Positions 1-64,000 of a stretch of DNA of 64,000 nt are shown here, one piece after another. The notes under the pieces were generated by a model. That model was not told the DNA's origin, ran no database searches, and saw nothing but the letters and a program-made list of their open reading frames with translations. Each line of letters opens with the position of its first letter. The stretch's first letter is position 1. Source of the DNA: Leptobacterium flavescens (GTDB taxonomy: Bacteria; Bacteroidota; Bacteroidia; Flavobacteriales; Flavobacteriaceae); contig NZ_JAABOO010000002.1 in NCBI RefSeq assembly GCF_010671605.1, forward strand, positions 434,001 to 498,000, given 5' to 3'. The position numbers and the translations under genes are program-made.

Positions 1-1
1 A

Positions 2-247
2 ACCTCTGAGGATGCCGAAATAAAAATTGAACTCAAGCTAAGAGATCGACAACTTAATTTTAAAGTATACAATGATAAAAACCCGCTGGAACAGGCAGAT
101 CCTGCAAATTATAAAAAAGGAATAGGGATCAGGAATATCAGGAAACAGCTGGAATTGATCTATAAAGAGTATAACTTTGCTATCGAGGAAACCGATAAGA
201 GTTATACGGTTAACCTTTTTATCGACCTGAGGAATGAAGACCATTAA
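2..247 (+). CDS. Sensor histidine kinase, LytS/YehU type (C-terminal end only)
   Basis: The 5' part lies outside the window. The 81 visible residues end in a stop at 245-247 and look like the end of a HATPase_c domain: the G2-box region KKGIGIRNIRKQLELIY is typical of LytS-family kinases, which bind ATP and phosphorylate a LytTR partner. The last codons overlap the start of the next gene by 14 bases, a translationally coupled arrangement normal for kinase/LytTR pairs. Nothing can be said about its sensor domain. Confidence 0.8.
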   Translation, partial: TSEDAEIKIELKLRDRQLNFKVYNDKNPLEQADPANYKKGIGIRNIRKQLELIYKEYNFAIEETDKSYTVNLFIDLRNEDH

Positions 248-944
248 TTGTGTGATCATAGACGATGAGCCCCTGGCTATAGAGCTTCTGGAAACTTATA
301 TAGAACAGTTACCGGCCTGTAAACTACTGGCTTCCTTTAAAAATGCAGTAGCTGCTTCCGATTTTATCCGGGATCATAAGGTAGACCTTTTATTCCTGGA
401 CATTCAGATGCCCGTACTTTCGGGAATGGATTTCCTGCGTTCGCTTTCCAATCCTCCCAGGGTGATCTTTACCACAGCATACAGGGATTATGCCGTGGAG
501 AGTTATGAGTTAAACGTGGTTGATTATCTGTTAAAGCCCTTTACCTTCGAGCGCTTTTTTAAGGCGGTGAATAAATTTCAGGAATCCGGAGAAGTTGCAT
601 CAACAGAAACAACCGAAAAAACCGGAAAAGAGCCGGGTCATATCTTTGTAAGGCATAACAAAAAACACCTGAAACTAAACTTTAACGAGATCCTGTATCT
701 GGAGAGTATTAAAGATTATATCCGGATACATACCGAAAATAAAAGGATAGTACTTAAGGATAAGATCAGTGGTTTTTATGAGCAGCTTCCCAAACATATC
801 TTTATCCGTACGCATCGTTCTTATGTGGTGAACAGGGAAAAAATAACCGCCTATACCATGAATGATGTGGAGATCGGAGATCTTGAGATCCCTATTGGCG
901 GTTTATATAAGGATGAAGTCCTGAAACAACTGGGAGTAAAATGA
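234..944 (+). CDS. LytTR family response regulator
   Basis: This 236-residue DNA-binding response regulator has an N-terminal receiver domain (about 1-120) with the acidic pair IIDDE near residue 10, the phospho-acceptor Asp56 in LLFLDIQMP and the conserved Lys in LLKPF. A LytTR domain follows from about 135 to 236, with YLESIKDYIRI and the IRTHRSYVVN segment. The gene overlaps the upstream kinase, which is its likely partner. It is followed at once by a hairpin. Targets cannot be inferred. Confidence 0.93.
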   Translation: MKTINCVIIDDEPLAIELLETYIEQLPACKLLASFKNAVAASDFIRDHKVDLLFLDIQMPVLSGMDFLRSLSNPPRVIFTTAYRDYAVESYELNVVDYLLKPFTFERFFKAVNKFQESGEVASTETTEKTGKEPGHIFVRHNKKHLKLNFNEILYLESIKDYIRIHTENKRIVLKDKISGFYEQLPKHIFIRTHRSYVVNREKITAYTMNDVEIGDLEIPIGGLYKDEVLKQLGVK

Positions 945-976
945 ATCACTGCCCCCGAAGGAGCAGTGATCTTTAG
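945..976. terminator. Hairpin terminator between convergent genes
   Basis: ATCACTGC (945-952) and GCAGTGAT (963-970) form a perfect 8-bp stem directly after the regulator stop codon. A short T-rich stretch follows on the + strand and ATTCATTTT on the - strand, so it could serve both this gene and the convergent carboxyltransferase gene. Confidence 0.6.
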
Positions 977-978
977 TT

Positions 979-2520
979 TTATAACGGGATATTTCCGTGC
1001 TTCTTAAAAGGAAGTTCTGCCTGCTTATTATCCAGCATCGCATAGGCCTTGATAAGTTTTCTTCTTGTGTTTTCGGGAAGAATAACTTCATCAATAAAAC
1101 CTCTTTCGGCTGCCCTGTACGGATTGGCAAATTTATCGGCATATTCCTTTTCTTTTTCCGATAGTTTTAATTCAGGATCATCTGCTTCACTTATTTCCTT
1201 TCTGAAGATGATCTCACTGGCTCCCTTGGCTCCCATTACGGCAATCTCTGCCGAAGGCCATGCAAAATTCATATCGGCACCGATGTGTTTGGAATTCATT
1301 ACATCATACGCTCCTCCATAAGCCTTTCTGGTAATTACCGTTACTCTCGGAACCGTAGCTTCACTCAATGCATAAAGCAATTTGGCTCCGTGAACAATGA
1401 TCCCGTTCCACTCCTGATCGGTTCCGGGAAGGAAACCGGGAACATCTACCAGTACCAGTAAAGGGATATTGAAGCAATCGCAGAAACGTGTGAATCTCGC
1501 TGCTTTTTTGGAACTGTTTACGTCCAGTACCCCCGCCAGACTCATAGGTTGATTGGCAACAATACCGATGCTTCTTCCGGCCAGGCGTGCAAAGCCTACA
1601 ATAATATTATCCGCATAGTCCTTGTGGATCTCATAAAAGGAATCTTCATCAATAATACCCGAGATCACCTCGTGCATATCATAAGGCTTGTTGGCACTGT
1701 CGGGAACTATTGAGTTTAAAGAAGGCCTAATTTCTTCTTTTAATTCGAAAGGAAGGGATTTGGTTTTCTCTTTATTGTTCTGCGGAAGGTAACTCAGCAG
1801 TTTTTTCACATCTTCCAGACATTCGATATCATTTGCTGCGGTGATATGGGTAACTCCCGATTTGGTGGAATGTGTACTGGCACCCCCAAGTTCTTCGGAG
1901 GTAACTTCTTCATTGGTTACTGTTTTAACCACATTCGGACCGGTAACAAACATATAACTGGTATCTTCTACCATAATCGTAAAGTCGGTCATGGCCGGAG
2001 AATACACAGCTCCTCCTGCACAGGGCCCCATAATAGCAGAAATCTGAGGGATTACCCCCGAAGCCATTACGTTGCGGTAAAAGATATCTGCATATCCTCC
2101 CAGTGAACGAACTCCTTCCTGGATCCTTGCTCCTCCGGAGTCGTTAAGGCCGATAAGGGGAGCTCCCACTTTCATGGCGTGATCCATTATTTTACAGATC
2201 TTTTCGGCATGAGTTTCAGACAAAGCTCCGCCGAAGACAGTAAAGTCCTGTGCAAAAATATAGATCAGCCTGCCATTTACAGTTCCGTATCCGGTTACTA
2301 CTCCATCTCCGTAGTAGATCTGATCCTGCATTCCGAAATCGGTTGTCCTGTGTGTAACCAGGGCCCCTATTTCTTCAAAAGAACCTTCATCCATCAAATA
2401 TTCGATCCGCTCGCGAGCCGTTAACTTCTTTTTCTGATGCTGTTTCTTTATCCTGCCTTCTCCTCCACCCTCATGTGCTTTGGCAATTTTATCTTTTAAT
2501 ATATTGATCTTTGAATCCAT
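979..2520 (-). CDS. Acyl-CoA (propionyl-CoA type) carboxylase, carboxyltransferase subunit
   Basis: This 513-residue subunit transfers the carboxyl group from carboxybiotin to an acyl-CoA, probably propionyl-CoA or a related substrate. It has both crotonase-like halves of the family: [15 protein letters not shown] and the oxyanion-hole loop [12 protein letters not shown] in the N half, and [11 protein letters not shown] in the C half. The length is normal for PccB/MmdA-type proteins. It is the last gene of a run BCCP - biotin carboxylase - carboxyltransferase with gaps of 24-29 bases, so all three subunits of one enzyme are encoded together. A decarboxylase (MmdA) role is less likely because a biotin carboxylase sits in the same run. 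Confidence 0.93.
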
Positions 2521-2549
2521 TATTTCTCTTCAGTTAAAGTCGGTTTAAT

Positions 2550-3992
2550 TTAATTTTGCGCTACTCTCAGTAGTTTACGGTCCTCCAGATATTTCTTCAG
2601 GCCAACCAGCGCTGCCAGTTTTGCTTCCTGCTCGTTCTCTTCGGTAAGTTTCTCCGAGGAATAGTAGTTCTTTACAAAGTGCGTATCGAATTTCCCTGTT
2701 CTGAAAGCCTCGTGTTCGCAAACAAACTTTCCGAAAGGCAGAGTGGTCATGATCCCTTCGATATTATAATCGCCAATGGCATCGATCATTAACTGAATAG
2801 CTTCTTCCCTGTTCTTTCCGTAAGTAATAAGTTTGGAAAGCATAGGATCGTAATAAATAGGTACTTCCATCCCCTCTTCAAAACCATCATCCAATCTAAT
2901 TCCTTCTCCTTCGGGGGTTTTATAGGTTGATAAAGTTCCCACACTGGGCAGGAAATCGTTTAAGGGATCTTCCGCATACACCCTTAATTCCAGGGCATGT
3001 CCGTTTATCTCCAGATCATCCTGACCAAAAGAAAGTTTTTCTCCCCTGGCGATCTTTATCTGCTGCTCTACCAGATCTACCCCCGTAATCAGTTCTGTAA
3101 CGGGATGCTCTACCTGTAGCCTGGTATTCATTTCCAGAAAGTAAAAATTAAGCTGATCGTCCACCAGGAACTCCACCGTACCGGCACCGATATAATCGCA
3201 GGATTTTGCCACTCTTATAGCGGCCTGCCCCATAGCTTCCCTGATCTCGGGTGTAAGTACAACCGAAGGGGCTTCTTCCACTACCTTCTGATGTCTTCTC
3301 TGTACACTACACTCTCTTTCAAACAGGTGAAGCACCTTACCGTGTTTATCGGCCAGCACCTGGATCTCTATATGTCTCGGAGATGCTATATATTTTTCAA
3401 TAAAAACAGAACCGTCTCCAAAAGCTGAAACCGCTTCGCTAATAGCCCTGTCCATTTGTTCCGGAAGCTCTTCTTCGTTATCAACGATCCGCATTCCCTT
3501 TCCTCCACCTCCTGCCGAGGCTTTGATAAGGATCGGGAAACCGATTTCCCGGGCAATGTCTTTGGCTTTATCTACATCGGTAATAGCTTCGTCTATTCCG
3601 GGAACCATTGGGATATCGTATTTCTTTACTGCTTCCTTGGCCGCAAGCTTACTTCCCATAACCCTGATAGAATCGGATCCGGGGCCTATAAAAACAATGT
3701 TATTCCTTTCTACTTCTTCTGCGAATTCTGCATTCTCACTCAGGAAACCGTAACCGGGATGTATACCGTCTACACTTAGTTTTTTGGCTACTTCTATGAT
3801 CTTATCTCCTTTCAGGTAAGATTGGCTGGAAGGGGCTTCCCCTATACAAACAGCTTCATCTGCAAATTCCACGTGTGGTGAATTCCTGTCTGCTTCTGAA
3901 AAAACAGCTACGGTTGAAATTCCCATTTTTTTGGCGGTTCTCATCACCCTGAGTGCTATTTCCCCCCTGTTAGCAACTAGTATTTTCTTCAT
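2550..3992 (-). CDS. accC: Biotin carboxylase subunit of acyl-CoA carboxylase
   Basis: This 480-residue ATP-grasp enzyme carboxylates biotin on the carrier protein using bicarbonate and ATP. It begins MKKILVANRGEIALRV, the family's N-terminal nucleotide-binding signature, carries the glycine-rich ATP loop KASAGGGGKGM at about 158-168 and the catalytic RLQVEHPVTE near 295. Sequence past residue 450 is a short family-typical C-terminal tail; there is no fused carrier domain, which is supplied by the gene just upstream. It lies between the BCCP and carboxyltransferase genes in one transcription unit. Confidence 0.95.
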   Translation of the reverse strand: MKKILVANRGEIALRVMRTAKKMGISTVAVFSEADRNSPHVEFADEAVCIGEAPSSQSYLKGDKIIEVAKKLSVDGIHPGYGFLSENAEFAEEVERNNIVFIGPGSDSIRVMGSKLAAKEAVKKYDIPMVPGIDEAITDVDKAKDIAREIGFPILIKASAGGGGKGMRIVDNEEELPEQMDRAISEAVSAFGDGSVFIEKYIASPRHIEIQVLADKHGKVLHLFERECSVQRRHQKVVEEAPSVVLTPEIREAMGQAAIRVAKSCDYIGAGTVEFLVDDQLNFYFLEMNTRLQVEHPVTELITGVDLVEQQIKIARGEKLSFGQDDLEINGHALELRVYAEDPLNDFLPSVGTLSTYKTPEGEGIRLDDGFEEGMEVPIYYDPMLSKLITYGKNREEAIQLMIDAIGDYNIEGIMTTLPFGKFVCEHEAFRTGKFDTHFVKNYYSSEKLTEENEQEAKLAALVGLKKYLEDRKLLRVAQN

Positions 3993-4016
3993 TTATTCCT
4001 ACTTTATTTTTTTAGA

Positions 4017-4499
4017 CTATTCTAATTCGATCAGCAAGGCTCCTTTATCTACGGTCTCCCCCGTATTAACCGTTACCGATTTGACAACTCCGTCTCTCGG
4101 GGCCATCAGGATATTTTCCATCTTCATGGCTTCCATAACAACCAGAGAGTCGTTCTCACTTATACTATCGCCCTCCGCTACTTTCACGTCTATAATAAGA
4201 CCCGGCATAGGAGCTTTAACGGTATTTACCTGTTTGGACGATCCTAAGGAAAGTCCCATTTCGGTAATAAGCTGAGCAAGTTCATCTGAAATGGAAACAG
4301 AATAGCTATTGGTACCTATTTTAATTGTATAATTCTTATTGTGGAAATCGGATTCGGTTATTACAACATCCAGGGATCTGTCGTTGTTTATGATATGATA
4401 TCCCGAATCTCCTTTTTGAATACTGTCAACTCCTTTTACATCTTCCTCTGTCAGGTCAAAATCGAAGGAATTATTGACATTAACTTTAAATTTCTTCAC
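4017..4499 (-). CDS. Biotin carboxyl carrier protein (acyl-CoA carboxylase)
   Basis: This 160-residue protein carries the covalently bound biotin of the complex. The C-terminal half (about 93-160) is a biotinyl/lipoyl domain with the signature VVMEAMKMEN, in which Lys126 is the biotin attachment site, and a proline/glycine segment APMPG near residue 97. The N-terminal 90 residues resemble the short adaptor regions of propionyl-CoA carboxylase carriers, not those of fatty-acid AccB. First gene of the three-gene carboxylase unit. Confidence 0.93.
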   Translation of the reverse strand: MKKFKVNVNNSFDFDLTEEDVKGVDSIQKGDSGYHIINNDRSLDVVITESDFHNKNYTIKIGTNSYSVSISDELAQLITEMGLSLGSSKQVNTVKAPMPGLIIDVKVAEGDSISENDSLVVMEAMKMENILMAPRDGVVKSVTVNTGETVDKGALLIELE

Positions 4500-4648
4500 T
4501 GGAACAATTTTAATTGAATGAATTATTTTCGATCGTCATAAATATAGCAATACTAAACATAAGAATTAAAAAATACAATGATCATACTTCCTAACTTTTA
4601 AATCTTATTTATATTTAGACGCTGGCAAGCTTCATATTTGACATAAAA

Positions 4649-5878
4649 GTGACAAATTTTACAAAAAGAATCAATAATGTTTTAGGCCCCGGGTTTTTGA
4701 TCGCCGCTACAGGTGTGGGGGCCGGAGATATGATAGCAGCTACTGTTGCCGGTGCCCGGTTCGGGCATGTGGTTCTGTGGGCCTGTATTGTGGGGGCTGT
4801 ATTTAAATACGTACTTAACGAAGGTGTTGCCAGATGGCAACTCGCCACAAAAACCACGCTGCTGGAAGGCTGGGTCAAAAGGTTCCACTCTCTTATTTCG
4901 ATTTATTTTACCGTCTACCTTTTTATCTGGAGTTTTATCGTGGCCGGCGCCCTGATGGCTGCATGCGGTCTGGTGGCACATACCATTTTCCCACAGTTGT
5001 CTATCGAAAGCTGGGGGATCATTCATTCTATTCTGGCTGTTCTGCTGGTGCTTATCGGGAAATACCGCTTTCTTGAAAACATCATGAAAGTATTTATCGT
5101 GCTGATGTTCTCTACGGTCATCATCAACCTTTTTATTATAGATGTAGAATGGGGAGCCATCCTTAAATCTGCTGTTCTTCCGAGGATCCCGGAAGGAAGT
5201 ATAGAACTTATCCTCGGGGTTATAGGAGGTGTTGGCGGAAGTGTTACCATGCTGTGTTATAATTACTGGATCAGGGAAAAAGGATGGAACGAGATCGGTG
5301 GGATCAGTAAAATAAAGATCGATCTTAAGATCGCATATATGCTTACGGGATTGTTTGGAGTGGCCATTATTGTATTGGCCTCCAGTGTTAACCCCGAAGT
5401 GGTGAGCGGCAGTAAAATTATTCTGGGTCTGGCAGACAAGCTTGCCGAAACCGTGGGGACTTCAGGAAAATGGATCTTTATGGTCGGTTTCTGGGGAGCT
5501 GTTTTTTCATCCATGCTCGGGGTATGGAATGGTATTCCCTATATTTTTAACGATCTGGTGGTTAGCTACCGCAACAGAAAGGGAATTACAAAAAATGCAG
5601 AGGTCAATACCAAATCGAATTACTATCGCCTCTTCCTCTGTTACCTTGCATTCCCTCCCATGCTCCTGTTATTCCTGGATAAACCTGTATGGATCATCGT
5701 TCTTTATTCGATCGTAGGTGCTTTTTTTATGCCTTTCCTGGCTTCTTTGCTCCTTATTATGAATACCAAAATCTCATGGGTCAAAAACTACAGGAACAAG
5801 TGGTATACCAATGTCCTGCTAAGCCTTTCCATTTTGTTATTCCTCTACCTGCTGATCCAGGAGATCCTTAAGATCTGA
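4649..5878 (+). CDS. Nramp-like transporter lacking the canonical metal motif
   Basis: This 409-residue protein has about 11 hydrophobic segments and the N-terminal motif GPGFLIAATG that marks Nramp (NRAMP/MntH) proteins. In ordinary metal transporters the next residues are DPGN in helix 1 and MPH in helix 6. Here helix 1 reads TGVGAGDMIAAT and helix 6 reads GSVTMLCYNYWIR, so neither motif is present and Mn/Fe transport should not be assumed. The best start is a GTG at 4649, since a stop lies shortly upstream and no ATG is available in frame. It is divergent from the carboxylase unit and convergent with an SDR gene. Confidence 0.85.
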   Translation: MTNFTKRINNVLGPGFLIAATGVGAGDMIAATVAGARFGHVVLWACIVGAVFKYVLNEGVARWQLATKTTLLEGWVKRFHSLISIYFTVYLFIWSFIVAGALMAACGLVAHTIFPQLSIESWGIIHSILAVLLVLIGKYRFLENIMKVFIVLMFSTVIINLFIIDVEWGAILKSAVLPRIPEGSIELILGVIGGVGGSVTMLCYNYWIREKGWNEIGGISKIKIDLKIAYMLTGLFGVAIIVLASSVNPEVVSGSKIILGLADKLAETVGTSGKWIFMVGFWGAVFSSMLGVWNGIPYIFNDLVVSYRNRKGITKNAEVNTKSNYYRLFLCYLAFPPMLLLFLDKPVWIIVLYSIVGAFFMPFLASLLLIMNTKISWVKNYRNKWYTNVLLSLSILLFLYLLIQEILKI

Positions 5879-5889
5879 TATTAAAACCC

Positions 5890-6609
5890 TTATTTTGTCG
5901 GTGGCATTGCAGGGCGTACTTCCACTTTGCTGGGCAGTACCCTGGGATTCATCCGGAGAAGATCTATTACCATCTGACCCAGATCTTCCTTCTGTATTCT
6001 CCAGTTCTGGCCTACTTCGGGTGTCCTTCCGTTAAAATAAGTAGCAACAGAACCCGGCATGATTGTGGTAACTTTTACCCCGTAATTCCTCAGGTCGAGC
6101 ATTAAAGCCTGGGTAAAGCCCGTTAAACCGAATTTACTGGCATTATAGGCGGTCCCTCCAGCAAAAAAGTTAGTTCCGGCAAGGCTGGAAATAGTAAAAA
6201 TATAACCCTTTGCGGCCTTAATATGTTCTACGGAAGCTTTCACGCTGTTAAAAACCCCGGTTAAATTGGTATCGATGGTTTCCTGCCACTGTTCCGGGCT
6301 CATGTCTTCTATGGATGCGAAATGTCCGATCCCTGCATTGGCAACCACTACATCCAGGGAACCCCATTCTTTGATGAGTTGCTCTACTACTTTCTGCTGA
6401 CTTTCCAGATCTCTTACATCTGCCTGCATACCAATTATTTCTCCTTTTCCCAGGTTGCTTAATTGGCTTGCCGCTTCCTGTGCTGATTCCAAAGAACGGC
6501 TGGTAATAACAACACGCATTCCCTGGTTTAACATGGCTTCGGCTATTCCGTAGCCTATCCCCTTACTACCTCCGGTGATCAAGGCTGTCTTTTGTTCTAA
6601 TTTTTTCAT
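5890..6609 (-). CDS. Short-chain dehydrogenase/reductase
   Basis: This is a 239-residue NAD(P)-dependent oxidoreductase of the classical SDR type. It has the cofactor motif TGGSKGIGYGIA at about 12-23, the structural NAG motif (ANAGIGH) and the catalytic Ser/Tyr/Lys set with YNASK. It resembles FabG-like and 3-hydroxy-acyl reductases, but the substrate cannot be told from sequence. Single gene between a convergent transporter and the long repeat-filled intergenic region. Confidence 0.9.
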   Translation of the reverse strand: MKKLEQKTALITGGSKGIGYGIAEAMLNQGMRVVITSRSLESAQEAASQLSNLGKGEIIGMQADVRDLESQQKVVEQLIKEWGSLDVVVANAGIGHFASIEDMSPEQWQETIDTNLTGVFNSVKASVEHIKAAKGYIFTISSLAGTNFFAGGTAYNASKFGLTGFTQALMLDLRNYGVKVTTIMPGSVATYFNGRTPEVGQNWRIQKEDLGQMVIDLLRMNPRVLPSKVEVRPAMPPTK

Positions 6610-6805
6610 GAATTCATATTTAACTCTGATTTCAAGATAAGAAATGCATTAGAATTTTATTGAATATTTAGGGTTAATTGTTTGGTTGGTAGTTGTTAGT
6701 TGGTGGTTGGTAGTTGTTGGTTGTTGCTCCTTCGTTTTACTTCGGAGCACGTGGGTGGTTGATGGTTGTTCGTTGTTGGTTATTGATCATTGATAATTGA
6801 TAATT

Positions 6806-7094
6806 GGTTGGTGGTTAGTATTGAGTACAAAGTATTGAGTCCCGATAGCTATCGGGATGAGAAAATGTCAGTTCGAGCATGGTGAAGCTATCCCGCTATG
6901 ATATTGAAAGATTACTTCGTCGCTTCGCTTCTCGTAATGACCTAAACGAGTGTCATCTCGAGCGCAGTCGAGAGGTGGGATTTGAAACATTGGAATTTGG
7001 TTGGTGGTTGTTGGTTGGTGGTTATTGCTAATTGACAATTGGTTATTGATCATTGGTTAGTATTGAGTACAAAGTCCCGATAGCTATCGGGATG
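6806..7094. repeat. Two direct copies of a repeat ending in CCCGATAGCTATCGGG
   Basis: The words GGTTAGTATTGAGTACAAAG then CCCGATAGCTATCGGGATGAG occur at about 6814-6861 and again at about 7055-7096. The first copy has an extra 8-base TATTGAGT just before the palindrome. The palindromes lie at 6841-6856 and 7076-7091 and are perfect over 16 bases. The 8-base difference equals a duplicated word in the unit, which suggests slippage. Confidence 0.8.
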
Positions 7095-7114
7095 AGTATT
7101 GAGAAGTGTGTCAC

Positions 7115-7134
7115 CCTGCCTGCCGGCAGGTAGG
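7115..7134. repeat. CCTGCCTGCCGGCAGG palindrome, copy 1
   Basis: A near-perfect 20-base palindrome centred on CCGG, with one mismatch in the right arm (GGTAGG). A second, perfect copy lies at 7488-7507. Similar GC-rich palindromes are scattered in intergenic regions of many Bacteroidota genomes. Confidence 0.75.
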
Positions 7135-7227
7135 TTCAAGCATCTCGACTACGCTCGATACAGGCTCGTCGAGAGGTGGGGTTTGTACTCCTTTGCTGAA
7201 GCTTCGGAGTATGAAAAAGACGGAAGG

Positions 7228-7403
7228 GTTAAATAACTCCCGAAGACTTGTTATTCAGTTTAAAAAGAAATGTTATTCAACTCAACAAGAAAGGTTAAAC
7301 GGTTTAAGAAGAGTAGTTAAACCATTCAAGATAAAAAGTTAAACAACTCAGGAAAAAAGGTTAAACCACTTTTGGCGATTTGTTTAACCACTCTGAAAAA
7401 GGC
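7228..7403. repeat. Degenerate tandem array of eight 22-base units
   Basis: Units start at 7228, 7250, 7272, 7294, 7316, 7338, 7360 and 7382, each exactly 22 bases and each opening with GTT. The consensus is GTTAAAC at positions 1-7, then a CT or TT-containing core, then an A-rich end (AAGAAAA). Adjacent units differ at many positions but never in length. As 22 is not a multiple of three, the array is not under coding constraint. It is close to two turns of the DNA helix. Confidence 0.85.
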
Positions 7404-7449
7404 CCTGAATATGGGCGTTTCGGGTTATTTAAATTGCTTTTTTGAGGTG

Positions 7450-7680
7450 TTATATTCATTTTTGGCTTGACCCAAAAACGAACCAAACCTGCCTGCCGGC
7501 AGGCAGGAAACTCAAGACTGATTTTAAATTCCTTGAAATCCTACAAAGCTTTTACACCCGCGCAATTCAGATCGTATTTGCTTCGCAAATTACTTTTTGG
7601 ATAACTTCCATCCCCCACGGTAAAATCTTTTTGATTTCTGGCGGAATTGAAAATAGGTCGGGTTCTTTTATTAGTGCTTA
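7450..7680. repeat. Probable remnant of a dispersed non-coding element
   Basis: The stretch TTTTTGGCTTGACCCAAAAA, an embedded CCTGCCTGCCGGCAGGCAGG palindrome (7488-7507) and the AAATTCCTTGAAATCC to GATAACTTCCATCCCCC segment resemble sequence commonly seen between Bacteroidota genes that yields spurious reading frames (WLDPKTNQ). The recognition is from memory; only the palindrome can be demonstrated within this window. Confidence 0.45.
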
Positions 7681-7906
7681 AGATGATTTCCTGTAAATAG
7701 GAACTGTCCCCTTGAGGGGACTTTAGGGGTGTGACGAACCACCTCGTCTTCCGTTACAGGTTCCTGAAACGGAACCCACTCCTCCTTTTCCTTCGACTGC
7801 GCTCAGGATGACAGGAGGAGAATTTTAATATTACTACGCTCAAAAATCCCTTCCCTTTTGAAGGGAAGGTGGCTTTAACGCAGTTAAAGACGGAAGGGTT
7901 TAGACC

Positions 7907-7938
7907 AAAAAAAATACCCCGACATAAGCCGGGGCATC
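7907..7938 (-). terminator. Rho-independent terminator of the large secreted protein gene
   Basis: On the - strand ATGCCCCG and CGGGGTAT form an 8-bp stem with an 8-base loop, followed by TTTTTTTT. It lies about 25 bases past the stop codon of the gene that ends at 7961. Confidence 0.85.
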
Positions 7939-7960
7939 TTTACAGTTTTAAAAGACTGTT

Positions 7961-10900
7961 TTATAATTTAAGGATTCGCTTGTCGATCACATTAGATCGG
8001 TCGTCTGTGATTCTCAGGATATAAATATCGCGTCTCAGAGAAGACAAGTTTAACGGGATTCTGTTCTTTCCTCTTACTATCTGGGCCTGAACTTCCTTCA
8101 CCAGGTATCCATATCTGCTATATACGGAAATATTTACGTTGGCATCCGCTCTGGCGCTAAGGAATACATTTGTATAGTTTCGAACCGGATTCGGGAATAC
8201 TTTCGCAAAGTTCACTACCGGAGGTTCAATACCATTATCCTCACAGGAACCAAGTACCGCACCGTGCTGTAAGAAGATCCATGCTGCGTATTTAGACACA
8301 CAAAGGGTTCTTCCGTTAAAGCAAAGCGTTACTTTAGGGTTGTACGGATTGTTTCCGCAGCTGATATCAACTGCTTCTACCGTTACTTCTTTGGTAAACG
8401 AGCATCCGTTAGCGTCTGTTACCGTAACCGTATATATTGCAGTTTCTGTCGGGCATACTTCAATACTCTGAGTGGTCTCACCCGTACTCCATTCAAATGA
8501 ATAATCGGGAGTACCACCTGTAATATCAGATACTTCGAGGGTTGTACATCCGGGACCATAACCGATAAATACCGTTTGATCCTCTGTCAGGTTAAATGCA
8601 AGTGTCTCAGGCTCGGTAATGGTAACTTCTGCTTCCACAGTCGCATCCAAAGCATCTGTAACCGTAACCGTATAAGTTCCGGGTGCAAGATCTGCAATAG
8701 AAGCAGTGGTTTCTCCATTACTCCACAGGTACTCATAAGGAGCAATCCCCCCGCTTACCGTAACCGAAGCCGTTCCGTCATTAGCGCCATTACAGCTGAC
8801 ATTCAGGCTTTCGATATTTACCAGTTCCAGTTCTCTTAACTGTAATCTTATAGAGACCGGAATATGATCTGAAGTGGTAAAGGCATAGTCATTATCAAAG
8901 AACTCAAAATGCGCAGTGGCAGAACCAATGATAAGATTATCGTCCAGTTCATTAGAGATCGTAATATGATCGATCATATTATCGCTGAAAACAAAGGACC
9001 TGAAGCCCTGCTCGCTTAAAACTGCTGTAGCTATCGTATAGTTTACGGGATCGTCGATATATACCTGATATGAAGATTCGGTTGTATTTACATCAGCAAC
9101 AGTAACATCCACATCATCGTTATAATCTCCCGCAATAATAAAGTTACGGTCGGAGAAGTTCACATCCAGGCTGTCTTTCAACAGCTCCACATCAAACCTT
9201 CTCATATCATATCTCGACTGAGGTCCGTTACTGCTGTTTGCTCTTGCGTGCAACGCAATCACATCTATCTGCTCGGTTTCACCGTTGATGGTCACATCCG
9301 CAGTCATTAAGAATGGAAGTCGGCCGCTGGCATAGAACCTGTTTGTCGCATCAGGATATCCTGCCAGGGCAGAATCGTCCCCTCCGTTATATAAAGGGTG
9401 GATAGAAGTAAACATAGCTCTCGTAGATACCGGAGATACGGTAGCTGTCCTATAAATAAAACCTACACGTTGTGCTCCGGAAGCTCCGGGACCTCCTGAA
9501 ACTGCATCCGAAAGGATATAATCAAATTCTTCCAGTCCGTTTACCAGTTCGGTAAACAATGCTACGTCTGTAATTTCCTGAACGGCAATAATATCTGCAT
9601 CCAGCCCTCTGAGCACTGTACTAACACTGTCTCTCTGGATAGCATCTGAATTCGGGTTCCCCGCTGCCGGAGAGTTTCCTTCGTCTCCGAACCATTCTAT
9701 ATTCCAGGTTACCACATCCAGGGTTTGTTCTTTAGGAATATTGGCCGTATCACCTCCGGGAACGAATTCCTCGGCACAAGGAAGATCGGTATCTGTTCTG
9801 GGTAATAACTGGAAAATTTCGTTGAATCTTCCAATCACCCCGATGATCTCGCTACAATTTTCAGGTTGTGCAAGGCCAACTAAACTTGCAACATCATTAT
9901 CTATTCTAAGTTCTCCGGTTCCGCTTGCATCTGTTAATTGATAATTCGAATTTCCGAATAAAAGATTACCCGGATTCGGGAAGGTAGTGTTTACTACTCT
10001 AACCAGCTCTCCCGGATGTTGCCCGAGCTCACTGAGTGTTATGGTAACAGGTTCTATTGGATTGTTAGGTAGTCCGTTATTTACCACGGTAGAAACATCT
10101 CCTATCTGTATCTGATTGTTGAAACTTTCGCGTATTCCGGTAACAGTAATCGAATCTCCTACCTGGAAAACCCCGTCTCCGTGAACCAGGCCGTCAAAAA
10201 CGGCAATTCCTCCGGTTGCATCCTGAATATAGGCCGGTCCTGAGAAATTATCCGAAACGGTAAGTACACCACTAACGGTAACTACATTTCCGTCGGGCGT
10301 GTTTCTGGCTTCTGCAATCGTAATAGGTTCTCCCGGTTCTACTATCACACCTTCATTGGAAACACCAGGGGTAGGATTCTGTTGTATGTAAGAGGCCGTA
10401 TTCCTTGCTCCACCCGATCCGTTAGGGATACGTTGAAGGGAATGCGCATCCTTATCGCCAAGTTCATCTTCATTAAGCTGAGCCTGACCTGCATTGAGCA
10501 ATACTAAAAGTCCGGCATCATCGCTGTCATTGGTGTCGTATACTATAGCATCTATCAGATTATCTGTAGTTACCGCTGTTCCGTTAGGGAAACTGGTCGC
10601 ATCACCTGTATAAAGGGCAACGGCATCGGCTCCGTTCTGGAAACTGTTATTTGGAACCACCAGGTTTACATTGGCAACTCCCACATTTCCGATAACAAAA
10701 TATCCTTCTGCATTGGTAGAGAACCCATCCAGATCGAAAGCGTTATAACTGGTATCTCCGTTTCCGTTATAAGCCACCAGAACAAATCCGTCCAATGGTG
10801 TATTTCCGGTTCCGCCATCATAGATCTCAACAAATTCCAAAGCATCACTTCCGGCCGTATCTGCATCCAGCTCATTGATGATAAGATCTATAGGTTCTGT

Positions 10901-12598
10901 AGCACTTGTGTTGGCACTACCCGGTGTTGGTACCGCCTGAACATAAGTGTCGGTATTTCTAAGGTCTCCTGATCCGTTGGCAAAACGCTGAGATGAATGC
11001 TCTGCATTATTTCCCTGTCCGCCTTCGTTTACCTGAGGTTGCCCTGCATTGAGTAAAACCAGAAGAGCTGCATCATCACTATCGTTGGTATCATATACAA
11101 TAGCATCTATAAGGTTATCTGTAGTGATCGGAGTATCATTCGGGAAGTCGGTGGCATCTCCTGTGTAAAGTGCTACTGCATCGGCTCCGTTCTGAAGGCC
11201 GTTGCTCCCGAAAACCAATGATACATTCGGTACATCGGTATTTCCCAATACAAAATATCCCTGTGCATTTGTAGAAAATCCGTCCAGGTCAAAAGCATTG
11301 TAACTGGCATCATCACTACCATTATAAAGAACCACAACAAGTCCATCTAAAGAAGTGTTACCCACACCTCCGTCATACAGTTCAATAAACTCCATAGTAT
11401 CTGTCCCGGGGGTATCTGCATCAACCTCGTTGATAAGTACAGTGGCCGGAACCACTACATTTGCTATTTCATTTTCTGCATTCGGAGTATTAAGAGCTTC
11501 TCCGTTATCTGCAACGGCTGCAGGAAAGCTTGGTAATCCCTGACCGTCAAAATCGTTTCTTACCCAATCGGAAGCTGCATCCGTATCCGATCCGTTAGGG
11601 ATCCTGGAAGCACCACCTACTGTCTGGGTTCCTCCGTCAAAAGACTGTGTAAGAGTTACCGTGGCATAGTTGATATCAGATGCACCTCCATCATTAACCC
11701 CTATATCATCGATAAGTGTGTCCCAGGGAGTTGTATCGAATGTTCCGTCATCGTCTGCATCCAGGTCAGTTCCGGCAGTTCCGGTAAAATTCTCTACCAG
11801 TAAAAGGGAAACCGTTCCGTTCTCAAAGGTGTTTGCTCCAAAGGGAATGGTAAAGTATCCTTCGGAATTCGTCGTTCCCAGTTGAATAACTTCATCTATA
11901 GTACCGGAGGCGTTGCTGTCTCCTTCTATCTCTAAAATCCAGAAATTGCTTAAATCGGTATCCGGTAGAGCGATGATCTCTACAAATTCATCGGAATCTG
12001 ATCCGGTATGGTTAAAAACAAATTCGTTGATCAATGGTGTGGAAGAAGGTGCTGAGAAGGTCTGCCCAGCATTTACGGTTCCGTAAGTACTGGCAACTTC
12101 TGCCTGCCAGCTAAAGTCTGTAAACTCACTTCCTGTCCCGGTAAGCTGGATAGAATTTCCTACCGGCGTACCACTGGTTTCGGAAACACCTATATCCGTA
12201 CTGCTCATTCCTGAAGCCGGTCCGTTTGCTGCGGTAATGCTTCCTTCATAACTTAAAAACTGAATTACAATTCCGTTGTTATCAACCAGAGCAAGTCCAT
12301 CAGGCGCCCCGTTCTGTAATCCGTTAGAGGGAAGTACCTCTACCAAAGTACCAAAACCGTTCTGCTGGTTTGTCAGTACCCCCGAAAGATTAATAGTATT
12401 GTAAACACTGCTGTTAGAGCCGTTGTAAAGCGCAAGGCTCCATCCTGTCAGATCTGTTCCGGCAGGTCCCGCTATTTCAATAGCTTCATCCACATCGGTC
12501 CCGGCATTGTCATAATGGATCTCATTTATGAAAACCGATTGGGAAAAGGAAAATGATGCCATGAAAAGCACCAGTAAAAAAAGTAACTTTCTTTTCAT
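7961..12598 (-). CDS. Secreted lamin-tail-domain / endonuclease-phosphatase-fold protein, T9SS substrate
   Basis: This 1545-residue exported protein begins with a signal peptide (MKRKLLFLLVLFMASFSFSQ). Four lamin-tail-like domains fill about 20-750; the third and fourth (about 385-565 and 570-750) are near duplicates. An OB-like/DUF5689 segment follows (about 760-900), then an endonuclease/exonuclease/phosphatase domain (about 915-1220) with WNIEWFG, VQEI, AGDYND, DHI and SDHIPV. One full SprB-like repeat and a partial one follow (about 1225-1370), and a T9SS sorting domain (FPNPVRNY to the end KRILKL). The likely role is an extracellular or surface nuclease that takes phosphate or DNA. It has its own terminator. 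Confidence 0.9.
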   Translation of the reverse strand: MKRKLLFLLVLFMASFSFSQSVFINEIHYDNAGTDVDEAIEIAGPAGTDLTGWSLALYNGSNSSVYNTINLSGVLTNQQNGFGTLVEVLPSNGLQNGAPDGLALVDNNGIVIQFLSYEGSITAANGPASGMSSTDIGVSETSGTPVGNSIQLTGTGSEFTDFSWQAEVASTYGTVNAGQTFSAPSSTPLINEFVFNHTGSDSDEFVEIIALPDTDLSNFWILEIEGDSNASGTIDEVIQLGTTNSEGYFTIPFGANTFENGTVSLLLVENFTGTAGTDLDADDDGTFDTTPWDTLIDDIGVNDGGASDINYATVTLTQSFDGGTQTVGGASRIPNGSDTDAASDWVRNDFDGQGLPSFPAAVADNGEALNTPNAENEIANVVVPATVLINEVDADTPGTDTMEFIELYDGGVGNTSLDGLVVVLYNGSDDASYNAFDLDGFSTNAQGYFVLGNTDVPNVSLVFGSNGLQNGADAVALYTGDATDFPNDTPITTDNLIDAIVYDTNDSDDAALLVLLNAGQPQVNEGGQGNNAEHSSQRFANGSGDLRNTDTYVQAVPTPGSANTSATEPIDLIINELDADTAGSDALEFVEIYDGGTGNTPLDGFVLVAYNGNGDTSYNAFDLDGFSTNAEGYFVIGNVGVANVNLVVPNNSFQNGADAVALYTGDATSFPNGTAVTTDNLIDAIVYDTNDSDDAGLLVLLNAGQAQLNEDELGDKDAHSLQRIPNGSGGARNTASYIQQNPTPGVSNEGVIVEPGEPITIAEARNTPDGNVVTVSGVLTVSDNFSGPAYIQDATGGIAVFDGLVHGDGVFQVGDSITVTGIRESFNNQIQIGDVSTVVNNGLPNNPIEPVTITLSELGQHPGELVRVVNTTFPNPGNLLFGNSNYQLTDASGTGELRIDNDVASLVGLAQPENCSEIIGVIGRFNEIFQLLPRTDTDLPCAEEFVPGGDTANIPKEQTLDVVTWNIEWFGDEGNSPAAGNPNSDAIQRDSVSTVLRGLDADIIAVQEITDVALFTELVNGLEEFDYILSDAVSGGPGASGAQRVGFIYRTATVSPVSTRAMFTSIHPLYNGGDDSALAGYPDATNRFYASGRLPFLMTADVTINGETEQIDVIALHARANSSNGPQSRYDMRRFDVELLKDSLDVNFSDRNFIIAGDYNDDVDVTVADVNTTESSYQVYIDDPVNYTIATAVLSEQGFRSFVFSDNMIDHITISNELDDNLIIGSATAHFEFFDNDYAFTTSDHIPVSIRLQLRELELVNIESLNVSCNGANDGTASVTVSGGIAPYEYLWSNGETTASIADLAPGTYTVTVTDALDATVEAEVTITEPETLAFNLTEDQTVFIGYGPGCTTLEVSDITGGTPDYSFEWSTGETTQSIEVCPTETAIYTVTVTDANGCSFTKEVTVEAVDISCGNNPYNPKVTLCFNGRTLCVSKYAAWIFLQHGAVLGSCEDNGIEPPVVNFAKVFPNPVRNYTNVFLSARADANVNISVYSRYGYLVKEVQAQIVRGKNRIPLNLSSLRRDIYILRITDDRSNVIDKRILKL

Positions 12599-12850
12599 AT
12601 AGTTAATGGATTTAATAAATAGTTATTTGTTAGTTTTTGATTATTAGTCACTTATAAAAGGGGCATTACAATCTATAAATCTAGAGGTTTTGTTGAGGGA
12701 GGAACTTATCAAAATATTATCTGTAAACATATGAATGTTAATATTATGTAAAATTAACCTTTTAAGGAAAACGAGGCTTAATTTTTTATTAACAACAAAA
12801 AACAGATAATAACAAAAATAAGGATTAAAGGGGAAGGATGAGAAAAGGGC

Positions 12851-12880
12851 AAAAAAAAACCGGACTAATTAAAGTCCAGT
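12851..12880 (-). terminator. Rho-independent terminator overlapping the mini-ORF stop
   Basis: On the - strand the arms CTGGACT and AGTCCGG flank a 6-base loop TTAATT that contains the stop codon of the preceding 32-codon frame, and TTTTTTTTT follows. The strong U-tract indicates that some transcript ends here. Confidence 0.8.
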
Positions 12881-12963
12881 TCTTTTAACTTATTTGTCAT
12901 TAAAATTTGATTCAGATCTTGAAGAAACTTGATGTATTCTTCACCATAGATATCATATAACAT
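12865..12963 (-). CDS. Possible 32-residue small protein
   Basis: An ATG at 12961-12963 opens a 32-codon frame beginning MLYDIYGEEYIKFLQDLN and ending LKELDFN. The frame closes inside a rho-independent terminator, and together they make a compact transcription unit in the 475-base gap between the metalloprotease and the large secreted protein. The product would be a charged, amphipathic helix of unknown role. No clear ribosome binding site is seen, as is usual in Bacteroidota. It could instead be the tail of the metalloprotease transcript or a non-coding RNA. The rest of the gap (12599-12850, 12964-13074) shows only AT-rich sequence. Confidence 0.45.
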   Translation of the reverse strand: MLYDIYGEEYIKFLQDLNQILMTNKLKELDFN

Positions 12964-13074
12964 AATAATAAGAATTTGGGGTTAGACTTTATTATTAACT
13001 TAAAATATAACTGTAAAAAAACAGATTTCGTATGAAATAAAAAAATAATTCGTCTTAAAACTTCTTAAATGTTT

Positions 13075-15582
13075 TTATTTCCCAGCCTCAAAAATCGCAT
13101 CAATACGGGCTATACAATCCTCATAATGATACCTTGTAACCGTATGCGTAGTGCGGTTTTTTGCAGCGTTTAAACGAGATCTCAATTGCTTGAGTTCTCC
13201 CCTTACCAGGGCTCTGACGTCTGATTGATTCACATTATAGCTCAAAGTTCCTTCAAATCCCGGACGACCTCCTCTTCTTACCGGAGGGTTCTGCTCCATC
13301 ATAGATTTCATTCTGTCGATATAGGCTCTTTGCAGATTTCTTCTGAACAGATCTACTTTAGAAGACGATCTCAATTCAGACCACAGGCCGTTACGCAAAT
13401 CACGTAACATACTTAGGGCACTGTAGTAATCAGAATTCAAGGTTTCTGCGTCTATCAGCCTTCCCAGACGGTCAAAGCTCAGGATATTGTTTAATTGTCT
13501 TGTTTGTAATGATCTGAATCTTTCGAAATAACCTGCGTGATCTATATTCTGAAGGATCTCTTTATCTACCAGCCAGCTCGGGGTTTTAAAGGCATTATTC
13601 TGAACCCAATTCATAGATTCTCTCTGAACCGATGCAGGAACGATCTCATAAACGAAACCACCCTGTTCCGGCTTTTTGATATTTTCATATACACCACCGA
13701 TATTGGTCACCACATGGCCTACATATCTGCTCCATACTCCCAGTAACTCTCCGTATAATTCTTCAAGATCCTGATAATTATTCGTCGTCTCAGAGGTCCA
13801 GCTACTAAGGTTCTGCGCCACGTACTTAAGGTTTTTTATTCCGTAGGTACTGGCAATTATCGGGTCGCTTCCTATACATTCTGTCTGTGAGGAAGGATCA
13901 AACCTACTCCCCTGTCTTCCGAACTTAAATTTAGGATCGCCGTTCTTCTCCATGATCCATTTATCAAGCGTAGCAACTTCGCTTTCCGGAGTGTTGGCAT
14001 TCGGGATCACCCTGTATCCCCAGTTAGTGGCATAATGATCGTAAGGCCCCATCTGACGGATAAAGCGGATATTCTGATCACCCGGTTGTGCCACATAGTT
14101 ATAACGGGCATAATCCATGATACTGGCAGCAATCCCGTTTTCCTGTGTAAAGTCACCGGAACGAAGATCCTCAGCTCCATAGGCAAAACTAGCTGCCATA
14201 TTGTGTGGGAAACCAAGGGCGTGTCCTACCTCATGGGCAATTACCATACGCATCATCTCTCCTATCTCTTCATCGGGAGTATTAAGGGTCCTTGCCGAAG
14301 GGTTTGCAGCTCCTGTTTCCAGTAAATATCTGTTTCTGTAAGATCTCAGGTGATTGTGGTACCAGATAATATCACTCTCTATTATTTCTCCGGATCTCGG
14401 ATCTGATACACTGGGCCCTGTTGCATTTCTGGTAGTACTGGCAACATAACGAACCACAGAATAACGTATATCTTCCGGGCTGAATTCAGGATCTTCTTCA
14501 GGAGAAGGCGGGTCTTTAGCAATGATGGCGTTTTTAAAACCTGCGGTTTCAAAAGGCTTCTGCCAGTCCTCTATCCCCTGCTTGATATATTTTCTCAGTT
14601 TTTCCGGTGTTCCCGGATCCAGGTAATATACAATGGGTTTTACCGGTTCTACCAATTCCCCTCTGGCATAAGCCTCCGGATCCTTCGGCTCCAAACGCCA
14701 GCGACGAATATAAGTTTTGTTATCTGCCTTTAAGGCTTCAGATCCGTAATCTATCTGATTTACCGTAAACCATCCAACTCTGGGATCAAAAATACGGGGC
14801 TTCATAGGTTCTTCAGGTAACAGGATCATCGACTGGTTCATCTGTAAACTGATAGACCCTGTAGCAGCATTTGAAGGCGGTGCTTCTGCATTATAGGTAA
14901 AATCCTGTTTTACCTCTATATTCTGTGGAAAACTCTTTACCGAATTGATAAAACTCCTCGAACCGTCCAGATTCCTTACTCTGTACTGCCTTCTGAATCT
15001 TGCAGGTAAGCCGCTGATAGCCTTGATATCTGAAGAATAGAATTTGCTGACATCAATAACTGCAGCCGTAGAATCGGCGTTAAAAGCCTCGATCTTAAAA
15101 GAATAAAGAATGGGCTTGTAGTTATTTACCTTAACGGAATTCGATATGGCCTGAGAATCATCTGCTACGGCGTTATACGATTTAACCTTTAAAAGGATCT
15201 TGTTCTGAAAGCGCTCCCATACAACGATCTGTTCGTTGGTTTTGGAGCCTGCATTCACATATCCTCCACCCAGTCCTGCAGGGATCTGAGCAATTCTACT
15301 TACCAGCAGCATATCCTTATCCAGTAAAGAATGTGGTACCTCAAAGTAGTATTTATCGTTTATTTTATGCGATTTAAAAAGTCCGTCATCAGTAACGGCA
15401 TCTTTGGTAACTACCTGCGAATAAGGTTTAATCCCGTTCTTTTTAGGTTTTGGTTTCGGAGGCGTAACTACCTTCTCGTTCTTGGCCTTCTTCTTGTTCC
15501 TTCTCTGTTTCTGTACTTTTTGCGAATACATGCCGGGAGCGATAAACAACACCGCCAGCATTAATAAAATGAGCCTTTTCAT
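13075..15582 (-). CDS. Exported zinc-dependent metalloprotease (DUF5117/DUF4953 type)
   Basis: This 835-residue protein starts with a signal peptide (MKRLILLMLAVLFIAPGMYSQ) and a basic KQRRNKKKAKN stretch. The central catalytic motif HEVGHALGFPHN (about residues 446-457) is the extended HExxHxxGxxH zinc site of metzincins; Met of the Met-turn is probably in SIMDYARYNY about 35 residues later. N-terminal sequence (DGLFKSHKINDKYYFEVP) and the long C-terminal helical part match the Bacteroidota family annotated with DUF5118, DUF5117 and DUF4953. Substrate unknown. No T9SS sorting domain is visible at the C terminus. Confidence 0.9.
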   Translation of the reverse strand: MKRLILLMLAVLFIAPGMYSQKVQKQRRNKKKAKNEKVVTPPKPKPKKNGIKPYSQVVTKDAVTDDGLFKSHKINDKYYFEVPHSLLDKDMLLVSRIAQIPAGLGGGYVNAGSKTNEQIVVWERFQNKILLKVKSYNAVADDSQAISNSVKVNNYKPILYSFKIEAFNADSTAAVIDVSKFYSSDIKAISGLPARFRRQYRVRNLDGSRSFINSVKSFPQNIEVKQDFTYNAEAPPSNAATGSISLQMNQSMILLPEEPMKPRIFDPRVGWFTVNQIDYGSEALKADNKTYIRRWRLEPKDPEAYARGELVEPVKPIVYYLDPGTPEKLRKYIKQGIEDWQKPFETAGFKNAIIAKDPPSPEEDPEFSPEDIRYSVVRYVASTTRNATGPSVSDPRSGEIIESDIIWYHNHLRSYRNRYLLETGAANPSARTLNTPDEEIGEMMRMVIAHEVGHALGFPHNMAASFAYGAEDLRSGDFTQENGIAASIMDYARYNYVAQPGDQNIRFIRQMGPYDHYATNWGYRVIPNANTPESEVATLDKWIMEKNGDPKFKFGRQGSRFDPSSQTECIGSDPIIASTYGIKNLKYVAQNLSSWTSETTNNYQDLEELYGELLGVWSRYVGHVVTNIGGVYENIKKPEQGGFVYEIVPASVQRESMNWVQNNAFKTPSWLVDKEILQNIDHAGYFERFRSLQTRQLNNILSFDRLGRLIDAETLNSDYYSALSMLRDLRNGLWSELRSSSKVDLFRRNLQRAYIDRMKSMMEQNPPVRRGGRPGFEGTLSYNVNQSDVRALVRGELKQLRSRLNAAKNRTTHTVTRYHYEDCIARIDAIFEAGK

Positions 15583-15616
15583 TTCGGTTTTGATTAAAAT
15601 GGTTATTTAAGTTCTG

Positions 15617-16141
15617 TTAATTTAGTTCTTCTATCATATCTACCAGATGTTCAAATTCCTGATCGTTCATCCAGTTTTGTTTTTGCGTTTCTTCATATAT
15701 TTTAATGATCCTCGGTCTGTACGCCTCTAATATACCGTTGTGTATAATAAATTCTACAGCCTGTCTAAAGGACTTGTACATACTGGTGTAAAAGGCCTCC
15801 TGTTTTACCGGCTTCTCTGCCGAATAGCTTTGCGCTATTTCTATATTAAACAGCATTACGTCTGCAATAAGAGGTGCGTCTACCCCAATGGACATAAAGT
15901 GTTTTATATATTTCTGAGCCACCGACCTTCGCATTTTAGGTCGTTTTCGTTTTCCCTGCGGATAGTATTCATTGGAGATCTTTAATTTACATTCTCCGAT
16001 AAGCTTTTCCTCTTTGGGATTAAAAACAAAATTGTAATAGGTCTTCACTTCCTTAAAGCGATCGTAAAGATCTATCAGTTGCTCTTCCAGTTGCTCTTTA
16101 TCTAATTCCTTTAAATATTTTACCAGTGCTCTTTTGCTCAT
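15617..16141 (-). CDS. DUF6155-like hypothetical protein
   Basis: A soluble, helical 174-residue protein that begins MSKRALVKYLKELDKEQLEEQ. The first 40 residues (LIDLYDRFKEVKTYYNFVFNP) and the rest resemble a small conserved Bacteroidota family that I recall as DUF6155; no catalytic motif is visible. It lies 9 bases downstream of a lipoprotein gene and 34 bases before the metalloprotease gene, all on the same strand, so it may be cotranscribed. No function can be assigned. Confidence 0.75.
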   Translation of the reverse strand: MSKRALVKYLKELDKEQLEEQLIDLYDRFKEVKTYYNFVFNPKEEKLIGECKLKISNEYYPQGKRKRPKMRRSVAQKYIKHFMSIGVDAPLIADVMLFNIEIAQSYSAEKPVKQEAFYTSMYKSFRQAVEFIIHNGILEAYRPRIIKIYEETQKQNWMNDQEFEHLVDMIEELN

Positions 16142-16150
16142 ATCGGGATC

Positions 16151-17263
16151 TTATTCAATCACAAAAGAACGCATATAAAAATCTTTTTCCCGGATCTGAT
16201 CCTTTTTTTTCAGGTCAACATCAAATAATTTATTGAGGCTGTTCCCGGCCAGGTCTTCTATTTTAGCATTTATCCTGAGTTCGTACTTTCCTGCTTTCCA
16301 ATTCTCTGCAGGTGTAAAAAGCAATACTCTTTCATCATCTTCAAAGCTTATAACTCCGTCAATTTCCCGGTCATTGCTGAAGATCCTTATCATTTCCTCA
16401 CTCACTATCGCATCCATTACTTCATTAAACCGGACCCTGAGCGGTTCCTTACGATCTGCCTGCGGGGATGTGATCTCCCAGCTATCGGAATCAGGACTCC
16501 GGCTGTCCCGCTCTCCTACCTTTAATATTTTCGTATAGTTCTTTCCCAGGGCAATTCCCCTGTAATCCTTCCATGTGCCGGATATGGTTATTTCATAGGT
16601 GTTATCCCGTACAATAGGCAGTCCTCTTTCCCGGTTAGGGATCAGGTCTGTCTTGATACGCCCCGGGTCGAGCCAGAGTGTGAGTTGGGTGTGTTCTTTA
16701 TTCCACAGTTCGGGTTGAAGTTCCAGAAAGACATCGGCAATGCTGTCTGTTGTCAGGTTTCTCACCTTAATAAAATCGAGGGATCTAACTTCCTGCATGG
16801 GTTCCGAAAACCTGAAGTACATTTTAAGGAGGTTTTCCGGGACCGTGTCTGACGAAGGGAAGATCTGTGTTACCTGAGGAGGTTCTGAATTCTCCGGAAG
16901 AGGAATTACAATGGTTTCAATATGTTTTTCTTCGTAATAAATGTCGTATTCAAGCTCTGGGGTCAGGGGTACTAAGGGATGAAAGATAACGGTAGTGCCC
17001 TCGTCTACAAAATCGCCCAGAATAGCGGTCTTAGAGGAGGAAGAATGAAGGCTAACCTTAAGTTTATTGAGTTTGGAGGTTCCCAGCCCGGCTTTTGGAA
17101 TTTCCAGGGCAACTGCCTGCATATTATCCCACAGGATAACTGTCTGTTCTTCTTTTGATCTTGGTTGGTGGGAACAGGAAATAGAATTTAATAAGAGTAA
17201 TAAAAAAACCAGGCCTGTTTTAAGAAACGGCCTGGTCTGTATGCTTCTGTATTTTATAACCAT
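16151..17263 (-). CDS. Lipoprotein with bacterial Ig-like domains
   Basis: A 370-residue protein whose signal peptide ends in a lipobox (LLNSISC, Cys near residue 30), so it should be anchored in the cell envelope. Two SbsA-like Ig domains are suggested by PPQVTQIFPSSDTVPENLLKMYFRFSEPM and by a second copy around LRVRFNEVMDAIVSEEM. Its start overlaps the upstream gene by 10 bases. An intrinsic terminator lies inside its signal-peptide codons (17202-17236), so expression may be reduced relative to the upstream gene. Confidence 0.8.
   Translation of the reverse strand: MVIKYRSIQTRPFLKTGLVFLLLLLNSISCSHQPRSKEEQTVILWDNMQAVALEIPKAGLGTSKLNKLKVSLHSSSSKTAILGDFVDEGTTVIFHPLVPLTPELEYDIYYEEKHIETIVIPLPENSEPPQVTQIFPSSDTVPENLLKMYFRFSEPMQEVRSLDFIKVRNLTTDSIADVFLELQPELWNKEHTQLTLWLDPGRIKTDLIPNRERGLPIVRDNTYEITISGTWKDYRGIALGKNYTKILKVGERDSRSPDSDSWEITSPQADRKEPLRVRFNEVMDAIVSEEMIRIFSNDREIDGVISFEDDERVLLFTPAENWKAGKYELRINAKIEDLAGNSLNKLFDVDLKKKDQIREKDFYMRSFVIE
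17202..17236 (-). terminator. Intrinsic terminator inside the lipoprotein's signal-peptide codons
   Basis: On the - strand ACCAGGCC (17236-17229) and GGCCTGGT (17215-17208) form a perfect 8-bp stem with a 13-base loop, followed at once by TTTTTT and ATT. It lies 18 bases past the stop codon of the upstream gene but about 30 bases inside the next one. Confidence 0.7.
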
Positions 17264-18366
17264 CTATTATTGGCTGTATTCAGTATCATTTCTCCGCTTG
17301 AGGTACGTTGTATATATACAAACTGAGTATCATCAAGCTTGTCCAGTTGAAGGACGTTTACCATCGGTAGTGAAACATAAGGCACTCCCTCTGTCTTTCC
17401 AAGCTCGCGAACGGGCTCCGTAAGGGTTCCTTCAAATTTCTCAACATCGGTATATCTTACTTTCATAACCGCTCTGTTGGTATTAGACATTACAAAGAAA
17501 GACTTCCCGTCTTTTTCCATGCTGATAATATCCAACGGAGAGTTTCCTGCTCCGAGTTCGGCTACTGTTCTTCCTTTTACGTGCTTTCCGTTCTTAAGCT
17601 GATCCATAGGAAAAAGTACTAATGGTGTACAGGTATAACTGGCTACCAGTTGTTCCTTCCCTTTAATATTGGCAACCGTAAAGGTTTTTATCGGTGCAAA
17701 AGTTTCAAATTGTGCGTGAGCGGCATGGTAGATCTCCAGGGATGCATGATCCTGGTTTTTGTTGAATGGGAAAGGAATACTTCTGAAAGTAGAGCTGAAT
17801 TCCTTGTTAGACAATCCGCTAACCATTAATTTACCGTTGTGGAAGCCCATATCGGCAATTGCCCACACTCTTTGAGAACGTCCTCTTCTGTCTTTTTTAT
17901 TCGCATCTACCGCATTCTCGATCTCTGCTTTGGAATAGCTTACATCCTTAAGGGAAACAGCTTCTAACTGATCTCCTTTTAGTCTGAACAATAATGGAGT
18001 TCCGTCGGCATTGTGTACGGATAGATAAATATTTTTAGATAATGGATTAACGGCCATATCCGTAATCCTGATATTAGAAGCTTCCGTACCCAGCTTTTCT
18101 GCAAGCTTTGCATCGAAGTTTCTCATTCTTACTGCAGAAGCAGAAGCGTTGTTCTGTGCATCTTTAGTATCGACCGCAAATACGGTTGCGCTTTTGGAAT
18201 CTCCTATAAACAGGATCCCCTCAGGACCAAAAGTCAAAGCGTTGATAGATTGTACACCCGGATCCCCGCTAATAAAGTTATCGGTATAGGAGGTGGTGTT
18301 TTTTGTTGCTGAAATAGCCAGAAGTGCTATTAAAGCCAAGGCTGGAATTACGTATAGTTTTTTCAT
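17254..18366 (-). CDS. Exported beta-propeller-like protein, function unknown
   Basis: A 370-residue protein with an N-terminal signal peptide (MKKLYVIPALALIALLAISA). The body has repeated short strands such as INALTFGPEGILFIGDSKSA, ITDMAVNPLSKNIYLSVH and LDIISMEKDGKSFFVMSN, which suggests a six- or seven-bladed propeller. No enzymatic motif is recognised. Overlap of 10 bases with the following lipoprotein gene suggests translational coupling. Its neighbours upstream (the ion channel gene) are separated by about 100 bases. Confidence 0.7.
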   Translation of the reverse strand: MKKLYVIPALALIALLAISATKNTTSYTDNFISGDPGVQSINALTFGPEGILFIGDSKSATVFAVDTKDAQNNASASAVRMRNFDAKLAEKLGTEASNIRITDMAVNPLSKNIYLSVHNADGTPLLFRLKGDQLEAVSLKDVSYSKAEIENAVDANKKDRRGRSQRVWAIADMGFHNGKLMVSGLSNKEFSSTFRSIPFPFNKNQDHASLEIYHAAHAQFETFAPIKTFTVANIKGKEQLVASYTCTPLVLFPMDQLKNGKHVKGRTVAELGAGNSPLDIISMEKDGKSFFVMSNTNRAVMKVRYTDVEKFEGTLTEPVRELGKTEGVPYVSLPMVNVLQLDKLDDTQFVYIQRTSSGEMILNTANNRWL

Positions 18367-18465
18367 CGCTAGTGTTTTTTAAACTCACTAAAATTAGAAA
18401 CTTTATAGGTATAAGGTGAGGATCAATAAGTTAATTAACTAAATTTTAATAATTTGTTAGGGAAT

Positions 18466-19497
18466 CTAGTCTTCCAGAAAAAGTACACTTATTAAAATGG
18501 CTAAAAAAACGGTGTAAAGCAGCGGAAAAAGCCATCTGAAAATCCGGATAAGCCTTAAAGACATCTTTTTGCTTTTCTTCAGGACCACAGCATTGTTAAA
18601 AATAATGGCCCCCGCAGTAAGGAAGATGGATGTATAACCGGAAATGATAATGATCTCTATAAAAGTGTTATAGGGCAACCTTGGCAATAAGGTAGATGTA
18701 AAGAAATTAAAGGCTACCACAGTCAGCATAAGGGTAAAAGAGATATTCAGCTGATTGGAAAAGTCGTTTACCCAGAATACCAGCCAGGAGGCGATGATGA
18801 TCAGGAATATCGGCAGCAGGACCTGCCAGAAATAATAATTGAATTTCCGCTCGGTAATGATCTCAAAAGTACACCTGGAAAAAACCTTGGGAGTACCGCT
18901 TATACCGTTAAAGTGTTCGTAGGTTATCTTACTGATGGTATCGCGGGTGCCCATGATGGTCCATTCCTTCAGGTAGGTGGCATCGAGTTTCTCGGGTGTT
19001 AGTTCAGCCGAGGTAAATACAAGCTGTTCAATATCTTTGGAAAAGGCTTCTATTTGAAGGTTGAATACCTGTCTGTCTACCGGGTAGAGATGGAAATCCA
19101 TATCTGCAGTGAATTTGGCATGAAAGCGTTCATTGTACATTACTTTCCCTCCCCTGAAAAACTTAAGCTGTTTGTTAAGGATCTCCCTTTTTCCGAGTAC
19201 ATTGATAAACTCGAAGGTCGGGATCGGATAATTGTCGGGGAATTCACTGTTCTCGTAGGTAACCTCAGCTGAATCGGTATCCGGAAACGGATTATCCGGA
19301 TCCTCCCACAAAAGAACCAGATAACCGTCTATCAGATAAGTCTCGTTCATGGAATTGATATCATATATTTTATTGAGGTGGAAAGAAACGGAGATCTCAA
19401 GCGGAGATGTTTCATGAGCGTACCTGCCAAAACACATAAGCGGGAACAAAAGAAGTACATTCCCGATAAAGAACACTATGTCTCTAGGCGTTTTCAT
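18466..19497 (-). CDS. Pentameric ligand-gated ion channel, ELIC-like (Cys-loop receptor homologue)
   Basis: A 343-residue channel subunit with signal peptide (1-24), an extracellular ligand-binding domain (about 33-220) and four membrane helices (M1 about 224-243, M2 249-275, M3 280-302, M4 319-340). The Pro-loop DFHLYPVDRQ (134-143) replaces the eukaryotic Cys-loop. The pore segment SFTLMLTVVAFNFFTSTLLP is almost that of ELIC from Dickeya/Erwinia. ELIC's amine-site residues, by remembered numbering, are kept: Y38 (Y59 here), P74 (P93), E77 (E96), N103 (N122), E131 (E150), F133 (F152), Y175 (Y193), F188 (F206); R91 is Gln110. ELIC is opened by GABA and primary amines. Its start overlaps the glutamate decarboxylase gene by 14 bases. 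Confidence 0.95.
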   Translation of the reverse strand: MKTPRDIVFFIGNVLLLFPLMCFGRYAHETSPLEISVSFHLNKIYDINSMNETYLIDGYLVLLWEDPDNPFPDTDSAEVTYENSEFPDNYPIPTFEFINVLGKREILNKQLKFFRGGKVMYNERFHAKFTADMDFHLYPVDRQVFNLQIEAFSKDIEQLVFTSAELTPEKLDATYLKEWTIMGTRDTISKITYEHFNGISGTPKVFSRCTFEIITERKFNYYFWQVLLPIFLIIIASWLVFWVNDFSNQLNISFTLMLTVVAFNFFTSTLLPRLPYNTFIEIIIISGYTSIFLTAGAIIFNNAVVLKKSKKMSLRLIRIFRWLFPLLYTVFLAILISVLFLED

Positions 19498-20767
19498 TAT
19501 GTTTGGTGTTAGTCAAAAGCTTATAGCAACGCAGCAGGTCTCCGGCGAATTTTTCTATCAGAGCTTCGCTCAGATTTTCCTTTACCACTACCCTGCAAAT
19601 GCGGGTTCCCCCTTCCGGCAACTCATAAACAGGAAGCATCCAGTTTAATCCTCTCATTTTATCTGCCAGAGCATTCAGAGATCCATTTCCTTCTTCCCTT
19701 GTTCTGAAGGCAACCACGGGTAAAACACCCGAATCTACCAGCTGAAAACATTCAGAATCCCGTATCAGGGCTCTGAGATAAGCAGCTTTATCCATATATT
19801 TTCTAAGAACCTTCCTATACCCCTTTTTTCCGAGGGAAAGGAAGTTAAAGTACTGCATCAGGATCATGGAGGAACCTCTGGAAAAATTCAAATTATAAGA
19901 TTCTACGGTACCTCCCAGGTAAGACGACCTGAAGATCAGTTCTTCGGGCAAATAATCTTTTCCCCGGAAGAGAAGCCAGCCTACTCCCGGATATACCAGC
20001 CCGAACTTATGACCGGAAAGGTTAATGCTTCTCAGGAGGGGTAACCGAAAGTCCCATTTTTCGCATTGGAATTCTTCAAGAAAAGGCAGGATAAAACCAC
20101 CTATGGCGGCATCGAGATGGATCCCGATATCCCATCCATTCTCCTGATTCACCTGTTGAAGCAGATCGTTAAGCCGACAAACCTTATCCACATTTCCCGT
20201 ATAAGTATCTCCCAATACGGCTCCGACACAAATCGTGTTTTCATCCAGTAGTTCCCGGATAGCATCGGGATCATAACTGCCGTCCCTGTAAAAGGAAATT
20301 TTACGGGCTTCCACATCAAAGTATTTTGCAAACTTATCCCAGCATATATGCGCATTCTCTCCATATACCAGGTTGGGAGAACTGTCGGGTTTCCCCTCTT
20401 CCCTTCTTCTTTTTTTCCATAACCATTTATGGGCCAGCAATCCCAGGATAACTGCTTCCGAAGAACCGATGGTAGCCGTACCGATACCATGGTCGTCTGC
20501 ATTCAGCAGATCTGAGAGCATACAGATAATACGATCGTGAATTTCTTTGGTCTGAGGGTATTCCGAAAAGTCAATAAAATTCTTCCCCCATTGTCCGGCG
20601 ATCAGCTTTTCGGCATAAGGATGTGCCGTGGTTGTGCTGAAGCTTCCCAGATCGAGGTGAATATTCCCGTCAAGAGCAAGTTCTCTGGTAATTTCGCCGT
20701 AGGCGTCCAGAGGATCCATCCCTCCTTCGGGAAAATTGTATAACGATATTTTATCGGTACTTTTCAT
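19484..20767 (-). CDS. gadB: Glutamate decarboxylase family PLP enzyme
   Basis: A 427-residue group II PLP decarboxylase, closest in pattern to GadB, which turns glutamate into GABA. It has TIGSSEA (PLP phosphate), LDAAIGGF (Asp219), and SGHKFG with the Schiff-base Lys254. The substrate-site residues of GadB are largely kept: T62/F63 is Ser42/Phe43, and D86 is Asp66. GadB's Gln163, stacked on PLP, is His140, as in most other group II decarboxylases. The N-terminal helix and the C-terminal His-containing tail of the E. coli acid-resistance enzyme are missing. Abuts the upstream membrane-protein gene and overlaps the channel gene. GABA is the likely, not proven, product. Confidence 0.9.
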   Translation of the reverse strand: MKSTDKISLYNFPEGGMDPLDAYGEITRELALDGNIHLDLGSFSTTTAHPYAEKLIAGQWGKNFIDFSEYPQTKEIHDRIICMLSDLLNADDHGIGTATIGSSEAVILGLLAHKWLWKKRRREEGKPDSSPNLVYGENAHICWDKFAKYFDVEARKISFYRDGSYDPDAIRELLDENTICVGAVLGDTYTGNVDKVCRLNDLLQQVNQENGWDIGIHLDAAIGGFILPFLEEFQCEKWDFRLPLLRSINLSGHKFGLVYPGVGWLLFRGKDYLPEELIFRSSYLGGTVESYNLNFSRGSSMILMQYFNFLSLGKKGYRKVLRKYMDKAAYLRALIRDSECFQLVDSGVLPVVAFRTREEGNGSLNALADKMRGLNWMLPVYELPEGGTRICRVVVKENLSEALIEKFAGDLLRCYKLLTNTKHNENA

Positions 20768-21610
20768 TTAAATAGCCGCAATTAGAGATTGTACTTTTTC
20801 CATAATGCTCTGAAGGATCCTGTAAACGATTTCCGAGGAGAATCCGCCCAGAATAGCAAAAAGGAGCCGGTTCACTTCTATAGAATCATCCAGTACGACC
20901 TGGTTTACAGAAACCCCTTCAGAAAGAATGATCCCGCTCAGCATCCCCATCAGTAACATTATCCAGTAATAAGTGGAATCTTCAGGAGAGAGGGTAGCAT
21001 CTTTCACTTCCCGGATCAGTTTGGAGAGCAGAAAAAAGGAGGCCCCGGTTACAGAGGCGGAACTCAGGAACAAAAGATTTAGCATAAGTATCTTTCCGTC
21101 ATTCTCCAGTATTCCTTTAGATAATTCAACGGCATTCACTTCAGAACTTAGTCCGGTGACCATCAGGCTTAAAACCGCCAGGATTGCCACGATCATAAAG
21201 TTCCTGACCAACGGAATAGGACTGAAAATATAAAACTTCTTTTTGCTCTCATAGTAACGGGAGATATACATTATAGTCTGTGGTGTTGCTGGTAACAGGG
21301 CATCACATACCATGTTATAAGCCTTTACCAGATCTGAGGTATACTCACTATGGATCAGCTGCCCTACCTCATCCGATATCTTTTTACCGGTATACATGGC
21401 GTAATGGGTAATTGTATGAAGCTCTTCCTTTATTTTAAGGGTCATATCATCCTCAGCTACGGTTTCATTGCTTTCAACCGGGTGGAAAGTGAGCATTTCA
21501 TTTTCTTCCGGCGTTTCTACAGATGGTGCCTGAATATCTTCTCCAGCCGTATTCTCCTCTACCGGAATATCGTATGCTGACCGTTCTTTTATTTTATCGT
21601 AAATATTCAT
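20768..21610 (-). CDS. Unknown membrane protein of the GAD/ion-channel operon
   Basis: A 280-residue protein with an acidic soluble N-terminal part (about 1-125) and four predicted membrane helices (about 135-155, 170-197, 212-233, 245-265). The ATG at 21610 (MNIYDKIKERSAYDI) is preferred over 21685, because the longer frame would run 65 bases into the preceding TolC gene; with 21610 the gap is 10 bases. The stop codon abuts the decarboxylase start codon. I do not recognise the family: no transporter, channel or enzyme signature is visible. Position suggests a partner of the decarboxylase or the channel. Confidence 0.8.
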   Translation of the reverse strand: MNIYDKIKERSAYDIPVEENTAGEDIQAPSVETPEENEMLTFHPVESNETVAEDDMTLKIKEELHTITHYAMYTGKKISDEVGQLIHSEYTSDLVKAYNMVCDALLPATPQTIMYISRYYESKKKFYIFSPIPLVRNFMIVAILAVLSLMVTGLSSEVNAVELSKGILENDGKILMLNLLFLSSASVTGASFFLLSKLIREVKDATLSPEDSTYYWIMLLMGMLSGIILSEGVSVNQVVLDDSIEVNRLLFAILGGFSSEIVYRILQSIMEKVQSLIAAI

Positions 21611-21620
21611 ATCGGTATTT

Positions 21621-22829
21621 TTATAATGTTTCACCCACAAAAAAGTCCAGAAGTTTAGCCGTAAGCACATAATTGTACCTGGCATCTATAGCCCTGAATT
21701 CTGCATTGATCATCCAGTTCCGAGCACTTAAATAATCTGCATTACTTAGCCGGCCGTTTATAAATTGCTGTTCCATTATCAGGAATTCCAGTTTTTGCTT
21801 TTCAAGGGCATCTCTAGCTTCCTTATGTGTTTCCCTGGCATTGTGTAAACTTCTGATAATAAGAGTAACGGCATCCTCTAAATTCCGAAGCAGGTGTTCC
21901 AGCTGTTTCTGGCGCAGTTCCAGTGTTATTTTTGCAATATTGAGCTGTGTTCTTCCTGTACGACCGTTGAAAACCGGAATGTTTACACCAATACCGAAGA
22001 AATTCTGGTAAATCCCTCCGTTGCCGGGATCCCATCCCAAAGTATTTTGATATAACAGACTTACGGTGGGCCACAGATCTATTTCGGAAAGTATTTTATT
22101 TTTTTCAGCGATCAGTACCGCATATTTTGCCTGGTTAATGGTAGGATCTATCGGAATTGAGGCCCGATATACTTCCTCCTGACCTTCATAGGCATTAATA
22201 TAAACGGGAATATCCACTATCTCGAAAGATTGTTCCATATCCAGGTTTATCAGCTGTTTTAACTGCAATAATGCCAGATCTGCATTTCTCCTGGCAGCCT
22301 GAAGATTTAAGCGGTCTTCTGCCTGAAGGGCAGTCATAAAATAATGAGTCTCCTTACCTGTCTTTTCTCCCAGGCGAAGGTTACGTCTGTAATAGTGGTT
22401 AAATACTTCCGCCCTGCGTTTCAGGGTCAATGCATTGATATAAACTCTTAGTGTACCTTCTTCTATGGTATTTTGCGCAAAGGAAATGTTTTCATCTGCC
22501 TGAGAGATCGTATTTTTAATACGTTCTGCCTGATGTCTTCTTCTGTACAGCAATCCCAGGTCCTGAGATAATTGAATTCCCGCCTGGTGGCTATAGGCAT
22601 CTGTAGCGTTATGCTGAAAGCTTAAATTAAAGAAACCGGATACGGAAGGCAAAAATTGCTGGAGGGTCTGTTTTTGCTGCTCTCTGAAACTCTTATTCCA
22701 TATTCTTGCCTCTACCGCTAACTGACTGTGTTTACGGCCGTAGGCAATACAATCTGTGAGTGACCAGCGCTGCTGTGCATTCACAAACAGGCTATTAATC
22801 ATAAAAAGAATAAGGATCCTGTTGAACAT
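21621..22829 (-). CDS. TolC-family outer-membrane factor
   Basis: A 402-residue protein with a signal peptide (MFNRILILFMINSLFVNA) and two TolC/OEP halves. The halves have long heptad-type helices (KQTLQQFLPSVSG, AERIKNTISQADENISFAQ, ARRNADLALLQLKQLINLDM) and the beta-barrel turn FFGIGVNIPVFNGRTGR. Such trimers form the outer-membrane conduit of efflux or type I systems. No adaptor (HlyD) or pump (RND, ABC, MFS) gene is next to it, which is unusual. It is the first gene of the run that continues with the unknown membrane protein, GAD and the channel. Confidence 0.88.
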   Translation of the reverse strand: MFNRILILFMINSLFVNAQQRWSLTDCIAYGRKHSQLAVEARIWNKSFREQQKQTLQQFLPSVSGFFNLSFQHNATDAYSHQAGIQLSQDLGLLYRRRHQAERIKNTISQADENISFAQNTIEEGTLRVYINALTLKRRAEVFNHYYRRNLRLGEKTGKETHYFMTALQAEDRLNLQAARRNADLALLQLKQLINLDMEQSFEIVDIPVYINAYEGQEEVYRASIPIDPTINQAKYAVLIAEKNKILSEIDLWPTVSLLYQNTLGWDPGNGGIYQNFFGIGVNIPVFNGRTGRTQLNIAKITLELRQKQLEHLLRNLEDAVTLIIRSLHNARETHKEARDALEKQKLEFLIMEQQFINGRLSNADYLSARNWMINAEFRAIDARYNYVLTAKLLDFFVGETL

Positions 22830-22939
22830 GATTGTAGTAATTAAATAATTAAAGAGAAGAATCTCACCTTCCGCATCCGGTAAATAGGATCTAAACTCCG
22901 GGCATTATCTAATGACATACCCGTTATCGTCTGTATTGC

Positions 22940-23461
22940 TTATTTTACAGGGAACCTGCCTTTTAGGATCCCCACTATTTTACTTTTTTGTTCTTTTAAG
23001 AATTCATTCGAATTCCCCGACTTTTCAGCATTGGAACAGTAATCAATAAAGGCGTTGATATCTATTCCTAATTCGGCATATAGCCTCACGAGTTCATCCT
23101 TATCGGTAAGGTAGTGTCCCTTATGCGGCTTTATACCGGGATCGGAATAATCGACCACCCTTAGAGGAGAAGAATTGGTCCTCAGGTTCTGCCCGTCATA
23201 TTTAGTACCGGACGGTGCCTTTTCGGCCAGTTTTGCCCCGGTCTCATGTTCCGTATGCCTGTATTCGTGGTCGGTCAGGAAGTATATGTTCCTGCTGCTT
23301 TTCTTAATGACCGCAAATCCGTCGTCATGATAGGGCCTCACTCTTACAAAACAGCCCTCGCTGTCTATAAAGTAAAGACTGGGTATCCCCTTATCTCCAT
23401 CGATACGCCTGGTACCGAATTTTAAATTGCCTGATGATATTACTTCGCTATAATTGCACAT
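22940..23461 (-). CDS. Hypothetical protein of the DUF2589 gene run
   Basis: A 173-residue soluble protein, read from the ATG at 23461 (MCNYSEVISSGNLKFG); the longer frame to 23566 would overlap the zinc-ribbon gene by 86 bases and has a low-complexity basic leader. Motifs that stand out are YFIDSEGCFVRVRPYHDDG, SRNIYFLTDHEYRHTEHE and KGHYLTDKDELVRLYAELGID. The HEYRHTEHE cluster could bind a metal. Family not recognised. Last gene of a six-gene run (25847 down to 22940). Confidence 0.6.
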   Translation of the reverse strand: MCNYSEVISSGNLKFGTRRIDGDKGIPSLYFIDSEGCFVRVRPYHDDGFAVIKKSSRNIYFLTDHEYRHTEHETGAKLAEKAPSGTKYDGQNLRTNSSPLRVVDYSDPGIKPHKGHYLTDKDELVRLYAELGIDINAFIDYCSNAEKSGNSNEFLKEQKSKIVGILKGRFPVK

Positions 23462-23480
23462 AGTTTTATTTTTTTTAGTG

Positions 23481-23684
23481 TTATCTGTAATTTTTACTTC
23501 GGCTGTTTGAGCCTTTTGCCTGCTTCTGATGGGTTTCCCTGTCAAAGCTCTGGTTCCTGTTCTCACCTCTCTTTTTATTGGTGTTCTTCCTGCTGCTGTC
23601 TGAGCAGTTACTGCAGTATTCTACTGCTTCCTTTGGTGCACTCTTCGGAAGGGAAGAGCCACAATTCGGGCATTTTTTCGCCAT
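23481..23684 (-). CDS. Small zinc-ribbon protein
   Basis: A 67-residue protein that starts MAKKCPNCGSSLPKS and has a second CSNC pair at about residues 24-27, giving a CxxC-x(n)-CxxC zinc ribbon in the first 30 residues. The rest is basic, Asn/Ser/Gln-rich and probably disordered. It lies between the second DUF2589 gene and the 173-residue protein. Function unknown; a nucleic-acid or protein adaptor role is possible. Confidence 0.6.
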   Translation of the reverse strand: MAKKCPNCGSSLPKSAPKEAVEYCSNCSDSSRKNTNKKRGENRNQSFDRETHQKQAKGSNSRSKNYR

Positions 23685-23712
23685 TTTTATATGTTTTTAG
23701 TTAGATTTTGGA

Positions 23713-24168
23713 TTAAACCACACTTTTTACCAGATAATCATTGATCCTTAAGAAAGACTCTGACGGCTCTCCGGATTCGAATGTGATCTCCACATCGGCC
23801 GTAGCCTGATTTTTACCAAAGAATCCCCCACTGCTTCCCATATCTATATCCAGACTTGGTCCTTGTTTACTATCAGCATCCCCAAGTTTGATCTTGCCCA
23901 GACCTGCCTGGAACTTCAACTTGAGTTTCCTGATCTTTATAGCCGAAGGAGGCAGTAAACTCATCAGAGGGACTTTTAAGACTACCATATTATCCGGATC
24001 ATCCTCAGGATCCAGTGTCGGAACCGAGATTTCCTGGGTAATCGGTTTTCCATCTTCATCGAAATACTTATCAAGCTGATGAATATGTTGCTCTTCTGTT
24101 AACTCCTGTGCCCGCAATACCGCATTGTGTATTGCCTGTAGCAAATGGTCAAAACGTTGTTGTGCCAT
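23713..24168 (-). CDS. DUF2589-family protein 2
   Basis: A 151-residue protein with an N-terminal helix (RFDHLLQAIHNAVLRAQELTEE) and the DUF2589 core VVLKVPLMSLLPPSAIKIRKLKLKF (about 80-105), followed by a Gly/Asp-rich strand region (GSSGGFFGKNQATADVEITFES) and a basic-hydrophobic end. The family is of unknown function. A paralogue lies two genes upstream and shares the LKVPLxxLxP core, so the two may form a complex. Confidence 0.75.
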   Translation of the reverse strand: MAQQRFDHLLQAIHNAVLRAQELTEEQHIHQLDKYFDEDGKPITQEISVPTLDPEDDPDNMVVLKVPLMSLLPPSAIKIRKLKLKFQAGLGKIKLGDADSKQGPSLDIDMGSSGGFFGKNQATADVEITFESGEPSESFLRINDYLVKSVV

Positions 24169-24184
24169 GATATATATGTTTTAG

Positions 24185-24469
24185 TTATTTCTGTTCCAAC
24201 CAGTGCGGTTTGCGTTTAAAACCGATATGGTAAGTGGTGATTTCCATGGTGAGCTGATGCTCCCCGATCATATATTGTCCTATACTCACATCCTTTCCCA
24301 GGATAATTCCCTTGGGAAATTGGCTTAGGCATTTATTCAATAAAGCCAACTGTTCTTCATGTTTTTCTTCAGAAAAGGGGGCGTTCGGATTCAGATTCCC
24401 CACGGTCACTTTCTTTACAAAACCGATCTCTGTATAATCCGGCCTGTTCGATTTCTTATTTGGTAACAT
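24185..24469 (-). CDS. Small hypothetical protein between the two DUF2589 genes
   Basis: A 94-residue soluble protein (MLPNKKSNRPDYTEIGFVKK) without recognised domain. It contains EEQLALLNKCLSQFPKGIIL and ends HIGFKRKPHWLEQK. Gaps to both DUF2589 neighbours are 16-25 bases, so it is probably translated from the same mRNA. Function unknown. Confidence 0.65.
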   Translation of the reverse strand: MLPNKKSNRPDYTEIGFVKKVTVGNLNPNAPFSEEKHEEQLALLNKCLSQFPKGIILGKDVSIGQYMIGEHQLTMEITTYHIGFKRKPHWLEQK

Positions 24470-24494
24470 AACAGTTGGCTTTAAGGGTTAATAT

Positions 24495-25190
24495 TTAAGC
24501 TGCCTTCTTTTCAATGGGGTTTCCATCGGCATCAAGAAGTACACCTTCTCCGGTAGGCTTTCCGTCGTCTCCTCTCGGAAGCTCTCCTTTATCATCTGCC
24601 TGATATGCTTTTACCTGACGTGGCTGAGCAGCGTCATGCATAATATCGAGTACCCTGGCAAGACCTTCCGGAATTCCGTGATTGGTTGCCTGAACCTGTA
24701 CGTGATATTTGGCTGATTTATCCGTAGATCTGGTATTCTCTCTGGAAGTGGATACCGATCCGGAAGCCGAAACGCTTACGCTGAAGAATAGGTACTTAGC
24801 CGATCCTGAAGCAGAGAAGCTAGCTTCCTTAGCCGATTTTTCAGTGGTTGAAGTAGCACTTTTAACTTCCATGTCGAAAGTGATATCCACTAAATCTACC
24901 TGAAGGTTAGGTACAGGAACGATAGCGAGGATAGGAACTTTAAGTTTTACCTCTTCTACCGTTGGGTTTCCTTCGGCATCCGTTCCCGGGCGCTCATAGA
25001 GGAAATCCACCATCCTGGCAGGTCCGGGAATTATGTTCCCGTTTCCGTCATCGACCTGTTCAAAACCGATCTCATTAATAAAGCCCGCTGTGGCTTTTGC
25101 CAAATTGACGTTCGACTTTACAGCCGCGGTCAAAGGGGCTCCGATTAGGTCTTCCATGGGAAGTCCCTTGAACTGATTTGCAATGTCCAT
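24495..25190 (-). CDS. DUF2589-family protein 1
   Basis: A 231-residue protein with the DUF2589 core (KLKVPILAIVPVPNLQVDLV at about 86-105) followed by a Ser/Ala-rich stretch (SASGSAKYLFFSVSVSASGS) and an amphipathic end region GIPEGLARVLDIMHDA. The N-terminal part (IANQFKGLPMEDLIGAPLTA) is also family-typical. The C-terminal 40 residues are acidic and Gly/Asp-rich. Members are reported from Bacteroidota and Vibrio-like bacteria without known role. Confidence 0.8.
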   Translation of the reverse strand: MDIANQFKGLPMEDLIGAPLTAAVKSNVNLAKATAGFINEIGFEQVDDGNGNIIPGPARMVDFLYERPGTDAEGNPTVEEVKLKVPILAIVPVPNLQVDLVDITFDMEVKSATSTTEKSAKEASFSASGSAKYLFFSVSVSASGSVSTSRENTRSTDKSAKYHVQVQATNHGIPEGLARVLDIMHDAAQPRQVKAYQADDKGELPRGDDGKPTGEGVLLDADGNPIEKKAA

Positions 25191-25244
25191 AATTAAAAAG
25201 TTTAATAGTTAATAATTAAATTCAGTATTGTTATGTTTCGTTTT

Positions 25245-25847
25245 TTAGCTGTATACCTGAAAATCTCTTTCCTCGAGTAAAGTGTAGGTAAAAGAGTTGC
25301 CATATATTTTACTGGCGCGCCTGCAGATCTCCATAAAAAAGTTAAAGTCCTTTACCCTTTTGAATACGGTACATCCCGCCGACCATTTTTCGACGATATA
25401 GGATTCATTCTGTGCATTGCTCCTGTGAATATTGATCCCGAAAACCCCTTCATAGACCTGTCCGCCCTTGTCAATCCTGTCGTCTCCGGTATTATCTCTC
25501 CACACCTTTACCTTTCCCTTCTGACGGAGGGCTTCGTATTTACCCTGGTGCAAACCGATCTCATAGGCTCCTCTGTACTGCCCGGGAACCAATACTGCAG
25601 TTCCGTTTACATTAAGGGGATTCTCCAGCCAGTATTTCCCGGGATCTGTAGTTACCGGAAATTCAAATATCTGCTGTGCCAGAGACTCATTTCTGTATAT
25701 CAGATAAAGCCAGTCATCAAAAGAATTGGCTATATCGTTATTACTCCTTATTCCTATAATATTTGCGTTATATGGCTGATCTCCGTCAAAGAAGCGATAG
25801 CCCTTATTGTTTAATACCTGCTGTATTTGTTGTCCTGAAAACTTCAT
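25245..25847 (-). CDS. L,D-transpeptidase-like protein of the DUF2589 run
   Basis: A 200-residue protein that has the YkuD-like pair of catalytic motifs: GINIHRSN (His, about residues 137-144) and SAGCTVF (Cys, about 157-163). It has no signal peptide. The central part has VLVPGQYRGAYEIGLHQGKYEAL. YkuD enzymes cross-link peptidoglycan or act on related amide bonds; phage-type murein-active members lack signal peptides too. First gene of the run with the two DUF2589 genes, 54 bases upstream of the first. Confidence 0.65.
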   Translation of the reverse strand: MKFSGQQIQQVLNNKGYRFFDGDQPYNANIIGIRSNNDIANSFDDWLYLIYRNESLAQQIFEFPVTTDPGKYWLENPLNVNGTAVLVPGQYRGAYEIGLHQGKYEALRQKGKVKVWRDNTGDDRIDKGGQVYEGVFGINIHRSNAQNESYIVEKWSAGCTVFKRVKDFNFFMEICRRASKIYGNSFTYTLLEERDFQVYS

Positions 25848-26190
25848 AACTTCATGGTTTAAGTGACAATCCCTGGGATCGTCGTTATTCTCAAACCAAT
25901 ATTAGCCTGAAAATAAAGCTGTTACGGAGCATTTTCCACCAGTGGGGAAATACGAAGAATAAGTGGTGGATATCCGGGAATGAAAATTATAGCCTGTTTT
26001 GTGCAGGCATATATTCTATATTTATTATATTTAATCAGGTTTAGTAAAACCGATTGTCTTCCCCCCGACCGAATAACACAGGTAAATTGCAATTGTTATT
26101 TGTCCCCCCTTTTTATTTATAGTGTAGAGCCCCATTTTTAATGAGTAGAGCCTTCTTATAGTATTAACTAACTCTTTTATTATTTTAAAA
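25848..26190. promoter_or_regulatory. Divergent regulatory region with a LytTR-type direct repeat
   Basis: A 343-base region between two divergent runs. GTAGAGCC occurs at 26124-26131 and again at 26145-26152, i.e. 21 bases start to start, the spacing of LytTR-protein operators. A CCACC/GGTGG inverted pair (around 25937-25968) and a small CCTG/CAGG hairpin (25993-26007) also lie here. No clear TAnnTTTG box was found for either gene. Confidence 0.45.
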
Positions 26191-26595
26191 ATGGAAACTT
26201 CTACTATTCTAATCATCCCCAAGCGCATCAAAAAAAATGTTCCCTTTAGTGAGATCAGACATCAATTCGGTCCCTTTGTCAGGGTTGTAAACCAGAATGG
26301 AATGTGGCACATCAATGCCATGGTGTATTACAATTCGGAGTTCAGCGCATTCGGCCAGACCATGAGAGATACTCCTTTTATGTATGATAATCTGTTGCCA
26401 CTTCAAAGCGTTACGATAGCTCCGTCCGGCCCGAGGATCCCGCATGATGATGATGCGACCTTTACCCTTTGGCAGTTTGTATTTAGGATAGAGAAAGATC
26501 CCTATTGCTGCGGCCTCTATTTTATGGCTGATCTTATGATGCATATGGACGAGCCCACGCGGGGAACAGTAGTAATGGGTGAATCTCCTACATGA
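26191..26595 (+). CDS. Hypothetical protein preceding a TPR-histidine kinase
   Basis: A 134-residue soluble protein (METSTILIIPKRIKKNVPFS) with a Met- and aromatic-rich body (GMWHINAMVYYNSEFSAFGQ, PYCCGLYFMADLMMHMDEP). No signal peptide, no family recognised. Its stop codon overlaps the start of the kinase gene by 4 bases (ATGA), so the two are translationally coupled and it could modulate the kinase. It lies directly downstream of the 21-base-spaced direct repeat. Confidence 0.65.
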   Translation: METSTILIIPKRIKKNVPFSEIRHQFGPFVRVVNQNGMWHINAMVYYNSEFSAFGQTMRDTPFMYDNLLPLQSVTIAPSGPRIPHDDDATFTLWQFVFRIEKDPYCCGLYFMADLMMHMDEPTRGTVVMGESPT

Positions 26596-28388
26596 TGAAA
26601 AGGCTATGTTGTGCCTTTTTAACCGGTTTCCTCTTTTTTTCCGGATATATGGAGGCACAGAAGTCGGGAAGGAAATTCATGATAAAAGAGGATATCTATG
26701 AATACTGTGTTCTCTGTAATCGCGGAGATACACATACTGAACTTATCTCGAATAAAAAGAGCAAAGAAGTTGATTTTCACAACAGCCATGTCTTGTTTTT
26801 CGAAGAAAATTATCCGGAAGCACAAAAGCTCCTGATCTCTCTGTTGGATCCGGAGTCAAACCGGGCAGAAGCCTTTTTTGTGAATTATATGCTGGGCGAT
26901 ATTTACAAAAGCAGTTCTCTGCCTGCTAAAAGTATTGATGCCTTTAAGAGTTCACTGGCATCCGGGCATCCGGTTTCCGATTCATTAAAAAACCGGATCA
27001 TTTTAGCTATCGGTCACCTGCAGTTTAAACAAAAGAAGCTCCGGGAAGCTCTGGAGTCCTATGAAATGGTTGAGAATAGCCCGTCTGTTGCTTCCGATCT
27101 ATCTCTTCAGAAAGCATTGTACAACAATAAAGCTTTACTGTTCCTGTATGATAAGAAATACACCGACGCAGAGGCATATCACTTTAAGGAAATAGCGATC
27201 GATAAGGAACTGAAAGACACCGTAAGCCTGGCTATCTCCTATATGAACCTGGGGAATCTGTATTACGAGCAATACCTGGACGATAAAGCTATCCCACTGT
27301 TTAAAAAGAGCCTGGAACTGGCAAAAACCACCGATAATCTTGAACTGAAGCAAAACAGCTTCCTGAATATGGCTGTTGTGTCTGAAGATGCCAGGGATTA
27401 TCCGAATGCATTGTTTTACAGGAAAAATTATGAGAGGCTGAAGGATAGTATTTACAACCGTGATAAAGTATGGGAACTGGCGGAGCAGGAAAAACAGTTT
27501 GCTATCAGTAAAAAGCAGGATGAATTAGACCTTCAGAAAGCAGATCTCAAAATAAGCCGCTTGCAAAGCAATATCTTTTTAGGCTTTGCGATCGTCTTTC
27601 TCGGCCTCGGATTTGCCGCGTTTATGGCCTATCGGTACAGGATCAGGAAAAATCGCCTTATCGACACGCAACGCAGGGAGCTTGCCGATCTGAACAAAAT
27701 GAAAGACCGTCTCTTCTCCATAGTAGCACACGATCTGAGATCGCCGGTTTACTCAATGAAAGAAATGAACCTGCGATTTGAAAACGCCTTTAAATTGGGT
27801 GATAAATCGGCTATGAGTAATCTGATACAGTCCAAAAAGAAAATAACCGATGATGTTTATCGTCTGCTGGACAATCTCCTGCACTGGGCGCTTCAACAGA
27901 CAAAACAGCTTCATTTTAAAAAGGAAAAACTACATCTCAGATCCATTATACGGCAGATTGCATTCGATTTTAATGAAATAGCAGAACAAAAAGGGATAAG
28001 TATCGATATTAAGATCCCCGGGAACCTCTTTGTACATGCAGATACCAACTCGCTTAAGATCGCTATACGGAACCTTCTGGACAATGCCATCAAATTCACT
28101 CCGGTTAACGGATGGGTAAAGATCAAAAGCACTCAGTTTAAGGAAGGTGATTGCAGGATCATTATTGAAGACAGTGGAATGGGTATAGACAGCCTCGCTT
28201 TAAAGCAAATACGGGAAATGAAAGAAGGTTACCGTCAGCAGGACACTTCCGGAAAGACCAGTACCGGGATCGGCTTGTGGCTAAGCAGAGTAATGATCGA
28301 GAAGAACAACGGCAAACTGAACATCAGAAGCAAAAAAGGAATGGGAACCAGGGTAACCATAGAATTGAGCAATTCAACAAATACTTAA
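26592..28388 (+). CDS. TPR-repeat sensor histidine kinase
   Basis: A 598-residue membrane sensor kinase. N-terminal signal/anchor segment, then six or more TPR units (about 70-310; for example NLGNLYYEQYLDDKAIPLFKK-type repeats) expected in the periplasm, a membrane helix (FLGFAIVFLGLGFAAFMAY, about 332-350), a coiled linker, a HisKA box with the phospho-acceptor His380 in FSIVAHDLRSP, and a HATPase_c domain with N, G1 (DSGMGID) and G2 (TGIGLWL) boxes. One base separates it from the LytTR regulator gene, its partner. Such TPR kinases are common in Bacteroidota. Confidence 0.93.
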   Translation: MMKRLCCAFLTGFLFFSGYMEAQKSGRKFMIKEDIYEYCVLCNRGDTHTELISNKKSKEVDFHNSHVLFFEENYPEAQKLLISLLDPESNRAEAFFVNYMLGDIYKSSSLPAKSIDAFKSSLASGHPVSDSLKNRIILAIGHLQFKQKKLREALESYEMVENSPSVASDLSLQKALYNNKALLFLYDKKYTDAEAYHFKEIAIDKELKDTVSLAISYMNLGNLYYEQYLDDKAIPLFKKSLELAKTTDNLELKQNSFLNMAVVSEDARDYPNALFYRKNYERLKDSIYNRDKVWELAEQEKQFAISKKQDELDLQKADLKISRLQSNIFLGFAIVFLGLGFAAFMAYRYRIRKNRLIDTQRRELADLNKMKDRLFSIVAHDLRSPVYSMKEMNLRFENAFKLGDKSAMSNLIQSKKKITDDVYRLLDNLLHWALQQTKQLHFKKEKLHLRSIIRQIAFDFNEIAEQKGISIDIKIPGNLFVHADTNSLKIAIRNLLDNAIKFTPVNGWVKIKSTQFKEGDCRIIIEDSGMGIDSLALKQIREMKEGYRQQDTSGKTSTGIGLWLSRVMIEKNNGKLNIRSKKGMGTRVTIELSNSTNT

Positions 28389-28389
28389 A

Positions 28390-29139
28390 ATGACAGCACC
28401 CATACAGGTATTGATTATAGAGGACAAACAGGAAGAAGCCATAAAGATAGAAGGGCATCTTAAGGAAATGAAATACGAAACCGTAATTGCAGATAACCTT
28501 AAGGATGCATATGGCTTTTTTTTCGCGCGTAAACCCGATCTGGTTATTATAGATATTTTCCTGAACGGGGAGCCGGACGGGATCCTGTTTGCACAAAAGA
28601 TAACGGAAAACGAGTCGGCTAAAAAACCCTTTATCTTTCTCACCAGTTCAATGGACAGAACGATCTTTGAACTGGCAAAGCTCACCGATCCCTACAGTTA
28701 TCTGTTAAAACCGTACAATATCCTGGAACTGGAATATGCTATTGAACTTGCCCTGGAGAAGTTTGCCGGCGAAGTGGGTGTATTCTCTTCGGGTGAAAAT
28801 GCTTCATTGTTTATAGAGGAAAGCTTTTTTATTAAAAAGAACAATACCCTGATCAAAGTACTGGCTACGGATATCGAGTATATAGAGGTTGAAGGGAAAT
28901 ACAGTAAAATATATACCACCGAAGCCAATTTTCTGGTACAGCAATCCCTGGTGCAGCTCTTGCAAAAACTTCCGGAGAATCACTTTTTAAGGGTACACCG
29001 GAATTATCTGGTAAACGTGCAAAAGATCAAGAAACTAAACCTGCTGGATAACCAGATAATCCTCAATAACGGAAAAGCCATCCTTATCAGCCGGAGATAT
29101 AAAGAATCGTTTATAGAGACCTTTAATATCCTGAAATAG
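28390..29139 (+). CDS. LytTR response regulator, partner of the TPR kinase
   Basis: A 249-residue regulator with a receiver domain (1-120; IIEDKQEE, phospho-acceptor Asp55 in LVIIDIFLNG, Lys in LLKPYN) and a LytTR DNA-binding domain (about 140-245) with YIEVEGKYSKIYT and LRVHRNYLVN. It is 2 bases downstream of the kinase gene. The candidate operator upstream of the unit (GTAGAGCC twice, 21 bases apart) would fit autoregulation. Confidence 0.92.
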   Translation: MTAPIQVLIIEDKQEEAIKIEGHLKEMKYETVIADNLKDAYGFFFARKPDLVIIDIFLNGEPDGILFAQKITENESAKKPFIFLTSSMDRTIFELAKLTDPYSYLLKPYNILELEYAIELALEKFAGEVGVFSSGENASLFIEESFFIKKNNTLIKVLATDIEYIEVEGKYSKIYTTEANFLVQQSLVQLLQKLPENHFLRVHRNYLVNVQKIKKLNLLDNQIILNNGKAILISRRYKESFIETFNILK

Positions 29140-29172
29140 CGGAGCCGATCCGAAAAAGTTTTCGGGTACGAT

Positions 29173-29205
29173 CTTAATTCCTTAGTTTTATTGACCGGAA
29201 TTAAG
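29173..29205. promoter_or_regulatory. Inverted repeat before the FadR-type regulator
   Basis: CTTAATTCC (29173-29181) and GGAATTAAG (29197-29205) are perfect 9-base inverted arms with a 15-base spacer, ending 11 bases before the regulator's start codon. Could be an autoregulatory operator or an mRNA hairpin; the wide spacer is atypical for a FadR site. A second short palindrome (CCGAAAA-AG-TTTTCGG, about 29150-29165) may end the upstream transcript. Confidence 0.4.
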
Positions 29206-29216
29206 GATGATCTCTA

Positions 29217-29963
29217 ATGAGTGATGAAAAAGACATAAAAAAGTATTTCAGTTCGGTAGGAGAACCTCTGTTGCTAAGCCAGAAGATCGAAAATGAGATC
29301 GAAAAGGCCATCAGAAGTAAAAAACTGGAACCGGGACAAAAATTGCCTACGGAAAATGAGTTCTGCGATATTTTTAAGGTGAGCAGGACCGCGGTAAGAG
29401 AAGCTATCAGGAAACTGAATGCAAGAGGTCTGGTAGATGTTCGTAAGGGCAGCGGGGTCTATGTAAGCGAGATCACTGCAGATGATGCCATCCGGTCGAT
29501 GAACCTTTTTCTGGAACTATCCCCGCAAAAAGACCTGATCCTGCAGGCCTTAAAAGCACGCCTGGCATTTGAACCCGAAATAGCCAGGATAGCCGCAAAG
29601 GAACGTACGGAAGAACAGCTTCAGCGCCTGGAACAGAATTTCGAAGAACTAAAGGCCTGCCCCCTGGATAATATTCAAAAAGAAGCGGAAATAGACAGCG
29701 AATTCCACCTGGAGATCGTTAAAGCCGCCAAAAACGAGGTGATCAAATTAATGATGCAACCCATGTTCTCATTAATGTCTCAGTACAAAGAACAGATCTT
29801 TGTAAAAAGGACCGACTACAATCTCACAACGGAAAAACAACTCCTTCTCCGGTTTCACGGAGATATCCTTAAAGCTATCAGGGAACAGGACGGTGATGCC
29901 GCTTATGCGGTAATGAAAGAACATATAGAACATTCCGAACATAACTTCCTTCTGGACATATAG
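29217..29963 (+). CDS. GntR-family regulator, FadR subfamily
   Basis: A 248-residue repressor-type protein. The winged helix-turn-helix (about 20-85) has KLEPGQKLPTENEFCDIFKVSRTAVREAIR and GLVDVRKGSGVYV. The all-helical FadR-type C-terminal domain (about 95-240) has the metal/ligand His positions in DSEFHLEIVKA and EHIEHSE. It stands at the head of a sugar-acid catabolic unit, so its effector is probably an intermediate such as KDG/KDGal or its phosphate. Divergence is not seen; it lies on the same strand as the unit it probably controls. Confidence 0.9.
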   Translation: MSDEKDIKKYFSSVGEPLLLSQKIENEIEKAIRSKKLEPGQKLPTENEFCDIFKVSRTAVREAIRKLNARGLVDVRKGSGVYVSEITADDAIRSMNLFLELSPQKDLILQALKARLAFEPEIARIAAKERTEEQLQRLEQNFEELKACPLDNIQKEAEIDSEFHLEIVKAAKNEVIKLMMQPMFSLMSQYKEQIFVKRTDYNLTTEKQLLLRFHGDILKAIREQDGDAAYAVMKEHIEHSEHNFLLDI

Positions 29964-29985
29964 ATAATTCTTTTGGTATAAGCTG

Positions 29986-30036
29986 TTTGGAATATTATGA
30001 TTATTTTTAAATTTGTATGACATCTTATAAATTACA
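29986..30036 (+). promoter_or_regulatory. Promoter and possible operator of the galactonate unit
   Basis: TTTG at 29986-29989 and TAAATTTG at 30008-30015 are separated by 18 bases, a full match to the Bacteroidota -33/-7 pattern (TTTG, TAnnTTTG), about 20 bases before the kinase ATG. Between -7 and the ATG the words TTGTA and TACAA (30013-30017 and about 30033-30037) form a weak dyad that might be a regulator site. Confidence 0.65.
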
Positions 30037-31047
30037 ATGAAAAGTTTTGTAACCTTCGGAGAGATCATGCTACGTCTTACGCCTCAGGAAGCGCTGCAAC
30101 CGCTTGTTGATGCTTCTGCTTTGAAAATGGGTTTTGCCGGTGCAGAATCCAATGTAGCTGTATCTCTGGCCATACAGGGAAACCGGGTTTCCTATATAAC
30201 GGCTTTGCCCGATTCGCCTTTGGGGCAGGCCGCCATTAACTCCCTGAGAAAATGGGGTGTTTTAACCCATTCCATACTCAGGCAGGGAGAACGGATCGGT
30301 ACCTATTTTATCGAGCAGGGCGCTTCCCTCATACCCTATAAAGTACATTACGACCGGAAATATTCGGCCATTCAGATGATCGATAAGAATACTTTTAACT
30401 GGCCTGAGTTACTTAAAGGCCAGGATTATCTTTTCCTGAGCGGGATCACTCCTTCCCTTTCGACTAACTGTGCCCATGAGGTCATGCAGGCCACCCGAAG
30501 TGCCAGACAAGCAGGTACCAAAGTGTGTTTCGACCTGAACTTCAGAAGGACCTTATGGAAAGACATGAAACAGGCAAAGGCCGTTTACAGGGAGATCATA
30601 AAAAACACAGATATAGTTATTGGAAACGAGGGAGCCGTAGATGATATTTTTGATTTCAGTTCCGCAAAAAAATCGCAGCAAGCCCGGGCAGAAGAGCTTA
30701 TGTTAAGGTTAAACGGTGAATTCGGAACAAAGACCATCGCTTTCACCTTGAGGGATGCTTCTTCCAACAGCAGGCAGAAACTGAGCGGTATATTATTTAA
30801 GGATCATAACTTTTATCCGACCAGGACCTATGATATAGAGATCATGGAGCGGATCGGTGGCGGGGATGCTTTTGCAGCGGCTTTACTACACACCCTTGCC
30901 AATAAGTGGGAACCGGAAAAGGCTATCGAATATGCCAGTGCGGCCTTCGCCTTAAAGCACAGTATTCCCGGAGACCTGAACCTGAGTACAACAGAAGAGA
31001 TCCTGGAGGTCATAGAAAATAAAAGTTTTGGATTCGTAAAAAGATAA
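30037..31047 (+). CDS. kdgK: 2-keto-3-deoxygluconate/galactonate kinase (PfkB family)
   Basis: A 336-residue PfkB sugar kinase. It opens KSFVTFGEIMLRLTP and has the N-terminal substrate GFAGAESNVAVSLA region and the C-terminal PfkB signature GGGDAFAAALL with the catalytic Asp (about 272). Phosphorylates KDG or KDGal with ATP. Next gene is the matching aldolase, 2 bases downstream, and galactonate dehydratase follows, so the natural substrate here is likely 2-dehydro-3-deoxy-D-galactonate or KDG. Confidence 0.9.
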   Translation: MKSFVTFGEIMLRLTPQEALQPLVDASALKMGFAGAESNVAVSLAIQGNRVSYITALPDSPLGQAAINSLRKWGVLTHSILRQGERIGTYFIEQGASLIPYKVHYDRKYSAIQMIDKNTFNWPELLKGQDYLFLSGITPSLSTNCAHEVMQATRSARQAGTKVCFDLNFRRTLWKDMKQAKAVYREIIKNTDIVIGNEGAVDDIFDFSSAKKSQQARAEELMLRLNGEFGTKTIAFTLRDASSNSRQKLSGILFKDHNFYPTRTYDIEIMERIGGGDAFAAALLHTLANKWEPEKAIEYASAAFALKHSIPGDLNLSTTEEILEVIENKSFGFVKR

Positions 31048-31049
31048 TA

Positions 31050-31691
31050 ATGGAAAAAAGAGCACGTATTCTCTCGGAGATCGGAAAAGAAAAGATCATT
31101 GCTATTCTTCGCCTGACAAAAAAGGAAGATGTTTTTCCGGTTGCCGAGGCCATGATACAGGGAGGGATACGAAATCTGGAGATTACTGCCAATACTCCGG
31201 GTTATCTGGAAGCAATTCATCAGATATCTCAGTATTTTCCGGAAATCAACATAGGTGCAGGAACCATTACAAATGAAACAGAAACTCGGGAAGCGATCAG
31301 CGCAGGGGCACAGTTTATCATCACCCCGATTGTAAATACCGCTATCATTAAGGAGGCACACCTTAGCGATGTTCCGGTAATTATGGGAGCCTTTACCCCC
31401 ACCGAAATTGAGAAAGCCCACCGCAACGGAGCTGATGCTATAAAAATTTTTCCCGCTTCAGGTGTCGGAACGGATTATCTGAAAGCCATTGCAGGCCCCT
31501 TTCCCAAAATAAAAATGGTCCCTACCGGAGGCGTTAACAAAGAAAATATGCGGGAGTGGCTGGAGTGCGGAGCCTATGCTTTGGGTGTTGGCGGGTCTTT
31601 ACTGGATAAGGACCTTATTGCGTCCCGTTCTTTTTATGAGCTGACCCAAAAAGCAAAATCATACCTACATGTATTAAGAGAAACCGAATAG
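31050..31691 (+). CDS. eda: KDPG/KDPGal aldolase
   Basis: A 213-residue class I aldolase that splits 2-dehydro-3-deoxy-6-phospho-sugar acids into pyruvate and glyceraldehyde 3-phosphate. It has the catalytic Glu in GGIRNLEITANTPG, the Schiff-base Lys in AIKIFPASG (about residue 131) and the phosphate loop VPTGGVNKENM. It overlaps the following dehydratase region by one base if a GTG start were used there. Together with the kinase it forms the lower De Ley-Doudoroff route. Confidence 0.92.
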   Translation: MEKRARILSEIGKEKIIAILRLTKKEDVFPVAEAMIQGGIRNLEITANTPGYLEAIHQISQYFPEINIGAGTITNETETREAISAGAQFIITPIVNTAIIKEAHLSDVPVIMGAFTPTEIEKAHRNGADAIKIFPASGVGTDYLKAIAGPFPKIKMVPTGGVNKENMREWLECGAYALGVGGSLLDKDLIASRSFYELTQKAKSYLHVLRETE

Positions 31692-31696
31692 TGAAT

Positions 31697-32884
31697 ATGA
31701 GCAGTATTTCAAGATTACAACATACAGACCGCGGCCTTGATATCGTAAAATTCGAACTCTTTGAGATCCCACCCAGGTGGTTATTTCTGAAACTCACTAC
31801 AGCAAACGGTACTGTGGGTTGGGGAGAACCGGTAATCGAAGGTCGGGCAGCGACCGTCAAGGCAGCTATCGAAGAATTATCCGTATATTTTCTGGGGCAT
31901 TCGGCCCATCATATAGAAGATCTCTGGCAAATGCTTTACCGGGGTGGTTTTTACAGAGGAGGCCCCATCCTTATGAGTGCTATTTCCGGGATAGATCAGG
32001 CTTTATGGGATATCAAAGCAAAAGCCCTGGGCGTTCCTGTCTATGAATTACTCGGCGGAGCTGTCAGGAATAAAATGCGGGTATACGGGTGGATAGGCGG
32101 AGACAAGCCTTCGCGGGTTGCAGATGCGGCCCTTGCCAGAATATCAGACGGATATACGGCAGTTAAAATGAATGCATCCCCCGAAACCGAATGGCTGGAA
32201 ACCACTAAAAAAGTAGATGAAGTTATTGAAAGGGTGGCCCGGGTAAGGGAAGCTATCGGAGATAAAGCCGATATAGCCGTCGATTTTCACGGGCGGGTAC
32301 ACAAAGGAATGGCCAAGATATTAATCAGGGAACTGGAACCCTATAAGCTGCTCTTTATTGAAGAAGCGGTTCTGCCCGAGAACAATGAAGTCCTTAAGAA
32401 CCTGGGAGCTATGGGTTCAACTCCCCTGGCTACCGGAGAACGCATGTATAGCAGATGGGATTTTAAACCGCTTTTTGAATCAGGAGTCATAGATGTTGCA
32501 CAACCCGATCTGAGTCATGCCGGAGGTATTTCGGAGGTTAAAAGGATCGCCTCTATGGCAGAAGCCTATGACGTTGCCCTGGCACCACATTGCCCCCTGG
32601 GCCCCATAGCATTTGCAGCTTGTCTGCAGATAGATTTCTGCTCTGTTAATGCCCTGATACAGGAAAGCAGCATGGGTATCCATTATAACAATGCCCTGGA
32701 GATGACCGAATACCTGCTGAATCCGGAGGCTTTTAAGACTGAGAATGGCTATGTAAAGCTTCTTGAAAGACCCGGACTGGGAATAGAGATCGATGAGGAC
32801 AAGGTAAGAAAGATGGCTGCAGAAGGCCATCAATGGAAGAATCCGGTATGGAGAAATGAAGACGGAAGTATAACCGAATGGTAA
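31697..32884 (+). CDS. dgoD: D-galactonate dehydratase (enolase superfamily)
   Basis: A 395-residue enzyme of the mandelate racemase subgroup. It matches E. coli DgoD over most of its length: GWGEPVIEGRAATV, GFYRGGPILMSAISGIDQAL, the DFHGR and FIEEAV metal-ligand segments, ATGERMYSRWDFK, QPDLSHAGGI and APHCPLGPIA with the catalytic His. It converts galactonate into 2-dehydro-3-deoxygalactonate. The ATG at 31697 is chosen; a GTG at 31691, overlapping the aldolase stop, would add two residues. Confidence 0.95.
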   Translation: MSSISRLQHTDRGLDIVKFELFEIPPRWLFLKLTTANGTVGWGEPVIEGRAATVKAAIEELSVYFLGHSAHHIEDLWQMLYRGGFYRGGPILMSAISGIDQALWDIKAKALGVPVYELLGGAVRNKMRVYGWIGGDKPSRVADAALARISDGYTAVKMNASPETEWLETTKKVDEVIERVARVREAIGDKADIAVDFHGRVHKGMAKILIRELEPYKLLFIEEAVLPENNEVLKNLGAMGSTPLATGERMYSRWDFKPLFESGVIDVAQPDLSHAGGISEVKRIASMAEAYDVALAPHCPLGPIAFAACLQIDFCSVNALIQESSMGIHYNNALEMTEYLLNPEAFKTENGYVKLLERPGLGIEIDEDKVRKMAAEGHQWKNPVWRNEDGSITEW

Positions 32885-32912
32885 AAAAACCAAATAGTAT
32901 AAAACCAACCAT

Positions 32913-34241
32913 ATGTTAGTTATTGTTTTACTGATACTGAGTATCGTTATTGTTGTTCTTGCTTCGGCAAAATTTAATATTCACCCTTTTTTCTCCCTTC
33001 TTATCGCAGCATTATTTTTTGGTTTATGCTCGGGGATGCCCCTCACCACTTTAATGCAATCTATCAATGAAGGTTTCGGAGGAACGATCGGAAAGATCGG
33101 GATCATTATCATTCTGGGAGTAGTTATCGGTACTTTTCTTCAGAATTCCGGGGGTGCTTATGCCATCGCAGAACGGGTTTTAAAATTTACAGGAGAAAAA
33201 TTCCTGATCCCGGCTATGAGTTTTACCGGCTATCTGCTGTCTATCCCCGTATTTGCGGATAGCGGATTTATCATGCTGATCCCCCTCAACAAGGCACTCA
33301 CTAAAAAGGCCGGAGTATCATTTGCAGGAACCTCCCTGGCACTGGCCATGGGATTAATGGCATCTCATGTAATGGTCCCTCCCACTCCCGGGCCTATTGC
33401 TGCAGCCGGGATCCTGGGCGCAGATCTGGGGAGCGTGATCCTTTGGGGGATTATTGTCAGTATCCTGACCCTGGGAATAAGCCTTTTGTTTATTCAGGGG
33501 TATGCCGCAAAAATTCCGTTTTTCGCAAACAGTACTGCTGAAGCCCCGGAAGCGGTGCCTCAACATAAAACTTCGGCAATCAAAGCCTTCCTGCCCATTC
33601 TGATCCCTATTGTCCTGATCATTCTGCAATCGGTAGCCAGTTACCCCACCCTTCCATTCGGAGATGGGAAATTTGCGGAGATCATTCGTTTTGCGGGGAA
33701 TCCGGTAGTAGCACTGTTTATAGGTTTGCTGATTGCACTTACCCTGCCTAAAAAGCTCGATAAATCGCTTTTGGGTATGTCCGGCTGGGTTGGCGAAGCC
33801 TTAAAAGTTTCCGGACCGATAGTACTTATAACAGGTGCCGGAGGTGCTTTCGGAAAAGTACTTCAGAATTCAGATATCATTGTATTGCTGGGCGATCTGA
33901 TCTCTCAGTTTAAACTCGGACTCCTGGTTCCTTTCTTTATAGCAGCCGCTTTAAAGACTGCTCAGGGATCTTCGACGGTAGCTCTGATCACCACTGCTTC
34001 CGTAGTAGCTCCCCTTCTTGCACCCCTGGGACTGGACTCTCCCTTTTTAAAAACAATGACGGTGCTGGCCATCGGGGCCGGATCTACGGTAATATCTCAT
34101 ATTAACGATAGCTTTTTCTGGGTTTACACACAGATGACCGGAATGGATATTAAAATGGGATACAGGACACAAAGTCTGGGAACCTTATTTTTCGGGATTG
34201 TTTCCATACTTATCATTTTACTGATCAGCATTTTGTTCTAA
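32913..34241 (+). CDS. GntP-family sugar-acid:H+ symporter
   Basis: A 442-residue permease with about 12 membrane helices. Typical GntP segments are SINEGFGGTIGKIGIIIILG, FADSGFIMLIPLNKAL, MVPPTPGPIAAAGILGADLG, AALKTAQGSSTVALITTASV and ISHINDSFFWVYTQMTGM. It imports gluconate-like acids; here the context of galactonate dehydratase suggests galactonate or a related aldonate. It lies 28 bases after dgoD. Confidence 0.92.
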   Translation: MLVIVLLILSIVIVVLASAKFNIHPFFSLLIAALFFGLCSGMPLTTLMQSINEGFGGTIGKIGIIIILGVVIGTFLQNSGGAYAIAERVLKFTGEKFLIPAMSFTGYLLSIPVFADSGFIMLIPLNKALTKKAGVSFAGTSLALAMGLMASHVMVPPTPGPIAAAGILGADLGSVILWGIIVSILTLGISLLFIQGYAAKIPFFANSTAEAPEAVPQHKTSAIKAFLPILIPIVLIILQSVASYPTLPFGDGKFAEIIRFAGNPVVALFIGLLIALTLPKKLDKSLLGMSGWVGEALKVSGPIVLITGAGGAFGKVLQNSDIIVLLGDLISQFKLGLLVPFFIAAALKTAQGSSTVALITTASVVAPLLAPLGLDSPFLKTMTVLAIGAGSTVISHINDSFFWVYTQMTGMDIKMGYRTQSLGTLFFGIVSILIILLISILF

Positions 34242-34286
34242 ATCAAAAATTACTTTTAATTTATCAGCCTTAATACCAACTCAATT

Positions 34287-35327
34287 ATGAAAAATATATT
34301 TACAGCTGTTTTTTTCTCTCTTCTTCTCCTCTTTTTATGGGGATGCAACTCCAAAGCTAAAAAGGAAGAAAAGCCCGCTATAGTTGAAACTTCCTATTCC
34401 ACAACAGGAAGTATTGAACGCCTGGATCCCCTCTTTGATGATATTGTCGACAGCCATGCACAGATAGAGGTTATAGGAGAAGGCTTCGACTGGACGGAAG
34501 GCCCCGTTTGGGTGGAAGAAGGCGGATACCTGCTGTTTTCAGACATTCCAAAGAACAGTATTTACAAATGGAAGGTAAACGAAGGCACAAGCCTCTATCT
34601 AAAACCTTCCGGTTATACAGGTGCTGTTCCCAGAGGCGGGGAATTGGGGTCCAATGCCCTGCTTATAGATTCAGACGGCAAGCTCGTCTTATGCCAGCAC
34701 GGCGACAGAAGGCTGGCAAAAATGTTAAGCCCTCTCTCTGCTCCTGAGGCCAATTTTGAGACGCTTGTAGCAGATCATGACGGAAAACGGTTTAACAGCC
34801 CGAATGATGCCGTATTCAGTACCGGAAACGCTGTATACTTTACAGATCCGCCATACGGACTCGAACAACAGGCGGAAGATCCTTCCAGAGAAATTCCGTT
34901 TCAGGGAGTTTATCGCCTGGCAAACGGAAAAGCAGATCTTTTAACGGATAGCCTGAGCAGACCTAACGGAATTGCCTTATCTCCTGATGAAAAAAGATTA
35001 TACGTTGCCAATTCCGATCCGGAAAAAGCTATCTGGATGATATATGAACTGGATGAAAACGGCCTGATAAAAGAGGGAAGTATCTTTTACGATGCCACAG
35101 AAAATGCAAAACACGAAAAAGGACTCCCCGACGGAATGAAGGTCGACAGTAAGGGAAATATTTTTGCTACCGGCCCTGGCGGGGTTTGGGTATTTAACCC
35201 CGAAGGAAAAGTCCTTGGAAAAATAAAGACCGGGCAGGCAACTTCCAATTGTGCTTTTTCTCAGGACGGAAAATGGCTTTTTATGACTGCGGATGATTTT
35301 ATCATGAGGATCGCCCTAAAATCATAA
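34287..35327 (+). CDS. SMP-30/gluconolactonase-like lipoprotein
   Basis: A 346-residue lipoprotein (lipobox FLWGC, Cys near residue 21) with an SMP-30 six-bladed propeller. Visible motifs are GEGFDWTEGPVWVEEGGYLLFSD (metal Glu), FNSPNDAVF, LSRPNGIALSPDE and KGLPDGMKVDSKG. The family hydrolyses aldonolactones. In this unit it would turn galactono- or gluconolactone into the free acid in the periplasm, before uptake by the GntP permease. Distance to the permease gene is 45 bases. Confidence 0.9.
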   Translation: MKNIFTAVFFSLLLLFLWGCNSKAKKEEKPAIVETSYSTTGSIERLDPLFDDIVDSHAQIEVIGEGFDWTEGPVWVEEGGYLLFSDIPKNSIYKWKVNEGTSLYLKPSGYTGAVPRGGELGSNALLIDSDGKLVLCQHGDRRLAKMLSPLSAPEANFETLVADHDGKRFNSPNDAVFSTGNAVYFTDPPYGLEQQAEDPSREIPFQGVYRLANGKADLLTDSLSRPNGIALSPDEKRLYVANSDPEKAIWMIYELDENGLIKEGSIFYDATENAKHEKGLPDGMKVDSKGNIFATGPGGVWVFNPEGKVLGKIKTGQATSNCAFSQDGKWLFMTADDFIMRIALKS

Positions 35328-35398
35328 AGTCGTAAATAACTGCTTTTTAATGAGTATATTTGGTTCATTACTAATTAAATTAATTGACTAAAAACACT

Positions 35399-36709
35399 AT
35401 GAGAATAATCTACAGTTCGCTGTTCTTGTTATTCCTTCTGGCTGTTGGGTGCAAAAAAGATGCTTCCAAAACAGAACAGCAGGAGCCTGAGATATCCCAG
35501 GCCGTGATCGATGAGGCAAAAGCCATTCACGAAAGAGTTATCACCCTTGATACCCATAACGACATTAATGTCAATAATTTTTCCGACAGTATCAATTACA
35601 CTTCAGATCTGAACACCCAGGTTAATCTGCCTAAAATGAATGCCGGAGGTCTTGATGTTTCCTGGCTGATCGTTTATACCGGACAGGATTCCCTGAATAC
35701 CGATGGTTATGCCAAGGCTTATGAGAATGCCATTTCCAAATTTGATGCCATTCACCGTTTATGCGAGGAAATCGCTCCCGATCAGATTGAGCTGGCTTTT
35801 TCTTCGGAAGATGTCCGCCGCATTCATCAAAGCGGAAAAAAAGTAGCCATGATCGGAGTGGAAAACGCATATCCTATAGGCACCGATCTGGCCAATATTA
35901 AGCAGTTCCGCGATCTGGGCGCTCTTTATATGTCCTTATCCCATAACGGTCACAGCCAGTTCTGCGACTCCAATACGGGAGAGAGAGATGATGTATGGCT
36001 GTACAACGGACTCAGTGATCTTGGAAAAGAAGCAGTGGCCGAAATGAATAAGTGGGGGGTCATGATCGATATTTCCCACCCTTCCAAAGAGGCAATGAAA
36101 CAAATGGTTGCCTTATCCAAGGCACCTATTATAGCTTCGCACTCTTCTGCGAGGGCTTTATGTGACCACAGCAGAAACCTGGACGATGAGCAACTACTTC
36201 TTCTGAAAGAGAACGGCGGAGTGGTTCAGACTGTAGCTTTCAGGTCGTATCTGAATACAGAAAAATTTGAAGCAAGGAATAAATTCATGTCCGGACTTTA
36301 TAAAAAAGTAGCCGATTCACTGGGAGTGAAATGGTACGACCGGTCGGAATTCGGTTCTTTAGACGATGATACCCTGCTTAAATTTATTGAGAACAGGCAG
36401 CAGATCGTTTCCATAAGTAATGATCTGGCAGCAGAGATGGAAAATGTTCCACCGGATGTTAACGTAGCGGATTTTGTAGATCATATCGATTATATGGTAA
36501 AGCTTATCGGAATAGACCACGTGGGGATCAGTTCGGATTTCGACGGTGGCGGAGGTATTGAAGGGTGGGATGATGCATCCGAGACCTTTAATGTAACCCT
36601 CGAGCTCGTAAAACGCGGATATACCGAAGAAGAGATAGAAAAATTATGGAGCGGGAACCTCCTGAGAGTGCTTGATGAAGTACAGATCATAGCAACTGAA
36701 TTACAGTAA
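35399..36709 (+). CDS. Membrane dipeptidase (peptidase M19) lipoprotein
   Basis: A 436-residue lipoprotein (MRIIYSSLFLLFLLAVGC) of the renal dipeptidase family. It has the zinc-binding LDTHNDINVN, VENAYPIGTDLAN with the bridging Glu, SLSHNGHSQFCDS, DISHPSKEAMKQM, PIIASHSSARALCDHSRN and ISSDFDGGGG. It cleaves dipeptides, including D-amino-acid types, in the periplasm. The ATG at 35399 is chosen; a TTG at 35384 would add a poor leader before the signal peptide. Position after the lactonase may be chance: there is a 71-base gap. Confidence 0.92.
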   Translation: MRIIYSSLFLLFLLAVGCKKDASKTEQQEPEISQAVIDEAKAIHERVITLDTHNDINVNNFSDSINYTSDLNTQVNLPKMNAGGLDVSWLIVYTGQDSLNTDGYAKAYENAISKFDAIHRLCEEIAPDQIELAFSSEDVRRIHQSGKKVAMIGVENAYPIGTDLANIKQFRDLGALYMSLSHNGHSQFCDSNTGERDDVWLYNGLSDLGKEAVAEMNKWGVMIDISHPSKEAMKQMVALSKAPIIASHSSARALCDHSRNLDDEQLLLLKENGGVVQTVAFRSYLNTEKFEARNKFMSGLYKKVADSLGVKWYDRSEFGSLDDDTLLKFIENRQQIVSISNDLAAEMENVPPDVNVADFVDHIDYMVKLIGIDHVGISSDFDGGGGIEGWDDASETFNVTLELVKRGYTEEEIEKLWSGNLLRVLDEVQIIATELQ

Positions 36710-36734
36710 TCCCAACTATTATATACTCCAATCG

Positions 36735-36775
36735 AAAAGATCTCCGGGCCTTTAAAAGCTTTGGGATCTTTTTTT
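36735..36775 (+). terminator. Terminator after the dipeptidase gene
   Basis: AAAGATC and GATCTTT are 7-base arms, extended inward by G-T/G-C pairs, with TTTTTTT following. It lies 26 bases past the dipeptidase stop. Confidence 0.7.
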
Positions 36776-36808
36776 ATGCGGTTGTTCTTCCGAAAAGGGG
36801 ATTTGATG

Positions 36809-36816
36809 TATTTTTG
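36809..36816 (+). promoter_or_regulatory. -7 box of the MscS gene
   Basis: TATTTTTG matches TAnnTTTG and ends 5 bases before the MscS start codon, so the mRNA would be nearly leaderless. A TTG at 36782-36784 lies a little too far upstream (24 bases) for a good -33 box. Confidence 0.35.
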
Positions 36817-36821
36817 CTGCT

Positions 36822-38111
36822 ATGAATTATCAAGAGGATATCCAAAGAATAAGCAGGTGGTTATATAACTATCTGATCAAACATAATTACAGCGAGACCA
36901 CAGCACAATACGCCAATCTGTTTCTAAACCTTATTGTGGTTGTACTGCTGGTCTTTTTACTGGACCGCTTTCTGAGAAGGGTGATCGTCCGTGCCTTTCT
37001 GCTTTTTTCCAATAAGACAAAATCTACTTTCGATGATTTTCTGGTCAAGAGTAATTTTCCCAGGTATGCGGCGCATTTTGCTCCTCTTTTTCTTTTTGAA
37101 GAAAGTATTCCATATGTTTTTCAGGATTTTCCGGACTTCCAGGATTTTATCCTTAAAGTAACCGATATATATCTGATCATTCTTGTTGTATGGATCATCA
37201 GGAGTGTCATCAAATCGATAAGAGAATATCTGAAGAGCAAAGATTCCTTCAAGGACAAACCGCTGGATAGCTACTCTCAGGTAATTATTATGTTTATCTG
37301 GTTTGTCGGTTTCCTCTATATTTTCTCGGAGCTTACGGGGCAGGATATCCTTAAGTTCCTGACCACTCTGGGAGCGGCCTCCGCTATCCTGTTGCTGGTA
37401 TTCCGGGATACTATTTTAGGTTTTGTTGCGAGTATTCAGGTATCCGTAAACGATATGGTGCGTATTGGAGATTGGGTTACCCTGGAAAAGTACGGGGCCG
37501 ATGGAGATGTTATTGAGATCAACCTCACTACCGTAAAGGTCCGTAATTTCGATAATACCATCACCACCATCCCTACCTACAGCCTGATATCAGGTTCTTT
37601 TAAAAACTGGAGAGGAATGCAGGAAAGCGGCGGAAGAAGGATCAAACGCTCTATTCTGATCGCTGCCAACAGTATTCGTTTCCTGAAGGAAGAGGATCTT
37701 CAAAAACTGAGCAATATAAGCCTGATAAAAAACTATCTGCAACACAGACAGGAAGATATTGAAGATTACAATAGTTCCAATTCGGTTAATAAAGAACTCC
37801 TCATCAACGGGAGAAATCAGACCAATATGGGAGTGTTCAGAAAATACGCGAATATGTATTTACATGAGCATCCGGCCATCAATAAAGATATGATGGTCAT
37901 GGTGCGGCAACTGGCGCCTACAGCTCAGGGTATTCCTTTGGAGATATATGCCTTCAGCAGTGATAAACGATGGGAAAATTACGAGCATATCATGGCCGAT
38001 ATTTTCGATCATTTACTGTCGTCGGTTAGCTATTTCGATCTTGAAGTATTTGAACTGACCAAAGGAAAGGACATTCTGGAACTAAAAGCAGAAGATAACA
38101 AAAAGGGGTAA
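36822..38111 (+). CDS. Mechanosensitive ion channel, MscS family
   Basis: A 429-residue channel of the YbdG/large-MscS type with four or five membrane helices in the first 190 residues. The pore helix region is LKFLTTLGAASAILLLVFRDTILGFVASIQ, followed by the MscS beta domain (NDMVRIGDWVTLEKYGADGDVIEINLTTVKVR) and a C-terminal alpha/beta domain with a long insert. It releases solutes at hypo-osmotic shock. Single gene, convergent with a thioesterase (2-base gap). Confidence 0.92.
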   Translation: MNYQEDIQRISRWLYNYLIKHNYSETTAQYANLFLNLIVVVLLVFLLDRFLRRVIVRAFLLFSNKTKSTFDDFLVKSNFPRYAAHFAPLFLFEESIPYVFQDFPDFQDFILKVTDIYLIILVVWIIRSVIKSIREYLKSKDSFKDKPLDSYSQVIIMFIWFVGFLYIFSELTGQDILKFLTTLGAASAILLLVFRDTILGFVASIQVSVNDMVRIGDWVTLEKYGADGDVIEINLTTVKVRNFDNTITTIPTYSLISGSFKNWRGMQESGGRRIKRSILIAANSIRFLKEEDLQKLSNISLIKNYLQHRQEDIEDYNSSNSVNKELLINGRNQTNMGVFRKYANMYLHEHPAINKDMMVMVRQLAPTAQGIPLEIYAFSSDKRWENYEHIMADIFDHLLSSVSYFDLEVFELTKGKDILELKAEDNKKG

Positions 38112-38113
38112 TC

Positions 38114-38512
38114 CTACTTATCTGAATTCTTAAGCCGGTCCTTAACGAATTCTATTTTCGTCTTTCCGTGAGGTACGGGTTTCCCGTCCTCATCCAGGTT
38201 TACCATGGTAATACTGTCTACCGTTATAATGGTTTCCTGTGTCATTTTATTTCGCACCTCACAGTTAAGGATAAGGGATGTTTTTCCAAAGCGTACCACA
38301 TCTATTCCGATTTCGATAATATCTCCCTGTCTGGCAGAACTTTTAAAATCGATCTCGGTCATATGCTTGGTTACTATCTTCTGGTTTTCCAGCTGAATAT
38401 TGGCGTAAAGTGCCGCTTCCTCATCAATCCAGGCCAGCAATTTTCCTCCGAACAAAGTTCCGTTCGGATTTAAGTCTTCGGGTTTTACCCATTTTCTGGT
38501 ATGAAATCTCAT
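38114..38512 (-). CDS. Acyl-CoA thioesterase, hotdog fold
   Basis: A 132-residue hotdog enzyme of the YciA/BACH group: RKWVKPEDLNPNGTLFGGKLLAWIDEEAALYA contains the N...G..FGG..L.W.DE active-site region with the catalytic Asp/Glu. HMTEIDFKSSARQGDIIEIG follows. Hydrolyses acyl-CoA thioesters; chain length preference unknown. Convergent with the MscS gene and followed on its 5' side by an alpha/beta hydrolase gene on the same strand. Confidence 0.9.
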   Translation of the reverse strand: MRFHTRKWVKPEDLNPNGTLFGGKLLAWIDEEAALYANIQLENQKIVTKHMTEIDFKSSARQGDIIEIGIDVVRFGKTSLILNCEVRNKMTQETIITVDSITMVNLDEDGKPVPHGKTKIEFVKDRLKNSDK

Positions 38513-38521
38513 AGTATCCGA

Positions 38522-39250
38522 TTATAATCCTGCCAGAAAAGCATCAACGGCTGTCCAATATGCCGTGTGGTCTCCGAATTTCCCCCACAGTGCCCTTGAA
38601 CCGTGATTCCCTTTGGTTTGTGGAACAAAAGACTTTTTAGAAGCCGAAGGAATAGCGTCATAGATCGCTTTCCAGTTCTTCGACTCGCTCTTGGCCGATG
38701 TGATAAAAACAGGTGCCGTAATGGTAGAAGCGCTTTTCTTTACGGAAAGCTTATTGCCAAAATATTCTCCCGGAGAAAAAGACAGTATCCCCTCTATTTT
38801 ATTTGGATAATCCCCGCCGTATTTCAGTACGAGGGATGAAGAATAGGAACTTCCCCAGATGATGATCTTTTTAGCTTTTAGTTGTTTCCTTACGTAGCTT
38901 ACCGTAGCCTCAATATCCTGAAATGCATCGGTATATCCGGTTGCTTTACCCGTAAGGGCCGCATTCTTATGTGTCTGATTCAATACACCATTCACTTCTC
39001 CTCCCGATCTCAGGTCTACAGCAAGACAGGCATATCCTTTAGCATTCAGTTTAGGAGCGATCTCTTTGTATTCCCCCCTGCTCCATCCGGCCTGATGAAA
39101 CAGAATTATAAAAGTATCTGCTCCGTCTTTCGGATAGAGGTCTGCTGTGATACCTAATCCGTCTCCGGATTTGAATTTAATGGTTTCCTGGGCATTTACG
39201 CCTATACACAAGAGAAGGAATAGACCAACTAAAGCTGTTATTTTTTTCAT
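38522..39250 (-). CDS. Exported alpha/beta hydrolase
   Basis: A 242-residue protein read from the ATG at 39250, which directly gives a signal peptide (MKKITALVGLFLLLCIGVNA); the longer frame to 39283 puts 11 polar residues before it. The hydrolase core has LFHQAGWSRGEYKEIAP (oxyanion region), the nucleophile elbow WGSSYSSSL and a late His in KGNHGSRALW. Likely an esterase or dienelactone-hydrolase-like enzyme; substrate unknown. Confidence 0.82.
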   Translation of the reverse strand: MKKITALVGLFLLLCIGVNAQETIKFKSGDGLGITADLYPKDGADTFIILFHQAGWSRGEYKEIAPKLNAKGYACLAVDLRSGGEVNGVLNQTHKNAALTGKATGYTDAFQDIEATVSYVRKQLKAKKIIIWGSSYSSSLVLKYGGDYPNKIEGILSFSPGEYFGNKLSVKKSASTITAPVFITSAKSESKNWKAIYDAIPSASKKSFVPQTKGNHGSRALWGKFGDHTAYWTAVDAFLAGL

Positions 39251-39427
39251 CGGATAAAAATTTTGAAGCATAAATTTACGCATAATAAGGACTTAGCGAT
39301 CTATTTAACAAAAAATTAGAACTCCTATAACACTATTGTTAATCTTTGTTTAAACTTTTCTTAATCGGTTACCGATCTACAAACAGATGAAATAAATTTA
39401 AGAGAACAATCACCTAACGTCATCATT

Positions 39428-39868
39428 ATGAACACTCTCATCAAATTCCTCATCTTCTTTTTTATGTCCCTGGTACTCCATGCACAGTCCAGTGATGAAA
39501 GGGCTATCAAGCAAGCCGCAATCGATTATATGGAAAGTTATTACGCTTCCAACACCGCTCAGATGGAAAATGCTGTCCATCATGAAGTTGCCAAAAGGCA
39601 TATCATAGAGCGTGAAGGTTTTCAACTCGTTAAAAACATGGGATATACAGAATTGGTCTCGCTCACCAAGCTCGACGGGAAGAAGTGGGCCAAAAAGAAG
39701 GATGAGCCCTTAAAAGTAGATGTTAAGATCCTGGATATAGACGGTAATATAGCCAGCATCAAAGCCTCCACCAATCAATACGACTTTTATGACTATATGC
39801 ACCTTGCCAAGATAAACGACCAGTGGAAGATCATTAATGTATTGTGGGATAATCGTCCTGAAAAATAA
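39428..39868 (+). CDS. Exported NTF2-like (lumazine-binding-type) protein
   Basis: A 146-residue protein with a signal peptide (MNTLIKFLIFFFMSLVLHA) and an NTF2-like cone fold: DERAIKQAAIDYMESYYASN at the start, then HHEVAKRHI, LDIDGNIASIKAS and YDYMHLAKINDQWKIINVLW. Such proteins are annotated as putative lumazine-binding; catalysis is not established. 12 bases upstream of the phosphatidylserine decarboxylase gene. Confidence 0.82.
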   Translation: MNTLIKFLIFFFMSLVLHAQSSDERAIKQAAIDYMESYYASNTAQMENAVHHEVAKRHIIEREGFQLVKNMGYTELVSLTKLDGKKWAKKKDEPLKVDVKILDIDGNIASIKASTNQYDFYDYMHLAKINDQWKIINVLWDNRPEK

Positions 39869-39879
39869 GATCCCATACT

Positions 39880-40734
39880 ATGGAACTACCCGTAACTACC
39901 TATTATTCCGACCCGCATTTTAACGTTTTTAAAGTACCTCAATGGAGGGCTTATCTGTACACTTTCTTCTCTGTAAAGCTTTGGGGTAATTTGCCGAGTC
40001 CCTTTCAGAGAAGTATTTCCAAAAAATACAGTTCGCTGTTCGATAGCCGCTTTTCCAGGCGTATCATAAAGGCCTATGTACGTTTTCACTATAAGGATCC
40101 GGATTATCTCGACAAGTTTAAACCTCCGAATGGAAAAACCGCTTATGAGAGTTTTCAGGACTTTTTTACCCGCGAGTTCAGGGAGTTGCCACACAACCCG
40201 GATACCTTTGTATGGCCCTGTGAAGGCCTGCTATGCGATCTGGGAAGTATAAAGGACATTCCGTATTCCCGGGTAAAATGTGATAAAAGAACACCGGATA
40301 CGATCTTTGGCCTGGACGAGGGGCATATTCCGGACCATTACACTTTTTCCAATGTGTTCCTGCACAATAAGAACTATCATCGCATTCATGCTCCGATAGA
40401 TGGAAAGATCGTACGCATACAACATATTCCGGGAGATCTTGTGGTCTTACGTCCGTGGATCTACAAACACAATCCTTCCCTTCCTGCTTTTCGCAACGAA
40501 CGGTATAATATAGATATCAGAGATGAGGAAGGTAAGATCTGGTATTTGTCCATCGTAGGCGGCCCCGCAGTGGGAACCGTAGAACTGAACAAAAACACAA
40601 AGTTAAACGCCAGGATCCGTAAACTGGACGACCTGGCCGCTTTTCACCTTGGTTCTACCTGTTGTATGGCTTCACCGCTCTCTCCCAGGCTACACCGTAA
40701 AAATACCTTTGTTGAAGTGGGAGCTACCTATTAA
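39880..40734 (+). CDS. psd: Phosphatidylserine decarboxylase proenzyme
   Basis: A 284-residue proenzyme that makes phosphatidylethanolamine. It has the family segments FFTREFRELPHNPDTFVWPCEG, KNYHRIHAPIDGKIV and the self-cleavage motif LGST at 257-260, where Ser259 would become the pyruvoyl group. The residues after LGST (CCMASP) differ from the common VV/VI but the cleavage residues are kept. The stop codon overlaps that of the convergent DUF72 gene (shared TTAA). Confidence 0.85.
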   Translation: MELPVTTYYSDPHFNVFKVPQWRAYLYTFFSVKLWGNLPSPFQRSISKKYSSLFDSRFSRRIIKAYVRFHYKDPDYLDKFKPPNGKTAYESFQDFFTREFRELPHNPDTFVWPCEGLLCDLGSIKDIPYSRVKCDKRTPDTIFGLDEGHIPDHYTFSNVFLHNKNYHRIHAPIDGKIVRIQHIPGDLVVLRPWIYKHNPSLPAFRNERYNIDIRDEEGKIWYLSIVGGPAVGTVELNKNTKLNARIRKLDDLAAFHLGSTCCMASPLSPRLHRKNTFVEVGATY

Positions 40735-41630
40735 AAAAGACTTTTAGGCGGAACCAGGGTCTGTGGTATCCTAAGCGAGGTACCCAGTCTTTCGTTCAGT
40801 TTTCCGATCAGGTAAGCTGAAAGTAAAGGCGATTCCACTTCCAGGTTCTGATGAACAAAAAAGTGAATATTCTGCAAGCCCTTGTCTTTCCACATTGCAA
40901 GGCGCTCCACCCACTCATCCAGCCGGTCGTAATCGCTTTCGTGATTTGCACCCACATAGCGTACAAAAGCTTCGTTATTGGTAAGGCGCATATGCATCAG
41001 GTCTCTTCTGCCGGCAGTATCTACCAGAATATTCGCCATATTGTTCTCTTCCAGAAGATGATAGAGTTCCTGGGCTATCTTTTCATCGTTAAACCAATCG
41101 GTATGCCTGAATTCTATGGCCAGTTTAAACTCCTTGGGCCATCGCTCCACAAAAGTGATCACCCTGTCCCAGTTCTTCGGATTGAAGTTATTGTGCATCT
41201 GTAAAAAGATAGTTCCCAGTTTCTCCTTGAGGTTGCTGGCCGCATCCAGATAAGCATCTACAAAGGGGTATACCTTGTCGTTAAGACGCCTCAGGTGACT
41301 GATATCCTGGGATAGCTTCGGGAAAAACTTAAAATCATCGGGGGTTTTATCGTACCATTTGGCAAACTGTTCTCCCGGGAAGATCCTGTAGAAAGTAGCA
41401 TTTAATTCTATACAGTTAAACTGACGGGAGTAATACTCCAGTTCGTCTTTGGTGCCCCGGGGATAAAAGTTCTTAAGGTCCTGCCTGTTCCATTTGGCAC
41501 AGCCTACATAGAGGTTAAAAGCAGTATCATTCTTCTCTTTAATATTGTTCAGTATCACTTCTGTATCCCCGTGATCTGAGGGGATGCTGAAGTCTATAAT
41601 TGACGGGTCTTCGACTTTTCCGAATTTCAT
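40731..41630 (-). CDS. DUF72-family protein
   Basis: A 299-residue TIM-barrel-like protein of the DUF72/YecE family. Typical segments are YVGCAKWNRQDLKNFYPRG, RQFNCIELNATFYR, FFPKLSQDISH, FLQMHNNFNPKNW, LAIEFRHTDWF and MRLTNNEAFVRYVG. The family is widespread and its biochemical role is unknown. Ends in a 4-base convergent overlap with psd. Confidence 0.9.
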   Translation of the reverse strand: MKFGKVEDPSIIDFSIPSDHGDTEVILNNIKEKNDTAFNLYVGCAKWNRQDLKNFYPRGTKDELEYYSRQFNCIELNATFYRIFPGEQFAKWYDKTPDDFKFFPKLSQDISHLRRLNDKVYPFVDAYLDAASNLKEKLGTIFLQMHNNFNPKNWDRVITFVERWPKEFKLAIEFRHTDWFNDEKIAQELYHLLEENNMANILVDTAGRRDLMHMRLTNNEAFVRYVGANHESDYDRLDEWVERLAMWKDKGLQNIHFFVHQNLEVESPLLSAYLIGKLNERLGTSLRIPQTLVPPKSLF

Positions 41631-41693
41631 AAAAACTTATTTTCCATAAAGGTAAATAATTAAGTTCCCGCGAGGCGATCTGAGGCCTAAAAA

Positions 41694-41715
41694 TTGTTCA
41701 TAAAAAAGTGAACAA
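41694..41715. promoter_or_regulatory. Inverted repeat TTGTTCA-N8-TGAACAA
   Basis: Perfect 7-base arms (41694-41700 and 41709-41715) with an 8-base spacer in the gap between the divergent DUF72 gene and the 135-residue gene. Reads like a dimeric regulator site. The GTG start at 41708 for the next gene would lie inside it, which favours the ATG at 41777. Confidence 0.35.
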
Positions 41716-41776
41716 GTCTGAAGAAGGCGCAAAAAATCGAGATAAGAATATGTGTAACTTTAGTAAAACTTCTATT

Positions 41777-42184
41777 ATGGATACGCGCACAGAGGATTTG
41801 TTACGCATTCGTCCGGAAATTCCAACCGCATTGATTTACGAGAACATGAGCAGTGATGAGCGATTTCAGAACGCAACCCTGAGACCGGTTATCAAACTGC
41901 AAAATGAACTGCTTGTAGAGGCTTTCCGGAATTATATCAATAAACACAAAGGGAACTTTTACGGTTTTGTACTGGAAAAGAAACTGATGTATGTTGAAAA
42001 TGCCATTCAGAAAGATATAAAGTTCAGGAATTCCCTCAAGGGAATGATCATCGGGCAGTTTTCGGTAGAGGAATATCTTCTCTACATAGAAAACTCCTCC
42101 GCCCTTAACAAGCGGATGATGAATATTGTTATAGAACGCCTGAAAGATCAGGTACAACTCTTCGAAAAGAGTCAGGTAGCCTAA
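41777..42184 (+). CDS. Conserved flavobacterial hypothetical protein
   Basis: A 135-residue helical protein (MDTRTEDLLRIRPEIPTALI) from a family I remember from many Flavobacteriaceae, sometimes labelled glyoxalase in databases although no VOC metal motif is visible. Strong segments are RFQNATLRPVIKLQNELLVE and NSLKGMIIGQFSVEEYLLYI, NSSALNKRMMN. Longer starts exist (GTG 41708) but run through an inverted repeat. It ends in a 4-base convergent overlap with the DUF2461 gene. Confidence 0.7.
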   Translation: MDTRTEDLLRIRPEIPTALIYENMSSDERFQNATLRPVIKLQNELLVEAFRNYINKHKGNFYGFVLEKKLMYVENAIQKDIKFRNSLKGMIIGQFSVEEYLLYIENSSALNKRMMNIVIERLKDQVQLFEKSQVA

Positions 42185-42858
42185 TCGATCAGGGATACAC
42201 CGTTAAGATCGGTCGTCAGGACATCGCTCATAAAATCAAAATAGGGCCGGATGATCCTGAAAGATTCATTTACCTTATCCAGAAAGTCAGGTGCCAGTAC
42301 TTCTTTGTCCGTAAAATTCCTGACAAAGATAAACTGCTTCTTCTTGATCAGGTCGATGGCCTTATGCTCTTTGTTGAATCCTTTAGGTGCTGATTTCACC
42401 TCTTCTCCGCTCAGTTCTCCCCAGGTAGATTTAAAGGTCTTATCGTTCAGGATATCCCTGATCTCGGAGTCGTCCATTTCAAATTCCTTCCTGATCCTCA
42501 GCAGGTCTTCCTTATTCGGGTCCCAGAAACCGGTTGCAATAAAGCTCTCTCCTTCCTTTAATCTCAAATAGTATCCACCTCTCAGTTTTGGCTTGTTTCG
42601 CCCGTAGGAAGCCGCAAAATGCGTTTTATAAGGGGTTTTGTCCTTGGAAAAGCGGACATCTCTGTAGATCCTGAACATTTTCATCTTATCTATCTCATCG
42701 TGCTTCTGCATTTGTTCCATCAGTTCGGCACAAAAAGCCTTGACATCGGCTTCAATAGCTTTAAATTCTTTTTTGTGGTCGTTAAACCAGTCGCGGTTGT
42801 TATTTTTTTCAAGTTTGCTGAAAAATTCAAAAACGGATTTTGAAATTGTAGCGCTCAT
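42181..42858 (-). CDS. DUF2461-family protein
   Basis: A 225-residue protein of the widespread DUF2461 family: FFSKLEKNNNRDWFNDHKKEF at the start, FRIYRDVRFSKDKTPYKTHF, GGYYLRLKEGESFIATGFW, and APKGFNKEHKAIDLIKKKQF. The family has no proven function. Same strand as, and 15 bases downstream of, the nitroreductase gene, so they are probably cotranscribed. Confidence 0.9.
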   Translation of the reverse strand: MSATISKSVFEFFSKLEKNNNRDWFNDHKKEFKAIEADVKAFCAELMEQMQKHDEIDKMKMFRIYRDVRFSKDKTPYKTHFAASYGRNKPKLRGGYYLRLKEGESFIATGFWDPNKEDLLRIRKEFEMDDSEIRDILNDKTFKSTWGELSGEEVKSAPKGFNKEHKAIDLIKKKQFIFVRNFTDKEVLAPDFLDKVNESFRIIRPYFDFMSDVLTTDLNGVSLID

Positions 42859-42873
42859 TTTATGTTGTTTTTA

Positions 42874-43452
42874 TTATTTATCTAACCATTCTACCTTTTC
42901 TTCGATGGGGCCTCTTTTGGAAACGGGGATCTCTTCCTCGTAATATCCCATATAAAACAATCCCAGGCACTTCTGCCCTTCCTCCAGCTTAAAGAAATCG
43001 CCCAGATGACTGATAAGGGCCGGCGAACTCCAGTAACTGCCTACTCCGTGAGCAGATGCAGTCAGCCACATATTCTGTACTGCCATGGAAACCGCTGCGA
43101 TCTCTTCCCACTCGGGAATACGTTCTTCCCTGTCTCTCTGCATAATTATGGCTATTACGGTATCCGCAAGTTGCGGGTTCTCCCTGAGTTTGTTGAACTT
43201 CCGCTCCGAAAAGCCGTTCCCCTCATAGAGTTTCTTATACCTGGCGGACATAAAATTCCCCAGGCGGGCCCTGGCATCTCCCCTGATCACTTTAAACCTC
43301 CAGGGTTCGGTAAGTTTATGGGTAGGTGCCCTGTTGGCATTGGATAACATCTTATTTATTATACTGGTTGGTATATTCTTTTCAATATACAAAGCAGGAA
43401 ACACTGCTTTACGTGCTTCTATCAGCCTGGTAACATCGCCTATTATGCTCAT
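42874..43452 (-). CDS. Nitroreductase-family oxidoreductase
   Basis: A 192-residue FMN-dependent NAD(P)H reductase. It has IEARKAVFPALYIEKNIP, ANRAPTHKLTEPWRFKVIRGD and AHGVGSYWSSPALIS, typical of the YdjA/RutE branch of the family. Acts on nitro groups or quinones in the cytoplasm; substrate unknown. First gene of a pair with DUF2461. Confidence 0.88.
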   Translation of the reverse strand: MSIIGDVTRLIEARKAVFPALYIEKNIPTSIINKMLSNANRAPTHKLTEPWRFKVIRGDARARLGNFMSARYKKLYEGNGFSERKFNKLRENPQLADTVIAIIMQRDREERIPEWEEIAAVSMAVQNMWLTASAHGVGSYWSSPALISHLGDFFKLEEGQKCLGLFYMGYYEEEIPVSKRGPIEEKVEWLDK

Positions 43453-43550
43453 ATTATGGTTTTGCTATATAAATTATCCCCTCTTTACGGGTTTATTGTA
43501 ATTTTCAAAAAATAATTAGACCATTCTGTTTAATTTGATTTAGAATATTC

Positions 43551-44132
43551 TTAAGAACTTATAAATTCAAAGGTCATTTTAAACCAATTATCCAAATAAA
43601 GCCTGTCGTGCGTCATTTTCATTCTGGAATATGCTCCGTAAATACCCGTGTGAATATATTCGGCCAGTTCCAGGGCGGAGTGATCGTCCCTGATCTCCCC
43701 TAGCAACTGTCCCTCCTTGATACAATCGGCAAGAAGGTACATCCAGTTCATGAATATTTTGTCTATCACCGTCGAAAGGGGTTTGTTCAAACCTCCTATT
43801 TCATTAGCCATATTGTTTAATATACATCCGCTAGCATATTGATCCTCTTCATTTTGACTGATGAGTTCTCTGTACAGATTTTTTAAACGGTTATAAGGTG
43901 AATGACGTTTATCGGACAGCATTTCGCTGATGAATTTCCCGGAATTCTCCCCGTAAAACTGCAGGACCTGCTGAGCAAAATCCTCTTTGGAGGCGAAAAA
44001 ATTGTAAAATGAACCTTTCGGTATATTTGCATTCTGCAGGATCGTATTGATCCCGACATTATGATATCCGTTTTTACGGATGGTATCGTAACCTATCTTC
44101 AGAATGTCCTTTTTTTGATATTTATAACCCAT
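43551..44132 (-). CDS. TetR/AcrR-family regulator
   Basis: A 193-residue repressor-type protein. The N-terminal helix-turn-helix (about 8-55) reads KKDILKIGYDTIRKNGYHNVGINTILQNANIPKGSFYNFFASKEDF, cut here into KGSFYNFF as the recognition-helix hallmark. The C-terminal ligand domain (about 75-190) resembles the YxaF/LmrA-like branch. Stands alone between the nitroreductase and the cysteine-synthesis genes; a palindrome at 44219-44232 in its upstream region could be its operator. Confidence 0.88.
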   Translation of the reverse strand: MGYKYQKKDILKIGYDTIRKNGYHNVGINTILQNANIPKGSFYNFFASKEDFAQQVLQFYGENSGKFISEMLSDKRHSPYNRLKNLYRELISQNEEDQYASGCILNNMANEIGGLNKPLSTVIDKIFMNWMYLLADCIKEGQLLGEIRDDHSALELAEYIHTGIYGAYSRMKMTHDRLYLDNWFKMTFEFISS

Positions 44133-44218
44133 ATAACTGAATCTGTTAGCAATATAAAAATTAGACTGATTGGTTTAATTAAAAAAATGTTAAATAAGCT
44201 ATTTATTGCCTAAAAGCT

Positions 44219-44232
44219 TGTCAGTTCTGACA
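44219..44232. promoter_or_regulatory. Palindrome TGTCAG-TT-CTGACA
   Basis: Perfect 6-base arms around a 2-base centre in the 202-base gap between the divergent TetR gene and cysE. Could bind the TetR protein or a sulfur regulator. A second dyad (GACTAAGTTAAGTC, 44282-44295) lies 40 bases before the cysE start. Confidence 0.35.
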
Positions 44233-44334
44233 TTATTAGCCTACTTTTAATCATTCAAATTGTAGTTTTAATCAAAAAACCCGACTAAGTTAAGTCCTTT
44301 TGAAAAACTACAACTGCTAGAAAAAGAAAAAACA

Positions 44335-45126
44335 ATGGACAAGTCAACCATTATCAAAAATATCGTGAAGCAGAAACAACGGCCACATTTAAAGTTCCGG
44401 CTGAAAAAAGAAACGGAGTTGTTCACCGATCAGTTGTTTTACACTCTCTTTGATGCCGAAACCGATGTTGAAACCCATTTGTCCCTTTTGGAAAAGCAAT
44501 TTACCGAACTGGTAGAGCTTGCCTGCTGGGACCAGCTTAACTATTGCACCAAGATCTGGAACAAATATGTGGAAAAACTTCCCGAGATCCTGGAAAAGCT
44601 GAATCTCGATGCAGTGGCGATCTATGAAAATGACCCGGCTTCCAATTCCATTGAAGAGGTTTACCTGGCCTACCCCGGCTTCTTTGCCATAGCCATTTAT
44701 CGTTTAAGCCATGAATTTTACAAGATCGGTTTACCGCTTATCCCTCGTTTAATGACCGAATACGCTCATAAACTTACGGGAGTGGATATCAATCCGGGAG
44801 CTCAGATAGGCAGATCTTTCTTTATCGATCATGCCACAGGTATTGTTATAGGCGAAACAGCCGTTATTAAAGACAATGTCAAGATCTATCAGGGGGTAAC
44901 CCTCGGGGCTTTAAGCGTATCCAAAAACCTGAAGAACATTAAAAGGCATCCCACGGTAGAAGACAATGTTACAATTTACGCCAATGCCATCATCCTCGGA
45001 GGTGAAACGGTTATAGGTGCTAACAGTATCATTGGAGGAAGTGCCTGGTTGACGAGTTCTGTTCCGGAAAACTCCATCGTATACCACGATCCGGAAATAA
45101 AAATTAAAAATGCTATCCATGAATAA
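44335..45126 (+). CDS. cysE: Serine O-acetyltransferase
   Basis: A 263-residue enzyme that makes O-acetylserine from serine and acetyl-CoA, the first step of cysteine synthesis. It has an N-terminal helical domain and a left-handed beta helix of hexapeptide repeats (about 155-245): GVDINPGAQIGRSFFIDHATGIVIG, KIYQGVTLGAL, and IIGGSAWLTSSVPENS, with the catalytic HATG. It overlaps the cysteine synthase gene, giving an EpsC-type pair. Confidence 0.93.
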   Translation: MDKSTIIKNIVKQKQRPHLKFRLKKETELFTDQLFYTLFDAETDVETHLSLLEKQFTELVELACWDQLNYCTKIWNKYVEKLPEILEKLNLDAVAIYENDPASNSIEEVYLAYPGFFAIAIYRLSHEFYKIGLPLIPRLMTEYAHKLTGVDINPGAQIGRSFFIDHATGIVIGETAVIKDNVKIYQGVTLGALSVSKNLKNIKRHPTVEDNVTIYANAIILGGETVIGANSIIGGSAWLTSSVPENSIVYHDPEIKIKNAIHE

Positions 45127-46006
45127 GAAAATTGTTGACCAGATTGGCAACACTCCCCTTGTAAAAGTTAATAAACTTCAGACTAATCCAAATATAAGCC
45201 TCTATCTGAAACTGGAAGGAAACAATCCCGGCGGAAGCGTAAAGGACAGGGCTGCTTACAATATGATCAGCAGCGCCCTGGAAAGAGGCGATATAGATAA
45301 AAACACCAAACTTATTGAGGCAACCAGTGGTAACACAGGTATTGCACTGGCTATGATAGCCGGGATCTTCGGCCTGGATATAGAACTGGTTATGCCTGAG
45401 AATTCCACCAAGGAAAGGGTACAGACCATGAGGGCCTACGGTGCCAAGGTAACCCTGACCAGTTCAGATGTTGGGATAGAAGGCTCCAGAGATTATGCGG
45501 AGGCCAAGGTAAAGAACGAAGGTTACTTTATGCTGAATCAGTTCGGGAACGATGATAACTGGAGAGCTCATTACAAAACCACCGCTCCTGAGATCTGGAG
45601 GGATACCGAAGGGAAAATAACCCATTTTGTCTCCTCTATGGGAACGACAGGTACCATCATGGGGACTTCTACTTTTATGAAGGAAAAGAAACCGGAAGTT
45701 CAGATCGTCGGGGTGCAGCCCACAGATGATTCCAGAATACCCGGAATACGCAAATGGCCCGTAGAATACCTTCCGAGGATCTTTGATGCTTCCAAAGTAG
45801 ATAAGGTTATTGAGGTAAGTGAGCAGGATGCCCGTCAGATGGCTAAAAAACTGGCCAAGGAAGAAGGGATCTTTGCCGGGATGAGTAGCGGAGGAGCAAT
45901 TTCTGCAGCTCTGAAACTCTGCGAGGAGCTGGAAGAAGGCGTTGTAGTGGCCATTATCTGCGACAGAGGCGACAGATATTTGTCTTCCGACCTCTTTGAC
46001 GAATAA
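45119..46006 (+). CDS. cysM: Cysteine synthase B (O-acetylserine sulfhydrylase)
   Basis: A 295-residue PLP enzyme that joins O-acetylserine and sulfide. Motifs: LEGNNPGGSVKDRAAY with the Schiff-base Lys (SVKDR), ATSGNTGIALA, the phosphate cup SSMGTTGTIMGT and FAGMSSGGAISAAL. NNPGGSVKDR is typical of the CysM branch. The ATG at 45119 is chosen: it overlaps the cysE stop; an ATG at 45110 would add three residues. Confidence 0.93.
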   Translation: MNKKIVDQIGNTPLVKVNKLQTNPNISLYLKLEGNNPGGSVKDRAAYNMISSALERGDIDKNTKLIEATSGNTGIALAMIAGIFGLDIELVMPENSTKERVQTMRAYGAKVTLTSSDVGIEGSRDYAEAKVKNEGYFMLNQFGNDDNWRAHYKTTAPEIWRDTEGKITHFVSSMGTTGTIMGTSTFMKEKKPEVQIVGVQPTDDSRIPGIRKWPVEYLPRIFDASKVDKVIEVSEQDARQMAKKLAKEEGIFAGMSSGGAISAALKLCEELEEGVVVAIICDRGDRYLSSDLFDE

Positions 46007-46018
46007 ACTCCTGATCGT

Positions 46019-46045
46019 CCGGCTAAAGCCGTTTATTTGCTTTTT
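46019..46045 (+). terminator. Weak hairpin after cysM
   Basis: CGGCT (46020-46024) and AGCCG (46027-46031) form a short stem followed, after a T-rich stretch, by TTTTTT. It sits at the convergent junction with the TruA-like gene. Confidence 0.35.
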
Positions 46046-46827
46046 TGGAAATCAAAGCTCAGTTTGTGCAAATGCAGACCCGAAGCCGGGGCAATATAGC
46101 GCACCAGTTGCTCGCTGCCGGGCTTTAAGCTGTTTTTTATAAAATCCAGATCGATCTCTCCTTTCCCAAGAAGGACAAGAGCTCCCATCATTAATCTTAC
46201 CTGGTAGCGCATAAAACCCTTGCCGGAGACTTTAAGGATATAGCTCTTTTCCGGGAAAAAACTGGCAGTAAACTCGGTATTCGGGATCAATTCACATAAA
46301 AAGACCTCCCGCTCAAAGTCTGTCTGTTCGGAGGGACGGGCACAATAGCTCCTGAAATAATGACGGCCTTCAAACAAACGTGCGCCCTCTTTCATGATCT
46401 CGATATCCAGAGGCGATTGAAAATTAGCCATAAAGGCTGAACAAAAAGGGTGATTTTTAGAGGGAAAGGAAAACAAATACCTGTATTCCTTAAAATCCAC
46501 ATCCTGAATGATATTGAATTTTTTATTTACCTGGGCAATGCTAATCGCTTTAATGTCAGAAGGTAAATTTACATTTAAGAGTTTCAGGAAATCTTCTGTG
46601 TTTTCAATAGGCGTTTCATCTATAAACAATTCCACTCCGGCTTCAAGTGCCGATACCATCGCATCGGTCCTGCTGGCACCAAGTGTCTTGAACTTCACAT
46701 CCCCCAGGATGAATTTCAGTGTTTTATCTATTCTTTCGTGTATGGTTTTCAGCTTGGGTTGCTTCTGCCATCCGTGGTAGCGAAACCCCAGGAACTGTAT
46801 ACCGATCAAATAATAATAACGCTTCAA
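46033..46827 (-). CDS. tRNA pseudouridine synthase A-like protein
   Basis: A 264-residue TruA-family enzyme. It starts with YYYLIGIQFLGFRYHGWQKQP, has the catalytic Asp in LGASRTDAMVSAL (TruA proper has GRTDAGVHA), and the family segments LFEGRHYFRSYC and SGKGFMRYQVRLMMGALV. The altered active-site loop (SRTDAMVSA) suggests a paralogue rather than the standard TruA, but the catalytic Asp is kept. Probable target: U in tRNA; site unknown. Confidence 0.85.
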   Translation of the reverse strand: MKRYYYLIGIQFLGFRYHGWQKQPKLKTIHERIDKTLKFILGDVKFKTLGASRTDAMVSALEAGVELFIDETPIENTEDFLKLLNVNLPSDIKAISIAQVNKKFNIIQDVDFKEYRYLFSFPSKNHPFCSAFMANFQSPLDIEIMKEGARLFEGRHYFRSYCARPSEQTDFEREVFLCELIPNTEFTASFFPEKSYILKVSGKGFMRYQVRLMMGALVLLGKGEIDLDFIKNSLKPGSEQLVRYIAPASGLHLHKLSFDFQKSK

Positions 46828-46868
46828 GATATTTTGGTTTTATAAACTAATGCAAAAGTGGTTAAATT

Positions 46869-47957
46869 TTATGCACTACCAAGTTTATTCTGATATTCTT
46901 TAGGGGTCATCCCCTCTAATTGCTTAAAAACACGAAAAAACGTGGCATTCGACTGAAAGCCCACCATAGATGATATTCCTACCAGGCTGTACGATCTGTT
47001 GGATTCCTGCCCTAATAACTCTTTAAACTCCTCTACCCTCAGCTTATTGATGAATTCCTTGAAGTTCGTGTCGTATTCCTGTTTCAGGTATATTCTCAGT
47101 ACATTTTTAGACACCTCCAGTTCCTGTGCAGCTTTATCTATGGTCAGTCCCGGTTCCCTGAAGATCTTATCTTCGTAAAAACTCTTATGAAAAACCCGGG
47201 AGATATCGTGATCCTCATCTATATACCTGTCTTCCTTAAACAATTTGTTTTTGACAAAAAGAGCCCGGAAACGCTTGGATTCCGTAAGGGCAAACAAAAC
47301 CACATAGGTATTGACAATAAGGCTGACGGGAATAAAGAAATACCGGGACAAGAACAGGAAAAAATCGCCCATATTAAAAAAGAAGTTCGTTGAAATGGCG
47401 TAAACTGCTAAAACCAAAAAATAGGCGTTAAGACCAAAATAAAATATCTTATAACGCTTTCTGACATCTGGTTTCAGGGAATCGTTGAGTTCTTTTCTGA
47501 ACAATAGTATCCCCAGGAACAGGAAATAAATAAGGAAAAACAGCTTAAAAGTTGCAAGGATATTTACAACAACAAAATAATTCTCAATATAGAATTCCTT
47601 AAAAAGTACTTTAATCCCAATATAAAACAGGTGCACCAGAAGAGGTCCCGAGAGGTGACTCAGGATAAACCGGTTGGAACCCCTGGATTCGTTGAGCAAA
47701 GCTATATACAAAAAAAGCAGAGGGCCGAAAAGCACATCCTTTCCTCCTCCTATCAGGATGGTGAGGAAAGCATTGACCTTGACGTAATTCCAAAAGAGAT
47801 TATTAAAAAACCCCAATCCCAATAAGAGGCAAAAGATCCCCAGCATGAGTGCTCTTTTCTCTCTTTTTAGTATTTTAAAGACCCCAATAAGGATGAGCTG
47901 AATACTTAAACAAAGGATAATACCATTGTAAATCTGGTCGGGGAACGCATTATTCAT
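46869..47957 (-). CDS. Membrane-bound AraC-family regulator
   Basis: A 362-residue protein with about seven or eight membrane helices (1-215) and a C-terminal AraC-type DNA-binding domain (about 255-358). The domain shows LTIDKAAQELEVSKNVLRIYLKQ for the first HTH and SLVGISSMVGFQSNATFFRVFKQLEGMTPKEYQ for the second. Membrane AraC proteins of this build are common in Bacteroidota, and their signals are mostly unknown. Alone between the TruA-like gene and a small-protein gene. Confidence 0.9.
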   Translation of the reverse strand: MNNAFPDQIYNGIILCLSIQLILIGVFKILKREKRALMLGIFCLLLGLGFFNNLFWNYVKVNAFLTILIGGGKDVLFGPLLFLYIALLNESRGSNRFILSHLSGPLLVHLFYIGIKVLFKEFYIENYFVVVNILATFKLFFLIYFLFLGILLFRKELNDSLKPDVRKRYKIFYFGLNAYFLVLAVYAISTNFFFNMGDFFLFLSRYFFIPVSLIVNTYVVLFALTESKRFRALFVKNKLFKEDRYIDEDHDISRVFHKSFYEDKIFREPGLTIDKAAQELEVSKNVLRIYLKQEYDTNFKEFINKLRVEEFKELLGQESNRSYSLVGISSMVGFQSNATFFRVFKQLEGMTPKEYQNKLGSA

Positions 47958-48166
47958 GCTAAAGGGGTTTGCTTATTTGTATTGAGTCCTAAAATAATAA
48001 AATTGTGGTTTTTTTGTAAGAATCCAGTGTTTTCGGTCAAAAAACATCTCAAGTAATTAGTTTTCAAAAGGTTATTAGAGAAGCGTAAATGCCTGTTACT
48101 GGCTTATTTAGATTAAAAACAAATAAGTTTAACGCTTTGTTAGGAAAAGAACTGTTAAATTTTGAA

Positions 48167-48174
48167 TACTTTTG
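48167..48174 (+). promoter_or_regulatory. -7 box of the 73-residue gene
   Basis: TACTTTTG fits TAnnTTTG. A TTTG at 48136-48139 is the only upstream TTTG nearby but is 27 bases away, longer than usual. A start here would put transcription after 48174, which rules out the longer reading frame from 48162. Confidence 0.4.
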
Positions 48175-48221
48175 TATATTTATTTAACATACCGAAGGGT
48201 ATAATAAGAATATTTTATTTT

Positions 48222-48443
48222 ATGGGAAGACCGGCAACAAAGCCAATTCGTTTTAAGGATGGCTTTTATATAGAGATAAGGAATAAAGGTTCTAAAACAA
48301 GCGGAATAAAACTCAGAAGAGATACAGAAAAGCAGATGCAACAAAGCATCAAGGAGTACGAAAGAACTAAAGACGTTATTGTTTTAGGCGAATCCAAAAA
48401 TGGTAAATGGGTAAATGAGCTTGTTAAAGCAAAGCAGGACTAG
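48222..48443 (+). CDS. Small conserved hypothetical protein
   Basis: A 73-residue basic protein (MGRPATKPIRFKDGFYIEIR), read from the ATG at 48222. It has RNKGSKTSGIKLRRDTEKQM and ends GKWVNELVKAKQD. It seems to belong to a small flavobacterial family, but I cannot name a function. The basic strand-rich start suggests a nucleic-acid or ribosome role. It is convergent with hisIE, and the two stop codons are 3 bases apart inside one hairpin. Confidence 0.75.
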   Translation: MGRPATKPIRFKDGFYIEIRNKGSKTSGIKLRRDTEKQMQQSIKEYERTKDVIVLGESKNGKWVNELVKAKQD

Positions 48444-48460
48444 ACCTTAGTGCCTGCTTT
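48431..48460. terminator. Shared bidirectional terminator with both stop codons in its loop
   Basis: AAAGCAGG (48431-48438) and CCTGCTTT (48453-48460) are perfect 8-base arms. TTAA follows on the + strand and CTTTAAC on the - strand. The stop codons of the small-protein gene (48441-48443) and of hisIE (48447-48449) both lie in the 14-base loop. Confidence 0.6.
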
Positions 48461-49043
48461 TTAATACATCTACAATATCCTGCAGCTTATATCCTTTAGC
48501 CTGCAACAGTATTAAATAGTGAAACAGGAGGTCAGCACTTTCATTCAGAAAGAGCTCGTCATTTTTATCCATAGCCTCGATCACAGTTTCAACAGCCTCC
48601 TCACCTACTTTCTGTGCTATCTTGTTTATTCCTTTCCTGAAAAGGGATGCCACATAGCTATTCTGATCCGAAGCATTTTCTTTTCTATTGGTTATGATCG
48701 CTTCCAGCTGAGTGACAAATCCGTAGTCCTGAATATTTTCTTCTCCCCAGCAACTATCCGTTCCTTTGTGACAGGTTGGCCCTACCGGGAGAACACTTAC
48801 CAACAGACTGTCATTGTCACAATCTGCTTTTATCGCTACCAGGTTCAGGAAATTCCCGCTTTCCTCTCCTTTGGTCCATAAACGTTGCTTGGAGCGACTG
48901 AAAAAAGTTACTTTTTCCGTTTCCAATGTCTTCTTATATGCCTCTTCATTCATATATCCCAGCATCAGCACATTTTTAGTGATGGCATCCTGGACAATAG
49001 CCGGCACGAGTCCGTCCGTATTTTTTGAGAAGTCTATTTCCAC
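48447..49043 (-). CDS. hisI: Bifunctional phosphoribosyl-AMP cyclohydrolase / phosphoribosyl-ATP pyrophosphatase
   Basis: A 198-residue HisIE fusion for steps 2 and 3 of histidine synthesis. The HisI part (about 1-105) has MLGYMNEEAYKKTLE, FFSRSKQRLWTKGEESGN and the zinc-binding DCDND and GPTCHKGTDSCW. The HisE part (about 110-195) has SYVASLFRKGINKIAQKVGEEAVETVIEA, with the EEAVE metal motif. Last gene of the operon, 24 bases after hisF. Confidence 0.95.
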   Translation of the reverse strand: MEIDFSKNTDGLVPAIVQDAITKNVLMLGYMNEEAYKKTLETEKVTFFSRSKQRLWTKGEESGNFLNLVAIKADCDNDSLLVSVLPVGPTCHKGTDSCWGEENIQDYGFVTQLEAIITNRKENASDQNSYVASLFRKGINKIAQKVGEEAVETVIEAMDKNDELFLNESADLLFHYLILLQAKGYKLQDIVDVLKSRH

Positions 49044-49067
49044 TTTTATTTTGTTTTATCCGGTATC

Positions 49068-49823
49068 TTAAAGGCGTACCGGGATCTTGTTTTCGTTTAA
49101 TTCTTCTTTTAAATCTCTTATTTCGATCTCCTTAAAGTGAAAAACACTTGCTGCCAGTGCGGCATCGGCTTTTCCTTCCTTAAAGGTATCGATAAAATGC
49201 TGAACCTTTCCGGCTCCTCCGGATGCAATGACCGGAATATTAAGCTCTTCCGACAATCTGGCCAGGGCTTTATTCGCAAAGCCGTCCTTGGTCCCGTCGT
49301 TATCCATAGAAGTAAAAAGTATCTCCCCGGCACCTCTTTCTTCAACTTCCTTTGCCCACTCAAATAAATTGAGTTCTGTAGGCACCTTACCTCCTACCAG
49401 GTGTACTTTCCACTCACCGTCTATTTGTTTGGCATCTATAGCCACAACAATACACTGAGAGCCGAATTTGGCGACCAGCCTGTTGATCAGTTCCGGGTCT
49501 CTTACAGCCGACGAGTTTATCGAAACCTTATCTGCACCGCATTTCAGCAGAACGTCCACATCTTCCACAGAGGAGATCCCTCCTCCTACCGTAAAAGGGA
49601 TATTTACCTTTTCCGCAACCCGCAAAACCAGATCTGCCAGGGTCTTTCTCCTTTCTTCCGTAGCTGAAATATCCAGGAATACCAGTTCGTCAGCTCCTTT
49701 TTCGGCATAGATCGCCGCAAGCTCCACCGGATCTCCCGCGTCTCTCAGATCTACAAAATTCACCCCTTTAACGGTTCGCCCGTTCTTGATATCGAGGCAG
49801 GGAATAATTCTTTTAGTAAGCAT
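49068..49823 (-). CDS. hisF: Imidazole glycerol phosphate synthase, cyclase subunit
   Basis: A 251-residue TIM barrel that, with HisH ammonia, makes IGP and AICAR. It starts [20 protein letters not shown] with the catalytic Asp11 and has [13 protein letters not shown] with the second catalytic Asp (about 130). Phosphate loops ASGGAG and VGGGISS are present. 19 bases after hisA. Confidence 0.96.
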
Positions 49824-49842
49824 TTTATCTTTTTCTTTTAGC

Positions 49843-50568
49843 TTATTGTGCTATAATGTAATTTTCCAGTTGTTTAAGGGCTATCCGTCCTTCATAGATA
49901 GCCTTACCGATGATCGTGCCTTCACAGCCTATTTCGGCCAGTTTCGGCAGTTCATCAAAATGGGATATTCCTCCGGATGCAATTAATTTAACCCCTTCGG
50001 TTTCCCTTAGTATCTTTTGATACAGATCAAAGGCCGGCCCTTCCAGCATGCCGTCCTTACTGATGTCGGTACAGATCACATATCCTATCCCTTCCTTACG
50101 ATAAGAGCGGATAAAGGGAATAAGTTCCCGATCCGATTCCTCCTGCCATCCGCTTACCGCTATCTTCTCATTGTTGGCATCGGCCCCGAGAATGATCTTC
50201 TCATCCCCGTATTTTTTTATCCATTCCTTAAAGGTTGCAGGTTCTTTTACCGCGATGCTGCCTCCTGTTATCTGGGAAGCTCCGCTCTCAAAAGCGATCC
50301 GAAGGTCCTCATCGGACTTTAATCCCCCTCCAAAATCGATTTTAAGGCTGGTTTTAGAGGCTATCTGCTCCAGTACCCTGTGGTTTACTATATGCTTGCT
50401 TTTCGCCCCGTCAAGGTCAACCAAATGAAGATACTGTATTCCGTGATCCTCAAATTCTTTGGCTACTTCCAGGGGGTTTTCGTTATAGATCTTTTTGGTG
50501 TTATAGTCGCCTTTTGATAAGCGAACACATTTACCTTCTATAATATCTATGGCCGGTATAATTCTCAT
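49843..50568 (-). CDS. hisA: ProFAR isomerase
   Basis: A 241-residue TIM-barrel isomerase of histidine synthesis. [22 protein letters not shown] has the catalytic Asp8, [10 protein letters not shown] holds the second catalytic Asp, and IASGGIS the phosphate loop. It is 14 bases downstream of the cupin gene in the operon. Confidence 0.95.
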
Positions 50569-50582
50569 AAATTCCTTAATCT

Positions 50583-50909
50583 TTAGGATTCATCTCCCAT
50601 TACGTCATTATCTATGGTCTCAAAACACAGAATGGTGGTTCTGACATTCGAACGCGTTCTGTGCATTACATTTTTGGGGACTTTGATCATCTGCCCTTCG
50701 GTAAGTTCTTCCGTCCGGTCCTCAAAATCAACAAAGAGCTGCCCGCTGATCACATAGAAGAATTCATCGCTTTTACTGTGTTTATGCCAGAAAAAATCTT
50801 TTTCCAGTACGCTTAAGCGCACCACATGATCATTGATCTCACTCACAGGAAAGTTCTTCCACTTTTCCGTGATCCCCTCCGTAAGTTGGTTTACATCCAG
50901 TTTTTCCAT
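50583..50909 (-). CDS. Small cupin protein inserted in the his operon
   Basis: A 108-residue single-domain cupin. It has the metal-binding motif [22 protein letters not shown] in the shape HxH-x(4)-E, and a second motif with PKNVMHRTR. It is not one of the known histidine enzymes. Gaps of 3 bases to hisH and 14 to hisA show that it is cotranscribed. Role unknown; a metal- or sugar-phosphate-binding helper is possible. Confidence 0.85.
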
Positions 50910-50912
50910 ATT

Positions 50913-51494
50913 CTATAATTCCAGAAAGTTCTTTAAAATCCTCGCTCCGGCTTCCCCGCTCTTTTCCGGGTGAAACTGTACCCCGTAAAAGTTATCTCTC
51001 TGCAGAGCTGAAGCGTATTCGGTCTCATAATCGGTTACGGCCACCGTATTTTCATTCTTCGGCGCATAAAAACTATGTACCAGATACATATGTTCTTTCT
51101 CGTCTATACCTTCAAAAAGAGGGGAATTCAGTTCTGTTATCTGGTTCCATCCTATCTGAGGGACTTTTGCAACCCCGGTGAATTTAACCACATCAATATC
51201 GTAGATCCCAAGGCCTTCCGTATTTCCTTCTTCGGAATAATTACACATAAGCTGCATTCCAAGGCAGATACCCAGTACCGGTTGTTTTAAATGCGGGATC
51301 AGTTTATCCAGCCCGGTTGCCCTCAGCTTTTGCATAGCGCTACTCGCTTCCCCCACACCGGGGAAAATAACCTTGTCTGCTGCCTTTATTTCTTCCGGAT
51401 CACTGCTGAGTGTTGCTTGATAGCCCAACCGCTGAATAGCAAATTTGATACTCTGAATGTTTCCGGCTCCGTAATCTATTATTACTATTTTCAT
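50913..51494 (-). CDS. hisH: Imidazole glycerol phosphate synthase, glutaminase subunit
   Basis: A 193-residue class I glutamine amidotransferase that delivers ammonia to HisF. It has IDYGAGNIQS, the nucleophile Cys in LGICLGMQLM (about residue 76-80) and His/Glu in YGVQFHPEKSG. Its partner HisF lies three genes downstream. 4 bases after hisB. Confidence 0.96.
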   Translation of the reverse strand: MKIVIIDYGAGNIQSIKFAIQRLGYQATLSSDPEEIKAADKVIFPGVGEASSAMQKLRATGLDKLIPHLKQPVLGICLGMQLMCNYSEEGNTEGLGIYDIDVVKFTGVAKVPQIGWNQITELNSPLFEGIDEKEHMYLVHSFYAPKNENTVAVTDYETEYASALQRDNFYGVQFHPEKSGEAGARILKNFLEL

Positions 51495-51498
51495 CAGT

Positions 51499-52632
51499 TT
51501 ACAATACTCCTTTTGTTGATGGTAAAATCATTTTTTCCGCATCCCGTTTTACCGCCATTTTTATCGACTTTGCGAAAGCTTTAAAAATAGCTTCGATCTT
51601 GTGGTGCTCATTCGTGCCTTCTGCCTTTATATTCAGGTTGGCTTTTGCCCCGTCTGTAAAGGACTTAAAGAAATGGAAGAACATCTCGGCAGGCATTTTT
51701 CCTATCATTTCCCTTTTAAATTCGGCTTCCCAGACCAACCAGTTCCTTCCACCGAAATCGATAGCTGCCTGTGCAAGGCAATCATCCATTGGCAGGCAAA
51801 AACCGTATCTTTCCATTCCCAGCTTATTGCCCAGGGCTTTGTTAAAAACCTCTCCCAGTGCAATGGCCGTATCTTCTATGGTGTGATGCTCATCTACTTC
51901 CAGATCGCCTTTAACGCTGATCTCGAGGTCCATTTGCCCGTGCCTGGCCAGCTGGTCCAGCATATGATCAAAAAAGGCTATCCCCGTATCTATTTTGCTT
52001 TTTCCGCTTCCGTCCAGGTTCAGAGCGATCTGAATATCGGTCTCGTTGGTCTTTCTGGAGATCTCCGCAGTTCGGTCGCTTAATTTCAGGAATTCATAGA
52101 TCTGTTTCCAGTCGTTGGTCTCCAACGCGATATAAGAATTGAGTTCTTCTCTTTTTACCGTTATCTCATCATTCCCGAGATAGGTTTCATCGTTGATGTA
52201 AATACCTTTTGCACTGAGGTTTTTGGCCAGTTCAATATCCGTTAGCCTGTCGCCGATCACAAAGGAATTCTCCAGGTCATATTCATCCGAAAAATAGGCG
52301 GTAAGAAGCCCTGTATTTGGTTTTCTGGTAGGTGCATTGTCTTTGGCAAAGGTCCTGTCTATAAAGATCTCCTTAAAAACAACTCCTTCATTTTTAAAGC
52401 TTTCCACGATAAAATCCTGTACAGGCCAGAAGGTGTCTTCCGGAAAGACATCGGTCCCCAAACCGTCCTGGTTGGTGATCATTACCAATTCGAAGTCCAG
52501 TTCGGCCGCTATTTTACCCAGATAGGTAAATGCCCCGGGGTAGAAAGCCAGTTTTTTGAAAGAATCTATCTGTTCGTCAGATGGCTCTCTGATGATCGTC
52601 CCGTCTCTATCTATAAATAAAACTTTTTTCAT
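51499..52632 (-). CDS. hisB: Bifunctional histidinol-phosphatase / IGP dehydratase
   Basis: A 377-residue fusion. The N-terminal HAD phosphatase (about 1-165) has [14 protein letters not shown] with the nucleophile Asp and [12 protein letters not shown]. The C-terminal IGP dehydratase (about 190-377) has [33 protein letters not shown] and a second [15 protein letters not shown] with the manganese-binding His/Glu. Order of the domains matches the enterobacterial-type hisB, which Bacteroidota share. Confidence 0.95.
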
Positions 52633-52635
52633 CTT

Positions 52636-53688
52636 TTACTGTTCTAATTTTTTTAAAGCTTCGAGAAGCCGTTCGTTCTCTTCGGAGGTACCTACCGTAA
52701 AGCGTAAGGTATTTTCACATAAGGGCTGAGAAGTCCTGTTCCTTACCACTACTCCTGCAGCTATCAACTGATCGTATCTCCTGGTAGCATCGTCAACACG
52801 GGCCAGGATAAAGTTAGCATCCGACCGGAACAGCTCCCTCACAAAAGAAACATTCTCCAAAGCCTTGTACAGTTTTTGCTTTTCTCCCAGGATCAGCTGT
52901 ACCTCTTTTTCTACCTCTTCCCTGTTCAGCAGTCGCTTTAAAGCTCTTTCCTGAGACAGTTTGTTGACGTTATACGGAGGTTTGATCTTGTTTAACAGTT
53001 CTATCACCAGAGAAGAAGCATAGCACACTCCGATCCTGATCCCGGCAACCCCGTACGCCTTGGAAAGGGTTTGGGTAACGATCAGGTTGGGATAGTCCTC
53101 TAGCCTGTTTAGCCAGCTTTCGTTTTCGGAGAAGTCGATATAAGCCTCATCTATCACCACCATTCCCTTAAACCCGTTCAGTAAAGCGGTAACGGCTTCC
53201 TCTGAAAAGGAATTGCCTGTCGGGTTATTCGGAGAACACAGGAATACGATCTTTGTTTGCTCGTCTACTGCATTGAGTATCTTATTTACATCGGGTTGAA
53301 AGTCGCCTGTCAGCAATACCTCCCTGTTCTCTATATCGTTGGTAGCTGCCAGTACGGAGTACATTCCGTAAGTTGGAGGTAAGCTGATGATATTATCCTT
53401 TCCGGGCTCACAAAATACCCTGAATATAAGATCGAGTACTTCATCACTTCCGTTTCCGAGAAGGATATGAGAACTCTCTGTTCCTTTGATAGAAGCCAGT
53501 TCTGTTTTCAGGCTTCTTTGCTGAGGGTCCGGGTAACGGTTCACTCCATTCTCGAAGGGGTTTTCATTGGCATCCAGAAAAACCATCTCCCTTTCACTCT
53601 GATCGAATTCATCCCTGGCTGAAGAATAGGGTTTCAGCTTCATGATATTCGGCCGTACCAGGGCTGTTATGTCGGTAGTCCTGTTCAT
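52636..53688 (-). CDS. hisC: Histidinol-phosphate aminotransferase
   Basis: A 350-residue fold-type I PLP aminotransferase. FLDANENPF near the start, LLGNGSDEVLDL, CSPNNPTGN, DEAYIDF and the Schiff-base Lys in QTLSKAYGVAGIRIG are all as expected. It converts imidazole acetol phosphate and glutamate. 3 bases after hisD. Confidence 0.95.
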   Translation of the reverse strand: MNRTTDITALVRPNIMKLKPYSSARDEFDQSEREMVFLDANENPFENGVNRYPDPQQRSLKTELASIKGTESSHILLGNGSDEVLDLIFRVFCEPGKDNIISLPPTYGMYSVLAATNDIENREVLLTGDFQPDVNKILNAVDEQTKIVFLCSPNNPTGNSFSEEAVTALLNGFKGMVVIDEAYIDFSENESWLNRLEDYPNLIVTQTLSKAYGVAGIRIGVCYASSLVIELLNKIKPPYNVNKLSQERALKRLLNREEVEKEVQLILGEKQKLYKALENVSFVRELFRSDANFILARVDDATRRYDQLIAAGVVVRNRTSQPLCENTLRFTVGTSEENERLLEALKKLEQ

Positions 53689-53691
53689 CTG

Positions 53692-54978
53692 TTATCCTTT
53701 TAAGGTTTCAAGTCTCAGGCTTACTGCATTTTTGTGGGCCTGTAGCCCTTCTGCTTCCGCCATTAACTCTATAGCCTGCCCGATATTCTTCATCCCCGTT
53801 TCGGAGATCTCCTGGAAAGTCATCGATTTCATAAAGCTGTCCAGGTTTACACCGCTATACTGCTTGGCATAACCGTTGGTCGGCAGGGTGTGATTGGTCC
53901 CGGAAGCGTAATCACCCGCGCTTTCCGGGGTATAATTCCCGATAAATACAGAACCTGCATTCTGGATATTATCAATATAATAATCATTTTCGGAAGTACA
54001 GATAATAAAGTGTTCCGGTCCGTATTCATTGATCAGCTCCAGAGCTGTTTTATGATCTTCCATATAGATAAGCCTGGAATTGTCAATAGCCTTCCTGGCT
54101 ATCTCCTTACGCGGTAGCTGCTCCAGCTGGTTTTCGATCTCACCTTCCACTTCCTGAATAAGTTTTTCGGAAGTACTTACCAGGATCACCTGGCTGTCCG
54201 TACCGTGTTCTGCCTGAGACAAAAGGTCCGAAGCTACAAAGGAGGCATTGGAACTGTCATCTGCTGCTACCAGCAGTTCACTGGGGCCGGCAGGCATATC
54301 AATAGCCACCCCGAATTTGGTAGCCAGTTGTTTTGCCACGGTTACAAACTGATTTCCGGGTCCGAAGATCTTATAGACCTTTGATATTTTTTCGGTTCCG
54401 AAGGTCATTGCTGCAATAGCCTGGATCCCTCCCACCTTGTTTATGCTGGTTACACCACAGAGGCTTGCGGTATAAAGAATAGCCGGGTTAACTTTCCCTT
54501 CTTTATCCGGCGGGGTACATAATACGATCTCTTCGCAGCCCGCAAGTTTGGCGGGCACCGCCAGCATCAGAATAGTTGAGAACAAGGGAGCTGTACCGCC
54601 CGGTATATAAAGTCCCACCTTCTGAATAGGTCTTTTTTCCTGCCAGCAGGATACACCCTCTACGGTCTCTACCTGTATTTTCTGTGTGCTTTGTGCCTTG
54701 TGAAATTTTTCAATATTCGATTTAGCCAGACGGATCGCCTGTTTTAAGTCATCACTTATAAGAGATTCAGCTGCATCGATCTCTTCCGGAAGCACATTGG
54801 TTTCGGGCAGTGCCACTCCGTCAAAAAGGCTTGTGTACTTTGCAATAGCCTCATCACCCTTTAATTTTACCTCATTAAAGATCTCATTAACGGTGGCTTC
54901 AATATCTTCTACGGTCTGAGTGGGCCTTTTCAGGATCTCTGACCAGTTTTCTCGTTTTGGTTTGTATATTTTTTGCAT
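53692..54978 (-). CDS. hisD: Histidinol dehydrogenase
   Basis: A 428-residue zinc enzyme that does the last two oxidation steps. It has PGGTAPLFSTILMLAVPA, GPGNQFVTVAKQLA, DMPAGPSELLVAAD and SQAEHGTDSQ with the catalytic/zinc residues. The ATG at 54978 (MQKIYKPKRENW) is preferred: it overlaps the hisG stop by 1 base (TAATG). A start at 55005 would add 9 residues inside hisG. Confidence 0.95.
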   Translation of the reverse strand: MQKIYKPKRENWSEILKRPTQTVEDIEATVNEIFNEVKLKGDEAIAKYTSLFDGVALPETNVLPEEIDAAESLISDDLKQAIRLAKSNIEKFHKAQSTQKIQVETVEGVSCWQEKRPIQKVGLYIPGGTAPLFSTILMLAVPAKLAGCEEIVLCTPPDKEGKVNPAILYTASLCGVTSINKVGGIQAIAAMTFGTEKISKVYKIFGPGNQFVTVAKQLATKFGVAIDMPAGPSELLVAADDSSNASFVASDLLSQAEHGTDSQVILVSTSEKLIQEVEGEIENQLEQLPRKEIARKAIDNSRLIYMEDHKTALELINEYGPEHFIICTSENDYYIDNIQNAGSVFIGNYTPESAGDYASGTNHTLPTNGYAKQYSGVNLDSFMKSMTFQEISETGMKNIGQAIELMAEAEGLQAHKNAVSLRLETLKG

Positions 54979-55835
54979 TATAACACCATTTTTTCGATTG
55001 GACATATCAGTATTCCTTCGGCCCCATTGGCCTTTAACTCATCTATAACTTCCCAGAAGGTACCTTCGTCTATTACAGAGTGCAGGGAGCTCCATCCCTC
55101 TTCGGCCAGCGGTAATACCGTCGGGCTTTTTAATACCGGAAGTATTCTGCTGATGGCTTCTATTTTTTCATTGGGTGCATTCAGGAGAATGTATTTGGAA
55201 CTTCTGGCTTTTAAAACCGATTGTATCCTGAACTGAAGTTTGTTAAGTGTCTCCTGGTCTTCATCACTAATTCTAGGCGAAACTGCCAGTACGGCCTCAC
55301 TCTTCTGCAACACTTCCACTTCCCTGAGGTTATTCTTAAAGAGGGTGCTTCCGCTCGAAACAATATCCACAATGGCGTCGGCAAGACCGATATTAGGCGC
55401 TATCTCTACAGAACCGTTAATGATATGCAGGTCTGCTTTGATCCCTTTCTCCTCCAGGTAAGCTTTAACGGTATTCGGATAGGAAGTGGCAATCCGTTTC
55501 CCGTTCAGGCTGTTTACAGAATCATCTGCTGAAGATTTCGGAACAGCCAGGGAAACACGGCATTTGGAAAAACCAAGCCTCTCTACTGTTTTGATCTCTT
55601 TTCCTTTTTCAATTAGCAAATTCTCCCCTATGATGGCAATGTCAACCACTCCGTCTTTCAGGTATTGCGGGATATCTCCGTTCCTGAGATAAAGTACTTC
55701 CATGGGGAAGTTCCTGGCGGAGGCTTTTAACTGATCCTTTCCGTTATCTATCGATATTCCGCAATCTTTTAAAAGCTTGAGGGAATCATCGTGAAGCCTT
55801 CCGGATTTCTGAATAGCAATTTTAATTTTTTTCAT
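54978..55835 (-). CDS. hisG: ATP phosphoribosyltransferase (long form)
   Basis: A 285-residue enzyme of the first committed step. It begins KIKIAIQKSGRLHDDSLKLL, has the PRPP loop APNIGLADAIVDIVSSGSTL and a C-terminal ACT-like domain (about 215-285, ESTLF-free) that binds histidine for feedback inhibition. The long form does not need HisZ. First gene of the operon, 142 bases after the attenuator peptide begins. Confidence 0.95.
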   Translation of the reverse strand: MKKIKIAIQKSGRLHDDSLKLLKDCGISIDNGKDQLKASARNFPMEVLYLRNGDIPQYLKDGVVDIAIIGENLLIEKGKEIKTVERLGFSKCRVSLAVPKSSADDSVNSLNGKRIATSYPNTVKAYLEEKGIKADLHIINGSVEIAPNIGLADAIVDIVSSGSTLFKNNLREVEVLQKSEAVLAVSPRISDEDQETLNKLQFRIQSVLKARSSKYILLNAPNEKIEAISRILPVLKSPTVLPLAEEGWSSLHSVIDEGTFWEVIDELKANGAEGILICPIEKMVL

Positions 55836-55872
55836 TTTTAATTAGTTGTGTCCGAATAGCACAGGCTACAAT

Positions 55873-55905
55873 AAAAAAACCCGCCTGAAGCTACTCAAAC
55901 GGGTT
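55873..55905 (-). terminator. Attenuator terminator of the his operon
   Basis: On the - strand CCCGTTTGAG and the arm TTCAGGCGGG form a stem of about 10 bp with a loop around TAGC, and TTTTTTT follows. It lies 40 bases before hisG. The 5' arm also contains CGTTTGAG (55901-55894), which can pair with CTCAGGCG (55950-55943) upstream, the antiterminator. Confidence 0.88.
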
Positions 55906-55929
55906 TATATATGTGTTTTTTACAGACAT

Positions 55930-55968
55930 ATCATTCTCACCTCGCCTGAGCGACCATGTGAAAATGAT
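55930..55968 (-). promoter_or_regulatory. Pause/anti-antiterminator hairpin over the His codons
   Basis: ATCATTTTCAC (55968-55958) and GTGAGAATGAT (55940-55930) form an 11-base stem with one G-T pair. The 5' arm covers the last His, Phe and part of the His codons, and the loop holds CTCAGGCG. A stalled ribosome would keep it open. Confidence 0.75.
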
Positions 55969-55993
55969 GATGATGTAATTGATTAAGATTCAT
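55937..55993 (-). CDS. hisL: Histidine operon leader peptide
   Basis: An 18-codon frame, MNLNQLHHHHFHMVAQAR, with five His codons in six. It lies between a promoter and a terminator in front of hisG. Low histidine would stall the ribosome on the His codons, leave CTCAGGCG free to pair with the 5' arm of the terminator, and so let transcription enter hisG. The stop codon lies within the 3' arm of the pause hairpin. Confidence 0.92.
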   Translation of the reverse strand: MNLNQLHHHHFHMVAQAR

Positions 55994-56011
55994 TTTTTTC
56001 TTTTGTCAGTA

Positions 56012-56040
56012 CAAATGTAATTTAAATTGGATCAGACAAA
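56012..56040 (-). promoter_or_regulatory. Promoter of the his operon
   Basis: On the - strand TTTG (56040-56037) and TACATTTG (56019-56012) are separated by 17 bases, an exact fit to TTTG/TAnnTTTG. The leader-peptide ATG follows 18 bases downstream. The rest of the 55836-56177 gap beyond the leader is AT-rich and shows nothing else. Confidence 0.8.
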
Positions 56041-56177
56041 CAAGAAAAATTGTTTTTTTTAACAGATATGTAACTTTAATTTAAATTAGTAACACTCCTT
56101 ATCGCTATTTTTAAAAAGTTATAATTGCTAAATAAAAATGAATTCCTATTTTTATTTACTCTAAATTAACAGCTTAT

Positions 56178-57029
56178 ATGAAAAATTTCCTCATAGCATT
56201 CACTATTTTTCTTCTATGGTCTGCTTTGGGTATCTGGTTTTACAGCTGTAAGCTTAAAGGTTTGTGTTTTGAAGAGCAAGCCGAAGCGGTACAGGCAACA
56301 GAAGCTAAAGAAGAGGTCGTAACAAAAGCTGTTCCCCCTAAAATCATACAAAACAATATTAAAGGTGTTATTATCCGGGAAAACAGCGGGGAAATCGAAT
56401 TTCTTCCTGCATTAGATTCGGTTAAGCAATCGTTTTTTGATTTTTTAAACCGCAATCAGGAACAGGAACTGGTCCTAACCGGGCTTTATACAAAGCAGGA
56501 AACCGATTCTACGGCGCTGGCCAGGGCCGGTAAGTTAAAACAGGAATTGGTCAGCTATGGTTTAAATACAGACAGGGTGCTGGTAAGTTCGAAACTGTCG
56601 GACCTCATATATAATGAAGGTGTTTTTGAAGGAGGGATCACCTATTCCTACAGGGAAATTCCGGAGGAAAGAAGTTCCAGGGTAGAAAAAGGTATTGCCA
56701 ACAAGATCCTTTATTCGGGCTTTGCATCCAATGACTTCAGGCCGGACAACAGCTTACTGGGCTATACGATCGAATTAAAGAACTATCTCGAAAAGTATCC
56801 GGCCAAGAAAGTAACCATTATAGGTCATACCGATAATGTGGGTGAAAGCGAAGATAACGAATGGATCGGACAACAAAGAGCTAACAGCGTTATGCGTTAT
56901 CTGGTTTCTCAGGGAGTCTCCGGCGATAAGATCACTGCTATTTCCAGGGGTGAAAACGAACCGATTGACGACAATCGGACCCAGGAAGGCAGAAGAAAGA
57001 ACAGAAGGATTGAAATCAAAATAAACTAA
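56178..57029 (+). CDS. OmpA-family envelope protein
   Basis: A 283-residue protein with an N-terminal membrane anchor (MKNFLIAFTIFLLWSALGIW) and an OmpA peptidoglycan-binding domain at about 165-283: LEKYPAKKVTIIGHTDNVGES, QQRANSVMRYLVSQGV and EGRRKNRRIEIKI. A divergent OmpA-like half (about 65-160) precedes it (LFEFL-type spacing, NRNQEQELVLTGLYTKQE). It ties the envelope to peptidoglycan. 16 bases upstream of the next gene. Confidence 0.88.
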   Translation: MKNFLIAFTIFLLWSALGIWFYSCKLKGLCFEEQAEAVQATEAKEEVVTKAVPPKIIQNNIKGVIIRENSGEIEFLPALDSVKQSFFDFLNRNQEQELVLTGLYTKQETDSTALARAGKLKQELVSYGLNTDRVLVSSKLSDLIYNEGVFEGGITYSYREIPEERSSRVEKGIANKILYSGFASNDFRPDNSLLGYTIELKNYLEKYPAKKVTIIGHTDNVGESEDNEWIGQQRANSVMRYLVSQGVSGDKITAISRGENEPIDDNRTQEGRRKNRRIEIKIN

Positions 57030-57045
57030 AAAGACTATACCTAAA

Positions 57046-57597
57046 ATGATTATCAAATTACAACCTGTTACAGCTATAGAATTTGTAGTAGCGTTCCTGA
57101 TTTGTTTTGTTTGTTTTTTGATCGGCTATTTGTTTTCCAGAAGATATTACAGGAACAGATATGAGAATGAGCTGGAAGAATACAAACAGAAAAGTAAAGA
57201 AGAAGCCCCTCAAACACAAGAAAGCAGAATAAGAGCCGTAAAGACAATGGCGCGCAAAGGCGAAGCCATTATGGGTGAAACAGACAATCTTCAGATGTTT
57301 AAAGGCGTTAAAGCCTCCAAAGGCCCTAAACTCGAACTTAATTTCGGAAGCATAGGCGTGGCCAGTGAAGCTGAAAAGGACGATCTGAAAAAGATAAGCG
57401 GGATCGGACCTTTTATCGAGAGAAAGCTAAACGGAATAGGTGTCTATACCTATAAGCAGATCAGCAAATTCAGGGATCACGATATAGATACGGTAACTCA
57501 GCTGATCGAATTCTTTCCCGGAAGGATCAAAAGAGATGACTGGATGAAACAGGCCGCCAACCTCATGAAAGAACAACAGCAGGAACAAGACGAATAA
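57046..57597 (+). CDS. Membrane-anchored helix-hairpin-helix protein
   Basis: A 183-residue protein with one N-terminal membrane helix (about 11-30), a charged linker and a C-terminal HhH-type domain (DDLKKISGIGPFIERKLNGI and the rest, about 110-175) of the kind annotated as predicted flap-endonuclease-1-like 5' DNA nuclease. No nuclease catalytic residues can be shown. It is cotranscribed with the OmpA-like gene and ends just before a strong terminator. Confidence 0.8.
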   Translation: MIIKLQPVTAIEFVVAFLICFVCFLIGYLFSRRYYRNRYENELEEYKQKSKEEAPQTQESRIRAVKTMARKGEAIMGETDNLQMFKGVKASKGPKLELNFGSIGVASEAEKDDLKKISGIGPFIERKLNGIGVYTYKQISKFRDHDIDTVTQLIEFFPGRIKRDDWMKQAANLMKEQQQEQDE

Positions 57598-57600
57598 AAA

Positions 57601-57626
57601 AAAGACCTTCATTGAAGGTCTTTTAT
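57601..57626. terminator. Bidirectional terminator
   Basis: AAAGACCTTC and GAAGGTCTTT are perfect 10-base arms with loop ATT. TTTT follows on the + strand and TTTTTT on the - strand, so it can end both the HhH gene and the convergent prohibitin unit. Confidence 0.88.
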
Positions 57627-57643
57627 ATTTTACAGCGCAGGGA

Positions 57644-58459
57644 TTACTGGTTTCCTAAAATAATCGGAAGCCCGTCCTTACCACTACCTATAACAATTAC
57701 TTTGCTGTTAGGCGATTTAGCCATCTCCAGGGTAGCTTCAATACCTTTTTCCTGAAGGATCTTATCGGTAAGGGAAGCACTCAATATCCTGTTTGCATTA
57801 GCCTTTCCTTCCGCATCGATACGCTGACGCTCGGCTTCCTGCTTGGCTTTCTCCAATCTAAACTCATACTCCAGAGCTTCCTGCTCCTGGCGGAGTTTAC
57901 GCTCGATCGCATCTTTGATCGTAGGAGGTAAAGTTACATCCCGTACAAGTATATCATTTAGTTGAATGTATTGTCCGTTAAGTATTTTTTCGGTTTCGAT
58001 CTGGATCTCTTCCTGGATCGCATCACGCTTACTGGAATACAATTGTTCCGGAGTATAACGTCCTACGACACTTCTTGCCGCCGAACGAATAGCAGGGCGA
58101 AGGATACGATCTACATAGTTCTCTCCTTTTTCCTTATGCAGCTTTCCAAGAGAAATTCTCTCCGGCTGATACCATGCGGTAGCATCTAGTTTGATCTCCA
58201 ATCCGTTAGATGATAATACATCCATTGTTTCGGACAATTCCTGTTGTCTTACTTCATAGATAAAAACCCTGTTCCAGGGTGCTACCAACTGAAAACCTTC
58301 ATCTAAAGGCGGAGCTTCAGTCACCACCCCTCCTCCAAGCGTTTTATACAATACACCTGCCTGACCTGAGCCAATGGTAACTGTAGATTTGTAAATAAAA
58401 ATGATTCCCAGTATAAATATGATCAATACCGGCAAACCTATTTTAGGTAATTTCTCCAT
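57644..58459 (-). CDS. Prohibitin / SPFH-domain protein
   Basis: A 271-residue membrane-associated protein. An N-terminal membrane helix (LPVLIIFILGIIFIYKS) is followed by an SPFH domain (about 28-185) with GSGQAGVLYKTLGGGVV, VDRILRPAIRSAARSVVGRY and then a long heptad coiled coil (EALEYEFRLEKAKQEAERQR). SPFH proteins form large membrane rings. It lies 19 bases after the VWA gene. Confidence 0.9.
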   Translation of the reverse strand: MEKLPKIGLPVLIIFILGIIFIYKSTVTIGSGQAGVLYKTLGGGVVTEAPPLDEGFQLVAPWNRVFIYEVRQQELSETMDVLSSNGLEIKLDATAWYQPERISLGKLHKEKGENYVDRILRPAIRSAARSVVGRYTPEQLYSSKRDAIQEEIQIETEKILNGQYIQLNDILVRDVTLPPTIKDAIERKLRQEQEALEYEFRLEKAKQEAERQRIDAEGKANANRILSASLTDKILQEKGIEATLEMAKSPNSKVIVIGSGKDGLPIILGNQ

Positions 58460-58478
58460 TTTTTAGTTTTTTATTTAA

Positions 58479-60515
58479 TTAAATTAATCCGTTGTACTTT
58501 CTCAAAAACCATTCGGCGGTCAGAGAAAGCATTATTAGCAACAATAGATATTTCCAATCGATAAGGGGAACGATCTCTTCTTTATTCTTTTGTACGGGTT
58601 TAAAAGAGTCTCTGCTTAAAAGTTCTTGCTCTAAGGTATCGAATTGATCAGGAAAAAACAATAAGCCCCCGGAATTCTCCGCTAATTTGCTCAGTTTGTC
58701 AAGGTCTGCATTTAAAAATTGCTTTTCAATATCAAAGTCCAGAACCCTGAAACTTCCCGCTCTGCTCAGCTGCTCATTCTGAACCCTGAGCGTGAAATCG
58801 TAATCTCCCGGAGGAAGCCCGCTTAGGTCTACTTCATAATAATTGTTCTTAAGAAGCATGGGGACTGTACGGGAGTTATTATCTGAAGTGTTTTTCAGGT
58901 CAATAAAGACATTTGCATTCGGATCGAATTCGTAATTCTTATCGAAATACTGAGCGGAAATCCTTATTTCGGTGTTTCCGTTGTAGAAAGATTCAAAATT
59001 CACATCCAGGCGATTCCGTTTTTTGTTGGTAGCCAGGTAGAAGATAAGTTTACCGAAGAACTCATCAAAATCTCTGAAAGTTTTGGTATCCAGGTAATTC
59101 TGAGCCCTCCACCTCCAGATATTCTCTCCCAGGAGCACTGCCTGACGCTTCCCATCTTCTTCTGTGGTAAAAAGTAAAGGGTTTCCTGTTTCTATATTGC
59201 GGATCGTCTGATTTAATATGGTCTCAAAAGGAATATTGAAGCGGATATCTCCCAGAAAATCCTCCAGAGGAGGGTATTCCCGGAAACCGGGGTCATTCAG
59301 GGCAAAGTTACTATAAGCCGTATTTAATTCGGCCTGTACATCCTCCCGCTGGCGACTGTATTCCTTCCTGAAGTTCTGTTGAATGTTGTTAAGAAAATTC
59401 CAATCGGTTTTTGTTCCTGTAATAATAAGATTATTGGCCTTTGATCTCTCCAGTTCCGTAAAGAAATTCCTGAAACGCGAATTGGGCTGATACAATATAA
59501 CCAGTTGATAATCATTTATCTTCTGAACATCTATAGAAGTTTTTTCAATATCTACTTTCCTTCTTTCGTTGCTTTCTATACTCTTTTTTAATGCCCCGAG
59601 ATCGGGATGAACAATATCTGAAATTATAAGGATATTGGTTTTCTGATCTATGACCTCTACTGCAAATTCCTTGGTGTTATTTATTGTATTCTGCTCGTTG
59701 GCTAAAGGTTGAAGAACGGCAGCATATAACTGGGTTCCTTCGGCATCTGCAGAAAGAGTTGTAGATATGATCTCGGATTTCTTAGAAGGGGAGAACTGCA
59801 GCCTCTGGTTAAAGAGAACCCTGTTTCCCTTTTTGATCTGGAAATTTGTTTCGATCGCATTATCTCCGTTGTAATTGAGGATCAGTTCTACAGGGAATTC
59901 ATTCTTTAGAAAAGCGTATTTATTAACATTGAGCTGCGAGATCTTAAGATCTGTTTTCTCTACCGTATCTCCCAAAACAACAGGAAAAACCTCCTGAGGG
60001 TAATTAACGGAACTATACGCGTAATTTTCACCATAGGTTTGGTTTCCATCAGAAATAAGCAGTACCGGGGCTTTTTTGGTCTTGTATACTTTTCCCAAAG
60101 AAGACAGCGCCTCATTTATTTTGGTCTGCCCTTCTCCATAGTCGAAGTTGCTGTTGGTTTTCAGGGAATTCCCGAAGGTGACAAACTCCAGATCAAATCT
60201 GTCGTTAATAGAATTACTGCTTCTTATTTTTTCAATAAAATCCGTGCTTGATCCATCCTGACCGAGAAAAGGTACCGAAGAAGAATTATCGACAGCTACG
60301 ATAAGCGATGCTTTTTCAATATAGTTGTTCTTCTTCCTGAATTTCGGGTTAAAGATGAGCAGTAAAATAGTAGCAACACTTATAAACCTGAGAATTGCAT
60401 ATATCAGTTTATTTCTGACCGGTGCATTTTCTTTAGATCTGAAATACTGAAAAAAAACTACAATAGCAGAGAGTACTGCGGTTAAAATAAGAAGGCTAAT
60501 TGTCTGCGTCGTCAT
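58479..60515 (-). CDS. VWA-domain membrane protein
   Basis: A 678-residue protein with two N-terminal membrane helices (TISLLILTAVLSAIVVFFQY and LIYAILRFISVATILLLIF) and one at the C terminus (YLLLLIMLSLTAEWFL). Between them is a von Willebrand A-like segment (IVAVDNSSSVPF, MIDAS-like DNSSS; LLISDGNQTYGEN) and a large domain of CARDB/Ig-type strands. Such proteins occur in Bacteroidota next to Bat or MoxR genes; no such gene is here. Start overlaps the 42-residue gene by 1 base. Confidence 0.82.
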   Translation of the reverse strand: MTTQTISLLILTAVLSAIVVFFQYFRSKENAPVRNKLIYAILRFISVATILLLIFNPKFRKKNNYIEKASLIVAVDNSSSVPFLGQDGSSTDFIEKIRSSNSINDRFDLEFVTFGNSLKTNSNFDYGEGQTKINEALSSLGKVYKTKKAPVLLISDGNQTYGENYAYSSVNYPQEVFPVVLGDTVEKTDLKISQLNVNKYAFLKNEFPVELILNYNGDNAIETNFQIKKGNRVLFNQRLQFSPSKKSEIISTTLSADAEGTQLYAAVLQPLANEQNTINNTKEFAVEVIDQKTNILIISDIVHPDLGALKKSIESNERRKVDIEKTSIDVQKINDYQLVILYQPNSRFRNFFTELERSKANNLIITGTKTDWNFLNNIQQNFRKEYSRQREDVQAELNTAYSNFALNDPGFREYPPLEDFLGDIRFNIPFETILNQTIRNIETGNPLLFTTEEDGKRQAVLLGENIWRWRAQNYLDTKTFRDFDEFFGKLIFYLATNKKRNRLDVNFESFYNGNTEIRISAQYFDKNYEFDPNANVFIDLKNTSDNNSRTVPMLLKNNYYEVDLSGLPPGDYDFTLRVQNEQLSRAGSFRVLDFDIEKQFLNADLDKLSKLAENSGGLLFFPDQFDTLEQELLSRDSFKPVQKNKEEIVPLIDWKYLLLLIMLSLTAEWFLRKYNGLI

Positions 60516-60643
60516 TAATAATCTCTTTTCTCAAAATCTTCCCTGTTCTTCTCCTCTATACGCTTTACTATGAAATAAACCAACACAGCCAGTAAACTCA
60601 AGCCGGCAAACAGTGCAAAAATCAAGAGTATAAATCCCTCCAT
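60515..60643 (-). CDS. 42-residue single-span membrane protein
   Basis: An ATG at 60641-60643 opens a frame of 42 residues with one membrane helix (GFILLIFALFAGLSLLAVLV) and a charged cytoplasmic tail (KRIEEKNREDFEKRDY). The stop codon overlaps the VWA-gene start (TAATG), and 5 bases separate it from the ybjQ-like gene, so it is a real member of the run by position. Function unknown; may assist the VWA or prohibitin membrane complex. Confidence 0.7.
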   Translation of the reverse strand: MEGFILLIFALFAGLSLLAVLVYFIVKRIEEKNREDFEKRDY

Positions 60644-60648
60644 CTTTA

Positions 60649-60963
60649 CTATTTTAATTTTACGGCCGTACCGTAAGCCAGTATTTCGGATGCTCCCTGC
60701 ATTACCTGCGATGTCATAAACCTTACATTTATTACCGCATCTGCTCCTAAGCGGGATGCATCATCCAGCATTCTTTTAATTGCCTGTTCGCGGGCATCGG
60801 CAAGCAGTTTGGTATACTCGGAGATCTCTCCTCCCACCAGGTTTTTAAGACCGGCAAAAATATCCCGGCCAAAATCTCTGGCTCTGACCGAGCTTCCTCT
60901 CACTACCGTGAGGGTCTGATCTATTTCCCTGCCTGCAACATAGTCTGTAGTTACATAAATCAT
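60649..60963 (-). CDS. YbjQ/UPF0145-family protein
   Basis: A 104-residue protein of the YbjQ family: MIYVTTDYVAGREIDQTLTV, VVRGSSVRARDFGRDIFAGL, TKLLADAREQAIKRMLDDA and LGADAVINVRF. Family members form pentameric or decameric rings and were once called putative heavy-metal binding; no function is proven. 5 bases after the upstream gene. Confidence 0.92.
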   Translation of the reverse strand: MIYVTTDYVAGREIDQTLTVVRGSSVRARDFGRDIFAGLKNLVGGEISEYTKLLADAREQAIKRMLDDASRLGADAVINVRFMTSQVMQGASEILAYGTAVKLK

Positions 60964-60968
60964 AGCGT

Positions 60969-61526
60969 TTATTTTTTTACCTTGATCAGATCGAAAGAAT
61001 CGAAAAAGGCTTTCATACTCTTATTATCATCCTTATCTGCCATACAGATTATCTGGCATATATAGAGTAAATTATCTACCAGCACTATTTTCTGATTGAT
61101 AATCGTACTCCCCTGGATCTCTATTTTAGCCGTCCTCCCCGGAAAACCATTAAAAAATATGTTTTCCTTGGAAAGGAGTTTTCCGTTTACATTGGTTACA
61201 GCACCATTAACTGCCCCATCCAACACAGTATCTTTAAAACCCGGATCTTCATTAGACATATATTCCTCCGGATAGGCCGTAAAGGCCGACATATATACCA
61301 GATTGTCATCATTCGGGTTAAAGGAGTTATCCAGAATATAGAATTTCATCTCCAGGTCCCCGATCTGACTCGGTATCGTATTGGTTTGTTTTTTTGGTTG
61401 GGATGGAAAATCCACCCTGTAACCTTCTCCTTCGATCTTAATAGTTACCCAATCGGTCTGAGCCGAGAGGGATAAAAAGAAGAAAAAGCTAACGATAAAC
61501 GTTAAAGTTTTGAGTTGAGTTTTCAT
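60969..61526 (-). CDS. Exported hypothetical protein
   Basis: A 185-residue protein with signal peptide (MKTQLKTLTFIVSFFFFLSLSA). The mature part is beta-rich (GEGYRVDFPSQPKKQTNTIP, PGRTAKIEIQGSTIINQKIV) and resembles small Bacteroidota periplasmic proteins of a DUF1795/PsbP-like build, but this is uncertain. 10 bases after fabG. Confidence 0.75.
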   Translation of the reverse strand: MKTQLKTLTFIVSFFFFLSLSAQTDWVTIKIEGEGYRVDFPSQPKKQTNTIPSQIGDLEMKFYILDNSFNPNDDNLVYMSAFTAYPEEYMSNEDPGFKDTVLDGAVNGAVTNVNGKLLSKENIFFNGFPGRTAKIEIQGSTIINQKIVLVDNLLYICQIICMADKDDNKSMKAFFDSFDLIKVKK

Positions 61527-61536
61527 TTATATGTGA

Positions 61537-62283
61537 TTAGGTAAGCATCCCACCGTCTACATTGATTACCTGACCGGTAACATAGGCAGACATATCGGAT
61601 GCCAGGAATAAACATGTATTGGCAACATCTGTAGTTGTTCCTCCTCTTTTTAACGGAATTGCATCCCTCCATCCCTGAACAACTTTCTCATCCAGTTTTG
61701 CAGTCATTTCCGTTTCGATAAAACCAGGAGCAATAGCATTACATCTGATGCTTCTTGAACCAAGCTCCAGGGCAACCGATTTAGTAAAACCAAGTATTCC
61801 TGCCTTGGAAGCTGCGTAATTGGTCTGTCCGGCATTTCCTTTAACTCCTACCACACTACTCATATTAATGATCGATCCCTTACGCTGCTTAAGCATGGTT
61901 CTCTGCACAGCTTTGGTCATATTAAATACCGACTTAAGGTTTACTTCGATCACCTTATCAAAATCTTCTTCGGTAATACGCATCAGGAGATTATCCTTGG
62001 TAATACCGGCATTATTAATGAGTACATCTATACTTCCGAATTCTTTAACAACATCTTCTGCCAGTTTCTGTGCCTGCTCAAAATCGGCGGCATTGGACTG
62101 ATAGCCTTTGGCTTTAACTCCATATCCGTTCAGCTCTTTCTCTAATTCCTGAGCTGCTTCTACCGATGAACTGTATGTAAACGCAACATTGGCTCCCTGC
62201 TCTGCAAAAACCTGGGCGATTCCTTTTCCAATACCTCTACTGGCACCTGTGATGATAGCTGTTTTTCCTTCTAATAATTTCAT
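61537..62283 (-). CDS. fabG: 3-oxoacyl-ACP reductase
   Basis: A 248-residue SDR enzyme that reduces 3-oxoacyl-ACP in fatty acid synthesis. It has TGASRGIGKGIAQVFAE at the start, NNAGITKDNLLMRI, the catalytic Ser/Tyr/Lys set (SSVVGVKGN; YAASKAG) and the FabG end YVTGQVINVDGGM. The match to housekeeping FabG is close. First gene of a six-gene run that ends at the prohibitin gene. Confidence 0.93.
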   Translation of the reverse strand: MKLLEGKTAIITGASRGIGKGIAQVFAEQGANVAFTYSSSVEAAQELEKELNGYGVKAKGYQSNAADFEQAQKLAEDVVKEFGSIDVLINNAGITKDNLLMRITEEDFDKVIEVNLKSVFNMTKAVQRTMLKQRKGSIINMSSVVGVKGNAGQTNYAASKAGILGFTKSVALELGSRSIRCNAIAPGFIETEMTAKLDEKVVQGWRDAIPLKRGGTTTDVANTCLFLASDMSAYVTGQVINVDGGMLT

Positions 62284-62321
62284 AAAGATTATCTTATTCT
62301 TAATTGATTAGTTATATAATC

Positions 62322-62350
62322 CAAATATAACAAATACATATGGTACCAAA
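62322..62350 (-). promoter_or_regulatory. Promoter of the fabG unit
   Basis: On the - strand TTTG (62350-62347) and TATATTTG (62329-62322) are 17 bases apart, an exact match to the Bacteroidota pattern. The fabG ATG is 39 bases downstream. Confidence 0.8.
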
Positions 62351-62353
62351 ATG

Positions 62354-62381
62354 AAAATCCCCGCTATTTTAGCGAGGATTT
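62354..62381 (-). terminator. Terminator after the M16 peptidase gene
   Basis: On the - strand AAATCCTCGCTA and TAGCGGGGATTT form a stem of about 12 bp with one G-T pair and a 4-base loop, followed by TCATTTT. It lies 20 bases past the peptidase stop and just before the fabG promoter. Confidence 0.8.
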
Positions 62382-62400
62382 AAGATTTATTCGATAAGCA

Positions 62401-63999
62401 TCAGGATTTGAGCGGAAGTGGTTTTTCGTAATTAAACAAATAATCCACATCGAGTTCCTTAACCTCTCCCAGCCTTCTGAGAGCGTTGACATCTACATCT
62501 TTCTTATTCCCGATAACCATGATATCGTAGGTCTCTCCTTTGATGTTCTCTTCAAAGAATTGTTTAAGGTCTTCCAGGGTCATGTTCTTTATCGTATTGT
62601 AGATCTCTTCCCTGTTATCTTTTGTTATCCCCCTTTTCTTAAGACCTTCATAAGTCCAGAAAATGCTTGCTTTATTGATACGCTCGGCAGCTATCTTCTT
62701 TAAGGTCGATTCTTTGGCTGCATTAAACTGTTCTTCCGCTTCCGGCATATTGGTCATCAGGTCCATCATGGCATCTACGGCATCAGACATCTTATTGGCC
62801 TGCGTTCCGATATAGGCGTATACATAGTTCGGTTTATCAGCTTCCGAAGCATTGCTGTATGCAGAAAAAGCAGAATAAGCAAGCGATTTGGACTCTCTGA
62901 TCTCCTGGAATACGATAGAAGAAAGACCACTACCAAAATAGGTATTAAACAAGTTGGATGCCGCCATTTTTGCAGGATCGAAATTTTCTCCCTTGGCAAG
63001 GAAAAGCATTTCCGCCTGTACCATATCGTAATCTACAAAGTATACATTACCTCCTGTTTCTTTGGGCAGGTAGATGCTTTTTGCAGGATACTCCTTAAAC
63101 TCCGAAGGAACACTGTGCTTCTCATTTAAAGCTGTAACCGCCGCGTTTACATCCTTTCCGTAATAGAAGACCCTGTGCTTATAATTTCTCATTTCTTTTA
63201 CCAGATCTACCAGTTCTGACGGATCCATGCTTCTCAGTTCTTCAATACTGAAAATATCGCGCAGTCTTGAGTTTTCTCCGTACTGTCCGTAGTTCATCAA
63301 ACCATTCCAAAGGATATTACCTTTATTCAGTTTTCCATCTTCTCTCCTTTTCAGAACAGTCTGTACATATTTGTTGTAGGTTTCCTGATCTGCAACGGCA
63401 TTACTCCACAGGTGTTCCAGCAGTTCCAGTCCCTTGCCCAGGTTTTCCTCCAGTCCGGAAACAAAAACAAACGACCTGTCATTCCCCGAGCTCACTCCGT
63501 AATTCACTCCCAGTTTATAGAACTCTTTTTTAAGGTCTTCCGGAGAATATTTATCGGTCCCCAGATATTCCAGGTAACCTATGGCATGGCCTAATTTTTT
63601 ATCGTTGTCTTTCCCCATATCGAAAATGATATTGAGCTGTGAAAGATCGTTTATATCGTTATCGATGTATGATACTTCCAATCCGTGGGCAGTTTTCATT
63701 TGCTTGATCTCCGAATTATAATCGACGTACTTAGGTTGAATATCCGGCACCTCAATTTTACTGAACTCCTCAATAAACGCAGATTTTTTATCCCTGTTTA
63801 GCTGGACAGGTGTAATTCCTGGGTTTTCTACCTTCACCACATTTTTGTTCTCTCCTTTTCTTTTGTAAACCGCAGCATAATTGTCTTTGTAAAACTCGTT
63901 GGCAAAATCTACCAGTTCCTGTTTGGTGATCTTTTTCATCTCATCCAGGAACTTAACCCTGTCTTCCCATTTCTGAAAATGCACAAAGGCATTAACATA
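62401..63999 (-). CDS. M16-family peptidase (C-terminal part, truncated by the window edge)
   Basis: The visible 533 residues run to the window edge in frame; the GTG at 63984 is only an internal codon. This is the second half of a pitrilysin-like protein: GYLEYLGTDKYSPEDLKKEF, FVFVSGLEENLGKGLELLEH, FYYGKDVNAAVTAL and FNTYFGSGLSSIVFQEIRESKSLAYSAF with the R-x(7)-Y signature of the non-catalytic half. The HxxEH zinc motif would be in the missing N-terminal half. Zinc protease of the envelope. Confidence 0.88.
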   Translation of the reverse strand, partial: YVNAFVHFQKWEDRVKFLDEMKKITKQELVDFANEFYKDNYAAVYKRKGENKNVVKVENPGITPVQLNRDKKSAFIEEFSKIEVPDIQPKYVDYNSEIKQMKTAHGLEVSYIDNDINDLSQLNIIFDMGKDNDKKLGHAIGYLEYLGTDKYSPEDLKKEFYKLGVNYGVSSGNDRSFVFVSGLEENLGKGLELLEHLWSNAVADQETYNKYVQTVLKRREDGKLNKGNILWNGLMNYGQYGENSRLRDIFSIEELRSMDPSELVDLVKEMRNYKHRVFYYGKDVNAAVTALNEKHSVPSEFKEYPAKSIYLPKETGGNVYFVDYDMVQAEMLFLAKGENFDPAKMAASNLFNTYFGSGLSSIVFQEIRESKSLAYSAFSAYSNASEADKPNYVYAYIGTQANKMSDAVDAMMDLMTNMPEAEEQFNAAKESTLKKIAAERINKASIFWTYEGLKKRGITKDNREEIYNTIKNMTLEDLKQFFEENIKGETYDIMVIGNKKDVDVNALRRLGEVKELDVDYLFNYEKPLPLKS

Positions 64000-64000
64000 G

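Follow-up and report, generated by a model that had tools for sequence, protein, structure and literature searches.

In a 64,000-nucleotide stretch of the Leptobacterium flavescens genome, here called the window, the gene for an ELIC-type pentameric ligand-gated ion channel (pLGIC) overlaps a gene for a PLP-dependent enzyme of the glutamate decarboxylase (GAD) family, raising the question of whether the enzyme makes the ligand of the channel. ELIC is opened by primary amines, GABA included (PMC3119659), in agreement with the premise of a sequence-only reading of this locus, which proposed that the pair forms a bacterial autocrine amine circuit.

The channel gene (positions 18466–19497, minus strand) encodes a protein of 343 residues with a signal-like hydrophobic N-terminus, a ligand-binding domain and four transmembrane (TM) helices (M1–M4), which appear as hydrophobic peaks past residue 218, M1 being split in two. 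The protein passes the Pfam cut-off of 26 for Neur_chan_LBD (PF02931) with 42.9 bits, and its top PDB matches are those of ELIC from Dickeya dadantii (Erwinia chrysanthemi), with an E value of about 1e-70 and 42% identity. Among the solved pLGICs it is nearer to ELIC (about 240 bits) than to the next natural channel (103 bits), and it belongs to the same clade. The Pro-loop motif is kept, with Asp-134, Phe-135, Pro-139 and Asp-141 corresponding to D115, F116, P120 and D122 of ELIC, and the M2 pore helix is SFTLMLTVVAFNFFTSTLLP (residues 253–272). These features bear out the earlier identification of an ELIC-type channel at this place.

The decarboxylase gene (19484–20767, minus strand) encodes 427 residues and overlaps the channel gene by 14 bases, exactly as first read. 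Its product scores 478.5 bits against the NCBIfam glutamate decarboxylase model TIGR01788, well over the curated equivalog cut-off of 380.4, so that its assignment as a GadB-like enzyme holds. The best PDB matches are Arabidopsis-type GAD1 (3HBX), another GAD (5GP4) and E. coli GadB, and the equivalents of GadB Lys276, Asp86, Asn83, Phe63 and Arg422 are retained. Unlike bacterial GadB, the window enzyme carries a T62S change, together with Q163H and S246I, which are present in all nine channel-linked GADs aligned, whereas the E. coli and plant enzymes have Gln163 and Ser246. In the tree, whose root is not fixed, the free GADs (E. coli, Arabidopsis and three from Flavobacterium) are split from the channel-linked GADs with a support of 100/100, and the channel-linked branch is always found with a channel in this sample. 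The window GAD is the sole enzyme over the GAD cut-off in a sample of 198 Bacteroidota genomes. Since Q163H and S246I are fixed in the channel-linked GADs, glutamate is the likely but not certain substrate, and another acidic amino acid could be the substrate of these enzymes. The earlier statement that the product would be GABA is therefore sustained as to the enzyme family and weakened as to its certainty.

Classical bacterial GADs serve acid resistance (PMC12961736), and GLIC and some other relatives of ELIC are proton-gated (PMC3119659). These observations lead to the alternative that the pair serves the homeostasis of ions and of acid or cytosolic pH, with the decarboxylase using protons and the channel balancing charge or sensing acid stress, so that amine signalling would be incidental. 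The C-terminal His465 tail, however, which is responsible for the acid shut-off of Gad enzymes (PMC12961736) and makes GadB acid-specific, is missing from all nine channel-linked GADs aligned, whereas the free Flavobacterium GADs retain a C-terminal tail ending in His. A search of the window genome for the antiporter GadC (TIGR00910), which detected the E. coli positive control, gave no match, and the four other PF00282 enzymes encoded in this genome all stay below the GAD cut-off, making classical acid resistance unlikely. A classical GadB–GadC role was accordingly rejected, both the tail and GadC being missing, and we consider the broader homeostatic explanation distinctly unlikely. A search of the same genome for GABA transaminase gave none over the cut-off, general class-III aminotransferases being the only matches.

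If the enzyme and the channel act together, their genes would be expected to stay together in other genomes. A scan of GTDB contigs with a single protein returned no relatives, but an ELIC–window alignment, when used to scan 84,980 species genomes, did find 12 ELIC-clade loci; with one more from a Flavobacterium survey (L120, genome G987) and the window itself, 14 loci are available from Flavobacterium, other Flavobacteriaceae, Vibrio and Dickeya, which span two phyla. A PF00282 decarboxylase gene lies upstream on the same strand in all 14, and is directly adjacent in 13. The exception is L017, in which three T9SS-type genes for a lectin, a PorP/SprF protein and an OmpA protein (L017 3717–9964) separate the GAD from the channel; the three families of this insert recur at L140, a DUF2589 locus without a channel. 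In contrast, none of 20 control pLGIC loci of Bacteroidota outside the ELIC clade (L046–L064 and L121) has a decarboxylase nearby, in a stretch of about 8 kb on each side for most loci and shorter for L063 and L121, with a search profile that does pick up other PF00282 subfamilies. The difference between 14/14 and 0/20 gives a Fisher p of about 7e-10, a value computed over related loci that are not independent rows. The decarboxylase–channel linkage is thus far beyond chance, and the adjacency first seen in this one genome is conserved in its relatives. Consistently, among 219 Flavobacterium genomes an ELIC-type channel is present in two and a GAD over the cut-off in four, and in both channel-bearing genomes the GAD and channel genes are adjacent (p about 2.5e-4); the other two GAD genomes have long free-standing enzymes. 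The channel is absent from 59 other near relatives of the window genome, indicating that the module is sporadic. Viral contigs and plasmids yielded no relatives, so that neither collection hints at carriage by phages or plasmids.

The loci fall into three architectures. In group A, comprising the window and five Flavobacterium loci, genes for a TolC-like outer-membrane efflux protein (OEP) and a membrane protein precede those for the GAD and the channel, in this order, with an additional gene ahead of the GAD in three loci. Group B (Flavivirga, RhTr2 and an uncultured member of the Flavobacteriaceae) has GAD, channel, a PDC/Cache-like protein of 460 residues and an MFS transporter. Group C (Vibrio and Dickeya) has a different decarboxylase, followed by the channel, a sensor-like protein of the group B type and an MFS transporter. 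Group B therefore has its decarboxylase class in common with group A and its downstream genes in common with group C, and profiles trained on one group alone still detect the homology of the sensor and MFS proteins in B and C. A membrane protein is encoded ahead of both the Flavobacterium-type and the Flavivirga-type GADs, but despite their common position the two show no detectable homology to each other. The 460-residue protein, which has a weak PDC/Cache match and always lies between the channel and the MFS gene (L012 11093–12487; L014 10915–12321), could be an amine or amino-acid sensor; a single search of the window genome for the Flavivirga-type protein, run without a positive control, did not find it. 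In the Flavivirga module the MFS gene is directly followed by L012 13690–14715, whose product has weak MCP-signal-like similarity.

The class of the decarboxylase is thus exchanged between groups while the channel, sensor and MFS genes stay. The channel-linked enzymes of Dickeya undicola (L016 5993–7363) and Vibrio (L014 8487–9995) give 27–29 bits or no match against TIGR01788, compared with its cut-off of 380. Their nearest solved relative, which is not that of the window enzyme, is L-methionine decarboxylase 7CIF (E 8e-64 for Dickeya and 4e-68 for Vibrio), followed by serine and histidine decarboxylases in the PDB. Since the partner is GAD-like in Bacteroidota and not in Vibrio and Dickeya, the conserved element is a decarboxylase and not GABA as such. 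These methionine-type partners are not acid-resistance GADs, a further point against the homeostatic explanation. Methionine decarboxylation yields 3-methylthiopropylamine, which we predict to be an alkylamine of the type that ELIC prefers to GABA. Among the ELIC agonists, aminopropane has an EC50 of 0.446 mM and GABA one of 2.4 mM (PMC3119659). The idea of a maker beside its receptor was already proposed for ELIC in 2011, when Zimmermann and Dutzler reported an annotated glutamate decarboxylase beside the ELIC gene and proposed GABA as the natural ligand (PMC3119659). Comparison with the close relative D. undicola, rather than D. dadantii itself, suggests that the published annotation is a misnomer. 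The enzyme beside ELIC being apparently no glutamate decarboxylase, the natural ligand of ELIC may be something other than GABA. Within the Bacteroidota, Asp86 is kept in the window and Flavobacterium enzymes and is Asn in three group B enzymes. Asp86 of GadB binds the gamma-carboxylate of the substrate, and in another Gad the replacement of the equivalent Asp by Asn broadened the substrate range (PMC12961736), so that glutamate is less sure as the substrate of the group B enzymes than of the window enzyme.

The amine pocket of ELIC is largely retained in the window channel. The principal-side residues E77, E131, F133, Y175 and F188 correspond to Glu-96, Glu-150, Phe-152, Tyr-193 and Phe-206, and Y38, N103, V40 and I79 are also matched in the alignment on ELIC. 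The pocket residues listed by the sequence-only reading (Y59, P93, E96, N122, E150, F152, Y193 and F206) align as claimed. That reading gave R91, which is Gln110 in the window channel, as the only change, and in this it was incomplete: F19 is replaced by His40, and in the pore the intermediate-ring glutamate E229 is replaced by Asn248. F19 is a complementary-side residue of the binding site, and its substitution by Ala in ELIC raises the EC50 for cysteamine above 10 mM (PMC3119659). The R91A substitution increases the apparent affinity of ELIC, with an EC50 for cysteamine of 0.087 mM compared with 0.365 mM (PMC3119659), and hence Gln110 is no argument against an amine ligand. As a result of Asn248, the acidic residue of cation-selective pLGICs is absent at this position. 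The four Flavobacterium relatives checked likewise have Asn there, the Flavivirga type has Asp, and the Vibrio and Dickeya channels have Glu; E229A in ELIC lets in small anions and weakens cation selectivity (PMC3119659).

Across the clade, eight of the 11 ELIC amine-pocket positions are invariant, compared with 42 of the 190 positions of the extracellular domain (hypergeometric p about 3e-4), and this near-invariance also speaks against acid or pH homeostasis as the main function. The three varying positions are F19 and R91, both on the complementary side, and F188, which changes to Tyr only. The nearest channels without a decarboxylase (L046 and L047) lack both E77 and E131, although most other outgroup channels do retain acidic residues at these positions. 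A fixed amine-binding side and a variable tail-binding side would fit amines with differing tails.

The pair lies at the end of a longer conserved putative operon, which also contains genes for an endolysin-like protein, two DUF2589 proteins, a TolC-like protein and a membrane protein, all on the minus strand. No base separates the decarboxylase start codon from the stop codon of the preceding gene (20768–21610), which encodes a predicted inner-membrane protein of 280 residues with three predicted TM helices; it has no Pfam or PDB match and occupies the same position in five Flavobacterium loci with 27–33% identity. The TolC-like OEP gene (21621–22829; 402 residues; PF02321, 97 bits; weak TolC matches in the PDB), whose position is kept in the same number of Flavobacterium loci, ends about 11 bases before it, if the conserved Met at 21610 is the start. 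From these abutting starts and stops, the OEP, membrane protein, GAD and channel genes look like one transcript; a scan for the Bacteroidota promoter pattern found nothing. Further upstream lie an open reading frame of 208 residues (22940–23566), which has no family and no homologue at related loci and is present in this island copy only, a DUF2589 protein of 151 residues (23713–24168; PF11655; 77–79% identity in Flavobacterium loci and 31% in Vibrio L014), a conserved protein of 94 residues (24185–24469; 57–64% and 45%, respectively), a second DUF2589 protein of 231 residues (24495–25190; PF11655, 135 bits; about 70% and 47%) and the endolysin-like protein of 200 residues (25245–25847; PHROG 33083 endolysin and PHROG 3000; 64–68% in Flavobacterium and RhTr2 loci), which is the first of the conserved run. 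The run of the endolysin-like, two DUF2589 and 94-residue proteins (window 23713–25847) is found at L008–L014, L017 and L120, being partial in Vibrio. AlphaFold models of the 280-residue membrane protein and DUF2589 have low confidence (mean pLDDT 58 and 57, respectively).

Beyond the run, on the plus strand, are genes for a divergent TPR sensor histidine kinase (26592–28388; PF02518 and TPR; family F5), whose family recurs beside DUF2589 loci, and for a LytTR response regulator (28390–29139; PF04397 and PF00072; family F9), which is likely to be its partner; two-component systems of varying type flank most of the DUF2589 loci examined. On the other side of the channel, the window contains genes for a secreted protein of 1545 residues with lamin-tail, SprB, endonuclease/phosphatase-like and T9SS sorting domains (7961–12598) and for a DUF5117/DUF5118 Met-zincin metalloprotease of 835 residues (13075–15582).

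The four conserved upstream genes keep their order in the Flavobacterium loci with 57–79% identity, above that of the GAD and the channel (about 52%), and DUF2589 genes adjoin channel loci in Flavivirga, RhTr2, the uncultured relative and, across phyla, Vibrio sp. S9_S30. The pair might therefore be cargo of a DUF2589/endolysin-like island with an envelope, lysis or conflict role, in which the channel depolarises the cell on a trigger that the decarboxylase supplies or protects against; the shared gene order in five Flavobacterium loci and the higher identity of the DUF2589 and endolysin-like proteins (64–79%) would agree with this. On the other hand, no DUF2589 gene accompanies the pair within the stretch covered in Dickeya and the remaining Vibrio loci, a comparison of the island with PADLOC families gave no match, and DUF2589 is found in eight of the 219 Flavobacterium genomes, six of which lack the channel, the other two being both channel carriers. 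We therefore regard the cargo explanation as very improbable. The wider island (endolysin-like, DUF2589 and TolC-like proteins) may nevertheless have a role unrelated to amines.

The translational linkage of channel and enzyme, its conservation in related genomes and the conserved amine pocket, all of them borne out here, make it fairly probable, together with the exchange of the decarboxylase class, that the product of the enzyme, or a close relative of it, is the native ligand of the channel, and for the narrower claim that GABA itself is this ligand the balance is even. The GAD-family decarboxylase in the cytosol would produce a primary amine, here most probably GABA. The channel would span the inner membrane and expose its binding domain to the periplasm, where arriving amine would open it and allow ions to flow; the opening may signal a change of membrane potential or ion content. 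Such a circuit requires amine export, the part of the proposal that fared less well, as the search for GadC was negative and no GABA exporter was identified in the window operon. In Flavivirga, Vibrio and Dickeya the amine might leave the cell through the MFS transporter encoded at the locus, and in the window genome possibly through the TolC-like and membrane proteins. The weak action of GABA on ELIC and the presence of His40 at the F19 position also count against this reading.

There is also the possibility that the channel detects amines of plant, algal or animal origin in the environment, while the decarboxylase makes another amine or degrades a related amino acid as the response. That ELIC answers many primary amines (PMC3119659), that the distribution is sporadic as for a niche-specific sensor, and that a predicted PDC/Cache-like sensor protein is encoded at the Flavivirga, Vibrio and Dickeya loci are all consistent with it. 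The overlap of the two genes and the strict co-occurrence with a decarboxylase despite the change of its class fit sensing of the product more directly, and we consider environmental sensing unlikely.

Other bacterial pLGICs are paired with PBP, Cache or MCP-N partners (Tasneem et al. 2004; PMC549065), and the present pair is like them in that the channel shares an operon or fusion with a ligand-handling protein. The difference is that those partners would bind the ligand, whereas the partner in the window would make it. The cross-phylum conservation, the decarboxylase swap, the GAD subfamily and the island appear to be new, as they were not found in the limited set of open-access papers searched.

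ELIC is a standard structural model for the human GABA, glycine and acetylcholine receptors. Should the gene beside such a channel reveal its natural ligand, the identity of that ligand would become testable species by species, and the window, in which a real GAD-family enzyme adjoins a GABA-receptor-like channel, is the cleanest case. A further proposal, which we hold to be doubtful, is that of a self-contained transmitter–receptor system for fast electrical signalling, cell to cell or autocrine, in which every operon would encode both the synthesis of an amine and an ionotropic receptor for that amine. Since the decarboxylase is exchangeable, different bacteria would signal with different amines; if so, Bacteroidota would use GABA or a GABA-like acidic amine, and Vibrio and Dickeya an alkylamine, methionine-derived or similar. 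The finding would be relevant to the question of whether bacteria have amine signalling by an enzyme and a receptor of this channel family.
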